NCBI GenBank assembly: GCA_001544655.2
Contig: FCOD02000010.1
Span: forward strand, 1-64,000
DNA length: 64,000 nucleotides
DNA from: Caballeronia turbans
Lineage (GTDB): Bacteria > Pseudomonadota > Gammaproteobacteria > Burkholderiales > Burkholderiaceae
Direction of reading: 5' to 3'
In this document: positions 1 to 64,000 of the stretch, piece by piece
Position numbering within the stretch: position 1 is the stretch's first letter
Layout of the letters: the number at the start of each line of letters is the position of its first letter
The notes under the pieces: model-generated
Seen by the model: only the letters and a program-made list of their open reading frames with translations
Database searches by the model: none
Told to the model about the DNA's origin: nothing
Translations under genes and position numbers: made by a program

Positions 1-99
1 TGCGTCGATCAGCCCGTACAGTGTCACGCTGCTTTGTGCATGCGCCGCGCCGCCGACGAGAGTAGCCAGCGCCGCACCGGCTATCAGAGTTTTCTTCAT
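1..99 (-). CDS. Gram-negative porin, N-terminal fragment (runs off the left edge)
   Basis: The first 33 codons of a leftward gene are visible, starting at the ATG whose A is at 99. The peptide begins MKKTLIAGAALATLVG and continues through a signal peptidase site (AHA-QSS) into SVTLYGLIDA, which is the standard start of the mature Burkholderiales trimeric porin (OmpC-like, 16-stranded barrel, about 360-390 residues). A GGAG ribosome binding site lies about 8 bases upstream of the start. The protein would be an outer-membrane general diffusion channel. Everything after residue 33 lies outside the window, so intactness cannot be judged. Confidence 0.9.
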   Translation of the reverse strand, partial: MKKTLIAGAALATLVGGAAHAQSSVTLYGLIDA

Positions 100-794
100 G
101 AGCAACTCCAGGGTTGAAGGCCGATTTCATTAAACACTTCACGTCACCCCTATCGCGACGTCCTCTCTGCGGAGAAGCTGCCGTCACCGTAAGACGATAA
201 TGCAATTGGGGGTCCAAAACTATGCGTGGCCGAGTTTGTCGCTCGCCAGCAACAAGGTGACCGTCCGCATCGTGTCATCTCGCCAGCGAACAAGGCAACT
301 CGGCGCTGTCGCCGCATGGCAGCAAAACAATCCACCTGAAAGCAGCCCGCAATCCGGGGGGCCTATGGCGACGTCGCCTGGTATGCCTCATCCACAGTCA
401 ATCATGGATTTGCTGCAAGCGGCAGTGAAATTCGGCGTGAAGAAGATGCCAACAACGTGGGGCTGGAAGCCAAAGTACACTTATGGTTGCAAAATCATCA
501 ACAACAGACCACGCACGTTGAGACTGCAGTTAGCCATCCTCGTCGTGTGCTGCGTGTGCCATGGGCCGCCCGCGTCGGGAGCGGATGATGCTGCAAGCTT
601 GAGCGACTAATACCTGCGTATATGCGCGAGCGTCTAGCAGTCACTTTCCGTCATCCGATGCGCGGTCTCAGGGCGCCCGCAACCGAGATCGCCAGTCGCA
701 GCTCCGTCGCGACCTGCTCCTAACAGCGCCGCGAATACGCTGACGTAGCTGCCATACGGCTTCTGGATAATCGTTCGCATGGGGAGGGCATGTC
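100..794. other. gene-poor stretch, no supported gene
   Basis: About 700 bases between the porin start and the MltF-like pseudogene. The only long open frame (200-610, plus) has no recognisable domain, no ribosome binding site and an unnatural composition. On the minus strand around 200-300 a short frame containing VTLLLASDKLGHA looks like part of a once-coding sequence but is interrupted by a stop, so it may be a remnant that I cannot name. No tRNA, repeat or terminator was recognised. Confidence 0.4.
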
Positions 795-1925
795 ATGACG
801 AAGCTTCGTTTCTTGCCGCCCTGCTGGTCGGGATTGCGATGCTCTAGCGGCCGGCGCGGGCCGAGTCGGGACCGAGCGCGGCCGCTGTAGCGCAAGCATC
901 GCACCGCCGGCTGCGGTTACGAAGGCCCGCCAGGCGAACCTCGCGACCAAACCGTGGACCGGCGACTTCGACGCGATGCTCGAGCGTCGCTCGATCCGCT
1001 TTCTTGTGCCGTTCAGCCATACGCTCTACTTCAACTACAAAGGCCGAGAACACGGTCTGACCGCTGAATTCGCGCGCGACTTCGAACGGTACGTAAGAAG
1101 CGCTACGCCAACCGGCTCGGCAAACAACCGGTGACAGTCTTCTTGATTCCAACGACCCGGGACAAACTTCTGACGAACCTCCAGACCGGGCTGGGCGATA
1201 TCTCGGCGAGCAACCTGACGGCGACCGTTGAGCGCCGCAAGATTGTCGACTTTGTTTGCGCCGCGTGACCGCAAGCCGGTCCGGGAACTGATTGTGACCG
1301 GTCCCCGCTCTCCGTCTATCGGTACCCTGGACGACCTCGTGGGAAGGCGACTGTATGTACGTAAGACAACGAGTTACTACGAGAGTCTGACGGCGCTGAA
1401 CGACCGCTTCACGAGAGCGGGCAAGCCGCTCATGCAAATCACACTACTGCCCGACTTATTCGAAGATGAGGACACGCTCGAAATGCTCAATGCGGGAATG
1501 CTCGGCATCGCAGTGGTTGACGACTGGAAAGCAAAACTGTGGGCGCAAGTCCTGCCTCAGATCAAGTTCAGGGAAGATCTGGTTGTACGCAGCGAGGGCT
1601 ATGTGGGTTGGGCGATCAGGAAGAACGGCCCGCAACTGCAGGCGGTGATGACCGATGTCTACAACGAGTTTGTTCAAAAGCAGAGTGTCATCGACTACCG
1701 GCTCGCACAGTTCATGAAGCGTATCAGGCAGGTCACCAATGCTTCGGGCGCGGTCGAGCGCAAACGTTTCGAAGAGACAGTATGGCAAGCAGTATGGCTT
1801 CGACCTCTGATGCTGGCCGCCCAACGCTACCAGGAATCGCAGCTGAATCAGTCCGCGCGCAGTCACGCGGGCGCGGTCGGCGTCATGCAGCTCATGCCGG
1901 GAACAGCCATTCGGGCATCCGGCTC
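795..1925 (+). pseudogene. MltF-like lytic transglycosylase, frameshifted and truncated
   Basis: Three plus-strand frames in succession encode pieces of one protein: a periplasmic solute-binding domain followed by the start of an SLT lysozyme-like domain, the MltF architecture. Piece one (about 940-1136) reads PWTGDFDAMLERRSIRFLVP and LYFNYKGREHGLTAEFARDF; piece two (about 1098-1267) reads GKQPVTVFLIPTTRDKLL and GLGDISASNLTATVERRKIV; piece three (1268-1920) carries the rest and enters the SLT domain at QESQLNQSARSHAGAVGVMQ. It loses similarity right after LMPGTA, so most of the catalytic domain after the catalytic Glu region is missing. The signal-peptide region at 795 also needs a frameshift and meets a stop. 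MltF enzymes cleave peptidoglycan at the outer membrane; this copy cannot be functional. Confidence 0.85.
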
Positions 1926-2198
1926 GGCCGGCAAGTCGTCGGCCATAGGCCAGCACCCGCGACCCACGGGCCGTTTCGGTCGCGCATGTCGGCTCGCGAG
2001 AAATTCCGGTCTGGCCCTGCCTCCCTAACAGTCACCGGACGTAGGAAGCGGAAGCAGCAGAGGCTCAACCGGAAGCGGCCTTTCGCGCCCGCTCCGATAG
2101 TTCGTCATTCCTCGCATAGCAAAAACTCTGTAATTCACTATTCTCTAGACAGGGATGGACGGGTGTTAAAAGGTGTTCGCGCAGAAGGAGTTAATAAA

Positions 2199-3053
2199 TT
2201 GATCACAAACTTATTGCGCCGCGCGTCCAGGGCTACCTGGATATCGGTTCTCCTGCTGACCATCGCTCCTCACGCCTACCCTGCATCCGAGCAGAAAGGG
2301 CCACCGATCAGTCCCGCGCGAGTTGAGCCCGAAACCGCCTCACAGGCCCAGGCTCGTGCGATTCTGATGAAAATGGCGGTATTCCTTGGCGGGACGCCGA
2401 GCTTTCGTGTCGGTGTACGCAGCGGGTACGACGCCGTGCAGCCGTCCGGGCAGAAAATCGAATTTGGCGAATACCGCACCGTAACGTTGAGCCGGCCCGA
2501 TCGCATGCGCGTGGAAAGCGAGCGCAGCGATGGCGCAAAAACGCTCGTTGTGCTCACCGGGAAAGAGATCGTTCTGGTCGATCTCGCCAGCAAAGTCTAT
2601 GCGACGGCGCCGCAACCAGGCACGCTGGATGAGAGCATCGTGTATTTCGTCAAGGATCTCGGCATGCGCCTGCCGCTCGCGGCGCTCCTGTTGAACGGGC
2701 TGCCTGAAGAATTGCAAGCCCGGGTACGGTCGGTGGACTATGTGGAGAAGACGAGTATCTACGGCACTGCGTCCTATCATCTAGCCGCGCGTACCGACAC
2801 GGTAGATTTTCAGGTGTGGATAGCAGATGGCGACAAGCCTCTGCTGCAGCGGATCGTACTGACTTACAAAAAGGCGGTGGGCCAGCCGCAGTTCTGGGTG
2901 GATTTTGTCGACTGGAATCTTGCGCCCCAGCTTAACGATGCGACATTCTCGGCACAGATTCCCGATGGACTGCAAAAAGTCGCGTTCGCAGCGCAGCTTC
3001 CGCGCGCGTCGCTCGCGGCTCGCCAGTCGTCTGCAAAAAAGGGAGCCAAATGA
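2199..3053 (+). CDS. DUF2092 family exported protein
   Basis: I place the start at the TTG at 2199 because a strong AAGGAG lies 8 bases upstream; this gives 284 residues. The frame is open far upstream, but that part overlaps the MltF-like wreck and has no coding character. The N-terminus has a basic patch and a hydrophobic stretch (WISVLLLTIAPHAYPA) typical of a Sec signal peptide. The body (ILMKMAVFLGGTPSFRV through RIVLTYKK to WVDFVDWNLAP) matches the DUF2092 family of predicted periplasmic proteins, which resemble the LolA/LolB lipoprotein-carrier fold. The exact role is unknown. The next gene overlaps its stop (ATGA), so the two are translationally coupled. Confidence 0.85.
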   Translation: MITNLLRRASRATWISVLLLTIAPHAYPASEQKGPPISPARVEPETASQAQARAILMKMAVFLGGTPSFRVGVRSGYDAVQPSGQKIEFGEYRTVTLSRPDRMRVESERSDGAKTLVVLTGKEIVLVDLASKVYATAPQPGTLDESIVYFVKDLGMRLPLAALLLNGLPEELQARVRSVDYVEKTSIYGTASYHLAARTDTVDFQVWIADGDKPLLQRIVLTYKKAVGQPQFWVDFVDWNLAPQLNDATFSAQIPDGLQKVAFAAQLPRASLAARQSSAKKGAK

Positions 3054-3886
3054 TGAAAACAGGGTCGTGGGACCGTGCCATTACGGCATTGGTCGGCGCA
3101 GTGTTCGCGCTGGGGCTGATCAACCAAGCGGATGCACGAGGCGAGAGAGGCGGTGGCGCCCGTGCTGGTGGCGCTGACGGTGGCGGCGAAGGCGGCTATT
3201 CACGTGGCGGGGCAGCGTCGGCTGGAGGGCTCTCTTCCGGCGGCACAACCGCTGCCCAAGGCGGTTCACGATCTGGCGGCGGCCGGCAGGGAACGGCCCA
3301 ACAGAGGCAGGCCTCACGACAAGGCAACACAACTTCTACTTCAAGTGCGAATCAGAGCGCGCGCCAGAGTTCGGCGAGCTCCATGCAGGCAACTTCCGCC
3401 CAGAACCAGGCGAACCGACAGCAGAGCACGAGCGAGAACCAGGCCCAGCGCCAAGCTGCGTCGAGCCAGAACCAGAGCGCACGACAGACCGCGGCGGCCC
3501 AAACGACCAGCCAAAACCAGAGCACGCGTCAATCCACCGCGAAGGAGATGCAGAACACGCGTGCTACGAACGTGAGCAACGTACAGAACAACTACTCGGG
3601 CGGTTGCTACGACTGCAACTCGGACTGGGACGGCGGTTCTGCGGCGGCCGGATTTGTGGCCGGCGCAATGGTGGTCGGTGCGGCCGCTGCCGCCACCACA
3701 CCGCCACCGGCAACCACCACCGTCGTTGCTGCACCACCGCCTGGGCCTGTCACGCCGCCGTGCAATGTCGCCCCCATCGCCGTTCAGGACGTGCCGTATT
3801 ATAAGTGTGGCGCGGCTTGGTACGCGACGGGATACGGAAGCGGCGGCGTGGTGTACACGCAAGTTCCGCCACCGCCCGGATACTGA
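3050..3886 (+). CDS. Low-complexity exported protein (Gly/Ser/Gln-rich), unknown function
   Basis: 278 residues, starting at the ATG that overlaps the stop of the DUF2092 gene, so both probably form one transcript. A signal peptide (ALVGAVFALGLINQADA) is followed by a Gly/Arg/Ala-rich stretch, then about 100 residues of irregular repeats of the form NQ(S/A)xRQ, a short cysteine pair (GGCYDCNSDWDGG), an alanine-rich hydrophobic segment (AAGFVAGAMVVGAAAAA), a proline-threonine linker, and a conserved-looking end with PPCNVAPIAVQDVPYYKCGA and WYATGYG. I do not recognise a catalytic domain; a surface or periplasmic structural role is plausible. The last 190 bases are duplicated downstream. Confidence 0.75.
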   Translation: MMKTGSWDRAITALVGAVFALGLINQADARGERGGGARAGGADGGGEGGYSRGGAASAGGLSSGGTTAAQGGSRSGGGRQGTAQQRQASRQGNTTSTSSANQSARQSSASSMQATSAQNQANRQQSTSENQAQRQAASSQNQSARQTAAAQTTSQNQSTRQSTAKEMQNTRATNVSNVQNNYSGGCYDCNSDWDGGSAAAGFVAGAMVVGAAAAATTPPPATTTVVAAPPPGPVTPPCNVAPIAVQDVPYYKCGAAWYATGYGSGGVVYTQVPPPPGY

Positions 3887-3962
3887 TCGCGGTCGCCGCG
3901 CGGCGCGGCCTGCGGTTGACCGTTAGCCGGGGCGGAGCCGACGCTCGGAATGTCAGCATGAT

Positions 3963-4157
3963 AGCCGGCCGGATTTGCGGCCGGCGCAATGGTGGTCGGT
4001 GCGGCCGCTGCCGCTGCCGCTACTACACCGTCACCGGCAACCACCACCGTCGTCGCTGCACCACCGCCTGGGCCAGCGCGCCGCCGTGCAATGTCGCCCC
4101 CGTCGCCGTTCAGGACGTGCCGTATTATAAGTGTGGCGCGACTTGGTACGCGACGGG
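3963..4157 (+). repeat. Partial direct duplication of the 3' part of the preceding gene
   Basis: This segment repeats 3647-3832 almost base for base: the same runs recur (GGCGCAATGGTGGTCGGTGC, CCGTTCAGGACGTGCCGTAT, TATAAGTGTGGCGCG), with a few substitutions, a 6-base gain in the alanine tract and a short indel near 4078. It has no start codon or upstream part, its frame is shifted near PPCNVAP, and it stops abruptly at the junction with IS3 debris around 4158. It is a dead gene fragment left by a local duplication. Confidence 0.9.
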
Positions 4158-4192
4158 TGAAGCGCACCGGGAATCTCGGAGACGGTTTTGCT

Positions 4193-4535
4193 GGAGTTAC
4201 GCTGCCATCGGCATTCCAGCGATTTGCTCATAGTAGCGGGCTTCTGCTTCGGCCGGTGGGATGTTGCCGATCGGCTCAAGCAGGCGTCGGTGATTAAACC
4301 AATCCACCCATTCAAGCGTGGCGAGTTCAACCGCCTGCACGTTGCGCCATGGTCCGCGACGGTGAATAACTTCTGCCTTGTAGAGGCCGTTGATCGTTTC
4401 GGCGAGGGCGTTATCGTAATGAATCTCCGACGCTGCCGACTGACGGTTCGATCCCTGCTTCGGCTAGCCGATCCGTATACCGAATTGAAACGTATTGCGA
4501 CCCGCGGCGGTCCGAATGATGTACCAAACGGTTAC
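4193..4535 (-). pseudogene. IS3-family transposase orfB, C-terminal remnant
   Basis: Read leftward, this encodes the end of an IS3-group integrase-type transposase: LVHHSDRRGSQYVSIRYT, then RLAEAGIEPSVGSVGDS, a one-base insertion, then YDNALAETINGLYKAEV, HRRGPWRNVQAVE, LATLEWVDWFNHRRLLEPIG and the end NIPPAEAEARYYEQIAGMPM. These are family landmarks around the third acidic residue of the DDE site. Only about the last 110 residues remain; upstream (to the right) the sequence switches directly into a group II intron reverse transcriptase. The element cannot move. Confidence 0.9.
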
Positions 4536-4539
4536 TTTC

Positions 4540-5570
4540 GGCTGGTCGGCATAGCGCGACTCGATGGTGTTGCGTGTCTCCTCGCGCAGGATGTACGGAT
4601 TTTCCGACGGCGTACGCCACCTAAATTGGCACTTCCGACTGGTAACAAGACGCCGAAGCGCCACCGTCCCATACCAACCTCGACTGTTCTGGCCTTGTAG
4701 CACCCAGGTTTTAGTCTGGCCTGGCTCTGGTGCCCGAATGTATTCGCGCATCAGCGACCGGAACCCGCGCCGATACCTGCACGCAAGCCAGTAAACGAAT
4801 TTCCAGAAGACCGCGCGGTCGAGTTTTCTAAACGTGGTGGCCGTAAAGTCGGTGAATTGATAGAAGGCGGCCCAGCCGGCAATTTGTCGATTCAGGCTTT
4901 CCATCAGGTCCATCCGATTCATGCCATAGTTGCCTGACAGTTGCTTGACGAGCCTCGCGGCAAAGCCCTGATACTTCTCCCGTGACATGGGTCTTCTCCA
5001 TATTCAGCGTGAGCTTCAGTTCGCCTTCGAGAAACCCACCGCATGCTTCACGTACTGCTTCGGCATGTTCGCGAGTCCCCTTGACCACAATCACAAAGTC
5101 ATCTACATATCGGCAGTAGGCAACAGCAGGTTTCCACTGCCGGTTTTCTCTTACAGTAATGGGGCGCTGTTTGAGAATAGCGAAGTTCCACGCCCACCGA
5201 TCCTTCCGTACCTTCTTGCTCAGGTAGTTCCTTTCCATCCACGCATCGATTCGTGCAACATGATGTTGGATAACAGGGGTGAGATGACACCGCCCTGAGG
5301 AACGCCTTCACTCGCAGCACGAAACAGATCGCGATCGACGCACCCGGCCTTGATGAACTTCCGGAGCAAGGCAAGAAAGCGCTGATCGGCAATCCGCTTG
5401 CGGATTCCCTTCAGAAGAACACGATGATGAACGGTGTCGAAGTAGCTGGCAAGGTCGCCCTCGATGATCCAGCGACCTGAGACACTGTGTTCGCCGCCGT
5501 CTTGTAGCTGAAGTTTCACCGTGCGAATCGCGTGACGCTGCCAAAAGCATCATGTCGATGGCGTGGAAAG
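4540..5570 (-). pseudogene. Group II intron reverse transcriptase/maturase, three-frame remnant
   Basis: Three overlapping leftward frames make up one protein. 5519-5220 holds RT motifs (WIIEGDLASYFDTVHH and SEGVPQGGVISPLLSNI); 5238-4990 holds the polymerase box YRYVDDF-type sequence (CRYVDDFVIVVKGT) and LKLTLNMEKTHVT; 4988-4540 holds the maturase domain X (GWAAFYQFTDFTATTFRKLD) and the C-terminal tail ending near TIESRYADQP. At least two frameshifts separate them, and the N-terminal RT0 and first motifs are missing. I see no domain V-like hairpin between the end of the protein and the IS3 sequence, so the ribozyme is incomplete as well. A 7-bp hairpin (CGTCCCT...AGGGACG, 5586-5608) lies just upstream and could be a leftover of intron structure. 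Confidence 0.85.
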
Positions 5571-5758
5571 ATCGCGCGTGGGCGCCGTCCCTCTAACCCT
5601 TAGGGACGCTCTGCATTACACGGTTTCAGATGCCTGCGCACCATGTAGGCGTTGGCGCAGTATCTTAGCTGGCTTGGTCCGTCAACGGCAGAGGTGATGG
5701 GCCCACACTTTGTGCCCTCATCGAGAGTGCGTGAGCGCGTTCGAGCTGCGGTGTTCTT

Positions 5759-6712
5759 TTATGCTTTGCATAGCGCCTTGCGCATCATCCATAAATTGCC
5801 CAAAGCAAATAATGTCGTGATCTGAGCCGTGTTCTTCGCTAGCCCCCGGTATCGGGTCTTCAAATAACCAAACTGTCGCTTGAGAATTCGAAACGGATGT
5901 TCGACCTTTGCACGAATGCCGGCCTTCAGTCGTTCGATCTTGTCGTATATCGCATCGAGCGGATCCTTCAAGTTCAATTTCCTTCGCTTGCTGCGCCGCA
6001 TCGAGACATGCCATCGAGCCGAGCCCGTTTGCTGACGTTTCTCGATGCCCTGGTATCCGGCGTCAGCGTAAACATCCGTTTCTTCACCGTGCAACAGCGC
6101 AACGGCCACATTGATGTCGTGGTCATTAGCCGCCGTGCCGATGACCGTGTGAACGAGGCCTGATTCTGCGTCCACGCCTATATGCGCCTTCATGTCGAAG
6201 TACCAATTCCTGCCTTTCTGGGTCGACTGCATCTCCGGGTCACGTGTGCCAGAGCCGTTCTTGGTCGAACTGGGCGCTGCGATCAGCGTAGCATCGACAG
6301 CCGAACCCGCCTTAAGCATCAATCCCTTTCCGTTCAAGATTTCATTGACGACCGAAAGAATCTGCGCAGCGATGCCATGCGTTTCGAGCAGATGCCGAAA
6401 CCGCAAGATAGTCGTTTCGTCCGGAAGACGGGTCATCGCTCCATCGAGGCCTGCGAATTCGCGATACAGCGGGATATCATAGAGGGCTTCTTCCATCGCT
6501 GGATCCGACAGACCGAACCATTGTTGGAGGAAGTGAATTTGCAACATCGTCGCCACCGGAAATGGCGGGCGACCGGTTTTCCCCTTTGGATAATGTGGCT
6601 CGATCAATGCAATCAGCCTTGACCATGGCACCACTCGTCTCATTTCGTCCAGGAACTCCCGCTTACGCGTGCGCTTGGTCGAGAGGTCCAAGCCGAGATG
6701 AAGTTGCGTCAT
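5759..6712 (-). CDS. IS5-family transposase
   Basis: 317 residues, full length for the IS5 group. It opens with the family's N-terminal region (FLDEMRRVVPWSRLIALIEP, YPKGKTGRPPFPVATMLQIH) and carries the DDE catalytic segments: the first Asp in AGSAVDATLIAAPSS, the second in DVYADAGYQG, and the glutamate region in RAKVEHPFRILKRQFGYLKT. It has no frameshift and may be active. I could not identify matching terminal inverted repeats or target duplications with confidence, so the element limits are left open. The right side runs into the 3' end of the TAXI gene, whose last residues (ETLQNSCL) may come from element DNA. Confidence 0.92.
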   Translation of the reverse strand: MTQLHLGLDLSTKRTRKREFLDEMRRVVPWSRLIALIEPHYPKGKTGRPPFPVATMLQIHFLQQWFGLSDPAMEEALYDIPLYREFAGLDGAMTRLPDETTILRFRHLLETHGIAAQILSVVNEILNGKGLMLKAGSAVDATLIAAPSSTKNGSGTRDPEMQSTQKGRNWYFDMKAHIGVDAESGLVHTVIGTAANDHDINVAVALLHGEETDVYADAGYQGIEKRQQTGSARWHVSMRRSKRRKLNLKDPLDAIYDKIERLKAGIRAKVEHPFRILKRQFGYLKTRYRGLAKNTAQITTLFALGNLWMMRKALCKA

Positions 6713-6760
6713 CGTGGTGCATCCGAGTCGTTGGTTTTCTAATAGTACTCCTCACCCTCA

Positions 6761-8128
6761 CTATAAGCAGGAGTTTTGCAGAGTTTCCTTAGCTCTCTGC
6801 GCCACATGCGCTATCCGGTCCCGCACAACCCCGATCGCCTGTTTCAGAGCATAGACATCCTGGAAATATCGATAGGGAATCCGTATCCGGCTCACGTTCG
6901 CGTCGATGCTCTCGATCTCGTCGCTCCATTGCTCAATTTGCGAGCGGGTCGGCCCGGTGCTGTTCCACACTTCATCTTCTAGTGCTTTGATCTCGCGATA
7001 CCAAACCACGAGCCGCTTTCTCATCCGAGTCTCGACCATGCGCGGCAATGCCTGAAGCAGACCGATGAGGAGCGCCGCGAACGGCACGAGGATCAACAGC
7101 CGTCGTTCGATCAGACTCGCGAGCCAGAACGGCAGATTGCGGTACAGGAACGGCTGGCCGGATTTGAAGTAGCGAACGCTATCATCGGAGATCGGGAATT
7201 CTTCGGTGTTCGTGTTCGGAAACGTGCCAAGCGGCGTGAAGTAATGTTCATGACCGTGGACGATGCGCGCCGCGTCGAGCAGCATATAAATGAGCGCCGG
7301 ATGCATCGTATCTTTCGATACGAGCAGCGCTGTTGCCGCGAGCAGCGTGACGTCGGTGCGCGGTAGGTCTTCGGCGACACTCGTTGATGCTCGCGGCAAG
7401 ACGATTTTTGAAAGCGACGGGATTTTCTGAACCAGCGCATCGGCCTGCGCGAAACTCATCAACTTGAGACTGCTGTTCAGCAGTGTCTTCTGCATCTCTG
7501 CGTCCGGCCTCCCAATGAAGAAAGCAGCGTCGATTTGCCCGGCTTCGAGCCGCTGATAAGCCGCGGGCGCATCCAGTTGCAGTAGCGTGGAATTCTGGCT
7601 CGTGACGCCGCTATAGCCGAGCAGCAACTGCGCGACCTTGAGAAGGCCACTGCCGGGCACGCCCATCGAAATTTTCATGCCGCGCAATTGCGAGAGCTGG
7701 TCAACCGCAATCTCGCCACGATAAAACACCCAGATGGGTTCATACGACACAGCGGCAATCGTCTGCAGTTTGTCGGTCTCTTTCGGACTCACGGTTCCCG
7801 ACTGGATGAAACCGACGTCGTAGACGCTCTTCGGCTCCCTCAATCGTTCGTAATTTTCCACCGAGCCGGAAGAACCGCGTATATCCAGCTTGATGCCCGC
7901 ACGCTTTAAGATGGGCGCGTAGCGATCCGCAAAGCCGCGATAAATGCCGTTCTCCGCGCCACTGGTCATCACGATGGTGCGCTGGAAAGCGGGTTCGACC
8001 ACGATCATCGTCAGCCAGCCGGAGGCGGCCGACAGAACGACCAGGCCGATGGCCAGCAGGCGCCGCCTCGCCGGGGTCATGGGGGTTTTCTGGCTGCGTT
8101 GCAGCGCTGGATTGTGTCTGGGCATCAT
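6761..8128 (-). CDS. TAXI-type TRAP transporter solute-binding protein, membrane anchored
   Basis: 455 residues from the ATG at 8128, chosen because GGAG lies 9 bases upstream; an ATG at 8176 would add 16 residues but has no ribosome binding site. An N-terminal membrane segment (LLAIGLVVLSAASGWLTMIV) precedes the TAXI domain: TSGAENGIYRGFADRYAPIL, GSSGSVENYERL, VGFIQSGTVS, GVPGSGLLKVA, ISDDSVRYFKSGQPFLYRNL. A second membrane helix (LLILVPFAALLIGLLQALP) and a coiled C-terminal tail follow, an arrangement known in membrane-attached TAXI proteins. No DctQ/DctM membrane subunit is nearby, so it may work as a sensor or orphan binding protein. The gene ends next to the IS5 element, so the extreme C-terminus may be altered. 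Confidence 0.88.
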   Translation of the reverse strand: MMPRHNPALQRSQKTPMTPARRRLLAIGLVVLSAASGWLTMIVVEPAFQRTIVMTSGAENGIYRGFADRYAPILKRAGIKLDIRGSSGSVENYERLREPKSVYDVGFIQSGTVSPKETDKLQTIAAVSYEPIWVFYRGEIAVDQLSQLRGMKISMGVPGSGLLKVAQLLLGYSGVTSQNSTLLQLDAPAAYQRLEAGQIDAAFFIGRPDAEMQKTLLNSSLKLMSFAQADALVQKIPSLSKIVLPRASTSVAEDLPRTDVTLLAATALLVSKDTMHPALIYMLLDAARIVHGHEHYFTPLGTFPNTNTEEFPISDDSVRYFKSGQPFLYRNLPFWLASLIERRLLILVPFAALLIGLLQALPRMVETRMRKRLVVWYREIKALEDEVWNSTGPTRSQIEQWSDEIESIDANVSRIRIPYRYFQDVYALKQAIGVVRDRIAHVAQRAKETLQNSCL

Positions 8129-8332
8129 TGCCCGGCGCTCCAGGTTTCGCCGCAGCAGGGATCGCGGCGAAACCATGATCCGGTACGGGAGAAATGCCTA
8201 CGATACCAACGAATGGAACGGCTTGGGGCGCAGGCACGGGAGTGCTGTCAAACCTGGTATCGGCCAGGTAGTGCTTAACCGACCGGTCGGAGCTTTCCGG
8301 CAGTCCCGGGAGCTCGGCGCGTGAGCCACTCT

Positions 8333-9199
8333 TTAGGCGGCGCGATCGCCGTGCAGCGGTAGCGGCGGCATTTGCGTGATGTGCGGATCCGGAGCCACCC
8401 GCCGTACAACGGGCGTGTCCGGCGTAGGATATCCCGCTTCTTCGAAGGTCGCTATGATCGCGCGATTGGTGTCGAAATAGACCTGCCAGTAGCTCTCTGT
8501 GTTGGTGTACGGCCGCACGCAGAGTAGCGGACCTTCCGGTGTGAAGGAGAGCACTTCGACGTCCGGCGCGGGCGATTCCGTGACGTTTGGGATTCGCGCG
8601 ACCGCAGCTTTTAATCGCGCGATTGCATCGAGTACATCGACGCCATTCGCGACTTTTGCGGTCAGCTCGACTCGCCGATGCGGCAGCAGGCTGAAGTTCA
8701 AGATTGTGTCGGAAAAGATCTTGTTGTTGCCGACAATCGCCGCGACGTTGTCGGGCGTGGTGATCGTCGTGCCGAACAGGCCGAGTTCCGTGACGGTGCC
8801 TGTGACGCCGCCGGCCGTTACGAAGTCGCCCACTTTGAACGGCCGTAACACCTGCATGAACACCCCCGCCGCAAAGTGCGCCAACAGTCCTCCCCATGCG
8901 GTGCCGATCGCGAGGCCCAGGCCAGCGAGCAGCGCAGCGAAGGAGGTGGTCTGAACCCCGAAGATCTGAAGGATCGCAAGAACGAGCAGCAGATTGAGAA
9001 TGACGCCGAGGATCGAGCCGAGGTAGTGCGCGAGTGTGGGATCGACTCGGCCGTTGCGTGCAAGAAGTTTCCGCAACGCGCGAATGACGAGATTGATGAG
9101 CCAGCGGCCGACGATCCACACTGCGATGGCGCCGACCAGCATGATCGCGAAATCAACGCCACGCGTCATGATGAAAGCACGTACGGTCTCGAGGTTCAT
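8333..9199 (-). CDS. Small-conductance mechanosensitive channel, MscS family
   Basis: 288 residues from the ATG at 9199 (GGGAG 7 bases upstream), close to the 286 residues of E. coli MscS; the longer start at 9271 has no ribosome binding site. It has three transmembrane segments (FAIMLVGAIAVWIVGRWLI; LGVILNLLLVLAILQIFG; the pore helix FAALLAGLGLAIGTAWGGLL), followed by the beta domain (FKVGDFVTAGGVTGTVTELG, DNVAAIVGNNKI) and an alpha/beta C-terminus. It sits in the inner membrane and releases solutes on hypo-osmotic shock. It lies upstream of the TAXI gene on the same strand with a 204-base gap, so co-transcription is possible but unproven. Confidence 0.93.
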   Translation of the reverse strand: MNLETVRAFIMTRGVDFAIMLVGAIAVWIVGRWLINLVIRALRKLLARNGRVDPTLAHYLGSILGVILNLLLVLAILQIFGVQTTSFAALLAGLGLAIGTAWGGLLAHFAAGVFMQVLRPFKVGDFVTAGGVTGTVTELGLFGTTITTPDNVAAIVGNNKIFSDTILNFSLLPHRRVELTAKVANGVDVLDAIARLKAAVARIPNVTESPAPDVEVLSFTPEGPLLCVRPYTNTESYWQVYFDTNRAIIATFEEAGYPTPDTPVVRRVAPDPHITQMPPLPLHGDRAA

Positions 9200-10480
9200 G
9201 TCTCGCTCCCGTTGTTCGTTCAGCGACAAAGCTGGGTGAGGCCCGTAACTGTTATAGGCGACTCGCCGCATGGCCGCAAGCCGATTCCGGGCCGGAGTAT
9301 CGCCGCCCTTGCGTGGCTCGAGGACGTCTCGCTAATTCGAGCAGACGACGAACGAGCGCATGCTTAAATGCTATGCCAAGGGCATGGAGGAACTTTTGGT
9401 CACCCTGCGCTCCGATCGGTCAGCGTTGGTCACTCAGCAACGCCGCGAACCGCGGATTGCCGGACGCGAGGGGCAGCGGCACGAAACACCACCTAGCTCG
9501 ATAACGCGTAGCCGCCCCTTGCCCCATAGCCGCGCCCACCGCCCCGCCTGCGTCTTTTCCGAAGGTGTTATAGCCAACAGTCAAGCGCCCGACCGCCGCC
9601 GTTACACGGCGCTGCGCATAAGCTTGGCGCTGGTGCTTACGTCTCATGGCAAAGCGCTCCCACAAATTCGATCCAATCTGGCTGCAAACTGACTGCTAGC
9701 CTTATAGGCCGCTGACGCTATCCCCATCACCTCTGCAACGCGCTGCTGCAAGTCGAGGCCCACGCGATCGGCAACGTTCTCTTACGACCTGACCTTTGTG
9801 CTCGTGGCCAATCAACCGCGCGAGCTCTCATTGGGTGCCCATGACGCCCGGCGCAGAGGTCAACGGCTTTACGGCTAGTCCGCAGGCTCCCTGAGAGCCA
9901 TCTTTTACGGTCATGTCTCACCGTGCGAGGCATGCATGAAAAACCCGCGCCCGCTCAGCCTCCGCTATCACCCGCTTCTTGATTACGGACCGGCCAGTCG
10001 ACGCATACCCCAAAGCGACATTCACCAACTTCCTGCGGATGTAACCGTTCCCAGAGTGCAGCTGTCGTTCATCTCGTCGAGTCCCGTTAAATGCGGCGCG
10101 ATGAAATCGTCCGCTTGGGCCGGTCAGTTCCAAAAGGACCAAATGACGACGTGTTCAATCCATCCACGCCGCCCCCGGCAGGCGATGCTTTGATGCGTCG
10201 GTAGCCCATCGGCAACAAGTTCATTTTGGCGTCGGCAGCAACATACAACGTTCATCGACGCGCACCGTCGCCTTGCTACCCGCCTCATCCAATTCAGGCT
10301 TGAGCCCCGCGTTGAAGGCGCCACGCTCCATTGTCGTTAAAGCGCATGCAATCTGCCGCCGTAGAAGTGCACCACGAGAAATACATGCCGAGGGAGGGTG
10401 CGGTATGGCGCTTTCCTGCGTTCACCCCATCGCACCCGATCCTCACCGTTGATTCGACGCACCGTATAGCCGTTCGGTTA
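9200..10480. other. 1.28-kb stretch without an intact gene
   Basis: No open frame here combines a start, ribosome binding site and recognisable domain. Two minus-strand pieces look once-coding: around 9480-9600 a glycine-zipper-like run (GKDAGGAVGAAMGQGAATRY) and around 10230-10320 a run reading AFNAGLKPELDEAGSKATVR, VDERCMLLPTPK, then a stop. I could not assign either to a family. The stretch reads like decayed DNA between the MscS gene and the SYLF lipoprotein. Confidence 0.4.
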
Positions 10481-11050
10481 TCAGATATCGAGCTTGCTAA
10501 CTTTTGTTCCTTCGAAGCTGAGATTGGCCATCAGGCCGGAGTTCGTCAGCACGAACCCAACAATCGGCGCATTCGTCGTTGCCGTGTCGAGCGCACCGTT
10601 CGCGCCGGTCTTGGCCACCGCTACCGAGCCATCCACGCCCGCTGTCCAACCCTTATCGCTCGTGCGGAATTTTTCGAGCGCGTCCTGGGTCATGAACATC
10701 ATGATCACCGCCTTGGATTGGGCGCCAATCTGCAGGCCAAAGGAAGCGGTACTGGTCTTGTAGTAGCCGACGGACATGCCTGCCTGACGGAGCGCGCCTT
10801 CGCCGTACTCGCCGCCGACCACCAGGCCTGCGGCAAGCACCGACGGAAAGACCAGGATACCCTTGGCCTTGGCGGCTTGCGCCTGCGCGCCTGGTGTCGA
10901 ACTGTAGAGCTTGTTGAGGGCGCCATCGACGCCGGCATCGATTTCCTTGCGCTTGCTGGCTGCTTCGGTCGGCGTCGAGGTCGAGCCACAAGCGGCCAGC
11001 GAGCTGGCGAGGGCGATAGCAGTGAGCGAAAAGAAGGTGCGACGATTCAT
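10481..11050 (-). CDS. SYLF/YSC84-domain lipoprotein
   Basis: 189 residues from the ATG at 11050 (GAGGAG upstream). The lipoprotein signal (MNRRTFFSLT, then AIALASSLAAC) places the lipidated Cys at residue 21. The rest is a SYLF (YSC84-related) domain, a lipid-binding fold: AKAKGILVFPSVLAAGLVVG, GEYGEGALRQ, SASFGLQIGAQSKAVIMMFM-type core (here TASFGLQIGAQ), GWTAGVDGSVAVAKTGANG and GFVLTNSGLMANLSFEGTKV. Bacterial members are exported and their role in the envelope is poorly defined. It is monocistronic as far as can be seen; a small lipoprotein gene in the same direction lies 95 bases upstream. Confidence 0.9.
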   Translation of the reverse strand: MNRRTFFSLTAIALASSLAACGSTSTPTEAASKRKEIDAGVDGALNKLYSSTPGAQAQAAKAKGILVFPSVLAAGLVVGGEYGEGALRQAGMSVGYYKTSTASFGLQIGAQSKAVIMMFMTQDALEKFRTSDKGWTAGVDGSVAVAKTGANGALDTATTNAPIVGFVLTNSGLMANLSFEGTKVSKLDI

Positions 11051-11145
11051 GAGACTCTCCTCGATCGAACTGTGCAAGATTGAGATTTGAAGCGTCTGGA
11101 GTTGCTGCTCAGAGAGAAACGAAGACGCGTCGGCTGACGCACTGG

Positions 11146-11493
11146 CTAGAGGCAGCTGCCAACAGCGCCGCCGGCGTCGCCGCTACCTCCGGCACCCGGG
11201 CGAAAGCCCACCCACGTTTTGCTGTTGCCTGTCCAGGACGGCCGCACGAGCGCGGCTGCGCCATCCGGCGGCCGCTGGCCCGGAACATAGACGTCCATCG
11301 CCTGATTGTTCGCCACGATCACTTGCGATATCACTTGTTGCTGTGACTGATTCGCCCATCTCTGAGCGATGCATTGCGAGACTGCCGCGACCGACTGTTG
11401 ACTTTCCCCGACCGATTGCGCGCTCGGAGGCATGGGTTGAGTTGCACAGGCTGACACGGCAATGGTTACGACGAGAACCGGTAGCAATTTCAT
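11146..11493 (-). CDS. Small lipoprotein of unknown function
   Basis: 115 residues from the ATG at 11493, with a near-perfect AGGAGGGTGAT ribosome binding site. The leader MKLLPVLVVTIAVSAC is a lipobox with Cys 16. The mature part is Gln/Ser rich, followed by QCIAQRWANQSQQQVISQV, VYVPGQRPPDGAAALVRPSW and a glycine-rich C-terminus ending in CL. The pattern of a short helical segment containing CxxxKW-like residues resembles small Burkholderia lipoproteins annotated as hypothetical. It precedes the SYLF lipoprotein gene on the same strand and could share its transcript. Confidence 0.8.
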   Translation of the reverse strand: MKLLPVLVVTIAVSACATQPMPPSAQSVGESQQSVAAVSQCIAQRWANQSQQQVISQVIVANNQAMDVYVPGQRPPDGAAALVRPSWTGNSKTWVGFRPGAGGSGDAGGAVGSCL

Positions 11494-12390
11494 TTTTATC
11501 ACCCTCCTGTTGAATTTCCATTTCCATCGCCTTATCGTAGGCTCTGGTTGACCTGCGCAAAAGTTCGGAACGACGGCTGTTCGCACGCTTCTGGACAATG
11601 TGTTCGCATGATCGCCTGATGCGCGTTCACTGCGTTTTCCAGGAATGCGATCGGCCGTGAAGAAGCCGCTACCTGCTCCGTGGACATAGTGCTTTCTCGT
11701 TATTGCGCAACGTTGCACTTGAATAGCGCTCCCCTTTCTCGGCTAAGGCGACAACAAATCCGCGCAGACGTACGCGCGTTGCCTCATGGTCGCCCATCAG
11801 CATAAACGGGGCGATTCGAATTGAAGAACCAGCAGCACATATGGCTTGCCAATGAAAGCCGGCCGCTGATTTCGCGTTCGTAGCGCTCGTTTCGTTGTGT
11901 TGCAGCAGCGACCGCAGAAAGCAATTCCGTTCGCCGCCAGCGTCTACACGACAAAGCTCATAATCGGAACACCTGGCCCGAGTTCTCGCTCTCTTCGTTT
12001 TAATCAAGCCGGCGCGGGCTTTGAGCGAAACCGGAAGAAGCCGGTCGCACTCGGGCGGAGCCGTCTGTTTTACCAATGCAGTAGACCGTCACGCGATATG
12101 TCGACCAACCGAAAGCGTGGCTGCCGTCATCAACGTCCTTGAACAATCTGACTGTTGTAATAGGTCAGACAGTCCCGCGGTGCACAGAGCTCGTGGCTTT
12201 TAGACGACTGCTGAATTCTTCCAGGTTGATGGTATGAAAACGGGGGCGGGCAGGCGCTCATCTTTTCATGCAATATAGGCGGTATGCGTTTGGTTTTCCA
12301 CCAAAGGCGTGCGAATTGTGCCCTTGACAAGTCCACCCGGAGGTCGGTGACTCCGTTCATACGAAGCGCTGCTCCTGGCGCTCGTTAATA
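11494..12390. other. 0.9-kb stretch without a supported gene
   Basis: Both strands were read. The open frames present (for example 11897-12142 plus and 12130-12360 minus) have no domain, no good ribosome binding site and arginine/serine-rich shadow-like composition. No mobile-element remnant or RNA gene was recognised. Confidence 0.4.
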
Positions 12391-12419
12391 GTGACGCGCG
12401 CCGGCCCGGACACTATAAT
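12391..12419 (+). promoter_or_regulatory. sigma-70-like promoter of the LssY_C lipoprotein operon
   Basis: A consensus -10 box TATAAT (12414-12419) is preceded at exactly 17 bases by GTGACG (12391-12396), five of six positions matching TTGACg-type -35 boxes apart from the first base. Transcription would begin near 12426, giving a leader of about 85 bases before the start codon at 12511. Confidence 0.6.
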
Positions 12420-12510
12420 CCATACGCATCACGAAGAACCTTGGCAGAGCGAATATCAATTCACACTAGCCCGCTGAGAGCCCCCCGACTCGCGGAAAAG
12501 AGGTGACGCG

Positions 12511-13800
12511 ATGAACCGCATCGTGAATCGACTGCTGAGTGCAGTTGTTATCGCCTTGTTCCTGTGCAGTTGCGCCACTACACCGCAGAACGACAGCGCT
12601 CTGAACTATAAGAGCCGTGCCACGAGCCGCACGGAAGGCGGTCTCAGGGTTTACGCTTCGGTGCTTTCGGCCGAAGACAGCGTGGCGGTCTATGGCGCGC
12701 CATTAGCGCAAAAAGGAATTCAGCCCGTTTGGATCGAGGTGCAGAACGACGATCCGGTCAGCTATTTCCTGATGTCGCCAGGCCTCGATCCAAACTTCTT
12801 CCCGGCCTCCGAAGCGGCCGAAGCGTTTGCTGACAGCAAGGCCCTCGTTACCAAGGACGAGCTCGACCAGCGCTTTCGCCGTCTCGCCTTTCACAACCCG
12901 GTCCTGCCTGGGCAAACCGTATCCGGATTCGTGCTCACGAACCTCCGTGAAGGTGCGAAGCTCGTTCAGCTCGATCTCGTTGCGAGCGGTGGCGCAAAGA
13001 CATTCTCGATCCTGATGGTCGTGCCTGGCTTCCATGCCGATTATCATGTCAGCGCCGTGTTTCGCCGCGAGATCTATCCGCCTGAAAGAATCGTCGATTA
13101 CACGGACGATGACGCCTTCCGCTCGGCGCTCGAAGCACTACCCTGTTGCGCGACCAACGAGGACGGTTCGAAAAATGGCGATCCGCTCAATCTCGTCATC
13201 GTGGGTGGCCTCGATGATGCGTTTCCCGCACTCGTGCGGCGCGGCTGGACTCCAACCGAAGAGAAATGGTCGGGCGCAATCACGAAGACAGTCACGTCCG
13301 CGCTCTCCGGCGAGCGTTACATCAATGCGCCGGTGAGCGATCTGTATCTCTTCGGCCGCGCGCAGGATCTTGCGCTGCAAAAAGCACGCGACACGATTCA
13401 CCAGCGCAATCACTTGCGGCTCTGGCTAAGCCCGATGCGCTACCGGGGCAAGCCTGTGTGGGTCGGACAGATCAGCCGAGACATTGGCGTGCGGCTTACG
13501 TGGCACTCGCCGACATTCACGACGCACAAGATTGACCCGGATGTCGACGAGGCGCGCACGGCGCTCGCGGAGGACATGGCGTACTCCCAGAACCTGCAGA
13601 AGATCGGATTCGCTCGGGGCGTCGGCGCCGCCCCGCAGGGCACAACGCGTCAGAATCTCACGACGGATCCGTATTACACCGACGGCTATCGAACGGTGCT
13701 CGTGTTCGACCGGCAGCCGACGTCGCTCTCCGAAATCGAATTCTTTCCGTGGGAGGCGGCCGCCCGGCTCAACGCGCACCCCTCGGGAGCAAAACGATGA
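12511..13800 (+). CDS. LssY_C-domain lipoprotein, first copy
   Basis: 429 residues; GAGGTGACGCG precedes the ATG. The leader ends in a lipobox with Cys 21 (LFLCSC), so the protein should be lipid-anchored in the envelope. The N-terminal half (VYASVLSAEDSVAVYGAPLA, IQPVWIEVQN, GLDPNFFPASEAAEAF) is a beta-rich region of unknown role. The C-terminal half is an LssY C-terminal domain: DPLNLVIVGGLDDAFPALVR, RGWTP, LYLFGRAQDLALQKARDTIH, HLRLWLSPMRYRGKPVWVGQ, DPDVDEARTALAEDMAYSQN, YYTDGYRTVLVFDR. In other proteins this domain is fused to PAP2 phosphatase or DedA-like membrane parts; here it is alone. The next gene overlaps by 4 bases and encodes a paralogue. Confidence 0.85.
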   Translation: MNRIVNRLLSAVVIALFLCSCATTPQNDSALNYKSRATSRTEGGLRVYASVLSAEDSVAVYGAPLAQKGIQPVWIEVQNDDPVSYFLMSPGLDPNFFPASEAAEAFADSKALVTKDELDQRFRRLAFHNPVLPGQTVSGFVLTNLREGAKLVQLDLVASGGAKTFSILMVVPGFHADYHVSAVFRREIYPPERIVDYTDDDAFRSALEALPCCATNEDGSKNGDPLNLVIVGGLDDAFPALVRRGWTPTEEKWSGAITKTVTSALSGERYINAPVSDLYLFGRAQDLALQKARDTIHQRNHLRLWLSPMRYRGKPVWVGQISRDIGVRLTWHSPTFTTHKIDPDVDEARTALAEDMAYSQNLQKIGFARGVGAAPQGTTRQNLTTDPYYTDGYRTVLVFDRQPTSLSEIEFFPWEAAARLNAHPSGAKR

Positions 13801-15050
13801 GCGTATCGGCGGCGCTGCGACAGGGGTTGAAGCGTGCCGCCGGCTGCGTTGTCCTCGGGCCCATTCTCGCGGGCTGCGCGACCTGGACGGCGCCGACCAG
13901 CATCGACGACGCGCCGCTGCGCGAGCGTGCGGTGAGCGCAACGAAGCAGGACGCGAATGTAAGCGTGGCCGTGCTAAGCACCGACGACAGCAAGCGCATG
14001 TTCGGCGCAGATATGACCAAGGCCAACATCCAGCCGGTGTGGGTGGAAGTCGAGAACCGGACGTCGCAGAACTTGTGGTTGCTGCACTCCGGAACCGATC
14101 CGGATTACTTCTCGCCGCTCGAAGTAGCGTGGTCCATGCACACGCTGCTCGGAGGTGCGACGAACGAAAGTATCGACGATCACCTGGACAAACTGGGATT
14201 CAGAAATCCCATCCCCGCTGGCGAAACGCGTACCGGGTTCCTGTTCACCAACCAGGACCGGCAGATCAAATTGGTCAATATCGATTTGTTCGGCAGCAAA
14301 ACGCTGATCCCTTTCTCCGTGTTCGTGCCGGTACCGAACGACGCCGGAGACGCGCGCTTCGCGCTGACACCGTTCCGGTATTCCGAGTCAGCAATCACCG
14401 ACTATCACGATCTTGCTTCGTTACGTGCGGCGCTCGAACGCATGCCGTGTTGCGCCACGGACGCAAAAGGCACGACCGAAGCGGACCCGCTGAACGTGAT
14501 TATTATTGGTACCCTGGGCGATATAGGCACTGCAATGGTTCGGCGCGGCTATCGTCGAGAATTGCGTGACACGGACCTTGCGCAAGCGCTGTTTGGACGC
14601 AGACCCGACGTCGTCCTGCGCAAGGAAGCGCAAGCGGGCGCGCCTTCCACTACGTTGCGCGCATGGCTCGCGCCCATCCGGTTCAACGGCAGCTGGGTGT
14701 ATCTGGCGCAATGTGGACGGCCCATCGGCGGCCGCTTCGCGCATCACGATGCGGCAAGCCCCGCGTTGCATGGCGACGTCGACGAGGCGCGCAACTTTCT
14801 GATCCAGGACATGATGTATTCGGGTGGTCTGGAGCAGCTCGGCTTCGTGTACGGCGTAGGGGCGGCGCCGCCCGCAAACCCGCGAGCAACGCTGAACGGC
14901 GCGTCGTATTACACCAATGGGCTGCGTGCCGTCATGTTCTTCGCCACCCGCCCGCTCAACTTCACCAACGTGCAAATTCTAGACTGGGTGCCTTACCTTG
15001 AGCAGCGCAAAACCGGTGCACGCGAGGAGCAGGGCGATGCCGGCGAATAG
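13797..15050 (+). CDS. LssY_C-domain lipoprotein, second copy
   Basis: 417 residues from the ATG at 13797, which overlaps the previous stop and has GGGAG upstream. Lipobox Cys is residue 27 (GPILAGC). It is a clear tandem paralogue of the preceding protein: both share SVAVLSTDDSKRMFGA-type and IQPVWVEVEN segments, GTDPDYFSPLE, a CC motif after an ERMP/ALP segment (MPCCATD here, LPCCATN there), DPLNVIIIGTLGDIGTAMVR, WLAPIRFNGSWVYLAQ, HGDVDEARNFLIQDMMYSGG and YYTNGLRAVMFFATRP. The two probably act together, perhaps as a complex on the same membrane. Function unknown. Confidence 0.85.
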   Translation: MSVSAALRQGLKRAAGCVVLGPILAGCATWTAPTSIDDAPLRERAVSATKQDANVSVAVLSTDDSKRMFGADMTKANIQPVWVEVENRTSQNLWLLHSGTDPDYFSPLEVAWSMHTLLGGATNESIDDHLDKLGFRNPIPAGETRTGFLFTNQDRQIKLVNIDLFGSKTLIPFSVFVPVPNDAGDARFALTPFRYSESAITDYHDLASLRAALERMPCCATDAKGTTEADPLNVIIIGTLGDIGTAMVRRGYRRELRDTDLAQALFGRRPDVVLRKEAQAGAPSTTLRAWLAPIRFNGSWVYLAQCGRPIGGRFAHHDAASPALHGDVDEARNFLIQDMMYSGGLEQLGFVYGVGAAPPANPRATLNGASYYTNGLRAVMFFATRPLNFTNVQILDWVPYLEQRKTGAREEQGDAGE

Positions 15051-16146
15051 CTCCGTCATGAGGCCACGCAGAGGCGTCGCCCGTCTCGTGGCCGCCCTTG
15101 CCTGCGTTGCCCTCGTGGCGTGCGCAACGAAGCCGCTCGTCCCCTACACGACGAATACGCCTCCGCTCGCGCTCGTTCCCGCATCTCAAGCGGGTGTGCT
15201 GGACAAGCGGTCACGCTTTCGCGAGACATTCTGCGCGGTGCTCGAAGCACACGGCAAGGCGCTTCCCGACTACCGTCCCTGTGAAGACGCACTGACACGC
15301 GTCGGTACCGAGCCCGCTGGCATCGGCGCGCCTGTGGATCTGGGTGAATCGAAGCGTCACCTCATCGCGGCAGTGGTTCCCGGCATCGGTTATGACTGTT
15401 TCAAGCCGTGGTTGAATTCGCAGAACGCCGTCGCGAAACACGTGCAGCAATTTGGATACGACGCCATCATGCTCAACGTCGACGGCCTGTCGAGTTCGAA
15501 GAACAACGCACGTCAGATCCGCGACGCCATTCTGGCGATGCAACTGTCCAGCGAGCCAGGTGTACTCGTGCTGGTCGGTTACTCAAAGGGCGCCGCCGAC
15601 ATCCTGCAGGCTGTTGTCGAGTATCCGGAGATCCGAAGCCGAGTGGCGGCCGTCGTGAGCGCGGCGGGCGCGGTTGGCGGATCGGCGCTCGCCAACGATG
15701 CAGAGCAGTATCAGGCCGACATGCTGCGGTACTTTCCCAGCGCGACCTGTACGTCGGGCGACGGCGGCGCCGTAGAAAGCCTGCGTCCGGCGACACGCCA
15801 GGGCTGGATGGCGCAGCATCCCCTACCAAAAGAGCTACGCTATTTCTCGCTCGTGACGTTTCCCCAGCCGGAACGCATATCGTCGATACTCAAATCGAGC
15901 TACGACAAACTTTCGCAAATCGATGCGCGCAACGATAGCCAAGTCATCTTCTACGATCAAATCGTACCGGGAAGCGCGCTGCTCGCCTTTGTGAATGCCG
16001 ACCACTGGGCGCTGGCCGTGCCCATTGCCAGAACGCACAGCACAATCGCCGCGCTGTTCGTCACGCAGAACGCATATCCTCGTGAGGCGCTGACTGAAGC
16101 AATTCTGCGCTTCATCGAGGAAGATCTCGCGACCTCCGGAAAGTGA
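15037..16146 (+). CDS. Lipoprotein alpha/beta-hydrolase
   Basis: 369 residues from the ATG at 15037, which overlaps the end of the previous gene and has GAGGAG 7 bases upstream. The lipobox places Cys at residue 29 (ALVAC). The mature protein has an alpha/beta-hydrolase core: LIAAVVPGIGYDCFKPW (strand and oxyanion loop), VLVLVGYSKGAADILQAVV with the nucleophile elbow G-Y-S-K-G (Ser 183), IVPGSALLAFVNADHWALA supplying a candidate catalytic His, and a preceding acidic region (IDARNDSQVIFYD). Substrate unknown; a lipase or esterase acting on envelope lipids is a reasonable guess. As third gene of a tightly coupled operon with two LssY_C lipoproteins, it probably acts with them. Confidence 0.85.
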   Translation: MPANSSVMRPRRGVARLVAALACVALVACATKPLVPYTTNTPPLALVPASQAGVLDKRSRFRETFCAVLEAHGKALPDYRPCEDALTRVGTEPAGIGAPVDLGESKRHLIAAVVPGIGYDCFKPWLNSQNAVAKHVQQFGYDAIMLNVDGLSSSKNNARQIRDAILAMQLSSEPGVLVLVGYSKGAADILQAVVEYPEIRSRVAAVVSAAGAVGGSALANDAEQYQADMLRYFPSATCTSGDGGAVESLRPATRQGWMAQHPLPKELRYFSLVTFPQPERISSILKSSYDKLSQIDARNDSQVIFYDQIVPGSALLAFVNADHWALAVPIARTHSTIAALFVTQNAYPREALTEAILRFIEEDLATSGK

Positions 16147-16208
16147 AGCTGCGCACCTGCGCAAAGCCGGGTCTATACGGCGGACTCAAAGCATCATCCC
16201 CACCCGTT

Positions 16209-16802
16209 CTACTTCATTGTGGCCGGTTCGACAGATACGGCCAATGCTTCGGTGTAGACAGCTTTGATCTGATCGCCCTTCTTTATGCGCTTGAGACGCT
16301 CGGGGTCTTCGACATGAAGATCGATCGTGTCGCCCTTGGGGCCCTTGAGCATCACCATCTGCGTCTTGGCATTCACCGCGACGACGTCCGCGATAACCGT
16401 CACTTCGCGACCGACCGTTCCTCCCGGCTTGGCGCCCGGAACCGAGCGTTCCGCGGACTGGCTCTCAGTCCGCGATGCCTCGCTCTTCTTGTCGAGCAGG
16501 CTCAGGCTCAGCGATTCGTGATAGGCGACCTTCACGGTATCGCCCACAGCCAGTTGGTCGAAATTGCGTACCTCGTCCGTGACCTCCAGCTCGATCACCT
16601 TGCCGGAACGCGTCTTGAGCGTGACGGTGCGCGTGGCGGCGTCGATGCCGACGATGGTAGCCGTCACCTTCGAGGTGCCCTGCACGGATGCTCCATTCTC
16701 GCTCTTTGTGACGTTCACGCTGGTCTCGGGCTCGGCGGTCCATGCGGTTCCGGATAGCACTAGACAAGCTGCGACAAACAGGCTCCTGCTCATGCGCTTC
16801 AT
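16209..16802 (-). CDS. Exported protein with two related beta-barrel-like repeats
   Basis: 197 residues from the ATG at 16802 (AGGAG upstream). After a signal peptide (SLFVAACLVLSGTAWTA) come two copies of a roughly 60-residue unit: SKVTATIVGIDAATRTVTLK ... VRNFDQLAVGDTVKVAYHES, and VIADVVAVNAKTQMVMLKGP ... RLKRIKKGDQIKAVYTEALA. The pattern (V-x-x-I/V-D-x-x-x-x-T-x-x-x-L-K, then G-D-x-V/I-K) is that of small OB-like exported modules such as DUF5666. Role unknown, periplasmic location expected. A glycine-zipper protein gene lies 34 bases upstream on the same strand, so they probably form one transcript. Confidence 0.75.
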   Translation of the reverse strand: MKRMSRSLFVAACLVLSGTAWTAEPETSVNVTKSENGASVQGTSKVTATIVGIDAATRTVTLKTRSGKVIELEVTDEVRNFDQLAVGDTVKVAYHESLSLSLLDKKSEASRTESQSAERSVPGAKPGGTVGREVTVIADVVAVNAKTQMVMLKGPKGDTIDLHVEDPERLKRIKKGDQIKAVYTEALAVSVEPATMK

Positions 16803-16836
16803 TATTGTTGCTCCTGGGTTGAATGAATGGGCAATT

Positions 16837-17310
16837 TCACTTGATCGTATAGCCACGGCCCTGCATGCAGGCCGCATAAGCGCGGTAGTACGTGTCCATC
16901 GCGCCCTGTGATTGCGCTTGCGTATTCGCCTGCTGCGCGCGACGGTTCTGTCGTGCGCGTGAACCGCCCACCATAGTGCCGGCTGTCGCGCCGACCGCCG
17001 CGCCCTTTCCCGCATCGCCCGCAATGGCCCCGACTACTGCGCCTCCCGCCGCACCGCGTGCGGCTCCCTGGACGCGTTCTCCGCCGCCCACCGCCGGACC
17101 GCTTTGCGGCGGGGGCGCTGCAGAAGCCGTCGCGGGGTCAATACCCGTGTTGCTCTTTGCCCAGCTGTAGCACGCACCGTCGTCCTTCTGTTGTTGCTGA
17201 GCGCTTTGGCCTTTCGCCGGATACGCTATCGGCTTGCTTTGCGCAATCGCATCCAGCGCGAGCAGCATCATCAGCGCGACACACAGCTGGTGAGTTTTCT
17301 TCGCATTCAT
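16837..17310 (-). CDS. Glycine-zipper exported protein
   Basis: 157 residues from the ATG at 17310, chosen over 17364 because AAAGGAG lies 5 bases upstream. A signal peptide (LCVALMMLLALDAIA) precedes a Gln-rich stretch with a conserved-looking GACYSWAKSNTGIDP, then a glycine zipper (GAARGAAGGAVVGAIAGDAG, KGAAVGATAGTMVGG) and a tail with YYRAYAACMQGRGYTIK. This is the usual layout of YMGG-like glycine-zipper proteins, which insert into or bridge membranes. It probably shares a transcript with the downstream two-repeat protein. Confidence 0.85.
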   Translation of the reverse strand: MNAKKTHQLCVALMMLLALDAIAQSKPIAYPAKGQSAQQQQKDDGACYSWAKSNTGIDPATASAAPPPQSGPAVGGGERVQGAARGAAGGAVVGAIAGDAGKGAAVGATAGTMVGGSRARQNRRAQQANTQAQSQGAMDTYYRAYAACMQGRGYTIK

Positions 17311-18385
17311 GCCGACTCCTTTGACTCGTTTTAGAGCGTTCGACATGCGACATGTAGGGTCCATTGGGCTCGTCCTCGCGGCCAGACGACGTATCGGGAT
17401 CGCGTTCCGTCGGTGCTCGGAATTTCCCGCTATCCTTCTGATAAACGCCGCTGTTGCTGCTCAGATGAACGTCGTCACTTCGCTCGTGCCGTATTGCGCC
17501 GTGTAGGCGACCATCGCGAAGCCCGTGAGCAGCGACCGTTGATCACACAGCTGAAAGCACCGCCCGGTGCGTTCTGGCCTTGCAGCTTCGGATGCGAAAG
17601 TGGTAGCCGTGGTATGCGTCGCGGGAAGTGCGATGCGTAACGAATGCGCGCTCGAGGCTATCGGCGCAGCGAGCGGGTATTGCGGCACGCCGTCGCCCAT
17701 CCGTCGCGCGAAGTGTACTCACGTTTCGCATCAAGATAGGCGCTCAACACCTTGATCGCTTCGCGCTCCTTCGCGCCGACGCGGGGATCTAATACGTAAG
17801 ACTCGACGCGCAGCCGAATCTTCACGATCTCATCATTACTGCCACTGTGCGCCGCAGTGATCCGTTTGTTCATATCGATCTGCGGCCGCGCCCATCGCGA
17901 ATGAGATCACCGCAACTTCAATCGCTGGACTCACACGTTCACGGCAGTCCCGGCATCTTGAGCTGACACGGACTTCCTCTTGTGCTTTTGTCTCGTCGGC
18001 AAAATAAAAGTGTCGAGCATCACTCCCGTAATTTAAGAACATATTCCGAGCAATACAAGCGATTTTTAGTGAACGGGACCGACACATTTTCCACGTTTTC
18101 GTGGCTCGCGATTCACCAATCAGCCCGTGTTCCAAATATGAAGGTCGCCCGCAACCAGTTCTCCCAAGCCGCTTAATAAATAATTCATTTAAACGTCACC
18201 TAATTCCCGCGGCGTCGCTGGGTAAGGGAATATTTGTGACACACTGATCATGCGGACCATGAGGAGTTGCTGTGCCAGTCAATGCGAGGACAATTCAGCG
18301 CATCAAACTCAAACGCAATTCGCTAGGCGCGAGCCTTCGTAGTTTGTGATCGAAACGACCGGCCGCCGCACGCTGCAGGGCTGGA
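17311..18385. other. 1.07-kb stretch without a supported gene
   Basis: One minus-strand frame at 17658-17873 (71 residues) has natural composition in its middle (IVKIRLRVESYVLDPRVGAK, then EREAIKVLSAYLDAKREY) and may be a small protein or the remains of one, but it has no ribosome binding site and no family I recognise. A further minus frame at 17836-18135 has nothing to support it. The AT-richer patch around 18175-18250 has no clear promoter. Confidence 0.35.
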
Positions 18386-18588
18386 CAACTGAAGAACCTC
18401 GACCACGACTTGAGGCTCATTGCCCCGCGCTCGGTGCCGTCCCTTCGTTTTGGGTGACAAGACTGACGCCGCCGCGCGGGCGATCTGGACAGCTGATCAG
18501 CAGCCCGATGCGCGGTTTGTTGCCGTTAAAACAGAAGCACAGTAGACAATTCTCGCGCTACAGCGGGCAACTGATGAAGACCATCTGG
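18386..18588 (+). pseudogene. IS110-family transposase fragment
   Basis: The DNA encodes QLKNLDHDLRLIAPRSVPSL, a stop, then after a frameshift DKTDAAAARAIWTADQQPDA, RFVAVKTEAQ, a stop, and TILALQRATDEDH. The block with K-T/N-D-A-x-x-A-R-A-I-W followed by VKTEAQQ is the signature of the DEDD N-terminal domain of IS110 transposases. The rest of the transposase and both ends are missing. Confidence 0.8.
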
Positions 18589-18817
18589 CAAGGCGTGCAG
18601 CAAGTGATCGATTTCGTCGCCGGCCTCAAATACGCCCGCGGACCGGCCGGCTGACTTATGTTTGATTAAAAAGCTTCCCGGTCACGCGATCGGCGACGGA
18701 ATTTTACGCACCGGCGAGAAACGCAGCCTATACTGAAAGACGGCGCGAATTCAGAGCACTGATGCGCGTCGACCGCTCACGGACGACTTTCGTCTTTGCA
18801 ACCGTGACTCGCGGCTT

Positions 18818-18845
18818 TCCGGGCCCGCTTCTGCGGGCCTTTTTG
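18818..18845 (+). terminator. Rho-independent terminator with no gene upstream
   Basis: GGCCCGC (18822-18828), loop TTCT, GCGGGCC (18833-18839), then TTTTT: a perfect 7-bp GC stem followed by a T run. No protein gene ends near it; the closest upstream feature is transposase debris. About 110 bases upstream is a TATACT box (18728-18733), so it may end a small RNA. Confidence 0.75.
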
Positions 18846-18995
18846 TGCGGACTGACTTCACAGGAAGGTCCTCGGCGTCGTGCAGTTCCGATATTCATAC
18901 CGATTGTGTGAACGGGGACCAGGAGTTAAAAGCGCCGATTTGGGTGGGTGTAGGTCGGCAGTGCGCCAATGCGATCAATCCATGGAGAACACATC

Positions 18996-19559
18996 ATGCT
19001 CAAACGTCTGATACTGACGCTCACAATCCTTTTGATGTTGCCTACTTCCGCCGCTCTTGCAGACGAATATACGGCCACGCTCAACCTGTTCAAAAATGCG
19101 GGAGAAAGCAGCAATCTTCTGCACAGTGCCCATGGCTACGCTGTGTTTCCGAAGATTGGCAAGGCCGGGGTCGGCATAGGCGGTGCCCACGGCAAGGGCC
19201 ACGTCTATGAGAAAGGGAAATATATCGGCGATACATCCATGACTCAACTCACTGTCGGCTTGCAACTAGGCGGCCAAGTGTACAGTGAACTCATCTTGTT
19301 CCAGGACGAACGATCCCTCAAAGAATTCACCAATGGCAACTTTGAATTCGGTGCAGATGCCAATGCGATCGCGATCACTGCGGCAGCTGGCGCACAGGCA
19401 GGCACGGCGGGCACGTCTGCTAATGTAAGCGGCGGCAAGAAAGATGCCAAAACTACAGGCGCCTATCGAAAAGGGATGGCTGTATTCACGGTGGCCAAGG
19501 GTGGGCTGATGTATGAGGCAAGCGTTGGCGGCCAGAAATTCTCGTACAAGCCTCGTTGA
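18996..19559 (+). CDS. SYLF/YSC84-domain exported protein
   Basis: 187 residues from the ATG at 18996, with GGAG 8 bases upstream. It has a Sec signal peptide (LILTLTILLMLPTSAALA) with no lipobox. The SYLF domain reads NLLHSAHGYAVFPKIGKAGV, GIGGAHGKGHVYEKGKYIGD, VGLQLGGQVYSELILFQDER, NFEFGADANAIAITAAAGAQ and ends GMAVFTVAKGGLMYEASVGG. It is a distant relative of the SYLF lipoprotein at 10481-11050, but soluble in the periplasm. It stands alone between two IS110 wrecks. Confidence 0.9.
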   Translation: MLKRLILTLTILLMLPTSAALADEYTATLNLFKNAGESSNLLHSAHGYAVFPKIGKAGVGIGGAHGKGHVYEKGKYIGDTSMTQLTVGLQLGGQVYSELILFQDERSLKEFTNGNFEFGADANAIAITAAAGAQAGTAGTSANVSGGKKDAKTTGAYRKGMAVFTVAKGGLMYEASVGGQKFSYKPR

Positions 19560-19709
19560 TTTTCGCTTGATAAAAGGTATGCGCCGACAAAGCGCGAAAT
19601 TATATGAACGGCGCCGCCAGGCTGGAAGGTGCGCATGCGGTGGATCCTCACGTCAGAGTGCCGACATTGGAAGACCACGAGGTCTTCACTGGTAACCAGA
19701 GGATCCAAA

Positions 19710-19999
19710 GTGAACTATACGACAGTGGCCGTAATTATGGCCGAAACCGTGCACAGGTCGATCAAGCGGTCGGCGTGTCTCGAGCATTTGCGCACCGTGT
19801 CTCTAATCGGGATGGAAGCTCGCGGGAGCCCAGCGCCTGACCAGCGCGCTGTCCAAGATGGGGCACAGAGTCAAATTGATGCCCGCAAAGTTCATTAAGG
19901 CCTTCGACATCGGTAACAAGAACGATCCTGCAGATGCGCGGACGATCTGGATGTGACAGATGCCGAGCAAGCCGTTACCGTCAAAACGAGGGCTAGCGA
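19710..19999 (+). pseudogene. IS110-family transposase fragment, internally deleted
   Basis: A GTG at 19710 begins the IS110-like start VNYTTVAVIMAETV; an internal deletion then joins CLEHLRTVSLIGMEARGS, and after frameshifts comes GHRVKLMPAKFIKAFDIGNK, NDPADARTIWM, a stop, and EQAVTVKTRASE in another frame. RVKLMPAKFIKAF and KNDxADARxIW are diagnostic of IS110. It is a different subfamily from the fragment at 18386, since the two overlap in the same domain with distinct sequences. The C-terminal half is missing. The 100 bases after it lead into the ribosome binding site of the next gene. Confidence 0.85.
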
Positions 20000-20103
20000 G
20001 CGGTCCTTGCCATGCATCGTACGCGCCAACAGATGTGCATGCGGCTTGCCAAACCGCGAAGACTCTGGTCTCTGCTGCAAATGGATCTTAGGGGAGAGCA
20101 TAC

Positions 20104-21417
20104 ATGGGCTGGAATCGATGGTACAGCTTAAAGAGCTACCTAAGATCCTCGCTGTGGGCTGTGCCGCTCATGGCAGTCGCGATCTATGCCGTGGTAAAAC
20201 CTCTGACCGAAATGCTAGGAAGATGGATGATCAGGCAAGCGATCCTGGATCCGAAAACCGGCTTTCTTGGGCTTTCTATGACTGGGGCGCGGTCGTTGCT
20301 CGGTGACATCGTTTCCGCAGACCTGGGGTTTCTGGTGTTCACGTTTGGTTCGTTGCTCGTCGCAATCCAGGTCGCTGGCGGGCAGTACACTCCCCGGATA
20401 ATCGCGACCACACTGCTGCGCGATAACGTGATCCGTACCATCTCCGGACTGTTCGTTTTCACGATGCTGTTCGCCGATAGAACACTGGGCTGGATGGGTG
20501 AAAACGAGGTACACCAACTTCAAGTGTTCATTGCAGCGATATTCGGATTCGCTTCAGTCGTCGCGTTCCTCTTCCTGATTGACTACGCCGCGAAATCTCT
20601 GCGTCCTGTAAGCCTCGTAGCACGCGTTGGGAAGCACGGGATGGCGGTCATAGAAAGCGTTTATCCCGCTCCGACTAGCGGTGCAACTATCCCGCTGGAA
20701 AGTGATAAAGAGCGAGGCGTACCTAATCGCATTGTCCTTCACCGCGGCGAATCTGGCATCGTTCTGGCCGTGAACTTGGAAAGGCTGGTGGCCAAGGCGC
20801 GGCGCACTGACTCAGTTATCGAATTTGTACCGCAAGTCGGTGATTTCGTCGCTGTGGGCGAACCTATGTTTTATTTGTACGGGAATTCTGGCGCAATCGA
20901 TGAGGAAAGGCTGCGCACACTGGTCGCTTTCGGGACGGAACGAACGATGGAGCAGGATCCTATGTTCGCGTTTCGCATCCTGGTCGATATTGCGCTCAAA
21001 GCGCTGTCGGCGGCGATCAACGATCCGACCACGGCCGTGCTTGCTATCGACCAGGTGCACCGACTATTGCGGGTGGTGGGCCAACGGTCGCTGCACATCG
21101 AGGAGATTGTGGATAGGTCAGGGCAGGTTCGGGTTATCCTACGGACGCCCAATTGGGAAGACTTCGTACATCTTAGTTTCCGCGAAATAAGACAATACGG
21201 CGCTGGCAGCATTCAAATCGCGCGTCGTTTGCGTGCTGCGATTGAGAATCTCGTCCAGTGCCTACCGGAACATCGACATGATGCATTACGCGTCGAGTTG
21301 GCACTGCTCGATCGCACGATCGTCTCGATGTTCTCGTTTCCCGAGGATCTGGCGTTGGCCCGTATCCCTGATTCGCAGGGGCTGGGAGGCTCCGCCACGT
21401 CGACAACACATGACTAG
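20104..21417 (+). CDS. DUF2254 predicted membrane protein
   Basis: 437 residues; GGGGAG precedes the ATG. The N-terminal 170 residues hold about four membrane segments (LWAVPLMAVAIYAVVKPL; LGFLVFTFGSLLVAIQVAGG; VIRTISGLFVFTMLFAD; VFIAAIFGFASVVAFLFLID), followed by a soluble domain. Family landmarks are QVAGGQYTPRIIATTLLRD, GDFVAVGEPMF, and MFAFRILVDIALKALSAAIN followed by DPTTA. This is the DUF2254 family; function unknown. The gene ends 18 bases before the carbonic anhydrase, and the two form an operon. Confidence 0.92.
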   Translation: MGWNRWYSLKSYLRSSLWAVPLMAVAIYAVVKPLTEMLGRWMIRQAILDPKTGFLGLSMTGARSLLGDIVSADLGFLVFTFGSLLVAIQVAGGQYTPRIIATTLLRDNVIRTISGLFVFTMLFADRTLGWMGENEVHQLQVFIAAIFGFASVVAFLFLIDYAAKSLRPVSLVARVGKHGMAVIESVYPAPTSGATIPLESDKERGVPNRIVLHRGESGIVLAVNLERLVAKARRTDSVIEFVPQVGDFVAVGEPMFYLYGNSGAIDEERLRTLVAFGTERTMEQDPMFAFRILVDIALKALSAAINDPTTAVLAIDQVHRLLRVVGQRSLHIEEIVDRSGQVRVILRTPNWEDFVHLSFREIRQYGAGSIQIARRLRAAIENLVQCLPEHRHDALRVELALLDRTIVSMFSFPEDLALARIPDSQGLGGSATSTTHD

Positions 21418-21435
21418 CCCTTTCGGAGGAAAAAC

Positions 21436-22113
21436 ATGGACAAACTCATAATGGGCATCGTTGAATTCCGCGAGAAACTGCTGCCGCAATACGCGAAACA
21501 GTTTACCAAACTGGCGCTCGCGCAGACACCTGATGCCCTCTTCATCACGTGCTCGGACAGTCGGGTTGTCCCGGACCTGCTTGCCTCGACCCATCCGGGC
21601 GATCTGTTCACGATGCGCAACGTTGGCAACCTGATTCCGCCGGCGACTGCGGAAGGAGTCTCTACCGGCGACCTTTCCGAGGCGAGCGCGATTGAGTACG
21701 CAGTGCTGGTGTTGAAAGTCTCGAATATTGTTGTGTGCGGGCATTCCGAGTGCGGTGCGATGAAAGCCGTGTATACACGCAACGCCAAGCTGAAAGCGCC
21801 GAACTTAGATAAATGGCTGTATCACGCCAACAACGCAGCGTTTCGCCTCGAACACGAAGGTCCGCTCGATGAAAGGCTGAAACCGCACGATCAACTGTCG
21901 CAACTCAACGTCCTTGTGCAGCTTGAGCATCTGATGACATACCCGATCGTCCACCAGCAAGTCGCCGCGGGCGCACTCGTGTTGAGCGGCTGGTGGTTCG
22001 ATATTGCGAGTGGCGACATGTATGCCTATGAGCGCAGGAGCCGCTCATTCGAAGTCATCGACCGCGCGATGGCTGATCGGATGATAGCGCGCCTTGCTGC
22101 GCGGGCGCGGTGA
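21436..22113 (+). CDS. Beta-class carbonic anhydrase
   Basis: 225 residues; GGAGG lies upstream of the ATG. It interconverts CO2 and bicarbonate in the cytoplasm. The zinc ligands are visible: Cys 39 in FITCSDSRVVPDLL with the Asp 41/Arg 43 dyad, and His 103 and Cys 106 in VVCGHSECGAMKAV. DLFTMRNVGNLIPP is the usual substrate-pocket segment, and the length is typical. It is co-oriented with, and 18 bases after, a DUF2254 membrane protein, which hints at a shared role in inorganic-carbon or pH handling, an inference only. Confidence 0.95.
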   Translation: MDKLIMGIVEFREKLLPQYAKQFTKLALAQTPDALFITCSDSRVVPDLLASTHPGDLFTMRNVGNLIPPATAEGVSTGDLSEASAIEYAVLVLKVSNIVVCGHSECGAMKAVYTRNAKLKAPNLDKWLYHANNAAFRLEHEGPLDERLKPHDQLSQLNVLVQLEHLMTYPIVHQQVAAGALVLSGWWFDIASGDMYAYERRSRSFEVIDRAMADRMIARLAARAR

Positions 22114-22361
22114 AGTGCACGAAGATCTTCACCACAATTCCCATCGCGGGTCGACGGGCTAGCCACGGCGAGAATGGTTGTGCAATCAGGGCTCATTGGA
22201 AGCGCGACTGAAATGTTCTGCGCACGAAGGACCGCTGTCTGGTGCGGAGCCGACACTTGATTCCCGGTGAAGGGGCGGACTTGACGTCCGGAGATGGCCG
22301 AACTGAGCCGGATGGCTCGCCCTCCCTTCGCCGCGCTCCGACCACGAGTCTCCGCCTCGCT

Positions 22362-23005
22362 CTCTACCTCGCCTTCGCGATGCAGGATGCCGGCTGGTAT
22401 CTGCGGCAGGACATTGTGTGGCACAAGCAAGACCCTAGCGCGAGAGGGTGCCCGATCGCTACAGGAAGGCGCATGAATACCTCTTCTTGCTCACGAAGCG
22501 CGAACGCTATCACTACGATGCTGAGGCAATCGCTCAGTCGTTGTCGGAGGCGGGTATTGAGCGCCTCTCGCAGCCGAATATCGAAGATCGAGCAGGCAAT
22601 GACCGATTGCCCGGCAAGACGAGCGGCAGCATGAAAGCCGTTGGCCCGCGCTTCGGCGGCAACAAGTACGGCGACGACGATCGCGAAGAGTCCCGGACGA
22701 AAAGCGGCAACGAGTGGAAAGGCGAAAGCGGCCGAGCGAACAAGCGCTCCGCCTGGACGGTAGCGACGACGCCGTATAAAGGCGCGCACTTCGCAACGTT
22801 CCCTGAAGCACTCGTCGAGCCATGCACCCTGGCAGGATCCCGCGCCAGCGATGTCGTGTTCGATCCGTCCTTCGGCAGCGGCACGACGGACGAGGTTGCA
22901 CAGCGCCTCGGCCGCCGCTTCATCGGATGGGAACTGGATCCGGAATACGAGCAGCTTCAGCGCGATCGCTTGCGGCAGCCTGGCCTGATGCTCGAGCACG
23001 CATGA
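22362..23005 (+). pseudogene. DNA methyltransferase (DNA_methylase N-4/N-6 type), truncated and frameshifted
   Basis: Two frames make up the C-terminal two thirds of a type II-like methyltransferase. The first, ending near 22440, reads AMQDAGWYLRQDIVWHKQDP; the second (22448-23005) continues RYRKAHEYLFLLTKRERYHY, then a long variable loop, KRSAWTVATTPYKGAHFATF, PEALVEPC, and the AdoMet motif VFDPSFGSGTTDEVAQRLGR, RFIGWELDPEY. Motif I is slightly altered (DPSFGSGTT where DPFxGSGTT is usual). The catalytic DPPY motif and everything before it are missing, and a frameshift lies near 22445. No partner endonuclease is present. The upstream 22114-22361 has no gene. Confidence 0.85.
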
Positions 23006-23080
23006 CACGCACCATCATTACCTTCCGCGCGCTCCTTCGACAAACTGAGACGTTCGACGCCACGCACTAGCTGCGGCTAT

Positions 23081-23338
23081 TCAACGAGACAGACGCCTGA
23101 CTTGGCTTTCAATGGAAGGCACGTCGGTCAAATCGTCACCGCTCATGCCTAGCGCCCAACGCAGATCACGAACGAACTCGACGCAGGTGGTTTCCCACTC
23201 GGGCGTGTCAACCGCAAAGTCCCGGGGATTCCTTTTCCCACGGGCCCGACGGATAGCTTCGATGCTCGCCGCCAGAGAACGCGCTTCCGCGCCGAGCGGA
23301 TCGTCGTTACCCAGTCGTTGAAATGGTTCGTTATTCAT
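23081..23338 (-). CDS. Small hypothetical protein
   Basis: 85 residues from the ATG at 23338 (a GTG at 23437 would extend it into the neighbouring frame). It is hydrophilic and helical: ARSLAASIEAIRRARGKRNP, DTPEWETTCVEFVRDLRWAL, GMSGDDLTDVPSIESQVRRL. Composition is natural for coding DNA, but there is no strong ribosome binding site and no family I recognise. It follows another small minus-strand frame and may be part of a small remnant operon. Confidence 0.45.
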   Translation of the reverse strand: MNNEPFQRLGNDDPLGAEARSLAASIEAIRRARGKRNPRDFAVDTPEWETTCVEFVRDLRWALGMSGDDLTDVPSIESQVRRLSR

Positions 23339-23393
23339 TCCCGGGTTTTCGGCAAAGACCTCACAAACTTTACGGGTAGCTTGAAACGAGCTT

Positions 23394-23654
23394 TTACTCC
23401 CAGATAACAGGTGCCCGAATGACTGGAACGAGGGCACCCGGATTCATGCGCGCGAAAATCCGTACGACGCGTAGGAGCACAGCGCCCATCGCATCCTCGT
23501 TCGTGTTGCCCGCGGCGAGCGCTAATTCTGCCAAGGCCGCGTAGGTAATGGTCCCGGACTGCACTCGACCACCAACGCGGACGGCAATCCGCACCCAGTC
23601 GCCGTTTGTTCGCTCGTTGACTAACCAAGCCTCCGTTATGAAATTAGGTTCCAT
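23394..23654 (-). CDS. Small hypothetical protein
   Basis: 86 residues from the ATG at 23654 (an earlier start at 23678 is possible). The sequence has natural composition and a plausible fold of strands then helices: MEPNFITEAWLVNERTNGDW, VRIAVRVGGRVQSGTITYAA, LAELALAAGNTNEDAMGAVL, LRVVRIFARMNPG. No family recognised and the ribosome binding site is weak. It is followed by another small hypothetical frame on the same strand. The 290 bases to its right, up to the SDR gene, hold no supported gene. Confidence 0.45.
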   Translation of the reverse strand: MEPNFITEAWLVNERTNGDWVRIAVRVGGRVQSGTITYAALAELALAAGNTNEDAMGAVLLRVVRIFARMNPGALVPVIRAPVIWE

Positions 23655-23940
23655 CGCGCCCGCTCTTCGTAACGACATTTCGAAAGAGCAAGCGCCGTGT
23701 GCGTCAACCGCAAGAGAGAGGGCCGACTACTCCCACCATCGACGCCGCCATTGCCGATTACGATCTCCGTGACCCTGCGGCGCTTAACGAGACGACTCGG
23801 TCGCGTACAGAAGGACTATCCATGACCATTCAAACTCACAATCGCTCATCCGCACCGCGGTCCGTGTCGAACGGCATGCGATGCCGGCTTCGCCACCCGA
23901 CAGCTGACCTTGCCCTAGCTCGAGAAAGCGCAGGCGTCCG

Positions 23941-24636
23941 CTAAAGCGTCTCCTCATATTGGCAGTTAACGAGCAGTTCCGCCACGCTCGTCGTATTCGG
24001 CAACTCGATGGTATTCACCACCAGAAGCGCCAGGTCTTGCGGCTGCGTCATCGCCATCGGTTCGATATCGGCGATGCCGGCGGCCATGTCAGTATTCACG
24101 AAGCCCGGGCACACCGCGGTCGCGCGCACACCATCATCCCAGCCCGCGCGGCGCACGGCATGAGTGAGCGCCACCATCGCGTGCTTCGACATTTGATAAC
24201 CGACGTTCAGGTTCTTCACGCGTTTGCCGGAGAGCGACGCAAGCTGCACGAAGCGTCCGGCTCCCGCGCGGCGCAAATGCGGCAGCGCCGCCTGCACGAG
24301 CCGGAAAGGCGCGTTCACATTGATCTCGAAGGTCTCATTTAGGTGCGCATCAGTGCCGGTATCGAAGTCGATCATGCGGCAGATGCCCGCGTTGCTCACC
24401 AGCACGTTGATGCCGCCGAAGCGCGCAATCGTCGCATCCACCCAGGCGCGGGCGGCTTCGGGATCGCGCGCCTCGTAGGGATGGAGGAACGCGTCCGGCA
24501 CGCCATCGTAGGCTTGCGTATCGCGCAGGCCGAGCGACAGCCTGTAACCGCGCCTCGCCAGTTCCAGAGCAATCTCACGTCCGATGCCGCGGCTCGCGCC
24601 CGACACCATCGCCACCTTGTCCAGATGTAACTCCAT
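23941..24636 (-). CDS. Short-chain dehydrogenase/reductase
   Basis: 231 residues of classical SDR type. The nucleotide-binding motif is VSGASRGIGREIALELARRG, the structural NAG is in NVLVSNAGICRMID, and the catalytic Tyr/Lys pair is in VGYQMSKHAMVALTHAVR, with Ser in QLASLSGK. The C-terminus (CPGFVNTDMA) fits the family. It would oxidise or reduce an alcohol/carbonyl with NAD(P). It is the last gene of a leftward operon with two FAD oxidoreductases and a polar amino-acid ABC transporter, so it probably acts on a breakdown product of the imported compound. Confidence 0.92.
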   Translation of the reverse strand: MELHLDKVAMVSGASRGIGREIALELARRGYRLSLGLRDTQAYDGVPDAFLHPYEARDPEAARAWVDATIARFGGINVLVSNAGICRMIDFDTGTDAHLNETFEINVNAPFRLVQAALPHLRRAGAGRFVQLASLSGKRVKNLNVGYQMSKHAMVALTHAVRRAGWDDGVRATAVCPGFVNTDMAAGIADIEPMAMTQPQDLALLVVNTIELPNTTSVAELLVNCQYEETL

Positions 24637-24654
24637 GCTGTCGGTTCTCGCGTA

Positions 24655-25995
24655 TCAAAAGCCCGCGTCGATGGTGATCTTCGATCCGTCGCTGAAGCGC
24701 TCGAGACGGAATGCGTGTGGATCGACGAGCGGTGCGTCGCCGTTGACGAGGTCCGCCATCAGCCTGCCCGCGCCCGGCCCGATACCGAAGCCGTGTCCCG
24801 AGAATCCGGTGCCGATGAACATGCCCGGCACGCGCGCCACTCCGGAGATGACGGGAATCGCGTCCGGCGTCACGTCGATATAACCAGCCCACCGCTGTGC
24901 AATGCGCGCACCCGACAACTGCGGAAACGCTTCGGTAAAGGCCTTTAGACCCTTGTCAACGTAAGGCACCACCGGGTCCGGATCGAGCGTGCGAACGTGC
25001 TCGAAAACCGTGGATTCGTTGAGCGCCCAGCGGCGCGGCCGCTTCAGTTCGTCGAAGAAACGCTTGCCGATCTGAATCTGCAGCGCGCCCATCTGGCTCT
25101 TCAATGCTTCGATGTATTTGAAGAAGAGGCGGAACGAATCCGGCGTCAGATCGGCGTGCGTGCGCAAGCCATACGCGACCGTGTAGCCGCCATCCGCACG
25201 CTTGCGAAACGCGAATTCCTCGTTATTGGCGCTGCACGTGGGACCGCCTTCGAGCGGTTCGGTGCGCAGCACGGATGCACGCGTGAGCAACTGCGGCAGA
25301 TCCACGCCGAGATTGCCGCAGAAATAGCGCGTCCATGCGCCGCCCGCCACGACGACCGCATTGCAGCGGATCGTCCCGTGCTCGGTGACGACCGCGCTCG
25401 CGCGGCCGCCGCTCGTCTCAATGCCTCGCACCGCGCAGGGCGTGAGAATGCTGACGCCTTTGCGTCGCAGCGCGTTGGCGATGGCGGGCGCGGCCTTTTG
25501 CGGTTCGGCGCGCGCATCGCCCGGCGTGAAGATGCCGCCCTTGTACGTCTGCGTCGCGCCGGGCAGCAGGCGTGCGACGTCATGCGTGTCCACTTCGCGC
25601 GTGTCGAAGGCATCGTCGCCGGCTATCTCGCGACCGCGCTTCAACCAGTCACGGTGACGTTCGAGCACGGCATCATCGTTCGATACGTACAGGATGCCGC
25701 ACGGGTTGAAGCCCGTGTCGATGCCAAGCGTTCTGTCGAGCGTGCGCCAGATCTTGAGGCTTTCGATGCTGAGCAGAAGTTCGCGGGGATCGCGCCTCGT
25801 CACACGCACCCAGCCCCAGTTGCGGCTCGACTGCTCGCCCGCGATGTGCCCCTTCTCGCAAAGCGCGACGGACAGCCCTTTTTCGTGGAGCGAAAGCGCC
25901 GTTGATACGCCGATGATGCCGCCGCCGATCACAACGACATCGGCGCGTTCGGGCAGCGTGATATCGTCGGCGACGGTGTCGACTTTAGGACCCAT
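24655..25995 (-). CDS. FAD-dependent amine/amino-acid oxidoreductase (DAO family)
   Basis: 446 residues from the ATG at 25995. The FAD-binding Rossmann motif is VVVIGGGIIGVSTALSLHEK; SRNWGWVRVTRRDPRE resembles the active-site loop of sarcosine oxidase/DadA-like DAO proteins; the C-terminus carries RWAGYIDVTPDAIPVISG and the second FAD segment GTGFSGHGFGIGPGAGRLMA. It would oxidatively deaminate an amine or amino acid. It sits 23 bases downstream of the permease gene and 18 bases upstream of the SDR gene, so the imported ligand is its likely substrate. The longer frame to the right overlaps the permease and was rejected as the start. Confidence 0.9.
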   Translation of the reverse strand: MGPKVDTVADDITLPERADVVVIGGGIIGVSTALSLHEKGLSVALCEKGHIAGEQSSRNWGWVRVTRRDPRELLLSIESLKIWRTLDRTLGIDTGFNPCGILYVSNDDAVLERHRDWLKRGREIAGDDAFDTREVDTHDVARLLPGATQTYKGGIFTPGDARAEPQKAAPAIANALRRKGVSILTPCAVRGIETSGGRASAVVTEHGTIRCNAVVVAGGAWTRYFCGNLGVDLPQLLTRASVLRTEPLEGGPTCSANNEEFAFRKRADGGYTVAYGLRTHADLTPDSFRLFFKYIEALKSQMGALQIQIGKRFFDELKRPRRWALNESTVFEHVRTLDPDPVVPYVDKGLKAFTEAFPQLSGARIAQRWAGYIDVTPDAIPVISGVARVPGMFIGTGFSGHGFGIGPGAGRLMADLVNGDAPLVDPHAFRLERFSDGSKITIDAGF

Positions 25996-26018
25996 GGTTT
26001 CTTGTGTCGAAGTGAGAG

Positions 26019-26816
26019 TTACGGACGACGCTCGGCCACGGCCGCCGCCTGCGATTGCAGCGCTTCCTCGGCGCGCACGTTGCGCGCGGCGCGCGATGCC
26101 TTTTGCTGGCGCGTTGCGGGATTGATGAAGCGATTGGTCCAGCGGTCCAGATGATTGATTGCGTGCGTGAGCGGCACGGTGATGAGCAGATACACGGCGC
26201 CTGCCGCGACGAGCGGCGACAGGTTGGCCGTATTGACCGCCGCGTTTTGCCCGATAGTGAACAGATCGCGCTGCGAAGTGAGCAGCCCGAGGAAGTACAC
26301 GAGGCTCGAGTCCTTGACGATGGAGATGAACTGATTGGCAAGCGCGGGCAGAATGCGCCGCACGCCCTGCGGCACGATCACATGACGCATGCCGCTCCAG
26401 TACGTCATGCCGAGCGCCTGGCACGCCGACATCTGTCCGCGTCCGACGCTCTGAATGCCGGAGCGGAAAATCTCCGCGATATACGCCGAGGACACCAGCG
26501 CCAGCGCAACGATCGCAAGCGGATACGGATTCGGCCCGAACAGCGAGAGTCCGACGGGCGCCAGCCCTTGCCCGACCACGAGGATGACCAGCGCGGCGGG
26601 CAGCCCGCGAAAGACATCCACGAAGACGCGCACGGGCCACGTCAGCCAGCGCGTATGTGATACGGCGCAGAGCGCTAGCGCCATGCCTGCCACGATGCCG
26701 AGCGCAGTCGAGATTACCGACAGGATCAGCGTGTTGACGAGACCCGTGCCGATCAGCGTCGGCAGCGACTCGACGAGCAGCGGCCAATCCAGGAAGTTCT
26801 GCAGAAATGCATTCAT
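26019..26816 (-). CDS. Polar amino-acid type ABC transporter permease
   Basis: 265 residues from the ATG at 26816 (GGAGAGAG upstream). It is a HisM/GlnP-type inner-membrane permease with five or so membrane segments: GTGLVNTLILSVISTALGIV, FVDVFRGLPAALVILVVGQG, AIVALALVSSAYIAEIFRSG, and the cytoplasmic EAA loop ACQALGMTYWSGMRHVIVPQ, GVRRILPALANQF. Only one permease gene is present, so the transporter would be a homodimer. It lies between the substrate-binding protein gene upstream and the FAD oxidoreductase downstream. Confidence 0.93.
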   Translation of the reverse strand: MNAFLQNFLDWPLLVESLPTLIGTGLVNTLILSVISTALGIVAGMALALCAVSHTRWLTWPVRVFVDVFRGLPAALVILVVGQGLAPVGLSLFGPNPYPLAIVALALVSSAYIAEIFRSGIQSVGRGQMSACQALGMTYWSGMRHVIVPQGVRRILPALANQFISIVKDSSLVYFLGLLTSQRDLFTIGQNAAVNTANLSPLVAAGAVYLLITVPLTHAINHLDRWTNRFINPATRQQKASRAARNVRAEEALQSQAAAVAERRP

Positions 26817-26870
26817 GAGGACTCTCTCCATGCGCTTAACGCTTCGCGAAGAAGCAACGATGGCGGACGG

Positions 26871-27683
26871 TTACTTCATGGCATACGGCGGCATCGGGTC
26901 AGGCTTCGGATAGCCGGGATTGAACTGCTGATATAGCTTGAGCCATGTGCCGTCCGCCACCAGTTCGCCGATGGCCTTGTTGACCGCCGCTTCGAGCTTC
27001 ACGTTGCCCTTGCGGATAGGGAAACCGGCGGGGAGATTCGAAGCCGAGATATCGAGCTTGTCGGCCAACTTCAGGTCCGGATACTTCCCTTGCAGGCCTT
27101 CAAGCAAGGTTTTGTCGATGAAGTAGCCGGCGATATACTTGTTGCGCAGCGCAAGAAAGCCCGCGTTGATATTCGGAAAGCGGACGATCTGCGCGCCCGG
27201 CAGATAGCTCTGCGAATACGTGTCTTCGATCGTCCCCTGCACCACCCCGATGCGCTTGTCCTTCACCGATGCCACGTCCGCGCCGATCGTGCTGTCCGGC
27301 AGCGTGCCGACGCTCAGAAGACCCGTCAGATAGCCTTCCGAGAAATCGACCATCTTGAGGCGCTCCTTGGTGATCGAGATCGAGCCCGCAGCTAGATCGA
27401 CCTGCTGATTCGCCACGCTCGGTAAGAGACCCGCGAAGTCCTGCGCGCGGAAATCGGCCGTGAGCCCCAGCTTCGCGGCGATGGCGCGCACCAGTTCCAC
27501 GTCGAAGCCCGTCATCTTGCCGTTGTCGATGTACGAGTACGGCTTGTTGTTCGCATCGACACCCGCGACGATCTTGCCCGGCGTCAATGTGCCGACATCA
27601 TCGGCGGCGTGGGCGGCAGTCGTCGCGCCGACCAGGAACGATGCGGCCAGGGCGAAGTGGCGTGCGAGGCGAAGTAATCGCAT
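26871..27683 (-). CDS. ABC transporter substrate-binding protein, family 3 (polar amino acids/opines)
   Basis: 270 residues; GGGAG lies upstream of the ATG. Signal peptide FALAASFLVGATTAAHA is followed by the family 3 domain: GKIVAGVDANNKPYSYIDNG, KMTGFDVELVRAIAAKLGL, FAGLLPSVANQQVDLAAGSI, SITKERLKMVDFSEGY and the C-terminal KAIGELVADGTWLKLYQQF. The ligand cannot be read from sequence; neighbouring FAD amine oxidoreductases suggest an amino acid, N-methylated amine or opine. Periplasmic. Confidence 0.93.
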   Translation of the reverse strand: MRLLRLARHFALAASFLVGATTAAHAADDVGTLTPGKIVAGVDANNKPYSYIDNGKMTGFDVELVRAIAAKLGLTADFRAQDFAGLLPSVANQQVDLAAGSISITKERLKMVDFSEGYLTGLLSVGTLPDSTIGADVASVKDKRIGVVQGTIEDTYSQSYLPGAQIVRFPNINAGFLALRNKYIAGYFIDKTLLEGLQGKYPDLKLADKLDISASNLPAGFPIRKGNVKLEAAVNKAIGELVADGTWLKLYQQFNPGYPKPDPMPPYAMK

Positions 27684-27716
27684 GGTGAGGCTCCCTTGGA
27701 TTGGACAGCGGTTGGT

Positions 27717-28442
27717 TCAATGCAGGATGCGCGAGAGGAAGTCTCGCGCGCGTTCGGAGCGCGGGCGCTCGAAGAAGGCTTCGCGCGTATCGTCTTCCAC
27801 GATGACGCCGCGGTCCATGAACAACACGCGGTCGGCCACGCGTTTCGCGAAGCCCATCTCGTGCGTGACGCACAGCATGGTCATGCCGTCCTGCGCGAGC
27901 GTGGTCATCACATCGAGCACTTCGTTCACCATCTCGGGATCGAGCGCGGAAGTGGGCTCGTCGAACAGCATGGCGACGGGGTCCATCGAAAGCGCTCGCG
28001 CGATCGCCACGCGCTGCTGCTGGCCGCCCGACAATTGCGCCGGATATTTGTCCTCGTGACCGGTCAGGCCCACGCGGCGCAACAGCGAGCGTGCGCGCTC
28101 AGCGGCTTCGTCGCGGGCGCGGCCGAGCACGTTCATCTGCGCGAGCATCAGGTTGCGCTGCACCGAAAGATGAGGAAAGAGTTCGAAATGCTGAAACACC
28201 ATGCCGACGCGCGCCCGTAGCCGCGATAAATTCGCGCGCTCCGCCGTCACGTCGATTCCGTCCACGACGATCTGGCCGCTCTGCACCGTTTCCAGCCCGT
28301 TCACGGACTTGATGAGCGTGGACTTGCCGGAGCCGGACGGTCCGCAAATCACGACCACTTCACCGCGCGCAACGTTCGCCGTGCAGTCGTTCAATACGCG
28401 ATTGCCGCCATACCATTTCGAAACCTTGCTCAACTCGATCAT
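27717..28442 (-). CDS. Polar amino-acid type ABC transporter ATP-binding protein
   Basis: 241 residues from the ATG at 28442, with AAGGATTCCCA upstream; frames further right are not coding. Walker A is [19 protein letters not shown], the Q-loop is [15 protein letters not shown], the signature is [19 protein letters not shown], Walker B is [16 protein letters not shown] and the switch His is in [17 protein letters not shown]. This is the GlnQ/HisP subgroup and energises the permease and binding protein encoded just downstream. Confidence 0.95.
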
Positions 28443-28494
28443 TGGGAATCCTTTAGATACCTCGGCATCCTTATTGATTCGGTTTGTCTTCGCT

Positions 28495-29820
28495 TCAAGA
28501 AAGCGCTGCTCGCACGCGGCCGTGCCACATATCGCCGATCCGGTACAGCGCACTGCCGACGGGCACCGCGAACGTGCTGGCCATTCCCGCACCTGCGAGA
28601 GGAAAACCGCCCTCGCCGAACGCACCGACATCCTGCTCGACGCCGACCATATGTTTGCCGATGCGATGCCCGAGATAGCTCATCAGCGCGACGCCATTGC
28701 CGTTGCAGCCGAGCGCATAGTGCACGCCGTCGTGCTGGCCGATGTGCGCGAGCCTGTCCCCGGTCATCGCGACGAAGCCCTTCCACGCATGCGTGACGCG
28801 TACATCACGCAGCGCTGGCCACAATTGCACGAGCTTCGCGTACAGCCGACGCGCGGCCTCGCGTTCGTCGATCTCGCGGATGGCGGGCCGCGACCCGAAG
28901 ATCATGCGCGTGCCGTCCGGCGACGGGCGCGTGTAGAAGAGATTGCGCTTCGAATCGCTGATCATGCGGCGGCCCGGATTGAGCACGTTCATGAGACCTT
29001 CGGGCAGCGGCTCGGTGGCGATCTGATAACTCGCGACCGGCAACACGCGGCGCGAAAAGAACGGCAGCAGCGGACCGGTATAGCCGTTGGTGGCTACCAG
29101 GACCTGCCGCGCATCGAACGCGCCGCGCGCGGTGTGCACGCGAAAGCGTGCATTTCCCGTGCGTTCGATCCGCTGCACCGCTGCGTGCGAGTGCAGCGTC
29201 GCGCCGCGCCGACGTGCGAGACCGCGCAGCGCTCGATGATATTTGGCGGTATGCAGCCCGCCGTATTCGTCGACGAGAATACCGCCGTAGTAATAGTCGG
29301 AACCGATGACGCCGCGCTGCGCATCGCGCTCGATCACATGCACCGTGACGCAGGTCTTGTCGCGCAACAACTGGCCTTGGCGACGCAGGACGTGGAAATG
29401 CGCGGGCGTATAGGCGCCGAAGAAGCGGCCGGTGATACTTAGGTCTGCGTCGAGCGATTCGTCGGCGATGATGCCTTTGAGATAGTCGAAGCTGGCCATC
29501 GACTCCTGCATCAGACGCGTGAGACGTTCGGCGGACGCGCCGCGAATGGCGTTGGTCAGCGCGAGCTTCTGGCCGCTAGAAACCATGCCCCCGCTGCGCG
29601 TGCTGCCGCCCGCGCCGATCTCGGCGGCATCCAGCACCGCGACGCGCGCGCCATGCTTCGCGGCCTCCGCCGCCGCCGATAGCCCGCAATATCCGCTGCC
29701 GACAATCGCCAGGTCCACGTTCGCCGGCAATGGCTCGGGCGCGGCCTCGGGCGGTGCCGCATCCCACCAGTACGGGGTGCAGCGGAAGGTTTCGTGAAAC
29801 AGCAACGCATCGGGACGCAT
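28495..29820 (-). CDS. FAD-dependent oxidoreductase, PuuB/OoxB-like DAO family
   Basis: 441 residues, first gene of the leftward operon. FAD motif [20 protein letters not shown]; second FAD contact [21 protein letters not shown]-terminal [20 protein letters not shown] and [20 protein letters not shown]. The layout, with [11 protein letters not shown] at the N-terminus, matches gamma-glutamylputrescine oxidase-like enzymes, which deaminate amines to aldehydes. An aldehyde product would fit the SDR at the end of the operon. It faces the LysR gene across a 149-base divergent region, the likely control point. Confidence 0.9.
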
Positions 29821-29969
29821 GGACTCAACCCTGTTCGCTTGATTCGAGCCCAGTGTCGTCCTCGCAAATCATCCGGTCAAATAGCGCCAAAAACGGCTTC
29901 CATTCATTTCTGATATGGCAAGCTGACGGCTTCGGCCGGTGTCTCCACGGCCCACGCCCGGGGAAAGCG

Positions 29970-30878
29970 ATGAATCTCAGGCAGGTCGAGGCGTTTCGGC
30001 TGGTCATGCTACGCGGTTCGATGACGGCCGCCGCCGAAGAACTCGGCACATCGCAACCGAGCATCAGCCGGTTGATCGCGGAACTGGAAGCCACGACGGG
30101 ATTGACGCTGTTCGTGCGCAATGGCGGACGCATTCACGCCACCGATGCAGGCAGCGCGTTCTATCGCGAGGTGGATCGCAGCTTCGTCGGCCTCGAGAAG
30201 CTGCAGCATTCGGCGCGCGAGATTCTCGAGCTCGGCAGTGGACGGCTACGCGTCGTGGCGGCGCCGGTGCTCGCACTGTCATTTCTGCCGGCCGTGATCG
30301 CGCGCTTCGGGGACGCCCATCCGCGCGTCGCGGTATCGCTCGAAATGCGCAGCGAGAGCACTATCCAGCGTTGGGTGTCGTCGGGACACTGCGACGTGGG
30401 CTTCGCGACCACCACACCAGATGCGTTCGGCGTGACGAGCGTGGAACTCTATGAGCTGGCCGGGCTATGCGCGTTGCCCGCGCGCCATGCGCTTGCTGCG
30501 CGCACTCAGATTCGCGCGGCCGACTTGCGTGGCGAGCGGCTCATCCTGCCCTCCTATGCTGACGATACGCGCGCCGCGCTCGACCGCGCGCTGCGTCCGG
30601 CGGGGGTGGACCAGGTGCCTGCCATCGAGACGCCGTATGGCGCGACCATCTGCGCGCTCGTGACGCGCGGCGCGGGCGTGGGCATCGTCAATCCGCTCGC
30701 GACGGTGGGTACCGATCCGGCGCGCATCGTGTTCCGGCCGTTCGCGCCGGAGATATGGTTTCGCGGCTTCACCCTTTATCCGCAGACGCCGCGAGGCAGT
30801 CCGGTGGCCGGCGAATTTCTCGAACTCGTCCATGAAGAGATGGCCGCGTTTAAGCCGGGCGCGCATACGGTGAGATAA
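29970..30878 (+). CDS. LysR-family transcriptional regulator
   Basis: 302 residues from the ATG at 29970 (GGGAAAGCG upstream). The N-terminal winged helix is LRQVEAFRLVMLRGSMTAAA, EELGTSQPSISRLIAELEAT, TGLTLFVRNGG, followed by a linker helix and a substrate-sensing domain (LRVVAAPVLALSFLPAVIAR; GHCDVGFATTTPDAFGVTSV; VTRGAGVGIVNPLATVG). It is transcribed away from the FAD oxidoreductase/ABC operon and almost certainly regulates it from the shared 29821-29969 region. I did not find an unambiguous T-N11-A box pair there. Confidence 0.93.
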   Translation: MNLRQVEAFRLVMLRGSMTAAAEELGTSQPSISRLIAELEATTGLTLFVRNGGRIHATDAGSAFYREVDRSFVGLEKLQHSAREILELGSGRLRVVAAPVLALSFLPAVIARFGDAHPRVAVSLEMRSESTIQRWVSSGHCDVGFATTTPDAFGVTSVELYELAGLCALPARHALAARTQIRAADLRGERLILPSYADDTRAALDRALRPAGVDQVPAIETPYGATICALVTRGAGVGIVNPLATVGTDPARIVFRPFAPEIWFRGFTLYPQTPRGSPVAGEFLELVHEEMAAFKPGAHTVR

Positions 30879-30929
30879 GTCAGTCGTTTTCGCCGGTTGC
30901 GTAGGCCACACATGAGGAGCACTCTTCAA

Positions 30930-31042
30930 AGCTGGGTCGTATTACAAAAACACGGCGACACCTATCTCCGCACCCTTCTCGTTCGGGGAGCGCGAGCGGT
31001 GATGCGCTTCGTCGGGCGGCGAGATGACCGGCACAATCTTGC
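30930..31042 (+). pseudogene. IS110-family transposase fragment (C-terminal)
   Basis: The frame reads LQKHGDTYLRTLLVRGARAV, MRFVGRRDDRHN. The K-x-G-D-x-Y-L-R-T-L-L-x-x-G-A-R motif is the hallmark of the C-terminal transposase_20 domain of IS110 elements. Only about 35 residues remain. The flanking bases up to 31220 show no gene. Confidence 0.75.
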
Positions 31043-31224
31043 TCATAGGCGGGAGTCCATGTATGCATATAAAGCTGCAACCTATCCTGTCAAATAACAG
31101 GTTTTGGTAGCAATATCGATGCTGCCAGGCTATGGATCGAGGCTAAATACGGTGCGTCACCGGAGCTGCTTCGCCCCGGTCCACTCAGTTTTGGTTAGGA
31201 AAGGCTGGAACGTCCGAGGCAATC

Positions 31225-31390
31225 ATGCTGCCGAATTGATGACAGGCAGCGTCGCGAAGTATGCCTCATCCGGCGTCTGATCCGCCAGGCTCGAATGTGG
31301 CCGTTTCCGGTTGTACAGCTGGATGTAGTCGCCGATGGAGCGCCGGGCAAGGCTGACCGACTGCAAGCGGCTCGGCAACTCACCTTGATT
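31225..31390 (-). pseudogene. IS3-family transposase orfB, C-terminal remnant
   Basis: Leftward sequence SVSLARRSIGDYIQLYNRKR, PHSSLADQTPDEAYFATLPV followed by a stop is the conserved end of an IS3-type integrase core. It is a different subgroup from the IS3 remnant at 4193-4535. Upstream (right) no further similarity is visible. The remaining 31391-31738 up to the GntR gene holds no supported gene. Confidence 0.8.
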
Positions 31391-31738
31391 TATATGAACG
31401 CCCCCGATGCGCCAGGGTTTCTTGTGCTTTTGCAAATGGTTAATTCAGCCCGCATCGACGCGCGCATCTTCGTGGCCATGTCGGAGACATGAAGCAGATA
31501 AACGGCAGAAGGCGCAAAACTCCGCGGTTGACGACGTATCAGGTCGGCTTCGAGCGACCTTCAGTTGTCTAGCTGCCGTTATTTGCAAATTGCGCCTGCC
31601 ATCAGGACGGTCGTTCCGGCGATCAGCACGTCCGGTTCGGCTTCGTGCGCGCATCGGGCGCCACGCAGCGGCTGCCGCGCCCAGTGGAGCTGAATCGGCC
31701 GCTTGATCCGACCCATGATCCGGGGGCTGCCAGCACGC

Positions 31739-32395
31739 TCACCCTCGATGAGACGGTATCCGCCATTGCACGTTCAGCAGATGGTCGCGCATGCGCGCAG
31801 CGGCGGTCGCGCCGTCGCGCTCGATCATCGCTTTCACGACAGCCTGATGCTGCTCCGCGAAATGCCGCCGCGTTTCCTGATCAGCGGTTTTTTCGCGCGC
31901 GGTCGGCTTCATGCGCATGCCGTTCACGACCTCCATCAGCGCGATGATCGCCGGATTGCGCGTGGCCTGTGCAATGAGCAAATGAAAGCGATGATCCCAC
32001 TGCTGCCACTCGTCGTCGTCCTTGGCCATGGCGTTGCGCCGTGCGCATTTCTCCAGCTCCGCGAGATCGTCCGGGCTCGCCTTGCTCGTCGCCAGCTCCA
32101 CGAACGCCGGTTCGAGCACGAGCCGCATCTCCGCGATGTCCGCCGGGCTCGACCCCGCGCGCAGACTGCTGAACGACGCCGAAAACTTCAGCGGACGCGC
32201 GCCTAAATACGTGCCGCGCCCGACACCGCGCCAGACTCGCCCCGCCGCTTCCAGCGATGCCAGCGCCCCGCGCAGATCGCGCCGGCTCACGCCGAGCGCC
32301 TCGGCGAGGCTGCGCTCCGACGGCAACGCATCGCCATCCTTCAGATTGTGTTGCGCGACATAGTCGAGCAGGCTCTCAAGCGTGGGATTTTCCAT
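31739..32395 (-). CDS. GntR/FadR-family transcriptional regulator
   Basis: 218 residues. The winged helix-turn-helix reads LKDGDALPSERSLAEALGVS, RRDLRGALASLEAAGRVWRG, VGRGTYLG, and the FCD ligand domain follows (DIAEMRLVLEPAFVELAT; WDHRFHLLIAQATRNPAIIA; RHFAEQHQAVVKAMIERD), with Asp and His residues that bind metal in FCD proteins. It is divergent from the gamma-glutamyltransferase/MFS operon. A perfect 19-bp inverted repeat begins only 2 bases upstream of its start codon, so it probably represses itself and the operon. Confidence 0.93.
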   Translation of the reverse strand: MENPTLESLLDYVAQHNLKDGDALPSERSLAEALGVSRRDLRGALASLEAAGRVWRGVGRGTYLGARPLKFSASFSSLRAGSSPADIAEMRLVLEPAFVELATSKASPDDLAELEKCARRNAMAKDDDEWQQWDHRFHLLIAQATRNPAIIALMEVVNGMRMKPTAREKTADQETRRHFAEQHQAVVKAMIERDGATAAARMRDHLLNVQWRIPSHRG

Positions 32396-32397
32396 GG

Positions 32398-32439
32398 TCT
32401 GCTACATTGAACCAATAAACATTGGTTCAATGTAGCAGA
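32398..32439. promoter_or_regulatory. Perfect 19-bp inverted repeat, likely GntR-protein operator
   Basis: Left arm TCTGCTACATTGAACCAAT (32398-32416), spacer AAAC, right arm ATTGGTTCAATGTAGCAGA (32421-32439). All 19 positions pair. It abuts the regulator's start codon and lies 140 bases before the first gene of the divergent operon. The core ACCAAT...ATTGGT resembles half-sites seen for FadR-type regulators; that the neighbouring GntR protein binds it is inference. Confidence 0.85.
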
Positions 32440-32538
32440 TTGCCGGCGGCACCGCGATGGATTGCTTTACTTTTTCTGTTCGCATACCCTACGCGAACAG
32501 CTTTCGATTTCACACGAAGTCGTAGGCATCGATGCAGT

Positions 32539-32562
32539 CTGGACCAATAACCAATGGTTCGA
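32539..32562. promoter_or_regulatory. Second, imperfect copy of the GntR operator core
   Basis: GGACCAATAACCAATGGTTC (32541-32560) matches the centre of the perfect repeat (32407-32430) at 19 of 24 positions. The two centres are 132 bases apart, and this one lies 17 bases before the start codon of the gamma-glutamyltransferase-family gene, overlapping its ribosome binding region. Confidence 0.7.
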
Positions 32563-32578
32563 GATAGGGACAACAGTA

Positions 32579-34363
32579 ATGAGTTTCACGACACGACCCG
32601 AACTGATCGGCACTTTCGGCATGGTGGCGTCGACGCACTGGCTAGCCAGCGCGTCCGCGATGGCGGTCCTCGAAAAAGGCGGCAACGCGTTCGACGCGGC
32701 CGCGGCCGCCGGCTTCGTGCTGCAGATCGTCGAGCCACATCTGAACGGGCCCGGTGGCGAGTTGCCCGCCGTGTTTTACAGCGCGAAGGACGACCGCGTG
32801 CGCGTGCTGTGCGGCCAGGGCGTGACGCCCGCTGCCATGACCATCGATCGCATGAAGGACCTGGGCCTCACGGTGATGCCAGGCACCGGTTTGTTGCCCG
32901 CCGTCGTGCCGGGCGCATTCGGCGGCTGGATGACTTTGCTGCGCGACTACGGGCAGTTGCCGCTGGAAGACGTGCTGAGCTATGCCATCGGCTATGCGGA
33001 GCACGGCTATCCCGTGCTGCCGCGCATGGCGTCGTCGATTCTCGCGATTCAGGATTTCTTCAAGCGCGAATGGCGCACGTCCGCCGAGCAATGGCTGCGC
33101 GACGGCGAAGCGCCGCGTCCCAATCATCTTTTCGCAAATCCGGCCATTGCGGAAACCTACAAGCGCATTCTGCGCGAGGCGAAAACGCGCGGCGACCGCG
33201 CGGAGCAGTGCGAACGCGCGCGCCTTGCCTTCTACCGCGGTTTCGTCGCGGACGCGATCGATCAGTACTTTCGCTCGACGGACGTGCTGGATACATCGGG
33301 CCAGCGCAATCGCGGCCTGCTGGATGCATCGGATCTCGCGAGCTGGGAAGCGACGTACGAAGACGCCGTCTCGTACGAATACGAAGGCTTCATGGTCCAC
33401 AAGACGGGACCTTGGGGCCAGGGTCCGATGTTTCTGCAGCAGCTCGCCTTGCTGAAGGGCTTCGATCTCGCGAGCATGGGCCCGCTGGGGCCCGACTTCG
33501 TCCACACGGTCATTGAATGCGCGAAGCTCGCGTTCGCCGACCGGGACGTCTTCTACGGCGACCCGAATTTCTCCGACGTGCCGATGGACACGCTTCTGAG
33601 CGACGCCTACAACGACGCGCGCCGCCAGCAGATCGACCCGCGTCGCGCATCATTCGAGTTCCGTCCGGGCAATCTGCTCGACAGCGCGGCGCGCGCCGCA
33701 AAAATCCTGGCCAACGCGGGCCGCCAGCAACCCGGCGGTTTCGGTCAGGGCGAACCCACTTTCGCGCCACTGCCCGAGTTGCGGGGCGACACGGTACATC
33801 TCGATGTCGTCGACCGCTGGGGCAACATGGTATCGGCAACGCCGTCGGGCGGCTGGTTGCAGGCATCGCCTGCGGTGCCCGGACTGGGCTTCAATGTGAC
33901 GACGCGCGGCCAGATGTTCTGGATGGAAGAAGGACTGCCCTCGTCGCTCGGGCCGGGACGCCGTCCGCGCACGACGCTCTCGCCGACGCTCGTCACGCGC
34001 GACGGCAAGCCGTATGCCGCGCTCGGCACACCGGGCGGCGATCAGCAGGATCAATGGTCGCTGCAACTGCTGTTACGGCACGTGCACTTCGGCCTGAACC
34101 TGCAAGCCGCCGTGGATTCGCCCTCATTCCAGACCACACACTTCCCCGGCTCGTTCTATCCGCGCGACATTCAGCTCGGCAAGATGTCGGCGGAAGGCAC
34201 CTTTGCGCAAGCTACGCTCGATGAACTGCGCGCGCGCGGCCACGAACTCACGGTCGCCGAACCCTGGTCGCTCGGGCGCGTGTGCGCCGTGGGGATCCGT
34301 CATGGCCTGATGCGCGGAGCCGCCACGCCGCGGCAGATGCAGGCTTACGCCATCGGGCGCTGA
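32579..34363 (+). CDS. Gamma-glutamyltransferase-family protein
   Basis: 594 residues from the ATG at 32579 (AGGGA upstream). Family landmarks: MVASTHWLASASAMAVLEKG, GGNAFDAAAAAGFVLQIVEP, HLNGPGGELPAVFYSA, and the autoprocessing nucleophile Thr 405 in GDTVHLDVVDRWGNMVSATP, with PGRRPRTTLSPTLVTRDGKP and GTPGGDQQDQWSLQLLLRHV in the small subunit. These Ntn hydrolases self-cleave before Thr and attack gamma-glutamyl bonds or related amides. No signal peptide is visible, so it appears cytoplasmic, unlike classical periplasmic GGT. Two MFS transporters follow, so it may hydrolyse an imported gamma-glutamyl or N-acyl compound. Confidence 0.93.
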   Translation: MSFTTRPELIGTFGMVASTHWLASASAMAVLEKGGNAFDAAAAAGFVLQIVEPHLNGPGGELPAVFYSAKDDRVRVLCGQGVTPAAMTIDRMKDLGLTVMPGTGLLPAVVPGAFGGWMTLLRDYGQLPLEDVLSYAIGYAEHGYPVLPRMASSILAIQDFFKREWRTSAEQWLRDGEAPRPNHLFANPAIAETYKRILREAKTRGDRAEQCERARLAFYRGFVADAIDQYFRSTDVLDTSGQRNRGLLDASDLASWEATYEDAVSYEYEGFMVHKTGPWGQGPMFLQQLALLKGFDLASMGPLGPDFVHTVIECAKLAFADRDVFYGDPNFSDVPMDTLLSDAYNDARRQQIDPRRASFEFRPGNLLDSAARAAKILANAGRQQPGGFGQGEPTFAPLPELRGDTVHLDVVDRWGNMVSATPSGGWLQASPAVPGLGFNVTTRGQMFWMEEGLPSSLGPGRRPRTTLSPTLVTRDGKPYAALGTPGGDQQDQWSLQLLLRHVHFGLNLQAAVDSPSFQTTHFPGSFYPRDIQLGKMSAEGTFAQATLDELRARGHELTVAEPWSLGRVCAVGIRHGLMRGAATPRQMQAYAIGR

Positions 34364-34390
34364 CGCAGCATCCATCGGAGAACATCGATC

Positions 34391-35800
34391 ATGTCCGCTG
34401 TCGCCGCCCGCCTCGAACGGCTGCCGCTATCCGGCTTTCATCGCAAGCTGCTGATCATCGGGGGACTCGGCTATATGTTCGACGGCCTCGATTCGTCGTC
34501 GCTCGCCTTCCTGCTTCCGGTCGTCAGCAAGCTGTGGAGCCTGACGAGCGCGCAGACCGGGCTCGTCGCGAGCAGCACGTATATCGGCTATTTCTTCGGC
34601 GCGTTCCTGTCGGGCGTGCTCGCGGACATCATCGGCCGGCGCCGCATCATGATGAGCGCGCTCGCGATCTATTGCGTCGCGTCGCTTGCGAGCGCCACCG
34701 CCAACGACTGGCACACGTTCTTTGTGTTGCGCATCGTCGCGGGTTTCGGTTCAGGTGCCGAAACCGTCGTGATCGCGCCGTTTCTCGCCGAATTCGTGCC
34801 GCGCCGTTATCGCGGCATGTTTTGCGGCGCGTTGGTGGGCTTCATGTCGTTCGGATATCTGAGCTCGTCGATTCTCGGCTATACCGTCGTGCGCAATTTT
34901 CCGGACGGCTGGCGCTATCTCGCGGTCATTACAGCCCTGCCCGTCGTCATGCTCCTGTGGTGGCGGCGCACGCTGCCCGAATCGCCGCGCTGGATGGAAA
35001 GCCAGGGCCGCGTCGCCGAGGCCGGCAGCATCGTCGACGACATCGAGGCGTGGTATGCGCAACGCGGCATCGCGCTCGCACCGCTGTTTGTCGTGGGCGC
35101 GATTCCGGCCGCCGCAAAGGGCAGCGGAAGCGCCTGGCAAAACGTGAAGACGCTGTGGTCCAAGCGCCTCGCGGGCACGACAGCCGTGAGCTGGCTGATG
35201 TGGTTCGCCGTCGCCTTCGCGTACTACTCGTTCTTCTCATGGATCCCGAGCCTGCTCGTCAAGGAAGGGCTCACGATCACGAAGAGCTTCGGCTTCTCCA
35301 TTGCCATCTACGGCGCGCAGATTCCGGGCTATTTCTCGGCGGCGTGGCTCAACGAGAAGATCGGGCGCAAGGGCGTGGTGGCCTCGTACATGACGCTCGG
35401 CGGCATCGCGGCGATCATGCTGTCGCTGTCGCATACCGGCATGCAGATCATGGCGGCGGGCATCTGCCTGTCGTTCTTCATGAACGGCGCATTCGCGGGC
35501 GTCTACGCGTACACGCCGGAAATTTTCCCGACCGCGGTGCGCACGACAGGCACGGGATCGTCGTCCTCGTTCGGGCGCATCGGCTCGGTGAGCGCTCCGA
35601 TTCTCGTCGGCATCGTGTATCCGTCGTTCGGCTTCTTCGGTGTTTTCGCGATGACGACCGCCGTGCTGCTTGCGGGCGCGTGCGTCGTGTTCTTCCTCGG
35701 CATCGAGACGCGCAATCGCTCGCTCGAAGACATCGAAATCAACGGCGCGATCGAGGACGATGCGCGCGACCGTCTTGCCTCCACCAATCTGCGCGGCTGA
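34391..35800 (+). CDS. MFS transporter (sugar porter/AAHS-like)
   Basis: 469 residues, CGGAG upstream, 27 bases after the previous gene. Twelve membrane segments are inferable. The cytoplasmic loop motif GVLADIIGRRRIMM (between helices 2 and 3) and ESPRWMESQGR after helix 6 are typical of the AAHS/sugar-porter branch; the start GGLGYMFDGLDSSSLAFLLP carries the D-G-x-D acidic helix-1 motif of acid:proton symporters. It likely imports the operon's organic-acid or amide substrate across the inner membrane. Confidence 0.92.
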   Translation: MSAVAARLERLPLSGFHRKLLIIGGLGYMFDGLDSSSLAFLLPVVSKLWSLTSAQTGLVASSTYIGYFFGAFLSGVLADIIGRRRIMMSALAIYCVASLASATANDWHTFFVLRIVAGFGSGAETVVIAPFLAEFVPRRYRGMFCGALVGFMSFGYLSSSILGYTVVRNFPDGWRYLAVITALPVVMLLWWRRTLPESPRWMESQGRVAEAGSIVDDIEAWYAQRGIALAPLFVVGAIPAAAKGSGSAWQNVKTLWSKRLAGTTAVSWLMWFAVAFAYYSFFSWIPSLLVKEGLTITKSFGFSIAIYGAQIPGYFSAAWLNEKIGRKGVVASYMTLGGIAAIMLSLSHTGMQIMAAGICLSFFMNGAFAGVYAYTPEIFPTAVRTTGTGSSSSFGRIGSVSAPILVGIVYPSFGFFGVFAMTTAVLLAGACVVFFLGIETRNRSLEDIEINGAIEDDARDRLASTNLRG

Positions 35801-35823
35801 GCGCCTACACCGATAACGACATC

Positions 35824-36366
35824 ATGCGGGACACAGAAGCAGATACGACGCGCCCACTGACACTGAACGACCTGCAACGGCTCGCACGCGCGATGCGCGA
35901 GCCCACCCAGCCCGCGACGCTCTTCGACGCGCTCGCCGCAGTCGCCGCCGAGACGATCGGCTTCCGGCTTTTCACCATCATGGCTTACGACGCGCGCAAT
36001 CACGAGGTGGAGCGCGTCTTCACCAACATGCCCGAGGTCTATCCGGCCGGGGGCCGCAAGAAGAAGCGCGGCACCGCGTGGGCGACGCAAATCCTCCATG
36101 ATTTGCGGCCGTTCCGCGGCGAGACCGCACACGACATCCGCCGCGCGTTCGACGACCACATGACAATGGCGAACATGGGCCTGGGCTCGATCCTCAACAT
36201 CCCGATCGCCTATGACGGCGAATGCATCGGCACGATGAATCTCACGCACGTCGAGCACTGGTACAAGCGCGAGCACGAAGACACGGGCGTGCTGCTCGGC
36301 TCGTTTCTCGCGCCCGCGCTCGTCTCCCGCATGCCAATATACGCCGACGAGGCACCGCGCCCATGA
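35824..36366 (+). CDS. GAF-domain protein
   Basis: 180 residues from the ATG at 35824. Almost the whole protein is one GAF domain: LFDALAAVAAETIGFRLFTI, MAYDARNHEVERVFTNMPEV, GLGSILNIPIAYDGECIGTM, NLTHVEHWY. GAF domains bind small ligands; a single-domain protein inside a catabolic operon may be a ligand sensor or an allosteric partner of an enzyme. The GntR gene is the only DNA-binding protein nearby. The next gene overlaps it by 4 bases. Function open. Confidence 0.85.
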   Translation: MRDTEADTTRPLTLNDLQRLARAMREPTQPATLFDALAAVAAETIGFRLFTIMAYDARNHEVERVFTNMPEVYPAGGRKKKRGTAWATQILHDLRPFRGETAHDIRRAFDDHMTMANMGLGSILNIPIAYDGECIGTMNLTHVEHWYKREHEDTGVLLGSFLAPALVSRMPIYADEAPRP

Positions 36367-37676
36367 ATCGCGCCTCTCCTGAAACCGGGCGCTGGCTGAT
36401 GGTGTTCGCGCTCGGCTATCTCGCACTGCTCGTCGACGGCGCCGACGTCATGATGTACGGCCTCACGCTCACGCGCATCAAAAGCGAATTCGGCCTCACC
36501 AACGTCGAGGCCGGCGCCCTGGGTAGCCTCACGCTCGTCGGGATGGCGGTGGGCGGCAGTCTCGGCGGATGGGCGAGCGATGCGCTCGGGCGCGTGCGAG
36601 TGGTGGTGTGGGCGCTCGCGCTCTTCTCGCTCGGCGCGGGCCTGCTCGGACTCACGCATACGTTCGCGCAGTTCGCCCTCGTGCGCTTCATCAGTTCGCT
36701 CGGAATCGGCTGCATGGTCCTCGTGAGCACGCTCGTCGCCGAATACGTACCGACCGAGCGGCGCTCGCTGATTCTCGGTATGTTGCAGACGGGCGTATCG
36801 GCGGGCTATATCGTCGTGATCTCGCTCGCCAACTGGATCTTGCCGCTCTACGGCTGGCGCATGCTCTTTTACGTCGCGACGATTCCCGTCGTGCTGGCGC
36901 TGGCGATTCACTTGTTCGTGCCCGAACCGCCCGGCTGGCGCGCAAGCGTGGCGATGCGGCAAAGCGCCCCGCGCGTGCGTCGCGCATGGCGCGAAAACCG
37001 CTATTACCTGATCTTCTCGGATCGCGAGGCACGCAAGATGTTCATTCTGTGGGCGCTCGCCTCCGTGTTTGCGCTTTCGGGCTTCTACGGGCTGAACAAC
37101 TGGCTGCCGACCTATCTGGAGAAAGAACTGCACGTGCGCTTCGGCTCGATGGCGGGCTATATGATCGGCACGTACGTCGTCGCATTCGTGGGCAAGATCG
37201 TCGCGGGCTGGGTCGGCGATCTGTGGAGCCGGCGCGGCGTGTATGTGCTCGGCTGCATTGGCGCGGCCTTGTTTCTGCCGGTCATCGTCTTTCTTCACAC
37301 ACGCGAGAATATCGTCTGGCTAATGCTGTTTTTCGGCTTTCTCTACGGCGTGCCACTGGGAACGATGGGTGCGTTCATGTCCGAGAGCTTCGCCACGCGC
37401 ATTCGCGGCACGGCCGTCGGCGGTTCATATAACGTGGGTCGCTTCTGCTCCGGTGCGGCGCCGGTCGTGATCGGCTATATCGCCACGCAATTTTCGTTCG
37501 GTGTGAGCTTTCTGCTGGTCAGCGCAGTGTTCTTCCTGAGCGGCATCTGCGCGTTTTTCATTCCCGACCGCCTCTATGACACGAGCGCACCGGAACCGGG
37601 AGATCCCGGCCCAGCGACGCCCGCGCGCAACGCGAATTCCGATCAAGGCGCAGCGCAAGCGTTGACGCCGCGTTGA
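36363..37676 (+). CDS. MFS transporter, aromatic acid:H+ symporter-like
   Basis: 437 residues; the ATG at 36363 overlaps the GAF gene's stop. Helix 1 carries LALLVDGADVMMYGLTLTRI with the D-G-x-D motif of the AAHS family; loop 2-3 is GGWASDALGRVRVVVWALAL; loop 8-9 is GWVGDLWSRRGVYVLG. It has twelve predicted helices and a hydrophilic C-terminal tail. It is only distantly related to the MFS protein two genes upstream, so the operon encodes two transporters, possibly for substrate uptake and product exchange. The 230 bases after it hold no gene. Confidence 0.92.
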   Translation: MNRASPETGRWLMVFALGYLALLVDGADVMMYGLTLTRIKSEFGLTNVEAGALGSLTLVGMAVGGSLGGWASDALGRVRVVVWALALFSLGAGLLGLTHTFAQFALVRFISSLGIGCMVLVSTLVAEYVPTERRSLILGMLQTGVSAGYIVVISLANWILPLYGWRMLFYVATIPVVLALAIHLFVPEPPGWRASVAMRQSAPRVRRAWRENRYYLIFSDREARKMFILWALASVFALSGFYGLNNWLPTYLEKELHVRFGSMAGYMIGTYVVAFVGKIVAGWVGDLWSRRGVYVLGCIGAALFLPVIVFLHTRENIVWLMLFFGFLYGVPLGTMGAFMSESFATRIRGTAVGGSYNVGRFCSGAAPVVIGYIATQFSFGVSFLLVSAVFFLSGICAFFIPDRLYDTSAPEPGDPGPATPARNANSDQGAAQALTPR

Positions 37677-37909
37677 TGTTCCCGTTTCGGGCATGCGATA
37701 CCGGAACGTCGTGAAGCCGTCGCCTGGCCGAGCGCCTTCGCTCATTGCGCATGGAAATTTCGGCGGCGTCCTGGGAACAGAATACAAGCGACTCACTACT
37801 TGCGCGCGGGACTCTTCGAGACGGCATGAGGCTGCCATCGGCTGGCACCTTCCTTGCATAGGCGTCCATTGCGGGCAACGGTACCCGCTTGAAACTATGG
37901 AGAAGCGCC

Positions 37910-38320
37910 ATGCAGATCCTTATCCTGGACGACGATCAAGATTTCGCGAACGGGCTCGCGGCACTTATCGCACGGATGGGCCATGGCGTAGCGATCGCAC
38001 ACAACTGCGCCGCAGCTCGCACGTTCGCTCATGATCGCGACTTCGACGTCATTCTTGCCGATGTTGACCTTCCGGACGGTGATGGAAGACACGTTTGCGA
38101 CGGGTTGAGGGCCGAGGGCGCTTCGCAGGGAGCGTACATGATTGCCGTGACGGGCAAGACCGATCTCGGCGATGACGACTTTCCCTCGTTCGATGGTTAT
38201 GTACGCAAGCCGGTCACCTACGACTTGCTCGAGCGCGTGCTCGAGGAATGGCGGCTTGCTGCCGGCCTTGACCGCGTGACGACCGCCCCTGAACCCTCCA
38301 AAGTCGTCGAAGCGCGATAG
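37910..38320 (+). CDS. Stand-alone response-regulator receiver protein
   Basis: 136 residues from the ATG at 37910 (GGAG 7 bases upstream). A single REC domain: acidic pocket ILILDDDQDF, phospho-acceptor Asp 51 in FDVILADVDLPDGDG, conserved Thr in MIAVTGKTD and Lys in GYVRKPVTYDLL. There is no output domain, so it must signal through protein contact, like CheY or Spo0F. No kinase is adjacent; the nearest hybrid kinases are more than 20 kb to the right. It is preceded by 230 bases and followed by 265 bases without genes. Confidence 0.9.
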   Translation: MQILILDDDQDFANGLAALIARMGHGVAIAHNCAAARTFAHDRDFDVILADVDLPDGDGRHVCDGLRAEGASQGAYMIAVTGKTDLGDDDFPSFDGYVRKPVTYDLLERVLEEWRLAAGLDRVTTAPEPSKVVEAR

Positions 38321-38550
38321 CGCGCGCTCCGCAAATCGCAACGGGCTTCGCAGCGGCAACAACCGGGGATAGAAGCATTTGCTTGCGATCAGGCCCGGCG
38401 CTGCCGGGCATGAGATAGCAACGCGCCGAGAACCCTCTACGCGCAGCAACAGGGATGGTTCTAGTTCTCGCGCCCCTCTCTAGTCTGGTGTGCACTGCCG
38501 GATTGCGAAGAGCCGAGATCTGCCAGGACGTCCGGTCGACCGAATAGGTC

Positions 38551-38585
38551 TTGTCATTAGTTTCATATTTCGACTATTATCGAAT
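38551..38585 (+). promoter_or_regulatory. arsR promoter with embedded ArsR operator
   Basis: A -35 box TTGTCA (38551-38556) and a -10 box TATTAT (38575-38580) are 18 bases apart. The palindrome TTCGA-CTATTA-TCGAA (38569-38584) covers the -10 box, the expected arrangement for ArsR repression. The predicted transcription start falls on or next to the arsR start codon at 38587. Confidence 0.8.
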
Positions 38586-38586
38586 C

Positions 38587-38922
38587 ATGGAAACGAATGA
38601 AACCATTGCCGCGCTGGCGGCGCTCGCGCATGAGTCGCGGCTCGCAGTCTTTCGCGCCCTGGTACAGGCGGGCCCCGAAGGCATGCCCGCAGGCCAGATC
38701 GCCACGCTGCTGGATGTCGCGCCGTCGTCGCTGTCCTTCCACCTGAAGGAACTGTCTCGCGCGCAGCTCGTCACCAGCCGTCAGGAAGGCCGGTTCATCT
38801 ACTACTGCGCCAACTTCGAAACGATGAACGGCCTGCTGGCCTATCTCACCGAGAACTGCTGTGGCGGCAACCCCTGTTCGCCAGCATCGGCATGTTCTCC
38901 CTCTCGGGAGAAGCAGTCATGA
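38587..38922 (+). CDS. arsR: ArsR-family arsenite-responsive repressor
   Basis: 111 residues. Winged helix-turn-helix: IAALAALAHESRLAVFRALV, GQIATLLDVAPSSLSFHLKE, SRAQLVTSRQEGRFIYYCAN. The arsenite site is not the classical ELCVCDL; instead a cluster lies at the C-terminus (ENCCGGNPCSPASAC), as in ArsR proteins that use C-terminal vicinal cysteines. It would repress the operon until As(III) binds. The start at 38587 has no ribosome binding site and coincides with the predicted transcription start, suggesting leaderless translation. The next gene overlaps by 4 bases. Confidence 0.93.
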   Translation: METNETIAALAALAHESRLAVFRALVQAGPEGMPAGQIATLLDVAPSSLSFHLKELSRAQLVTSRQEGRFIYYCANFETMNGLLAYLTENCCGGNPCSPASACSPSREKQS

Positions 38923-39401
38923 AGCGCTTTCATGTGCACGTCGCCGTCACCGATCTCACAGCGAGCATCCGTTTCTACTCGGCGTTGTTCGCGGCTGAAC
39001 CGACGGTCATCAAGAGCGATTACGCGAAGTGGATGCTCGACGACCCGCGCGTCAATTTCGCGATCTCGCAACGCGAAGCCACGCCGGGCGTTGACCATCT
39101 GGGCGTGCAGGTCGAAAACGAGGCCGAACTGGCCGAGATGCACGATCGACTCCAAGGCGCCGCGTTGCCGGTCGACACCCAGACGGATACCGTCTGCTGC
39201 TATGCCAACTCGAACAAGTACTGGACCGTCGATCCGCAAGGCATCGCATGGGAGTCGTATCACACGCTGAACGACATTCCGGTATTCGGCGAGTCACGCA
39301 ATTCGCCGAAAGGTGCACCTGCTTCTGAAGTCGCAGCGTGCTGCGCTCCGACGTCGGGCAAGTCGGTCGGTGTTCCGGTCAAATCCTCGTCATGCTGCTG
39401 A
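38919..39401 (+). CDS. arsI: ArsI-type C-As lyase (glyoxalase fold; also annotated CadI)
   Basis: 160 residues from the ATG at 38919 overlapping the arsR stop. ArsI is a ferrous dioxygenase that cleaves the carbon-arsenic bond of trivalent methyl- and aryl-arsenicals. Residues aligned with the known metal site are His 5 (RFHVHVAV), His 60 (GVDHLGVQVEN) and Glu 112 (GIAWESYHTL), and the arsenic-binding vicinal pair is Cys 93-Cys 94 (DTVCCYANSNKYW). Extra Cys pairs lie at the C-terminus (VAACCAPTSG, SSSCC), common in ArsI. Cytoplasmic. Confidence 0.93.
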   Translation: MKRFHVHVAVTDLTASIRFYSALFAAEPTVIKSDYAKWMLDDPRVNFAISQREATPGVDHLGVQVENEAELAEMHDRLQGAALPVDTQTDTVCCYANSNKYWTVDPQGIAWESYHTLNDIPVFGESRNSPKGAPASEVAACCAPTSGKSVGVPVKSSSCC

Positions 39402-39429
39402 GTCCGACGCGCAATTCAATGACGAGCGT

Positions 39430-39741
39430 ATGACAACCAACGTATCGATCCTGTGCACGCACAACTCGGCGCGCAGCGTGCTCGGCGATGCCATGCTGAA
39501 TCACTACTGCGACAGCGCCGCCGCCGAAGCATGTGCGTTCTGGCCGGGTAGTCCGGTCAGGGTGCATCGGGGCGATGCCGACGGGTCGAACGCACCGGGC
39601 GGCGATGACGTCAAGCGTCAGGCGTTCGAGCTGACCCGCCAGGCGATCGGCTATCGCATGCTGCAGTTGCTTGAACTTCCCCTGGACCGTCTGGGCGATG
39701 CCGAGCTTCAGCAGGCGCTCAATGACATCCTGCAAAGCTGA
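39430..39741 (+). CDS. arsC: Arsenate reductase (LMW phosphatase type) with a large internal deletion
   Basis: 103 residues where the family usually has about 160. The P-loop start is intact (MTTNVSILCTHNSARSVLGD, Cys 9 and Arg 15), and the end is intact (CDSAAAEACAFWPGSPVRVH, then AFELTRQAIGYRMLQLLELP). Between MLNHY and CDSAAAEAC roughly 55-60 residues normally present are gone, without loss of frame. All three redox cysteines (9, 27, 35) remain, but the deleted part forms the core of the fold, so activity is doubtful. It sits between arsI and acr3 in the arsenic operon. Confidence 0.85.
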   Translation: MTTNVSILCTHNSARSVLGDAMLNHYCDSAAAEACAFWPGSPVRVHRGDADGSNAPGGDDVKRQAFELTRQAIGYRMLQLLELPLDRLGDAELQQALNDILQS

Positions 39742-39764
39742 ACCCATCTCCATCGAGTCGTCTC

Positions 39765-40835
39765 ATGAACACGCCCAACGTCGCCGCTTCGCGCAGGACC
39801 GCATCGAAGCCAGCCATCAGCTTCTTCGAGCGGTACCTGACCGTCTGGGTCGCACTGTGCATTCTCGCAGGCATCCTGCTCGGCCAGGTCATGCCCGGCG
39901 TCTTTCAGGCAATTGGCCGGATGGAGTACGCGCAGGTCAACCTCCCGGTCGGGCTGCTGATCTGGGTGATGATCATCCCCATGCTGGTCAAGGTCGATTT
40001 CGGTTCGCTGCATGAAGTGCGTCAGCACATCCGGGGCATCGGCGTCACGCTCTTCGTGAACTGGCTGGTCAAGCCTTTTACGATGGCGTTCCTCGCCTGG
40101 CTGTTCATCAAGCACCTGTTGGCGCCGATGCTGCCCGCAGCGCAGCTCGACAGCTATGTGGCCGGCCTCATCCTGCTGGCGGCCGCGCCCTGTACGGCAA
40201 TGGTGTTCGTGTGGAGTCGTCTCACCGGCGGCGACCCGCTCTTCACGCTCTCGCAGGTCGCGCTCAACGACAGCATCATGGTGGTCGCGTTTGCGCCGCT
40301 CGTGGGCCTGCTGCTCGGCATTTCCGCGATTACGGTGCCCTGGGCGACGCTGCTCACCTCGGTCGCGCTCTACATCGTCATTCCGGTGATTCTCGCGCAG
40401 ATCCTGCGCAAAGCGCTGCTCGTCCAGGGAGAAGCCGCGTTTGACGCAGCAATGGCGAAGATCGGTCCCTGGTCGATCACGGCGCTGCTCGCGACGCTGG
40501 TGCTGCTGTTCGCTTTCCAGGGCGAAGCCATCCTGAAGCAGCCACTCGTCATCGTGCTGCTCGCCGTGCCGATCCTGATCCAGGTGTTCTTCAATTCGGC
40601 GCTCGCGTACTGGCTTAATCGCGCGGTCGGCGAGAAGCACAACATTGCCTGCCCGTCTGCCCTGATCGGCGCGTCGAACTTCTTCGAACTGGCCGTTGCC
40701 ACGGCAATCGGCCTGTTCGGGTTCAACTCCGGCGCTGCGCTCGCGACCGTCGTGGGCGTGCTGATCGAGGTGCCGGTCATGCTGCTCGTCGTACGCATCG
40801 TCAATCGTTCGAAGAACTGGTACGAGTCCGCCTGA
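39765..40835 (+). CDS. acr3: ACR3-family arsenite efflux permease
   Basis: 356 residues, about ten membrane helices, usual length. Landmarks: the conserved Cys 143 in LAAAPCTAMVFVWSRLTGGD, NDSIMVVAFAPLVGLLLG, and the conserved Glu in GASNFFELAVATAIGLFG. It exports As(OH)3 from the cytoplasm using the proton-motive force. It is the likely main resistance determinant of this operon, since both arsenate reductases here are damaged. Confidence 0.95.
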   Translation: MNTPNVAASRRTASKPAISFFERYLTVWVALCILAGILLGQVMPGVFQAIGRMEYAQVNLPVGLLIWVMIIPMLVKVDFGSLHEVRQHIRGIGVTLFVNWLVKPFTMAFLAWLFIKHLLAPMLPAAQLDSYVAGLILLAAAPCTAMVFVWSRLTGGDPLFTLSQVALNDSIMVVAFAPLVGLLLGISAITVPWATLLTSVALYIVIPVILAQILRKALLVQGEAAFDAAMAKIGPWSITALLATLVLLFAFQGEAILKQPLVIVLLAVPILIQVFFNSALAYWLNRAVGEKHNIACPSALIGASNFFELAVATAIGLFGFNSGAALATVVGVLIEVPVMLLVVRIVNRSKNWYESA

Positions 40836-40854
40836 AGGCTTTGGAAACGAGCAC

Positions 40855-40977
40855 ATGAACGACGTCATCATCTATCACAACCCTGGGTTCGGAGCCCCGC
40901 GTGACACGCTCGCGGTGATTCACCGCGCGAACAACGAACCCACGACCATCATACATGCGGAGGGAAAACGTGTCTGA
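40855..40977 (+). pseudogene. Glutaredoxin-type arsenate reductase stub, catalytic Cys lost
   Basis: A 40-codon frame begins MNDVIIYHNPGFGAPRDTLA and ends at TGA 40975. It matches the start of ArsC/YffB-type arsenate reductases, whose motif is NPxCGTSR; here the catalytic Cys is Phe 12 and GTS has become GAP. The protein then ends at residue 40 instead of about 140. The stub overlaps the ribosome binding site and start of arsH, which may be why this piece of DNA has been kept. Confidence 0.8.
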
Positions 40978-41692
40978 TCTTGCGACCGAACTGCCGCAGG
41001 TTGACCCGGCGCTGTTCCGCGTTCCGGACATCGACCGCCTGCAGGCCGCGAAGGCTTCGCCGCACCCCCCGCGCATCCTGCTGCTCTATGGCTCGCTACG
41101 CGAACGCTCCTTCAGCCGACTGCTCAGCGAAGAAGCCGCGCGCCTCCTTGCGGCGATGGGCGCCGATGTGCGGACGTTCAATCCGAGCGGCCTGCCGCTG
41201 CCGGACGATGCGCCGGACACTCATCCCAAGGTGGCCGAGCTGCGGGACCTGGTGCTGTGGTCGGAAGGCATGGTCTGGTGCTCGCCGGAGCGCCACGGTG
41301 CGATGACCGGCATCATGAAATCGCAGATCGACTGGATTCCGCTTTCGCTCGGCGCGGTCCGGCCGACGCAGGGCAAGACGCTCGCGGTGATGCAGGTGAG
41401 CGGCGGCTCGCAGTCGTTCAACGCGGTCAACCAGATGCGCGTGCTCGGGCGCTGGATGCGCATGCTGACGATCCCCAACCAGTCGTCGGTGGCCAAGGCG
41501 TTCATGGAGTTCGATGAAACCGGCCGCATGAAACCCTCGGCCTACTTCGATCGAGTCGTGGATGTAATGGAAGAGTTGGTGAAGTTTACGCTGCTCACCC
41601 GGGATATTGGTCCGTATCTGGTCGACCGTTATAGCGAACGAAAGGAAAGCGCCGCTGAACTGATGAAGCGGGTGAACCAGTCGAGCATCTGA
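40970..41692 (+). CDS. arsH: ArsH NADPH-dependent FMN reductase
   Basis: 240 residues from the GTG at 40970, with GGAGGG (40959-40964) 5 bases upstream; earlier frames read into the arsC stub. The flavodoxin-like fold shows the FMN-binding loop [20 protein letters not shown], the segment [35 protein letters not shown] and [20 protein letters not shown]. ArsH oxidises trivalent organoarsenicals to less toxic pentavalent forms with NADPH and FMN. It complements ArsI, so the operon is tuned to organic arsenicals as well as arsenite. Confidence 0.94.
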
Positions 41693-41730
41693 TCAGTGTC
41701 GCCCGCCGCTCCTGATCGTCGTAGTTCACA

Positions 41731-41976
41731 GTGAAGAAGCTGCAAGTCGAACTTGCACGCGATGCCGGCGAGCCTGCTTGCCGTGTTCAGCAGCGTCTGC
41801 ACGTCGCCGCGATCTTGAAGCACCTGGGGGTGGACCCGGCGCTTCTCCACGTCCCCGACATCGACCGCCTTCAGGCTGCGAAACGCATCGCCTTATCCTC
41901 CGCGCATCCTGTAATTCGACACTGGTTGCGACCGACAAATCAGCGAAAAGAGGCCAGAACAAAGGTCTGTTCGTGA
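41731..41976 (+). pseudogene. Decayed second copy of the arsH 5' end
   Basis: The stretch 41827-41915 encodes [18 protein letters not shown] followed by RIALSSAHPV, matching arsH residues [18 protein letters not shown] at about position 15 onward, also closely at the DNA level. It then loses similarity before the FMN-binding loop. The preceding part from GTG 41731 (MKKLQVELARDAGEPACRVQ) is not arsH-like and I do not recognise it. It appears to be a truncated duplicate, perhaps the scar of recombination between two arsenic operons. Confidence 0.7.
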
Positions 41977-42090
41977 CGCCAGCGCAAGCACGTGATCGAT
42001 AGAATTTCGTCCTATATCGACGTTACGCACTGTCACGCATCCGATATCTGTCGGATCGCTCTCTCACATCGGATTTCCGGTTCATCCAGC

Positions 42091-42789
42091 ATGACACGGC
42101 TCGCACGGCACTACGTCCCAGAACAACCGCAGCACGTTATCTTGCAGGGGTTCACGGGCCCCGCCTTCCTGGACGAAGGAGACTATCTGTACTTCCTCGC
42201 CTGCCTGGCAGACGCAGCGCGCGTCGCCGATCTGGCCGTCCACGCGTGGGTACTCATGCCCGAGGCGGTACAGTTCCTTGTCACCCCTTCGTATGAGTCG
42301 AGCGTGGCCATTACGTTGCAGGCCGTCGGCCGTCGGTATGTCGAGACTTTCAATCGCCGCCATGGACGCCGCGGTGCGGTATGGCGTGGCGGGTACCGAG
42401 CCGCAGTGATTGAGCCCGACCGGTACTTCCTGCTCGCAAGCCAGATCATCGATCAGGCGCCGGTGCGCAACCGCCTTGTAGCCGACCCGGGAAGCTACCG
42501 GTGGTCGAGCTACGCGCACCATATCGGGCTGCGTGTCGATAGCTTTATCAAGGACCATCCACTTTACGGGGCGCTCGGCAATACGCCGCTCGAGCGCTAC
42601 CGGGCATACCGCGATCTGGGCGCACATCCTGCTGACGAACGCGAGGTCGATAACCTGATGCAGTCGACCCTCGAGGGCTGGGTGCTCGGCAGCGCCGCGT
42701 ATTGCGAGTGGGCTGCGCAGACAGCCAACCGGCGTTTAATGCCGCTGCTGCTGCGCGACCGGCCGCAGAAGGAACGTCAGCGTACTTAG
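42091..42789 (+). CDS. REP-associated/IS200-like transposase (Y1_Tnp) family protein, HUH motif altered
   Basis: 232 residues from the ATG at 42091. It has the family's start (MTRLARHYVPEQPQHVILQG), DYLYFLACLADAARVADLAV, HAWVLMPEAVQFLVTPSYES, the Tyr region TLQAVGRRYVETFNRR, AVWRGGYRAAVIEPDRYFLL and SYRWSSYAHHIGLRVDS. Active relatives have MPNHVHLL, whose two His residues bind metal in the HUH site; here the segment is MPEAVQFL, with both His replaced. Catalysis by the usual mechanism is therefore unlikely, though the frame is intact. No flanking element ends were recognised. It borders the arsenic region. Confidence 0.85.
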   Translation: MTRLARHYVPEQPQHVILQGFTGPAFLDEGDYLYFLACLADAARVADLAVHAWVLMPEAVQFLVTPSYESSVAITLQAVGRRYVETFNRRHGRRGAVWRGGYRAAVIEPDRYFLLASQIIDQAPVRNRLVADPGSYRWSSYAHHIGLRVDSFIKDHPLYGALGNTPLERYRAYRDLGAHPADEREVDNLMQSTLEGWVLGSAAYCEWAAQTANRRLMPLLLRDRPQKERQRT

Positions 42790-42811
42790 GCTGCTCATCG
42801 CTCGCTTCGAG

Positions 42812-43654
42812 CTATTCGACGCGACGCCGCGTTGAAATAGCCGAGGCTGTGGAAATGACCAGATCGGCGAAGCGCCTTTCGTCGCGGTCGGCATGCCACC
42901 GCGATCTCGCCACCGCGATATTCACCGCGCCGATCCCTCGCCCGTGCGCATTGGTGATGGCCGCCGCAGTTGAAATGTCGCTGACGAAGTACTCGTCTTC
43001 TGTATGGGCGTACCCCTGCCTGCGGATTTGCGCGATCCGGTCTTTGATCTTGCGTGGCTGATACACGGTCGACGACGTGTACGGCACGAGATTCGTGCGG
43101 GACAGGAGGTCGTCGATCTCCCCGTCAGGAAGCGTTGCCAGGATCGCGAGTCCCGGCGCCGTGCAGTACGCAGGCAGGCGCGAACCGGTAATCACATGGG
43201 CGTTGAACACGTTGCGGCTCACGATCCGCAGCACGAACACGATGTCCGTGTCGTCCAGCACGGTGAGATTGGTGGCCTCCTCCGTCTCCGAGCCGAGTTG
43301 CTGGAGATAAGGCGTGGCCCGGCTCACGAGCTCGTTCGATGTCAGATAGTGGTAGGTGAAGTCGAGCAGCCGGGGCGACAGTTCATACTTGCGGCTGTCC
43401 GGATCCTTGAAAAGATAACCGAGGGCGGCGAGCGTGAAGGTGAAGCGTTGCGTCGCGCTCATGTCGAAGCCGGTGAGCGACGAAATCTCCGACAGCGACA
43501 ACTGACGCTTGCTGCCGTCGAAGGCGGTGAGCACTTTCATCGCCTTTTCGACGGACTGCACGTACAGGGACGATGCACTCGGATCCGCCGCCTCGGCCCG
43601 CGGCTTCGTCGCTGGACTCTTGCGTTTGCGCGGGGCTTTGGGCGCTTCGATCAT
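42812..43654 (-). CDS. IclR-family transcriptional regulator
   Basis: 280 residues from the ATG at 43654 (a GTG immediately before it would add one residue). The N-terminal 25 residues are basic; the helix-turn-helix is SLYVQSVEKAMKVLTAFDGS, LSLSEISSLTGFDMSATQRF, TFTLAALGYL; the IclR effector domain follows (ATPYLQQLGSETEEATNLTV; AYCTAPGLAILATLPDGEID; GAVNIAVARSRW). It is at the 3' end of the leftward CoA-ligase/ABC module, 67 bases after the ligase, and probably controls that module. Confidence 0.93.
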   Translation of the reverse strand: MIEAPKAPRKRKSPATKPRAEAADPSASSLYVQSVEKAMKVLTAFDGSKRQLSLSEISSLTGFDMSATQRFTFTLAALGYLFKDPDSRKYELSPRLLDFTYHYLTSNELVSRATPYLQQLGSETEEATNLTVLDDTDIVFVLRIVSRNVFNAHVITGSRLPAYCTAPGLAILATLPDGEIDDLLSRTNLVPYTSSTVYQPRKIKDRIAQIRRQGYAHTEDEYFVSDISTAAAITNAHGRGIGAVNIAVARSRWHADRDERRFADLVISTASAISTRRRVE

Positions 43655-43721
43655 CACAGGTTCGTCTTTTCGATTGTTGGCGGATTATCGCATGGCCCTA
43701 ACACCCTATCGTTTGCCGATA

Positions 43722-45263
43722 TCAGACCCGCGCTTCGCCCATTCGGTCCCATGCGTCGTCGACGCTGCGCGGCAGCAGATGCTTCCTTATACGCTCGCTG
43801 GCCGTGAGTTCGAAGCTCGCCACCGCCCGGTAATAACGCGGCAACTGGAAACTGGCGAGCCGCTCGCGCGCCCACGCGTGCAGGATTTTCCAGTCCACCG
43901 GTTCTTCCTTGAACTGCACGTTGAGCAGGATATCCTGTTCGCCGATCGGTGACGCCACGCCGATCGCAGCGCTCGCGCGAATGGCCGGATGCGCCGCGAA
44001 GATGCGCTCGATCTCCCACGCCGAAACGTTCTCGCCGCGCACGCGCATGCTGTCCGTTTGCCGGCCGATGAAGAATAAATCGCCGTCGGCGTCGCGCCGC
44101 GCGCGATCGCCCGTGTGCAAGCGGCCGCTGCGCAGGGCGGCGCTCGTCGCGTCGGGATTCTTGAGGTATGCCGGCAGGAACGTGCCTTCCACCTTGCTCG
44201 ACAGCACGATCTCGCCCGCTTCGCCCTCCTTCACCGGCTGGCCGTTTTCATCGAGCAGTTCGATCTCCATCCATGGCAGCGCGCGACCGATCGACCCCGG
44301 CTTGCCCGTTGCGTTCGCAGTCGCAAAACTGGAGCATTCGGTCATGCCGTAGCACTCTCGCAAGCGCACGTTGAGCCGCTCCTGCACCGGCGCCCAGGCC
44401 GAGGCGCTTACACCCGCGCCCCACGCGACGCGCAACGTGTGCCTCTCGGGCTGGGCGTCCGGCGGCAACTGCATGAGGATATCGAGCACGCCCCCGAGAT
44501 AGTGCAGTTGCGTGGCGCCCGCGCGCTCGATCTGCGGCCAGAACTGCGAGGCCGAGAAGCGCGGCACCGCGTGCAGGCTCACCGTTTCGAGAAACGGCAG
44601 CAACAGCATCTGCGCGCCGCCGATATGGCACAGCGGCTCCCACAGGAACATTCGGTCGCCTTCGCGCACATCGGCGACGCGCAGCGCGGCCTCACCCGCA
44701 ATGCGCATCATCCGGTGCGTGAAGATCACGCCCTTCGGCGCGCCCGTCGTGCCTGATGTATAGATGATGCACAGCGGATCGTGCACACCGATATCCGGGC
44801 TCGTGAATGCACCACTTGATTTTCGCGTGTCGAACGCGGGCAAACGCACGCGCCGTGTGGTCCCGCAGTCGATCGTCGCAGAAGCGGCGTCGAACTCGTC
44901 CTCGATGATGAGGAGCTTCGGTTCGGCGTGCTGCACCAGATATTCGACGCCCGCGGCGCGCAACTTCGTATTCACCGGTACCCACACGAGCCCGCTCAGC
45001 ACGAGTGCATAGATCAGATGCACGTGCGCCGCGCTGTTGCCGAGCATGACGGCGACGCGATCGCCCGGAGCGAGTCCCTCTTCCGCGAACCAGCACTGTA
45101 GATGCGCGACGTGCCGCGCGATGTCGTCGCAGGTAATCGCCTCATCGTCGAAGTGCGCGACGGTGCGCGCCGGGTCGCGGCGCAATCCGGCCGCGAGCAG
45201 TGGCACGCAGTCGAGTTCGTCGTCTGCGTGGCGATGAGCGAAGTATTCCGTATAGCGATGCAT
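43722..45263 (-). CDS. AMP-forming acyl-CoA ligase (CaiC-like)
   Basis: 513 residues. ANL-superfamily motifs: the ATP loop IIYTSGTTGAPKGVIFTHRM, the YGMTE motif in LRECYGMTECSSFATANATG, the TGD motif in RSGRLHTGDRARRDADGDLF, the hinge FIGRQTDSMRVRGENVSAWE, and the end-domain Lys in ELTASERIRKHLLP. It adenylates a carboxylic acid and transfers it to CoA. Overall pattern is nearest to crotonobetaine/carnitine-CoA ligases. Together with an enoyl-CoA hydratase in the same operon, it points to beta-oxidation-like processing of an imported acid. Confidence 0.92.
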   Translation of the reverse strand: MHRYTEYFAHRHADDELDCVPLLAAGLRRDPARTVAHFDDEAITCDDIARHVAHLQCWFAEEGLAPGDRVAVMLGNSAAHVHLIYALVLSGLVWVPVNTKLRAAGVEYLVQHAEPKLLIIEDEFDAASATIDCGTTRRVRLPAFDTRKSSGAFTSPDIGVHDPLCIIYTSGTTGAPKGVIFTHRMMRIAGEAALRVADVREGDRMFLWEPLCHIGGAQMLLLPFLETVSLHAVPRFSASQFWPQIERAGATQLHYLGGVLDILMQLPPDAQPERHTLRVAWGAGVSASAWAPVQERLNVRLRECYGMTECSSFATANATGKPGSIGRALPWMEIELLDENGQPVKEGEAGEIVLSSKVEGTFLPAYLKNPDATSAALRSGRLHTGDRARRDADGDLFFIGRQTDSMRVRGENVSAWEIERIFAAHPAIRASAAIGVASPIGEQDILLNVQFKEEPVDWKILHAWARERLASFQLPRYYRAVASFELTASERIRKHLLPRSVDDAWDRMGEARV

Positions 45264-45290
45264 AGGGTTACCGATTGAGAAGCCCGTGAC

Positions 45291-47072
45291 TCAGCGCGCG
45301 CGGCGCTTGAGCCAGGAAGAAACCGCCACGACGAGCGCGATGAGAATGACGAGCGTGGTCGACACAGCCGCGAGCGTCGGCGTGATCGCAAGCTGGATGT
45401 CGTCCCACATCTGCTTCGGCAGCGTCGAATTGATTCCGCCGCTCACGAAGATCGCGATGGTCAGATCGTCGAAGGAAACGAGGAATGCGAACAGGAACGC
45501 CGCCGTCACGCTCGCCATGAGTAGCGGCAGCACGATCGACGTGATGCGCCGCAGCGGCGACGCGCCCATCACGCGGGCTGCGTCGTCCAGCCGCCAGTCG
45601 AAGCGCTGGAAGCCGGCCGCGAGGGTGACGACCACATAAGGAATCGCGAGAACCGTATGCCCGAGCACAAGGCCGAGATTCGTGCCCGTAAGCCCGAAGC
45701 GGCCGAAGAGATACAGGAGCCCCACCGCGACGACGATGCGCGGCACGATCAGCGGCGCGACGAGCAGCGCGAACACGGGCTTGCTCACGCGGCGCGGCAT
45801 GCGCGTCATCGCGAGCGTCGCGCCGAAGCCGAGCAGAAGCGACAGCAGCGCGGTGCCCAGACCGACTTCGAATGAACGGATGATGGCGCTGTGCCACACC
45901 GGCGAATCCATGAAGGTGCCGAACCATCGCGTGCTGAAGAACTTCGGCGGAAACGCGATGTAGTCGCTCTTCGTGAACGCATATGGAATCACCGAAAGCA
46001 CCGGCGCGACGAGCATCGCCATGATGACGCACGTATAGAGTCCGAGCGGGCTTGCCGCGCGCGCGGTCGTGTCGGCGCGAACCTTGCGGCGCATCATCAG
46101 CGGCGCGCAGACGCGGCCCGCCGTCATCAGCAGCGCGAGCTTGAAACCCTGTGCGCGCGAGCCGCGCGAACGTTCCGTCACTTCGCCCGTCAGCGAGGTC
46201 AGGCCGACCATGCGGTCGTAGACGAAAAAGATGACGATCGAGCAGACGAGAAGCACCGTCGAGAGCGCGCCGGCGAAGCGCATGTCGAAGAGTTCGAGCA
46301 CGGACGAGATCACGAGTTGCGCGATCATCGTTTCCTTCGGCGAACCGAGCAGCGCCGGCACGATGAAGAACCCGAGGCTGGAGATGAACACGAGCAGCCC
46401 CGCCGCCGCCACGCCCGGCGACGAGAGCGGCAGAAACACCGTGAAGAAGCTCGTGCTGCGTTCAGCGCCGAGCGTCTCCGCCGCCTGCGCGAGACGGTCG
46501 TCGATGCCGCGCATCACGGGAAGCATCGTCATGACGGCGAGCGGCAGCATCGAATGCACCATGCCGATGAGCACGCCGGTCAGCGACGGTATCGTGCCGC
46601 TCGTCTCGCGCACGAGCCCGAGCGAAAGCGCGATGGTCGAGAGCACGCCGGTCTTCGAAAGCAGCAGCATCCACGCGTAAGTCTTGACGAGATAGCTGGT
46701 CCAGAAAGGCAGCATGATCCAGAGGAGCCAGCGTTCGCGCACGCGCTCCGACAGCCGGCTCAGCATGTATGCGACCGGATACCCGAGCAGGATGGACAGC
46801 GCCGCCGTCAGGAACGATATCGCGAAGGTGATCCACAACACCTTGGCGTAGACGGGCGTGCGCGCGATGCGCTCGAACTGCGCGAAGCCGATATTGCCAT
46901 CGGGGCCAACGAGGCCGCCTTGCAGGATTTCGCCGACCGGCACGACGAAGAACACCAGCAGGAACAAGAGCGTGGGCACGATCGGCAAAAAGCGCATGAA
47001 GCGCGCCAGCACGACGGACCGGCCGCGCCGCGCGGCCTCGTTTTCGCGGTGCGCATGAAGAGCGATGGTCAT
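45291..47072 (-). CDS. Fused polyamine-type ABC transporter permease (PotB-PotC-like in one chain)
   Basis: 593 residues, twice the usual size. The first half is a PotB-like permease (FLPIVPTLLFLLVFFVVPVG ... EAA loop QAAETLGAERSTSFFTVFLP, SSPGVAAAGLLVFISS); after a linker around residues 290-340 comes a PotC-like permease (LGLYTCVIMAMLVAPVLSVI ... DDAARVMGASPLRRITSIVL, PLLMASVTAAFLFAFLVSFD). GAGGAACCGTC precedes the ATG. No frameshift or stop separates the halves, so this is a true fusion, making the two-permease core a single polypeptide. It works with the ATPase and binding protein encoded just upstream. Confidence 0.93.
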   Translation of the reverse strand: MTIALHAHRENEAARRGRSVVLARFMRFLPIVPTLLFLLVFFVVPVGEILQGGLVGPDGNIGFAQFERIARTPVYAKVLWITFAISFLTAALSILLGYPVAYMLSRLSERVRERWLLWIMLPFWTSYLVKTYAWMLLLSKTGVLSTIALSLGLVRETSGTIPSLTGVLIGMVHSMLPLAVMTMLPVMRGIDDRLAQAAETLGAERSTSFFTVFLPLSSPGVAAAGLLVFISSLGFFIVPALLGSPKETMIAQLVISSVLELFDMRFAGALSTVLLVCSIVIFFVYDRMVGLTSLTGEVTERSRGSRAQGFKLALLMTAGRVCAPLMMRRKVRADTTARAASPLGLYTCVIMAMLVAPVLSVIPYAFTKSDYIAFPPKFFSTRWFGTFMDSPVWHSAIIRSFEVGLGTALLSLLLGFGATLAMTRMPRRVSKPVFALLVAPLIVPRIVVAVGLLYLFGRFGLTGTNLGLVLGHTVLAIPYVVVTLAAGFQRFDWRLDDAARVMGASPLRRITSIVLPLLMASVTAAFLFAFLVSFDDLTIAIFVSGGINSTLPKQMWDDIQLAITPTLAAVSTTLVILIALVVAVSSWLKRRAR

Positions 47073-47081
47073 GACGGTTCC

Positions 47082-48143
47082 TCAGGCGTGTAGCAGCGTC
47101 GTGCGATGCGGGTCCCACGTGAGGCCGACTCGGTCGCCGACGCGCGGGCTCACGCTGCGCCCGCAGCGTACGGTCAGCTCGCTGCCGTCGCTCATCGAGA
47201 GATGCACGCGCGTGTCGCTGCCGAAGAACACGACATCCGAAATCGTGCCGTCGACAAAGCCGCTCTGCGGTTCGACGATGCGCGGCGCCTCGGGACGCAG
47301 GAGCAGCGTGTGACGCGTCGCGTGCGCGCCCGACGCGCCGGTCGGCAGAGGGATGCGGCCGCCCGCCGCGAGCAGGATCGGTTCGCCGCTGGCGCCGCGT
47401 GTCGCGTCGAGTTCGCCTTCCAGCAGATTCGAATGGCCGATGAAGCCCGCCGCGAAGCGAGTGGCCGGACGATCGTAGAGATCCGCAGGCGTGCCCACCT
47501 GTTCGATGCGCGCCTGGTTCATGAGACAGATGCGATCGGAGAGCGTGAGCGCTTCGTCCTGATCGTGCGTCACGTAGACGAAAGTCGCGCCGAGTTCCTT
47601 GTGCAGGCTTCGAATTTCGGCCTGCATGTGTTCGCGCAGCTTCTTGTCGAGCGCGCCGAGCGGCTCGTCGAGCAGGATCACCGAAGGCCGGTACGCGAAG
47701 CATCGCGCGAGCGCAATGCGCTGCTGCTGCCCGCCCGACAGCTCCTTGGGAAAGCGCTTCGCGTACTCGCTCATGCGCACCATGGCGAGCGCGTCGTCGA
47801 CTGCGGCTCGCACTTCATCGCGTGACTTGCGGCGCATGCGCAGACCGTATGCCACGTTGTCCCACACGCTCATGTGCGGGAACAACGCGTAGCTCTGAAA
47901 CACCATGCCGATGCCGCGCTTGCCTGGCTCGACATGCGTGACGTCGCGCCCGTCGATTTCGATGCGCCCCGCGCTCGGCGCGACGAGGCCGGAAATCATC
48001 TGCAACAAGGTCGTCTTGCCCGAACCCGAGGGACCGAGCAGTGTCAGGAATTCGCCCGCCTGCACGACGAGGTCCGTCGGTTCCAGCGCGACTGAATCGC
48101 CGTAGCGCTTCGCGATGCCGATCGCCTCGAGTTTAGAGCTCAT
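47082..48143 (-). CDS. Polyamine/Fe-type ABC transporter ATP-binding protein (PotA-like)
   Basis: 353 residues from the second of two adjacent ATGs, which is 6 bases from GGAG. Walker A LLGPSGSGKTTLLQMISGL, Q-loop GMVFQSYALFPHMSVWDNVA, signature [20 protein letters not shown], Walker B VILLDEPLGALDKKLREHMQ, switch FVYVTHDQDEALTLSDRICL; the C-terminal 110 residues form a TOBE domain (TRHTLLLRPEAPRIVEP). It energises the fused permease 9 bases downstream. Confidence 0.95.
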   Translation of the reverse strand: MSSKLEAIGIAKRYGDSVALEPTDLVVQAGEFLTLLGPSGSGKTTLLQMISGLVAPSAGRIEIDGRDVTHVEPGKRGIGMVFQSYALFPHMSVWDNVAYGLRMRRKSRDEVRAAVDDALAMVRMSEYAKRFPKELSGGQQQRIALARCFAYRPSVILLDEPLGALDKKLREHMQAEIRSLHKELGATFVYVTHDQDEALTLSDRICLMNQARIEQVGTPADLYDRPATRFAAGFIGHSNLLEGELDATRGASGEPILLAAGGRIPLPTGASGAHATRHTLLLRPEAPRIVEPQSGFVDGTISDVVFFGSDTRVHLSMSDGSELTVRCGRSVSPRVGDRVGLTWDPHRTTLLHA

Positions 48144-48153
48144 CATCCGCTCC

Positions 48154-49215
48154 TTACGAAATGATCCAGGAATTGAACCGTTCGGTGACCTTCTGGCGGT
48201 TCTCTTCCCACCATTGCGGGCTCGGCAGCTTCATGTTCCTGATGTTGTCCGGGGCCGTCGGCAGCAGGGCCGCGCGCTCCTTGCTGATGGTCTCGAAGGA
48301 CTTCCTGTTGGTCGGGCCGTAGGCCAGCGTGCGCGTGAGCAAGGCCTGACGTTTCGCATCGGCGCAAAAACGCACGAACTGTCTGGCCTCCTCGGCGCGA
48401 GGCGTGCCCTTCGGAATGCCCCAGCCTTCGATCGAATAGAGGCCCTGATTCCACACGATCGTCACCGGCGCGCCGTTGTCCTTCGCGGCTTGCGCGCGGC
48501 CGTTCCAGGTCGAGATCATGTCGACGTCGCCACTCTGGATCGCCTGCATCGCCTGCGCACCGGACGTCCACCAGATGTTGATGTGCGGCTTGATCTTGTC
48601 GAGGCTCTTGAACGCGCGGTCGACGTCGAGCGGATAGAGCTTGTCGAGCGGCACGCCGTCCGCGAGCAGCGCCTGTTCGAGCGTGTCGAGCGGACTGCGG
48701 CGCAGGCAGCGGCGGCCCGGGAATTTCTTCACGTCCCAGAAGTCCGCCCATGACTTCGGGCCGTTGTCCTTGAACTTGTCCGCCCGGTACGCGAGCACGG
48801 TCGAATAGACGTCGACGCCGAGCCAGTTGGGCGTAATGGCTTCGGGCATGATGTCCGGATAGTCGCTCGCTTTGAGGCCGATCGGCTCCAGCAGGCCTTT
48901 CGCTTCGAGATACGGAATGTCGGCCGAGAGGGTCAGCGTCGTGACGTCCCACACATAGTTCTTCGTTTGCACCATCGCCGCGAACTGCGCGACCGGTTGA
49001 GACTCGCGCGCGACGCTGACGACCTTGATGCCGGTCGCCTTCTCGAACGGGTCATAGAAGGCTTCGCGATATGCGGTCGTGTACGGGCCGCCCGGGTCCG
49101 ATACGACGATCTGCTTCGTTTGAGCGCGTGCGGCCAGCGGCATCGCGCCAGCCACGGCGAGCGCGCCCGCGCCGTGCAAAATGCGGCGGCGCGCCGGGTT
49201 GAAGTCTTGCGTCAT
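48154..49215 (-). CDS. Polyamine-type ABC transporter substrate-binding protein (PotD-like, Tat or Sec exported)
   Basis: 353 residues; GGGAG lies upstream. The N-terminus NPARRRILHGAGALAVAGAM, PLAARAQT has twin arginines and could use the Tat route. The body is family 1 binding protein: IVVSDPGGPYTTAYREAFYD, PFEKATGIKVV, WWTSGAQAMQAIQSGDVDMI, STWNGRAQAAK and GWGIPKGTPRAEEARQFVRF. GIPKG and the Trp/Asp-rich pocket resemble PotD/PotF relatives, but the CoA ligase in the operon suggests a carboxylated ligand such as a betaine rather than a free polyamine (inference). Confidence 0.92.
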   Translation of the reverse strand: MTQDFNPARRRILHGAGALAVAGAMPLAARAQTKQIVVSDPGGPYTTAYREAFYDPFEKATGIKVVSVARESQPVAQFAAMVQTKNYVWDVTTLTLSADIPYLEAKGLLEPIGLKASDYPDIMPEAITPNWLGVDVYSTVLAYRADKFKDNGPKSWADFWDVKKFPGRRCLRRSPLDTLEQALLADGVPLDKLYPLDVDRAFKSLDKIKPHINIWWTSGAQAMQAIQSGDVDMISTWNGRAQAAKDNGAPVTIVWNQGLYSIEGWGIPKGTPRAEEARQFVRFCADAKRQALLTRTLAYGPTNRKSFETISKERAALLPTAPDNIRNMKLPSPQWWEENRQKVTERFNSWIIS

Positions 49216-49283
49216 GGTTCAGGTCTCCCGCACTGCGGTTAAGAAGAAGCGGCTCGACTTCAGCCCGGTTTAATTGGCCCGAT

Positions 49284-50045
49284 TCATTTGGCGCGCTTTT
49301 TGAAGAACTCTTCCATCATGCGAGCGGGCTCGCCGGAGTCGTAGGCCTCGCGCTGGATGCGCATGCCCGCCTCGATACAGTCGACGAAACCCGGCTCGGT
49401 CATCTCGCGGAAACGCTGTTTGTCCAGACGCATCGCGACAGGCGGCTTCGCGGCAAGCTCGGTGGCGATTTCCAGCGCCTTCTCGAAGACCTTGTCCTGC
49501 TCGACGACGTGATGAATCAGCCCGATGCGATAGCACTCGTCGGCATCCATCAGACGGCCGGTGAGCGTGAGTTCGATGGTGCGCGACATGCCGAGCATCG
49601 AATTCATGATCCACGGGCCGGTCGTGCTGGCGATGCCCGCATTGATCTCCGGCTGGCCCATTCGCACGCCCGGATGACCCACGCGGATATCTCCGAGCAA
49701 CGCGACCTGAAACGCCGAGCCGGCGGCCGTGCCGTTGAGGGCCATGACGAGCGGCTTGCTCAGGCCACGCAACGCCGCGTAATAGCGCTGCCACTCCTTG
49801 ACCCACGCCACGGCGCGTTCGCCGTCGAAGTCGTGCGCTTCCGACAGATCCTGCCCCGCCGAAAACGCGCGGTCGCCAGCGCCCGTCATGATGATCGCGG
49901 CAACATCGTCGTCGGCATTGAAGCGCTCGAGCGCCGCGATGATCATTTCGCGCATCGGCGTGGTCCACGCGTTCAGGCGATCGGGACGATTCAACGTGAT
50001 GACCGCGACGCGGCCGTGATTTGAAAACAGGACGTCTTGGCTCAT
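49284..50045 (-). CDS. Enoyl-CoA hydratase/isomerase family protein
   Basis: 253 residues, first gene of the leftward operon. Crotonase fold with both oxyanion-hole segments: AAIIMTGAGDRAFSAGQDLS and KPLVMALNGTAAGSAFQVAL; the position of the usual catalytic Glu is in GVRMGQPEINAGIASTTGPW. The second segment has A-A-G-S where G-A-G-G/A is common. It would hydrate, isomerise or cleave the acyl-CoA made by the ligase. It is divergent from the Liv-type operon across 361 bases. Confidence 0.92.
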   Translation of the reverse strand: MSQDVLFSNHGRVAVITLNRPDRLNAWTTPMREMIIAALERFNADDDVAAIIMTGAGDRAFSAGQDLSEAHDFDGERAVAWVKEWQRYYAALRGLSKPLVMALNGTAAGSAFQVALLGDIRVGHPGVRMGQPEINAGIASTTGPWIMNSMLGMSRTIELTLTGRLMDADECYRIGLIHHVVEQDKVFEKALEIATELAAKPPVAMRLDKQRFREMTEPGFVDCIEAGMRIQREAYDSGEPARMMEEFFKKRAK

Positions 50046-50254
50046 GGTTTATCGCATAGCAATAGTTAGTGGTGTAATGCAATATAGAACCATCAAAAAT
50101 ACGGTGCAAGCGGGTTTACGCGAAAGCAGTGCGAATCGATGAAAAGTTGCCCTCCCCGACATTCGCCACGCGATGCGGCGCGGGCAAGCATTGCCCCCTT
50201 GCTCTCCTTACGTGGAAACCCTTGGTTGACGCAGCTACGAACCTGGACGCAAAC

Positions 50255-50268
50255 TTGAAGCGCTTCAA
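50255..50268. promoter_or_regulatory. 14-bp palindrome TTGAAGCGCTTCAA, likely LacI-type operator (distal)
   Basis: A perfect palindrome with the central GCGC step typical of LacI-family operators. It lies 152 bases before the first gene of the operon whose last gene encodes a LacI-type repressor. An identical copy lies 112 bases downstream. Confidence 0.8.
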
Positions 50269-50366
50269 ATCCGGCTCGAATGAGACAGGACGCGCCGTGT
50301 GTGGCGACCGTGAATCAGATCGATAACACGCAATTCTTAAAATAACAACAGTTTCGCGCCCAGAAT

Positions 50367-50380
50367 TTGAAGCGCTTCAA
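50367..50380. promoter_or_regulatory. 14-bp palindrome TTGAAGCGCTTCAA, likely LacI-type operator (proximal)
   Basis: Identical to the palindrome at 50255-50268, 40 bases before the start codon at 50407. A possible -10 sequence (TAAAAT, about 50338-50343) lies between the two copies, so a repressor bound to this site would block transcription and one bound to both could loop the DNA. Promoter assignment is tentative. Confidence 0.8.
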
Positions 50381-50406
50381 TTTCAAACAATACATGGAGA
50401 CACCGC

Positions 50407-51624
50407 ATGCCGACGCGCCTTCCCCGCACGATCTTTCGCTCACTCGCCGCCGCGTGCATCGCTGCATCGAGCCTCACCGCGGCGCAGGCCGCGGACATCA
50501 AGATCGGCGCCCTCTTTCCTTTTAGCGGCGGACTCGCGTTGCTGGGCGACGAGAGCTATCGCGGCGTGCAGCTCGCCGTCGATGAACGCAACGCCGCGGG
50601 CGGCATCAACGGCGAAAAAGTGGTGCTCGTCAAAGCCGATGCCGTCGATGCAAACCAGGCCGTCGGCGAAGCACGGCGTCTGACTTCGGTGGAGAACGTG
50701 TCGGCGGTGTTCGGGAGCTACTCGTCGGCGGTGTCGTCGGCGGCGACTCAAGTAACCGAGCTCGCCGGCGTGCCCTTCTTCGAACTCGGTGCGACCGCGG
50801 ACACCATCACGAGCCGCGGCTTCAAGTATCTGTATCGCAGCAACTCGACCACGAAGACCTTCGCGGACGGCACGCTGGAAGCACTCACCAAGGTCGTCGC
50901 GCCGCAGTTGAAGGTGGATCCGAAGACGCTGAAGATCGCCATCATTGCGGAAGACGGGCCGTACGGCACACTCGTATCCGGCTTTCAGAAGGAAGGCGCG
51001 AAGAAGCTCGGTCTGAACGTCGTGCAGGTGCTGCCGTACTCGGCGAAGAGCGTCGATCTGTCGTCGCTGATCCTGCGTCTCAAGGGCGCGGATGTCGATG
51101 TCGTGCTGCAAACCTCTTACCAGAACGACTCGATCCTGTTCTTCCGCCAGGCCGCGCAAGCAGGCTTCAAGCCGAAGGCGGTGATCGGCGCGGGCGGCGG
51201 CTACTCGCTCGCGGATACGGCCAAGGCCGTCGGCGCGCAGATGAACGGCGTATACGACATCGATTTCCCGCAAGTCGCGATGAACGAAAAAGGCGCGCCC
51301 GGCCTGGACACGTTCACCGCCGAATATCAGAAGCATTTCGGGATGGCCCCGCGCTCGGGTCACAGTCTCGTGAACTATGTCGGCGCGAAGGCTTTCCTCG
51401 ACGTTCTCGCCAACGCGAAATCCACCGACAAGGACAAGATTCGCGCGGCCGTGCTCGCCTACAAGAAAGCGGCCGGCACGACCGCGGCCGGCTGGGGCTT
51501 CCAGTTTGCCGACAACGGCCAGAACCAGCTCGCAACCACCAACGTGATGCAGTGGCAAGGCGGCAAGCTCGTGACCGTGTATCCGGAAGCGGTCGCGATC
51601 GCCAAGCCGGTCACGGCGCAGTAA
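50407..51624 (+). CDS. Liv-type ABC transporter substrate-binding protein
   Basis: 405 residues; GGAG precedes the ATG. Signal peptide SLAAACIAASSLTAAQA, then a family 4 (LivK/AmiC-like) domain: IKIGALFPFSGGLALLGDES, YRGVQLAVDERNAAGGINGE, VFGSYSSAVSSAATQVTELA, GVPFFELGATADTITSRGFK, VLQTSYQNDSILFFRQAAQA. It is longer than LivK and closer to binding proteins for urea, amides or aromatic acids. Periplasmic. First gene of a nine-gene operon. Confidence 0.93.
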   Translation: MPTRLPRTIFRSLAAACIAASSLTAAQAADIKIGALFPFSGGLALLGDESYRGVQLAVDERNAAGGINGEKVVLVKADAVDANQAVGEARRLTSVENVSAVFGSYSSAVSSAATQVTELAGVPFFELGATADTITSRGFKYLYRSNSTTKTFADGTLEALTKVVAPQLKVDPKTLKIAIIAEDGPYGTLVSGFQKEGAKKLGLNVVQVLPYSAKSVDLSSLILRLKGADVDVVLQTSYQNDSILFFRQAAQAGFKPKAVIGAGGGYSLADTAKAVGAQMNGVYDIDFPQVAMNEKGAPGLDTFTAEYQKHFGMAPRSGHSLVNYVGAKAFLDVLANAKSTDKDKIRAAVLAYKKAAGTTAAGWGFQFADNGQNQLATTNVMQWQGGKLVTVYPEAVAIAKPVTAQ

Positions 51625-51718
51625 ATCCGCCGCACTCGCTCCGCCGCAGTCAATCCGCGTTTCTCTTTCACTCGAACCGCGTGGCGCCGACGCGCTGCGC
51701 GGTCTCCAGGAAACGGGC

Positions 51719-52591
51719 ATGTCCATTCTTCTGCAACTTCTCGTCAACGGCCTGTTGCTGGGCGGCGCGTACGCGATCATCAGCATCGGCCTGACGCTGA
51801 TCTTCGGCGTCGTGCGGGTGGTCAACTTCGCGCACGGCGAACTGCTGATGGTCGGCATGTACGCCGTGTGGCTGCTCGCCGCGAAGCTCGGCTGGCACCC
51901 GTATGTATCCGCGGTGCCGGTCGCCTTGCTTCTGTTCGCCCTCGGCGTGCTCATCCAGCGCTTCATCATCCAGCCGCTGCTCTCGGCCGACGCGCACATC
52001 CAGATCTTCGCGACCGTCGGCGTATCGACCGCGCTCGTCAATCTCGCGCTCATGATCTTCGGCGCGGACGTGCATCCCGTCGACGTGAGCTTCGGCACCG
52101 AGCATCTGCAATTCGGCGATATCAACATTGTGAGCGGGCAGCTGATCACTTTCGCCGCGGCGCTGGCGGTCGCGGGCGGCGTGCATCTGTTCCTGCAGCG
52201 CACCTACACGGGACGCGCGTTTCGCGCGGTGGCGCAGCATCGCTACGCGGCCTCGCTGATGGGCGTCAACGTGAAGACCACGTATGTGCTCGCGTTCGGC
52301 ATCGGCGCGGCGCTGGTCGGGCTCGCGTCGGGCCTGCTCGTCGCGCAGTATCCGGTGTTCCCGACCGTCGGCCAGTACTTCGTGCTGACCGCCTTCGTCA
52401 TCGTCGTGCTGGGCGGGCTCGGCAGCCTGCCGGGCGCGCTCGTCGGGTCGATCGCGATCGGGCTCATCGACAGTCTCGCGGGCTATTACATCTCGCCCGA
52501 CATGAAGGAAGTCGTCTACTTCGCGATCTTCCTCGTCATTCTCGTGGTTCGCCCGACCGGCCTCTTCGGCCTCGGACGCGGCTCCGAATAA
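51719..52591 (+). CDS. Liv-type ABC transporter permease (LivH-like)
   Basis: 290 residues with AGGAA upstream, 94 bases after the binding-protein gene. About eight membrane helices; landmarks LLVNGLLLGGAYAIISIGLT, LIFGVVRVVNFAHGELLMVG, and the C-terminal FVIVVLGGLGSLPGALVGSI, AIGLIDSLAGYYI. It pairs with the LivM domain encoded next. Confidence 0.94.
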   Translation: MSILLQLLVNGLLLGGAYAIISIGLTLIFGVVRVVNFAHGELLMVGMYAVWLLAAKLGWHPYVSAVPVALLLFALGVLIQRFIIQPLLSADAHIQIFATVGVSTALVNLALMIFGADVHPVDVSFGTEHLQFGDINIVSGQLITFAAALAVAGGVHLFLQRTYTGRAFRAVAQHRYAASLMGVNVKTTYVLAFGIGAALVGLASGLLVAQYPVFPTVGQYFVLTAFVIVVLGGLGSLPGALVGSIAIGLIDSLAGYYISPDMKEVVYFAIFLVILVVRPTGLFGLGRGSE

Positions 52592-52609
52592 CGTTCAGCG
52601 AGGCATCCG

Positions 52610-54394
52610 ATGTTTCCCAATCTCCTGCATCCGCGCGGCTACATGGGCGCGCTGGCGCTCCTCGCGCTGCTCGCGGTACCGTTCGCGCTGCAATCGCCGT
52701 TCGCCTTTCATCTTGCCGTGCTCGTATGCATCTTCGGTGCGCTCGCGACGGCGTGGAACATCGTCGGCGGCTTCGCCGGGCAGCTTTCGCTCGGACACGC
52801 GGTGTTCTACGGCATCGGCTCGTATGCGGCGACGCTGCTCGTCATCGACTTCGGCATCACGCCGTGGCTCGGCATGTTCGCGGGCGCCGCGATTTCGGCG
52901 GCGGCGGCGATCGTCATCGCCTATCCGACGCTGCGTCTGCGCGGGCCGTTCTTCGCGCTCGCCACCATCGCGTTTCTGGAAGTGTGCCGGCTGCTCACCG
53001 TGCACGAGGAAAGCTGGACGGGCGGATCGGCGGGCCTGAACGTGCCGCTCAATATCGGCCTCCAATGGATGGTATTCCGCGAAAAGTGGGCGTATCTGCT
53101 GATCGCGTTCGGCTTTCTGCTGGTGACGCTGTGGGCCGCGTGGCTCATCCGCCGCTCGCGCTTCGGCTTCTATCTGATCGCCGTGCGCGAGCGCGAGGAT
53201 GCGGCGCGCGCCGTCGGCGTGAACGCGGTCAAGGTGAAGATCGGCGCGGCGGTGATCTCGGCCGTGCTGACGAGCATGATCGGTTCCTTTCATGCGATGT
53301 ATCTCACCTTCATCGATCCGTCCGCCGCGTTCTCGCTGGAACTGTCGGTCCAGATCGCGATGTTCGCGCTCATCGGCGGGCTCGGCAGCGTGGCCGGACC
53401 GCTTGCGGGCGCCGTGCTCGTGCTGCCGATCGCCGAACTCGCGCGCGGCTGGCTCAGCTCGTTCGGCAGCGGCACGCACGGCTTCGTCTACGGCGTCGTG
53501 CTGGTGCTCGTCGTACTGTTCATTCCGCGCGGGCTCGTCGGGCATCTGGGCGCTTACGTGCTGCGCTTCATCGACCGTCTGCCCGGCGCGCGCACGCCGG
53601 CGCCCGAACCGGCGAAGTCGATCGCGCCCGCCGATGCCCTGCCGCTCGGCACGCCCTTGCTGAAGGCGGAGCATCTGAAGAAGCGCTTCGGCGGCCTCGT
53701 CGCCACCGACGACGTGTCCCTCACGCTGCATGCCGGGGAGATTCTCGGCGTGATCGGCCCGAACGGCGCGGGCAAGACCACCGTCTTCAATCAGCTCTCG
53801 GGCTTCATTCGCCCGAACGAAGGCATCGTCAAGATCCGACTCGCCGATGGCACCTGGGCCGAGCCGCGCACGCCCGATGCTTTCGCGAAGGACGGCATCG
53901 GCCGCACGTTCCAGATCGCGCAGCCGTTCGCGGGCCTCTCGGTGCTGGAGAACATCATGCTCGGCGCGTTCATGCATACGCGGGTGCGCATGGAAGCGGA
54001 ATCCATCGCACGCGAAGTCGCGGAGATCACCGACCTCACATCGTTGCTCGATACCGAAGCGCGCAGCCTGACCGTCGGCGGCATGAAACGTCTCGAAGTG
54101 GCGCGCGCGCTCGCCACGCGTCCGCGCGCGCTCCTGCTCGACGAAGTGATGGCCGGCCTCAATCCCGCCGACATCGCGCGCGCGATCAGCATGGTGCGGC
54201 GCATCCGCGAATCGGGCATCGCCGTGCTGATGATCGAGCACATGATGCAGGCGACGATGGCACTGTCGGACCGCATCATCGTCATCAATGCCGGGCGCAT
54301 GCTGAAGGAAGGGAAGCCGTCCGATGTCGTCAACGATCCTGAGGTGATTCAGGCCTATCTCGGCAAGGGGTATCTCGATGCTCAAGCTGCATAA
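52610..54394 (+). CDS. LivM-LivG fusion: ABC permease joined to ATP-binding protein
   Basis: 594 residues in one uninterrupted frame. Residues 1-320 are a LivM-like permease (ATAWNIVGGFAGQLSLGHAV, FYGIGSYAATLLVIDFGI; FALIGGLGSVAGPLAGAVLV). After a Pro/Ala linker (ARTPAPEPAKSIAPADALP), residues 350-594 are a LivG-like ATPase: Walker A IGPNGAGKTTVFNQLSG, Walker B ALLLDEVMAGLNPADIARAI, switch VLMIEHMMQATMALSDR. The signature is SLTVGGMKRLEVARALA rather than the usual LSYGxQR. The fusion locks one ATPase to one permease. The end overlaps livF by 17 bases. Confidence 0.94.
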   Translation: MFPNLLHPRGYMGALALLALLAVPFALQSPFAFHLAVLVCIFGALATAWNIVGGFAGQLSLGHAVFYGIGSYAATLLVIDFGITPWLGMFAGAAISAAAAIVIAYPTLRLRGPFFALATIAFLEVCRLLTVHEESWTGGSAGLNVPLNIGLQWMVFREKWAYLLIAFGFLLVTLWAAWLIRRSRFGFYLIAVREREDAARAVGVNAVKVKIGAAVISAVLTSMIGSFHAMYLTFIDPSAAFSLELSVQIAMFALIGGLGSVAGPLAGAVLVLPIAELARGWLSSFGSGTHGFVYGVVLVLVVLFIPRGLVGHLGAYVLRFIDRLPGARTPAPEPAKSIAPADALPLGTPLLKAEHLKKRFGGLVATDDVSLTLHAGEILGVIGPNGAGKTTVFNQLSGFIRPNEGIVKIRLADGTWAEPRTPDAFAKDGIGRTFQIAQPFAGLSVLENIMLGAFMHTRVRMEAESIAREVAEITDLTSLLDTEARSLTVGGMKRLEVARALATRPRALLLDEVMAGLNPADIARAISMVRRIRESGIAVLMIEHMMQATMALSDRIIVINAGRMLKEGKPSDVVNDPEVIQAYLGKGYLDAQAA

Positions 54395-55082
54395 CGTCTC
54401 GGCCGGCTACGGCAAGAGCGAAGTTCTGCGCGGCGTCTCGCTCGATGTGCAGGAAGGCGAGATCGTCACGCTCGTCGGCGCGAACGGCGCGGGCAAGACC
54501 ACGACCCTGAAGACGCTGTGCGGCATCGTCGCGGCGCGCGGCGGCAGCATCACGTTTCAGGGACAGGAGCTCGTCGGCAGATCGTCGCACGACATCGTCG
54601 CGATGGGTGTCACGATGATTCCGGAAGGCCGTCAGCTTTTCCCTTTCCTGAGCGTCGAAGAGAACCTGCTGATGGGCGCGTTTCGTCACGCCGCACGCGG
54701 CGCGCGGCGCGAACGCATGGACGAAGTGCTCGAACTCTTTCCGCGCGTGCGCGAGCGTCTCACGCAGCTGGCCGGATCGCTGTCGGGCGGCGAGCAGCAA
54801 ATGGTCGCCATTGCGCGCGGCATGATGTCCGCGCCAAAGCTCTTGATCTTCGACGAACCGTCGCTCGGCCTTTCGCCCCTGCTCGTCGAGCAGATGTTCG
54901 AAGTGGTCGGCACGGTGGCGGCGCGCGGCGTGACGGTGCTGCTCGTCGAACAGAACGTGTTCCATACGCTCAAGCTCGCGAACCGCGGATACGTGCTGGA
55001 AAACGGCGCCATCGCGCTTTCCGGAACGGGCGCAGAATTGCTCGATAGTCCCCACGTGCGGCGCGCCTATCTCGGTCATTGA
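54378..55082 (+). CDS. Liv-type ABC transporter ATP-binding protein (LivF-like)
   Basis: 234 residues, usual LivF length, start overlapping the previous gene. Walker A LVGANGAGKTTTLKTLCGIV, the LivF-specific MIPEGRQLFPFLSVEENLLM, signature LSGGEQQMVAIARGMMSAPK, Walker B LLIFDEPSLGLSPLLVEQM, switch VLLVEQNVFHTLKLANRGYV. It is the second ATPase of the importer and is not fused. Confidence 0.95.
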   Translation: MLKLHNVSAGYGKSEVLRGVSLDVQEGEIVTLVGANGAGKTTTLKTLCGIVAARGGSITFQGQELVGRSSHDIVAMGVTMIPEGRQLFPFLSVEENLLMGAFRHAARGARRERMDEVLELFPRVRERLTQLAGSLSGGEQQMVAIARGMMSAPKLLIFDEPSLGLSPLLVEQMFEVVGTVAARGVTVLLVEQNVFHTLKLANRGYVLENGAIALSGTGAELLDSPHVRRAYLGH

Positions 55083-55127
55083 TCGCCGATCCGACGCATC
55101 GCATTCAGAAACCACGGAGAAAAACTC

Positions 55128-55664
55128 ATGCAAACCGAAGTGAAGCCCGACGAACAGGTCATCGCCTACCAGTTGCAGCAAGTGCCGTACATGTCGAAGG
55201 ATCTCGTGCACGGCGGCGTCATGACCGCCTGGCTCGAAGACGACAAGCTGTGGGTCCCCGCGACCGAAACCGTGTCGTTCAAGCCGCTCATCCTCAACGC
55301 GAGCCAGGGCTATTACGTGAATCTGCTGCGCGTGCGCGGCAGCGGGGTCGTGTCGCGTCATCGTCATAGCGGCGCCGTTCATGCGATGGTGCTCAAGGGC
55401 CGCTGGTACTACCTCGAACACGACTGGGTCGCGGAACAAGGCGGCTATGCGTTCGAGCCCGCGGGCGAAACGCACACGCTCTTCGTGCCCGAGGACGTGC
55501 CCGAGATGATCACCTGGTTCCACGTGACCGGCGGCTACACATATGTCGATCCGCAAGGCGTCGCGCAAGGTTACGAGGACGTCTTCACGAAGATCGAAGC
55601 GGCGCGCAGGCACTACGCGTCGATCGGTCTGCCCGCCGATTACATCGAATCGATCATCCGTTGA
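55128..55664 (+). CDS. Cupin, 2,4'-dihydroxyacetophenone dioxygenase-like
   Basis: 178 residues, ACGGAG upstream. A single cupin barrel. Metal ligands are suggested by VSRHRHSGAVHAMVLKGRWY (His residues) and by FEPAGETHTLFVPEDV (Glu and His). The segment LEHDWVAEQGGYAFEPAGET and HVTGGYTYVDPQG, GYEDVFTK at the C-terminus resemble 2,4'-dihydroxyacetophenone dioxygenase (DAD), a non-haem iron enzyme that splits the C-C bond of an alpha-hydroxyketone side chain. I infer an oxygenase on a related hydroxyketone or diketone; the true substrate is not known. It follows the importer genes directly. Confidence 0.85.
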   Translation: MQTEVKPDEQVIAYQLQQVPYMSKDLVHGGVMTAWLEDDKLWVPATETVSFKPLILNASQGYYVNLLRVRGSGVVSRHRHSGAVHAMVLKGRWYYLEHDWVAEQGGYAFEPAGETHTLFVPEDVPEMITWFHVTGGYTYVDPQGVAQGYEDVFTKIEAARRHYASIGLPADYIESIIR

Positions 55665-55669
55665 ACGTC

Positions 55670-56680
55670 ATGACATCCACTCTTCCTGCATCGATGCAAT
55701 ATATCGATCACGGCACGGGCGGCGCGCCCGACTGCATGCGGCTCGTGCAAGGACCGCTGCCCTCGCCGGGCCCGAACGACGTGCTGATCGAAGTCGCCTA
55801 CGCGGGCGTGAACCGCCCGGACGTACTGCAGCGCTCGGGCTCCTATCCGCCGCCGCCGGGCGCATCGCCGCATTTGGGGCTCGAGGTGTCGGGGCGCGTC
55901 GTCGCGACAAGCGCGGGCATCACGCAATGGCGCGCGGGCGATGAAGTCTGTGCGCTCGTGCCAGGCGGCGGTTACGCGCAATACTGCATCACGGATGCAT
56001 CGCATTGTCTGCCGGTGCCCGAAGGCCTCACGCTGCTTCAGGCCGCGGCCTTGCCCGAAACCTACTTCACCGTGTGGACCAACGTATTCGAGCGCGGCCG
56101 CCTGCAGGCGGGCGAGACGTTTCTCGTGCACGGCGGATCGAGCGGCATCGGACTGACCGCGATCCAGCTCGCGCACGCGTTCGGCGCGCGCGTCATCACG
56201 ACCGTCGGCAACACGGAAAAAGCGCAGGCGTGCCGCGAAGCGGGCGCGGATCACGCGATCAACTATCGCGATGAAGATTTCGTCGATGCCGTCGCGAAGC
56301 TCACCGATGGCGAGGGCGTGAACATCATCCTCGACATGGTCGGCGGCGACTACATCGCGCGCAACATCCGCGCGCTCGCGCTCGAAGGCCGGCTCGTGCA
56401 GATCGCCTTTCTCGAAGGCAGCCGCATCGAACTGGATGCCATGCCGATCATGCTGCGCCGCCTCACCTTCACGGGCTCCACCTTGCGCGCGCGCAGCATC
56501 GAACAGAAAGCGGCGATCGCGCAGGCGCTGCACGCCCACGTGTGGCCGCTGCTCGAAAGGGGCCGCGCGCTGCCGGTGATTCATCGCGTGCTGCCTTTTG
56601 CGGACGTGCAGGCCGCGCACGAGCTGATGGAATCGAGCAAGCATATCGGCAAGATCATGCTGAAAGTGGGAGACCAATGA
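55670..56680 (+). CDS. NAD(P)H:quinone oxidoreductase, zinc-independent MDR family (PIG3-like)
   Basis: 336 residues from the ATG at 55670; a TTG at 55661 would add three. GroES-like start (DVLIEVAYAGVNRPDVLQRS, GSYPPPPGASPHLGLEVSGR), dinucleotide site TFLVHGGSSGIGLTAIQLAH, and the family's EGVNIILDMVGGDYIARNIR. No catalytic-zinc residues, as expected for quinone/enone reductases of the p53-inducible PIG3 type. It probably reduces an enone or quinone intermediate of the pathway. No ribosome binding site is visible; translation may depend on coupling to the cupin gene, which ends within 6 bases. Confidence 0.92.
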   Translation: MTSTLPASMQYIDHGTGGAPDCMRLVQGPLPSPGPNDVLIEVAYAGVNRPDVLQRSGSYPPPPGASPHLGLEVSGRVVATSAGITQWRAGDEVCALVPGGGYAQYCITDASHCLPVPEGLTLLQAAALPETYFTVWTNVFERGRLQAGETFLVHGGSSGIGLTAIQLAHAFGARVITTVGNTEKAQACREAGADHAINYRDEDFVDAVAKLTDGEGVNIILDMVGGDYIARNIRALALEGRLVQIAFLEGSRIELDAMPIMLRRLTFTGSTLRARSIEQKAAIAQALHAHVWPLLERGRALPVIHRVLPFADVQAAHELMESSKHIGKIMLKVGDQ

Positions 56681-56681
56681 C

Positions 56682-57443
56682 ATGCGGCACGACAAGCGCG
56701 TGGTTCTGATCACGGGCGGCAGCGGCGGCATCGGCGAGGCGCTCGTCGAGCGCTATGCGCGAGATGGCGCGGCGGTCGGCATCGTCGACGTCAATGAGGA
56801 AACGGGCGCGGCGCTCGCACAGCGTCTCACCGGTGCGGGCCTGCGCGTGCATTTCGCGCACGCCGACGTCGGCGATTTCGCCGCGTGCGAGGCCGCATGC
56901 CGCGCGATCGAAGCGGCGCTCGGTCCGGTCGATACACTCGTCAACAACGCGGGCATCTCGCCGAAGCACGCAGGCAAGCCGATGCCGATCTGGCAGATGG
57001 CGCCCGACGAATGGCGCCGCGTGACGGACGTGAACGTGAACAGCGTCTTCAACTTCTGCCGCATCCTTGCGCCGGGCATGGTGGAGCGGCGCTTCGGGCG
57101 CATCGTGTCGATGTCGTCGGTGGCGGGCAAGGCGTATCTCGACATCGTCGCCGCGCATTACAGCACGACGAAGGCCGCGCTGATCGGCATGACGCGGCAT
57201 CTCGCGGGCGAGCTCGGACCGCACGGCATCACGGTGAACGCAATCGCGCCGGGGCGCATCGATACGCCGCTCGTGCGCGGCGTCGCGCGCGAAGCCAACG
57301 AAAAGGTCGCACAGGAAACGCCGTTGCGACGCCTCGGCGCGCCTGACGAAGTGGCATCGACGTGTCTCTTCCTCACGTCCGACGAAGCTGCGTTCGTCAC
57401 CGGACAAGTGATCGATGTCGCCGGCGGATGGCTGATGACATGA
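56682..57443 (+). CDS. Short-chain dehydrogenase/reductase (FabG-like)
   Basis: 253 residues, one base after the previous stop. Cofactor motif VVLITGGSGGIGEALVERYA with an acidic residue at the end of strand 2 (GIVDVNEE) that favours NAD; NAG in TLVNNAGISPKHAG; catalytic Ser in SMSSVAGKAY, Tyr/Lys in AAHYSTTKAALIGMT; C-terminus FVTGQVIDVAGGWLM. It would oxidise a secondary alcohol or reduce a ketone, for example producing the hydroxyketone attacked by the cupin (inference). Confidence 0.94.
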   Translation: MRHDKRVVLITGGSGGIGEALVERYARDGAAVGIVDVNEETGAALAQRLTGAGLRVHFAHADVGDFAACEAACRAIEAALGPVDTLVNNAGISPKHAGKPMPIWQMAPDEWRRVTDVNVNSVFNFCRILAPGMVERRFGRIVSMSSVAGKAYLDIVAAHYSTTKAALIGMTRHLAGELGPHGITVNAIAPGRIDTPLVRGVAREANEKVAQETPLRRLGAPDEVASTCLFLTSDEAAFVTGQVIDVAGGWLMT

Positions 57444-58552
57444 CGAATGCGCTCTGGCGGACCATCGGCTTTCCGGGGCGATATACGCAGGGTCCGGGCG
57501 CGCTGGCCGCGCTCGGCTCGACGCTCGCGGAGCTCGGCGCGCGCCGCGCGTTCGTGCTCGTCGATGGCGCGGTAGCCGCCCGCGTGTCGGCTGACGTCAC
57601 GCAATCGCTCGAAGAAGCGCGCGTCGCCCCGCACATCGCGGCGTTTCCGGGCGAATGCACGGCGGCGGTCATCGCGAAGCTGAGCGACGAAGCGCGCAAA
57701 GCACACGCCGATGCCGTCGTGGCAATCGGCGGCGGCAAGACCATCGACACCGCGAAGGGCGTTGCGCGGGCGCTGAACGTGCCGATCGTGGTCGCGCCGT
57801 CCGCCGCGTCGAGCGATGCGCCGACGAGCCGCCTCATCATCCTGTATGACGAGGCGCATCGTGTTGCCGGCATCGAGATGCTGCCGCGCAATCCCGATGC
57901 CGTGATCGTCGATACCGCGCTGATCGCCGCCGCGCCCGCGCGTCTGTTCGCGGCCGGCATCGGCGATGCGCTGAGCAAGAAGTACGAAGCCGCGCAATGT
58001 CAGCGCGCCGCCGGTCTGAATTCATACGGCACGCCGCCGCTGCCGGGCGCCTTGCTGCTCACGCGCGCGACGCTTGCCACCTTGCTCGACGACGGCGCGC
58101 GCGCCTACGCCGATGTCGGGCGCGGCGACCTCACCGATGCCGTCGAACGCGTGGTTGAAGCGACCGTGCTTTTGAGCGGCGTCGGCTTCGAAAGCGGGGG
58201 GCTGTCGCTCGCGCACGCGCTGATTCGCGGTCTCACGGCGATCCCCGCGATGGCCTCGATGATGCACGGCGAACTGGTCGCGTTCGGCACGCTTGTACAA
58301 TTGTTCGTCGAGGATTCATCGCCCGAGGACATTGAACCGTTGGCCACGCTTATGACCGCAGTCGGATTGCCGCTCACGCTCGCGCAACTGGGGCAGCACG
58401 CCCCGCTCACATCCGTGGAGCTGTCGCTCATCGCCGAGGCGACGCTCGCCACGCGCTACAGCCGGCACATGATGCCGCCATTGACGGCGCAAAGGCTGAT
58501 CGAAGGCATCGCTCGCGCCGATGCATACGGACGCACGCGCAGCGCGCCATGA
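57440..58552 (+). CDS. Iron-containing alcohol dehydrogenase, glycerol dehydrogenase-like
   Basis: 370 residues from the ATG at 57440, which overlaps the SDR stop. NAD site AVVAIGGGKTIDTAKGVARA; APSAASSDAPTSRLIILYDE (typical of GldA); metal-ligand region GLSLAHALIRGLTAIPAMAS, MMHGELVAFGTLVQLF with His residues. GldA-type enzymes oxidise vicinal diols such as glycerol to hydroxyketones. Next to a hydroxyketone-cleaving-type cupin, a diol or hydroxyketone substrate is an attractive guess. The LacI gene overlaps its end by 4 bases. Confidence 0.92.
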   Translation: MTNALWRTIGFPGRYTQGPGALAALGSTLAELGARRAFVLVDGAVAARVSADVTQSLEEARVAPHIAAFPGECTAAVIAKLSDEARKAHADAVVAIGGGKTIDTAKGVARALNVPIVVAPSAASSDAPTSRLIILYDEAHRVAGIEMLPRNPDAVIVDTALIAAAPARLFAAGIGDALSKKYEAAQCQRAAGLNSYGTPPLPGALLLTRATLATLLDDGARAYADVGRGDLTDAVERVVEATVLLSGVGFESGGLSLAHALIRGLTAIPAMASMMHGELVAFGTLVQLFVEDSSPEDIEPLATLMTAVGLPLTLAQLGQHAPLTSVELSLIAEATLATRYSRHMMPPLTAQRLIEGIARADAYGRTRSAP

Positions 58553-59580
58553 AGCCGACCCGCGCCACGCTCGCCGATGTCGCGCGGCTCGCGGGCGTAT
58601 CGCTCGGCAGCGCGTCGCGGGCCTTGTCCGTACCGGACCAGGTCAAGCCGCAGACGCTTGCGAACGTGCAGCGCGCCGTCGAACAACTCGGCTACGTGCG
58701 AAACGGCGCGGCGCAGGCGCTCGCCTCACGCAAGACGCGCACGGTCGCGGCCATCTATCCGACGCTCAATAACCCCATTTACGCCGATTCCATTCAGGCG
58801 CTCCAACAAACGCTGTGGGGCTATGGATATCAGTTGCTGATTGCGAGTCACGAATACAAGCCGGCGCGCGAACTCGAGGTGCTGCGCGCGATTCTCGAGC
58901 GCGGCGTGGACGGGCTCGTGCTCGTCGGCACCGATCATCCTCCCGAAGTCTTCGCGCTCACGCGTCAATACGACTTGCCCTATGTGCTTACCTGGTCGGT
59001 GGACGAAACGCAGTATCCGCACTGCGTCGGCTTCTCGAACTTCGAGGCCGCTTACCAGTTGGCACGGCGCATCGTCGGATTCGGGCATCGGCGCGTGGCC
59101 ATGTGCGGCGGCTCCACGTTCGGAAATGAACGCGTGCGCGCGCGGCAGGCAGGCACGCGCGCCGCGCTCAGGGAAGCAGGCCTCGACCTGAGACCCGAAT
59201 GGATCGTGGAAGCACCGTTCACGTTCGAAGGCGGACGGCAGGCGCTGCGCGAACTCTGGGACGGCGAAGTGCACCCCAGCGTCGTGATATGCGGCACGGA
59301 TCTGCAGGCCATCGGGCTGCTCGACGAATGCCGCGCGAAAGGCATTCGCGTACCCGAAGATCTTTCGGTGACCGGGTTCGACGACATCGAACAGGCACGG
59401 CTCACTCAGCCGCCGCTGACGACGGTGCGCGTGCCATCGCTGGAGATCGGCGCTCGCGCGGCACGGCATCTGATGGCGCTGATCGACGGCAAGGACGGTG
59501 ACAATGAACTCGTGCTCGAAGCGCCCGTTGTGGAACGGGGCACGCTTTCGGAGCCCGCGCAAGGCGAGTCGGAAGTCTGA
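58549..59580 (+). CDS. LacI-family transcriptional regulator
   Basis: 343 residues, last gene of the operon, start overlapping the dehydrogenase stop. Helix-turn-helix ATLADVARLAGVSLGSASRA, hinge YVRNGAAQALASRKTRTVAA, then a periplasmic-binding-protein-like effector domain (IYPTLNNPIYADSIQALQQT; VDGLVLVGTDHPPEVFAL; VVICGTDLQAIGLLDECRAK; LSVTGFDDIEQARLTQPPLT). It very likely binds the two identical palindromes upstream of the operon, giving negative autoregulation. Confidence 0.94.
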   Translation: MKPTRATLADVARLAGVSLGSASRALSVPDQVKPQTLANVQRAVEQLGYVRNGAAQALASRKTRTVAAIYPTLNNPIYADSIQALQQTLWGYGYQLLIASHEYKPARELEVLRAILERGVDGLVLVGTDHPPEVFALTRQYDLPYVLTWSVDETQYPHCVGFSNFEAAYQLARRIVGFGHRRVAMCGGSTFGNERVRARQAGTRAALREAGLDLRPEWIVEAPFTFEGGRQALRELWDGEVHPSVVICGTDLQAIGLLDECRAKGIRVPEDLSVTGFDDIEQARLTQPPLTTVRVPSLEIGARAARHLMALIDGKDGDNELVLEAPVVERGTLSEPAQGESEV

Positions 59581-59663
59581 TCGGACCGCTCAGCCCATGT
59601 TGTCGCATAGAATCGCCCAGCTCGCGCAGCCGTGGCGCGAGCGGCCGCACCATCCTTTCCCAG

Positions 59664-59849
59664 ATGCGACTCACGCCCGAGGAATCGCGGCGTTGTCTCG
59701 TCGTTTCCGAACAGGACCTGGAGGCGGTGACGAACGACATCGAACGAATTCGCGCCAGGGGATTCGGCACGCGCCATCACGAATTGATCGAGGGCACCGT
59801 AGTCGGCGCAGCGCCGTTCTTCAACAGCGCCAATCAGGTAGCGGGTTAG
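59664..59849 (+). pseudogene. IclR-family regulator fragment (effector-domain piece)
   Basis: A short frame reads MRLTPEESRRCLVVSEQDLE, VTNDIERIRARGFGTRHHEL, IEGTVVGAAPFFNSANQVAG, then a stop. The order (short helix, L-x-x-x-I-x-x-I-R-x-x-G-F, then G-x-x-x-x-A-A-P-x-F-N) is that of the C-terminal IclR effector domain. No start, helix-turn-helix or end is present. The assignment is moderate, as the piece is only about 60 residues. Confidence 0.5.
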
Positions 59850-59898
59850 ATATGCGTTTTTGGCCCCGGCGTCCGGGTCACGGAAGAGATCTTCGACC

Positions 59899-62061
59899 CT
59901 AGGCTGGCCGCCCTTCGCCTTCGGCATCCGCGCCGCCCCGCATGACGTGCGTCGCAATCAGGTCGACCAGCGAGGCCAGATCCGCGGGCTTGATCAGATG
60001 ATGATCGATGCCGGCCGACTTCGACCTGAGACGGTCCTCGTCCTGACCATAACCGCTCAACGCAATCAGAAGACAATCGCCGAGGTCGGTGTCGGCACGA
60101 ATGGCCTTTGCAACTTCGTACCCGTTCATGCCTGGAAGGCCGATGTCGAGCACGGCAACCTGAGGCGCGAATTTGCTGGCGAGCGCAAGCGCGGAGACAC
60201 CATCGTGCGTGCATTGCACCTGATATCCATGCAGTTCGAGAAAGACCTTGAGGCTCTCCGTGGACGCGACGGAATCGTCCACGACGAGCACCCGTGCGCC
60301 ACCTCTGCGACGCATCGGAAGAATATCGGCGACAGGAGCCGGTATGCCGGTTGCAATCGATGCCGGCAACTCGACCGTGAACCTGGCGCCCCGTCCGCGG
60401 CCGGCGCTCCAGCAGCGGATCGAACCGCCGTGCAGCTCCGTCAGATGGCGGGCAAGCGTAAGCCCGATTCCCAAGCCGCCCTGCGCGCGATCCAGCGCGC
60501 TGTCGCCTTGCGCAAAGAGCTCGAAGACGCGCGGGAGCAGCTTCGAATCGATCCCCTCGCCGTCGTCGGTGACGGTGATCACCGCGTTCCCCTTCGAAAA
60601 AGCCGTCGAAAGATTGATGTGCCCGCCGGGCGGGGTGAACTTCGAGGCGTTGTTCAACAGATTCGCAATGACCTGCGTGAGACGAACGACATCGCCTTCC
60701 ACCATCAGATCGCTCGTGCAGGTCTCGCAGGAGAACGCCTGCGAGCGGGCGGCGAAGTGCGGCCGGCTGGTTTCGATTGCACGATCGACCACGACTCGCA
60801 GCGAAAGCGGCTTGCGCTGCAACGCCACCGCGCCGCGCGCGATCCGCGATACGTCGAGCAGATCGTCGACGATGCGTACCATGTGATCGAGCTGGGTACC
60901 TATGATTCCGGTCGCCCAGGACATGACCTTTGCATCGCCCGGCTCCGTGTTCTTCATCACGCTCACCGCGTTGGAGATGGGTGCAAGCGGATTTCGGAGT
61001 TCATGGGCCAGCATGGCGAGAAATTCATTCTTGCGCCTGTCTTCGTCACGCAGGGCGGAGAACAAGAACGCGTTCTCGAGCGCGATGGACGCACGGCTCA
61101 CGAACTCGGTGACGATGGGCGCCCGCTGATGATCTCCCTCGCAGTGCACAGTCCCGAATGCGATGGCTGCCTTTCGCTGCGCGCCGCTCAAGAGCGGGTG
61201 AAATCTGATTTCCTCGAACTTGGCCGGGTTCTTCCCTTGCGCCTTGTCGCTTTGAAACTCGAAGATACGGTCCGCCCCGGCCCGGCACACGAGACTCTCG
61301 CCCTTGTCAACGGTCTGTCTCGCGAGCTCGAAAAATTGCTCCGTCGCAGCCATGGTCTCGATCGCACGACCGCTAGCCGGGTCGATCAGCGCGCGGACAG
61401 CCGGCCCCCAGCGCAGCGACGTCCTCGGGAGCTGTTCGCCGTCCAGTTCGAGATAGACGCAGGCGACGTCAGCCAGTGCCGGCACCGAAGTATCGAGGAT
61501 GCGGGAGAGAGTCGTCTGCACATCCAGCGAGCGCGTGAATAGATGACTCACGTGCGCCAGGAAATCGGCGCGCTGGCGAGCCTGATCGGCGGACGCGCGT
61601 TGCGCCTCCGCCCGCGCGAGTTCCTCGCGCTGCGCGGCCCGCGCGCGCAGCTCGCGGTTCATCCTGTACATCTGCACGAACACGCGTACCTTCGCGCTGA
61701 GAATCTCCGGCACGACGGGCGACGAGATATAGTCCACCGCCCCCAGCGAATAGCCTCGAGCCATTTCTGCATCGTCCACATACGCTGTGACGAAGATGAT
61801 CGGGGTCGATGCCGTCCGACGATATGAACGCAGCATGCTGGCCGTCTCGAAGCCATCCATGTCGGGCATGTTCACGTCGAGCAATATGACGGCGAAGTCC
61901 TGTTGCAGCACCGCCTTCAGCGCCTGCCGCCCGGACGACACCGTCACCACTTCCTGATCCGGTCCCTCGAGCACCGTGCGCAGAACGACGTGCTGGCTCG
62001 GCAGGTCATCCACTACGAGGATGCTCACCTTCTCCTCCGGAGATGATTCGAACATGGCCAT
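59899..62061 (-). CDS. Hybrid sensor kinase: REC-GAF-HisKA-HATPase-REC
   Basis: 720 residues from the ATG at 62061, chosen because AGGAG lies 8 bases upstream and just after the stop of the previous gene; 62088 would overlap that gene. Order: receiver 1 (ILVVDD; Asp 62 in FAVILLDVNMPDMDG; the usual Lys is replaced in DYISSPVVPEIL), a coiled-coil 130-165, a GAF-like domain about 170-335, HisKA with His 353 in NEFLAMLAHELRNPLAPISN, HATPase (VIANLLNNASKFTPPGGH; ITVTDDGEGID; GGLGIGLTLARHL) and receiver 2 (VLVVDDSVAS; VAVLDIGLPGMNGYE). It has no membrane segment, so is probably cytoplasmic. Input signal unknown. Confidence 0.94.
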   Translation of the reverse strand: MAMFESSPEEKVSILVVDDLPSQHVVLRTVLEGPDQEVVTVSSGRQALKAVLQQDFAVILLDVNMPDMDGFETASMLRSYRRTASTPIIFVTAYVDDAEMARGYSLGAVDYISSPVVPEILSAKVRVFVQMYRMNRELRARAAQREELARAEAQRASADQARQRADFLAHVSHLFTRSLDVQTTLSRILDTSVPALADVACVYLELDGEQLPRTSLRWGPAVRALIDPASGRAIETMAATEQFFELARQTVDKGESLVCRAGADRIFEFQSDKAQGKNPAKFEEIRFHPLLSGAQRKAAIAFGTVHCEGDHQRAPIVTEFVSRASIALENAFLFSALRDEDRRKNEFLAMLAHELRNPLAPISNAVSVMKNTEPGDAKVMSWATGIIGTQLDHMVRIVDDLLDVSRIARGAVALQRKPLSLRVVVDRAIETSRPHFAARSQAFSCETCTSDLMVEGDVVRLTQVIANLLNNASKFTPPGGHINLSTAFSKGNAVITVTDDGEGIDSKLLPRVFELFAQGDSALDRAQGGLGIGLTLARHLTELHGGSIRCWSAGRGRGARFTVELPASIATGIPAPVADILPMRRRGGARVLVVDDSVASTESLKVFLELHGYQVQCTHDGVSALALASKFAPQVAVLDIGLPGMNGYEVAKAIRADTDLGDCLLIALSGYGQDEDRLRSKSAGIDHHLIKPADLASLVDLIATHVMRGGADAEGEGRPA

Positions 62062-62072
62062 GGCCGGCGCTC

Positions 62073-64000
62073 CTAACGATGCAGCCACGCGTGCAGCACG
62101 GCAAGCAGGTCATCGCGGTTGACCGGCTTCGAGAGGTAATCCCACGCGCCTGCCTCGATACACTTTTCGCGATCGCCCTTCATCGCTTTGGCCGTGACTG
62201 CGATGATCGGCAATGCCTTGCCTACCGGTCGCTTGCGGATTTCCCGCATCGTGGCGAGGCCGTCCATCTCGGGCATCATGATGTCCATCATGACGATCTG
62301 GATCTCGGGATCGGACTCCACCTGCCGTATCGCATCGCGCCCGTTGTCGGCCCAGACCTGACGCATGCCGAGATCCTCCATGATCGTCGCGAGCGCAAAG
62401 ATGTTGCGCATGTCGTCATCGACGATCAGTGCCTTGACGCCCTTCAACGCGTTCTGTGACGCCCGCAACGCCTGCAGCATGGCGCAGTGCTCCTGGCCGA
62501 GGCGCTTTGCATCGATATGCAGCGCGGCGACGCTCAGATCGAGCAATTGATCGGGGCTCGCCGCTTGCAGGGCGACGAACCCGTCCCTGACGCGCTGCCA
62601 GCGTGCAGGCGGGACCGGGCCCGCCGCGCTCACGATGACCGGCAATGGCGAAAGGGCTTCGCGCGAGGCAACTGCCGCTTCGATGTCTTCGGGTGAAATG
62701 CCGGCAATGTCGTCAGCGAGCACCAGCGCGTCAATGGCTGGAGACGAGAGTTGCTTTAGCAACTCCTCGCGGGAGCTTGCCGACACGACCGCGGCCGGCA
62801 AGGCCTGCAACGCACTGGAAAGCAACTCCCGCTCATTCGGCGACGAAAGCGCCACGAGAACGACGCGTCGCTCTGCTTCGATGTATCGGGCCAACGCAGC
62901 GAGCGCGTTATCCAGGATCGCCTGGGACTCGACCGGTTTGGACAGAAAGGCGAGAGCACCGGACCGTAGCGCGCGGTCGCGCGATTCATCGGTCGAGATC
63001 ACCCACACCGGAATGTGCCGGGTGGCCATGTCGTTCTTGAGCCGCGCGAGAACCTGCCATCCGTCCATATCGGGCAGAAACAGATCCAGCGTGATGAGGT
63101 CCGGTTTGAACTGGTCGGTCAGCGTCAAGGCGTAGGCGCCGAATGCAGTGGTGAGCGCCTTGAATCCGCGCTGCCGCGCCGCTTCGACCATCACGCCCGC
63201 GAATGCCGGATCGTTTTCGACAATCAGCGCAACCCGATCGCCCTGAACGATGTTGTCACGGTCGTCGATAAGGTGTGCGGCCGATACCTCGTGCGCAACC
63301 TCGATAGTCATCTCTGACTGCGCCGCCAGGTCCACGACCGCAAAGCTCGCGCGGGGCGAGCCACCCGGAACGGGCTCGCGTCCCTCTTCCCGTCGCATCA
63401 GCTTTCTTCGCCCGCTTCTGCCGAGATCGTTGGTGCGCGGCAAGAACAGCGTGAACGTGCTGCCCTCATTCGGCGTGCTGGTGAGGCGGATTTCGCCCCC
63501 CAGCAGCTTGGACAGTTCGCGGCTGATCGCGAGCCCCAGTCCGGTGCCGCCGTATTTTCGGCTGGTGCTGCCATCGGCCTGCTGGAAAGCCTCGAATACG
63601 ATCTGCTGCTTGTCCGCCGAAATGCCGATGCCGGTGTCCTGAACTGAAAAAGCGATCACACTACCTGCGCTGTTCAGCGCCTGATTGTCCTCGCTCCATC
63701 CGCCCCGCGCATGCTCGATCGTCAGTGATACGTGTCCGTGATGCGTGAACTTGAAGGCATTGGAGAGGAGATTCTTCAGAATCTGCTGCAGACGCTTGAG
63801 GTCCGTCACGATCGAGACGGGTACACCGTCGCCGAGATGAATGACGAATTCGACATGGCGCGCTTCAGCAACGTGCCGGAAGGTGCGCTCGACATATGTC
63901 GTCATGTCGGCGAGGCGGTGCTCCGCAACGTCCAGAACGACCGTGCCGGACTCGATCTTCGAAAGATCGAGAATGTCGTTGATGAGCATCAGCAGGTCGT
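62073..64000 (-). CDS. Hybrid sensor kinase with three receiver domains, partial (runs off the right edge)
   Basis: 642 codons visible, open to the window edge. The visible part starts in the HisKA dimer helix ([20 protein letters not shown]), then HATPase ([50 protein letters not shown]), receiver 1 ([29 protein letters not shown]), a receiver-like domain without the acceptor Asp ([19 protein letters not shown]), and receiver 3 ([52 protein letters not shown]). The layout resembles large BarA/multi-sensor hybrid kinases whose sensory part lies upstream. Its stop is 12 bases before the start of the second hybrid kinase, so both are in one operon. Confidence 0.93.

Follow-up and report, generated by a model that had tools for sequence, protein, structure and literature searches.

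Nine genes lying head to tail on the plus strand appear to form a single operon, repressed by the LacI-family regulator that its last gene encodes. We propose that this operon lets the cell take up a small hydroxylated compound and cleave it oxidatively; the compound probably bears a carboxylate and lacks an amino group. We put the probability of this reading at a little under one half (about 0.46). The switch and its DNA sites seem legible in the letters of the sequence; the compound does not. The window in which the genes lie is the whole stretch of DNA analysed, 64,000 nucleotides in length.

The nine genes and their relatives

All nine genes between 50407 and 59580 are open frames running in one direction. 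Their products are a Liv-type importer, a Cupin_7 protein, a PIG3-type MDR, a FabG-like SDR, a GldA-like dehydrogenase and a LacI regulator (Pfam, NCBIfam). Frames, Pfam and NCBIfam thus agree with the families and the order given in the sequence-only reading, which had also described the genes as overlapping or nearly so. Indeed, the successive gaps are 94, 18, −17, 45, −4, 1, −4 and −4 bases, most of the eight falling between −17 and 18. That reading had drawn the stretch from 50255 to 59580; its end is the end of the LacI gene, but its beginning coincides with a perfect palindrome, the first in a pair, and not with a gene start. The GldA-like gene probably begins at 57440, where an ATGA overlaps the SDR stop; the longer frame that a mechanical call opens at 57362 is a less likely alternative.

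Table 1. Positions in the window of the operon's genes and candidate control sites
Feature	Position	Strand	Basis
Candidate −35 box TTGACG, beside conserved AAACCCT element	50226..50231	+	Conserved island, alignment of 9 upstream regions
Candidate operator O1, perfect palindrome TTGAAGCGCTTCAA, where the −10 box would end	50255..50268	.	Sequence and conservation
Candidate operator O2, identical palindrome TTGAAGCGCTTCAA, ends 26 bases ahead of the first gene	50367..50380	.	Sequence and conservation
Periplasmic binding protein, Liv-type importer	50407..51624	+	PF13458 7.7e-50
LivH-type permease	51719..52591	+	PF02653 4.5e-43
LivM permease–LivG ATPase fusion	52610..54394	+	PF02653 and PF00005
LivF-type ATPase	54378..55082	+	PF00005; best NCBIfam match LivF 267.8 bits, below cut-off 441
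Cupin_7 protein, probable Fe(II) C–C cleaving dioxygenase; H78, H80, H116	55128..55664	+	PF12973 1.8e-17; 4p9g 1e-29; pocket map
PIG3-family NAD(P)H quinone/enone oxidoreductase (MDR), TTG start	55661..56680	+	TIGR02824 477.2 bits, cut-off 296.8
FabG-like SDR; S146, Y160, K164	56682..57443	+	PF13561 3.7e-62; NF009466 258.8 bits, cut-off 222
GldA-like polyol dehydrogenase; D176, H259, H276	57440..58552	+	NF006941 382.6 bits, cut-off 336 (scored on longer frame from 57362); 8k1g 3.7e-80
LacI-family regulator, last gene of the operon	58549..59580	+	PF00356 and PF13377; HTH largely invariant in 15 aligned rows

The whole order proved to be conserved in relatives. It is kept in six named Caballeronia loci and in P. 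unamae and, according to annotation, on a C. grimmiae plasmid; of the named relatives, Caballeronia calidae, temeraria, zhejiangensis and arvi stand closest. Eight of 58 genomes of the genus have the LacI gene (≥93% identity) 3.4 kb behind the cupin gene (≥94%). Where computable, dN/dS is 0.02–0.45 against up to eight partners (some pairs are saturated), indicating purifying selection on the operon genes. We found no published account of this gene set in the open-licence PMC literature, in line with the earlier statement that no described pathway has exactly this composition.

More distantly, the module varies. We compared the 79 closest of at least 593 candidate cupin loci, counting partners by identity and coverage thresholds on contigs of which some are short. 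At least 30 loci have the SDR and GldA genes, at least 26 the LacI gene and at least 17 the importer. A cupin found mostly without importer and dehydrogenases would speak against a unit, and to a degree this is what we see: none of five partner genes lies within the examined DNA at 43 of the 79 loci, partner detection being a lower bound. Against this, the 37 module rows group together in the cupin tree without making up a single clade: the tree needs 10 label changes, where shuffled labels need 26.6. The Pararobbsia version has no GldA gene and the Bordetella and Pseudomonas versions have no MDR gene, so not every enzyme is essential.

Palindromic sites and the LacI regulator

The palindrome shared by O1 and O2 has just two exact copies across the 7.35-Mb genome, both of them upstream of this operon; two one-mismatch matches in the same genome both overlap open frames. 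Within the window there are three matches at up to two mismatches (two of them O1 and O2), versus 0.35 expected. O1 lies directly behind a conserved promoter-like box. A simple sigma-70 consensus scan found no such promoter upstream of the operon, so that the −35 box is called from conservation. Judged by eye, little lines up in the upstream regions of nine genomes besides the AAACCCT/TTGAC element, O1, O2 and the ribosome site.

The regulator and the palindrome also travel together. In a sample of 58 genomes of the genus, the exact palindrome is present in nine of the ten that bear this LacI gene and in two of the 48 others (Fisher p 5e-8, phylogeny not corrected). The exceptions are two genomes, one of them G016, with the exact operator and without this LacI, and one genome with the reverse. 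This LacI is rare in the wider family sample, with 4 of 160 genomes matching at 1e-90; the exact operator occurs there in 8 of the 156 genomes that lack this LacI. Moreover, among the 79 closest of the at least 593 candidate cupin loci, the palindrome core (one mismatch allowed) lies upstream of the importer gene at 15 of 17 loci versus 6 of 888 unrelated gene calls; a reversed-core control matched 0 of 1297 gene calls. Five of those six are frames opposite an importer upstream region and the other is a FUSC gene. Of seven extra palindrome sites inspected in other genomes, six are inside mechanically called frames and the seventh, in G016, is intergenic and without module genes.

The regulator has both an N-terminal LacI HTH (PF00356) and a periplasmic-binding-like effector domain (PF13377), and its own operon carries two palindromic sites with a central CG. 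From the unique operators, the co-occurrence and the position of the core upstream of the importer, we strongly infer that LacI controls the operon, presumably through O1 and O2. The LacI control of a Liv-type importer that had been suggested at the outset is backed by operators, footprint and co-occurrence alike.

The claim that the operon encodes a self-contained route fares less well. Where the module is split in relatives, the palindrome core also stands ahead of the cupin, the SDR, an MFS carrier, a hydrolase and an extra HemB; in P. caledonica the operator precedes a FUSC-family gene (fusaric/aromatic acid exporter), and in many relatives' loci a PF04199 protein follows the SDR–GldA pair. 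The carrier, hydrolase, FUSC exporter, extra HemB and PF04199 protein are all absent from this operon, which weakens the idea of self-containment.

On the minus strand upstream, an IclR–CoA ligase–Pot-type ABC–enoyl-CoA hydratase cluster (42812–50045) was considered as part of the pathway and rejected: 19 of the 58 genomes of the genus carry its ligase (1e-150), which is beside the cupin operon only here and in one other. The cluster and the operon are about 3.5 kb apart in C. grimmiae Lep1A1, in another arrangement. Different CoA ligase–hydratase–ABC sets lie behind operator-like sites in C. terrestris and near a cupin on a Rhizobium plasmid. We keep the cluster outside the operon, and a partnership between the two may nonetheless exist.

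The cupin, the importer and the dehydrogenases

The closest solved structure to the cupin is DAD (PDB 4p9g, 1e-29, 158 residues aligned gap-free), and public annotation names the family '2,4'-dihydroxyacetophenone dioxygenase family protein'. The three-histidine iron site of DAD (H76, H78, H114) is kept as H78, H80 and H116, and its E108 and Y93 as E110 and Y95; the second iron histidine is absent in 2 of 88 cupin rows. The description of the cupin as DAD-like stands on these counts and falls at the pocket, where 9 of 21 mapped positions differ: DAD F43, S49, W61, D63 and L135 correspond to A45, F51, Y63, N65 and Y137, and W137, F148, Y153 and M156 to Y139, E150, K155 and A158. The phenol-binding and hydrophobic pocket of DAD (W61, D63, W137, F148, Y153, M156) is thus not matched. 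The charged E150 and K155 are present in 88 of 88 family rows (near-duplicates included) and in 57 of 57 rows of a second alignment; their position in the pocket is read solely from a gap-free alignment to DAD, and they could instead form an internal salt bridge. With the pocket so changed, family resemblance does not transfer the substrate, and 2,4'-dihydroxyacetophenone itself is unlikely. The same pocket is also found in cupins with other neighbour genes and so does not point to this pathway alone.

The importer is complete, with two permeases, two ATPases and a type I binding protein (Pfam), and its components score below all NCBIfam Liv cut-offs shown. In LivJ, E226 is the acidic residue for the ligand's amino group, and S79, Y150 and Y202 also have recognized roles. 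The binding protein keeps the S79, Y150 and Y202 positions, and the E226 position is Gly, not an acidic residue, in all 18 aligned binding-protein rows. Among the enzymes, the MDR passes its TIGR02824 cut-off. The SDR has S146, Y160 and K164, which we take to be its active-site residues, and the GldA-like enzyme has D176, H259 and H276, presumably its metal site. The latter scores above a curated subfamily cut-off (NF006941) and below the glycerol/1,2-propanediol equivalog cut-off (NF047954, 305.7 of 700 bits). GldA-type enzymes act on vicinal diols.

Possible substrates and comparison with known systems

Our preferred reading runs as follows. With no inducer present, LacI would sit on O1 at the promoter and on O2 ahead of the first gene, silencing the importer, the enzymes and itself; the inducer, either the substrate or an intermediate, would release it. 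The importer would take the compound up, and the SDR and GldA-like enzyme would oxidise its alcohol groups, giving an alpha-hydroxyketone or else a neighbouring diketone. The MDR would reduce a conjugated enone or dispose of a side product. Finally, the three-histidine iron cupin would use O2 to cleave the C–C bond beside the carbonyl, giving two acids for central metabolism. This scheme sets out from the families, gene order, operators, LacI–operator association, conserved iron ligands and non-DAD pocket found by computation; repression, the order of enzyme steps, the carboxylated substrate and the cleavage chemistry are what it would add. The most likely class of compound is a small hydroxylated carboxylate. 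A much narrower proposal, which we regard as a long shot, is a 5-aminolevulinate analogue such as a 5-hydroxy-4-oxo acid that derives from a 4,5-dihydroxy acid or the corresponding lactone. The hydroxyketone would come from SDR and GldA, and its cleavage by the cupin would leave formate and a dicarboxylate, for instance succinate. Gamma-keto acids of this kind are inhibitors of porphobilinogen synthase, so the extra HemB that some relatives have under the LacI operator could serve as a bypass.

One rival, hinted at in the sequence-only reading, is an aryl route: SDR and GldA would oxidise a phenacyl alcohol or an aryl glycol, and the resulting Ar-CO-CH2OH would be split by the cupin, as by DAD, into an aromatic acid and formate. 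That DAD is the closest solved cupin, that the family is annotated after it and that a FUSC-family gene lies behind the operator in P. caledonica all favour such a route. So, by analogy, does a DAD-like gene of Novosphingobium, described in passages of PMC10866074 as induced by a lignin-derived phenylpropanone and most induced by lignin fragments, which raises the aryl reading and lowers that of a hydroxylated carboxylate. Yet W61 and D63 of DAD, modelled as holding the phenol according to passages of PMC4219425, are Y and N here, W137, F148, Y153 and M156 are Y, E, K and A, and the operon contains no ring-degradation gene by Pfam or NCBIfam. On balance we consider the aryl route unlikely.

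Cleavage of a beta-diketone or beta-keto acid would have the dehydrogenases make a 1,3-dicarbonyl for the cupin to split in the manner of Dke1. It draws on genes found in relatives: BKACE adjoins the module in Pseudomonas and in P. caledonica (558.5 bits versus a cut-off of 430 for NCBIfam 3,5-dioxohexanoate:acetyl-CoA acetone transferase), and other Pseudomonas cupins of the family adjoin class III aminotransferases, which could make beta-keto acids. Dke1, acetylacetone dioxygenase, cleaves beta-diketones; no Dke1-named entry is among the 18 PDB matches of the cupin. The action of GldA-type enzymes on vicinal diols counts against such chemistry, as does the absence of BKACE genes directly behind the operator (0 of 8). 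Moreover, some bacteria use a beta-keto cleavage enzyme to catabolise deoxyribonate (passages of PMC6365646), an analogy that may offer BKACE another role. We therefore hold this route to be quite improbable. The deoxyribonate pathway, suggested as the operon's function by the neighbouring BKACE, was itself rejected, BKACE not being directly behind the operator. It is very doubtful, too, that LacI merely governs several loosely related scavenging functions, with importer and enzymes acting on different compounds. The MDR, GldA, PF04199 protein, hydrolases, HemB, FUSC and transporter type do vary between genera, and the rarity of this LacI fits; but Caballeronia, P. unamae, Pararobbsia and Bordetella all keep importer, SDR, cupin and LacI as a set with the same operator, and the operator goes with the genes where the module is split.

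Operator and gene content define a catabolic regulon that Caballeronia, Paraburkholderia, Pararobbsia and Bordetella share and of which Pseudomonas has a related version. The regulon's cupin is one of a large family whose label names an activity that this cupin may well lack. The operator, the binding protein and the cupin pocket offer three handles on the substrate, and identifying it would also correct many automatic annotations.

Each part of the operon has a known counterpart from which it departs. Like LacI-family catabolic regulons, it has a local regulator and paired palindromic operators with a central CG pair, but what it places under control is a Liv-type importer together with a cupin, not an ordinary sugar operon, and such a target was not met in main-text passages of the regulon survey PMC4052901. 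With Liv/HAAT branched-chain amino acid importers it shares all component families and three LivJ positions; it differs in the LivM–LivG fusion, the Gly at E226 and LacI control. The GldA-like enzyme matches glycerol dehydrogenase (8k1g, 5zxl) over its full length and keeps the metal-site D and two H, yet fails the equivalog cut-off. Similarly, the cupin has the family, the three iron histidines and the E108/Y93 equivalents of DAD (4p9g/5bpx), which converts 2,4'-DHAP to 4-hydroxybenzoate and formate, whereas its pocket differs at nine positions and its neighbours are an importer, an SDR and a GldA-like dehydrogenase.

Layout of the operon and its surroundings

Nine plus-strand genes were called in the window between 50407 and 59580, encoding a binding protein, LivH, a LivM-LivG fusion, LivF, a cupin, an MDR protein, an SDR protein, a GldA-like protein and a LacI regulator. 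They are separated, in order, by 94, 18, -17, 45, -4, 1, -4 and -4 bases. For the GldA-like gene 57440 is the likely start, which makes it overlap the stop codon of the SDR gene. Comparison with domain and family profiles matched all nine families named in the sequence-only reading. Its start for the operon, 50255, marks a real element, the first of two palindromes, but the genes themselves begin only at 50407. A Caballeronia grimmiae plasmid carries nine genes in the same order with the same annotation; the closest named kin of the window's genome are C. calidae, C. temeraria, C. zhejiangensis and C. arvi. The operon is real, conserved, catabolic and very probably LacI-controlled, and we infer that it works by import, oxidation and oxygenolytic cleavage.

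Both flanks lie on the minus strand. Directly past the operon (59899-63989), two long frames resemble hybrid histidine kinases by eye. The other flank (42812-50045) holds an IclR regulator, an AMP-dependent CoA ligase (found in 19 of 58 genus genomes), a Pot-type ABC importer and an enoyl-CoA hydratase with a full-length match to PDB 4kd6 (2.6e-156).

Coordinates of the candidate operators and of loci with HemB in the module (L-numbers are loci examined)
Feature	Position	Description
O1, candidate operator	starts 50255	perfect palindrome TTGAAGCGCTTCAA, first of two
O2, candidate operator	50367-50380	identical palindrome TTGAAGCGCTTCAA, second of two
Region with module HemB, L112	10580-13651	
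Region with module HemB, L115	2673-3659	
Module HemB, L078		
Module HemB, L079		

Candidate operators and their co-occurrence with LacI

O1 and O2 are the only exact copies of their palindrome in the 7.35 Mb genome, and the two one-mismatch matches elsewhere in it both overlap open frames. When nine upstream regions were aligned (from the window, six loci of Caballeronia, P. unamae and Pararobbsia), four islands proved to be shared, AAACCCT-TTGAC, O1, O2 and the ribosome site, with single sites degenerate in some rows. O1 falls where a -10 box would end. Judged from this alignment, the putative operators are arranged like a promoter-located repressor site accompanied by an auxiliary one. No promoter was scored upstream of the operon in a plain sigma-70 scan.

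Among 58 genus genomes, this LacI is present in 10 at 1e-80 (identity 93-100% in eight, 57% in two), the exact palindrome in 11 and both together in nine (Fisher p 5e-8, uncorrected for phylogeny). It is rare in the family sample (4/160 genomes at 1e-90), where eight of 156 genomes have the exact palindrome despite lacking this LacI; these copies are due to chance or to other regulators. In the ten genomes reached via the loci, the 12-base core of the palindrome occurs at 58 sites, versus 19 for the reversed control.

We also scanned 79 cupin loci for intergenic cores at most 300 bases upstream of a gene, allowing one mismatch and using gene calls from a crude caller. The core precedes the importer in 15 of 17 cases, LacI in 8/26, SDR in 6/34, MFS c11 in 6/15, hydrolase c15 in 5/10, the cupin in 4/79, the HemB-like gene in 3/4 and all unlabelled calls together in 6/888; the reversed core precedes none of 1297 gene calls. 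The 79 loci were the nearest among 593 or more candidates, so near-relatives carry heavy weight in the counts.

Module variants and the cupin elsewhere

Every partner, including MDR, GldA and LacI, is present at seven of the 79 loci (L009-L014 and L017). SDR and GldA accompany the cupin at 30, LacI at 26 and the importer at 17, and 43 have none of the five partners. The Pararobbsia module is without GldA; those of Bordetella hinzii and pseudohinzii are without MDR and have the LacI gene in divergent orientation. P. caledonica, P. caffeinitolerans, P. tropica and C. terrestris split the module into several units, and the units seen have the operator in front of them. Pseudomonas loci combine SDR, GldA and cupin, some with importer and LacI in a different gene order, and many have a PF04199 protein. 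In the cupin tree the module rows cluster, yet 10 label changes are required (the bootstrap had not settled), which implies that the cupin was repeatedly recruited or repeatedly stripped of partners.

A cupin of the family is found in 46 of 58 genus genomes at 1e-40. The window's genome has a second (L130, about 9855-10376; 56% identity), followed by an MFS-like gene, an SDR-like gene and one further gene. Some Pseudomonas cupins (L025, L040, L046, L053-L056, L060) have a LysR-like gene, a class III aminotransferase and transporters as neighbours: the same cupin in a different use.

Of the 46 plasmid records in which a cupin matched, seven were inspected, picked rather than sampled. One is the C. 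grimmiae plasmid with the window's operon. Skermanella has LacI, a GH1 beta-glucosidase, a carbohydrate ABC system, cupin and SDR; Pantoea has LacI, an alpha-hydroxy acid oxidase, MFS, cupin and two SDRs; Ponticoccus and Palleronia have SDR-cupin pairs; Acinetobacter ursingii has LysR, cupin, GldA, SDR, MFS and a hydrolase; and Rhizobium has LysR and cupin, with a CoA ligase-hydratase-ABC set farther along. Two of the seven lean to sugars or hydroxy acids and the rest are neutral. A set like the Rhizobium one, with an ADP-forming-type CoA ligase, enoyl-CoA hydratase and Pot-type importer, follows two operator-like sites in C. terrestris (L116:7224-14419).

Predicted ligands of the pathway

HemB belongs to the module in four Burkholderiaceae genomes (P. 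caledonica, P. caffeinitolerans, C. terrestris and C. arationis), each of which carries one or more additional hemB genes elsewhere. The P. caledonica protein (PF00490, 6e-130; NF009923, 532.3 bits against a cut-off of 507) is nearest to PDB 1b4e, which we take to be the E. coli enzyme. Its gene follows an operator and a FUSC exporter gene, and adjoins a short broken hemB-like piece. According to PMC2999460, porphobilinogen synthase is inhibited by levulinate and succinylacetone. If a pathway compound resembled 5-aminolevulinate, the additional HemB that certain relatives have behind the operator would be understandable; this idea stems from those four genomes, and the window's strain has a single hemB, outside the module.

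The importer's binding protein best matches PDB 8wch, a probable Leu/Ile/Val-binding protein (5e-43). It keeps the positions of LivJ S79, Y150 and Y202, and that of E226 is Gly in 18 of 18 rows. Given the roles of these four LivJ residues in ligand binding, this pattern is consistent with a ligand that carries a carboxylate but no amino group.

The solved structures nearest to the cupin are those of 2,4'-dihydroxyacetophenone dioxygenase (DAD; 4p9g, 1e-29; 5bpx, 1.9e-29). In an ungapped alignment the iron histidines and DAD E108, Y93, V82 and F129 are kept (the second iron histidine is absent in 2/88 cupin rows), and DAD F43, S49, W61, D63, L135, W137, F148, Y153 and M156 become A45, F51, Y63, N65, Y137, Y139, E150, K155 and A158. 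All 57 rows of an alignment share N65, F51, Y137, E150 and K155; there is variation at positions 45 and 158. As described in PMC4219425, W61 and D63 of DAD are modelled as binding the substrate's phenol, and other residues line a mostly hydrophobic cavity. The predicted cupin pocket is charged and polar, and so its substrate may be polar, perhaps carboxylated. Against this stands a putative DAD-like gene of Novosphingobium MBES04 that, according to PMC10866074, is strongly induced by lignin fragments.
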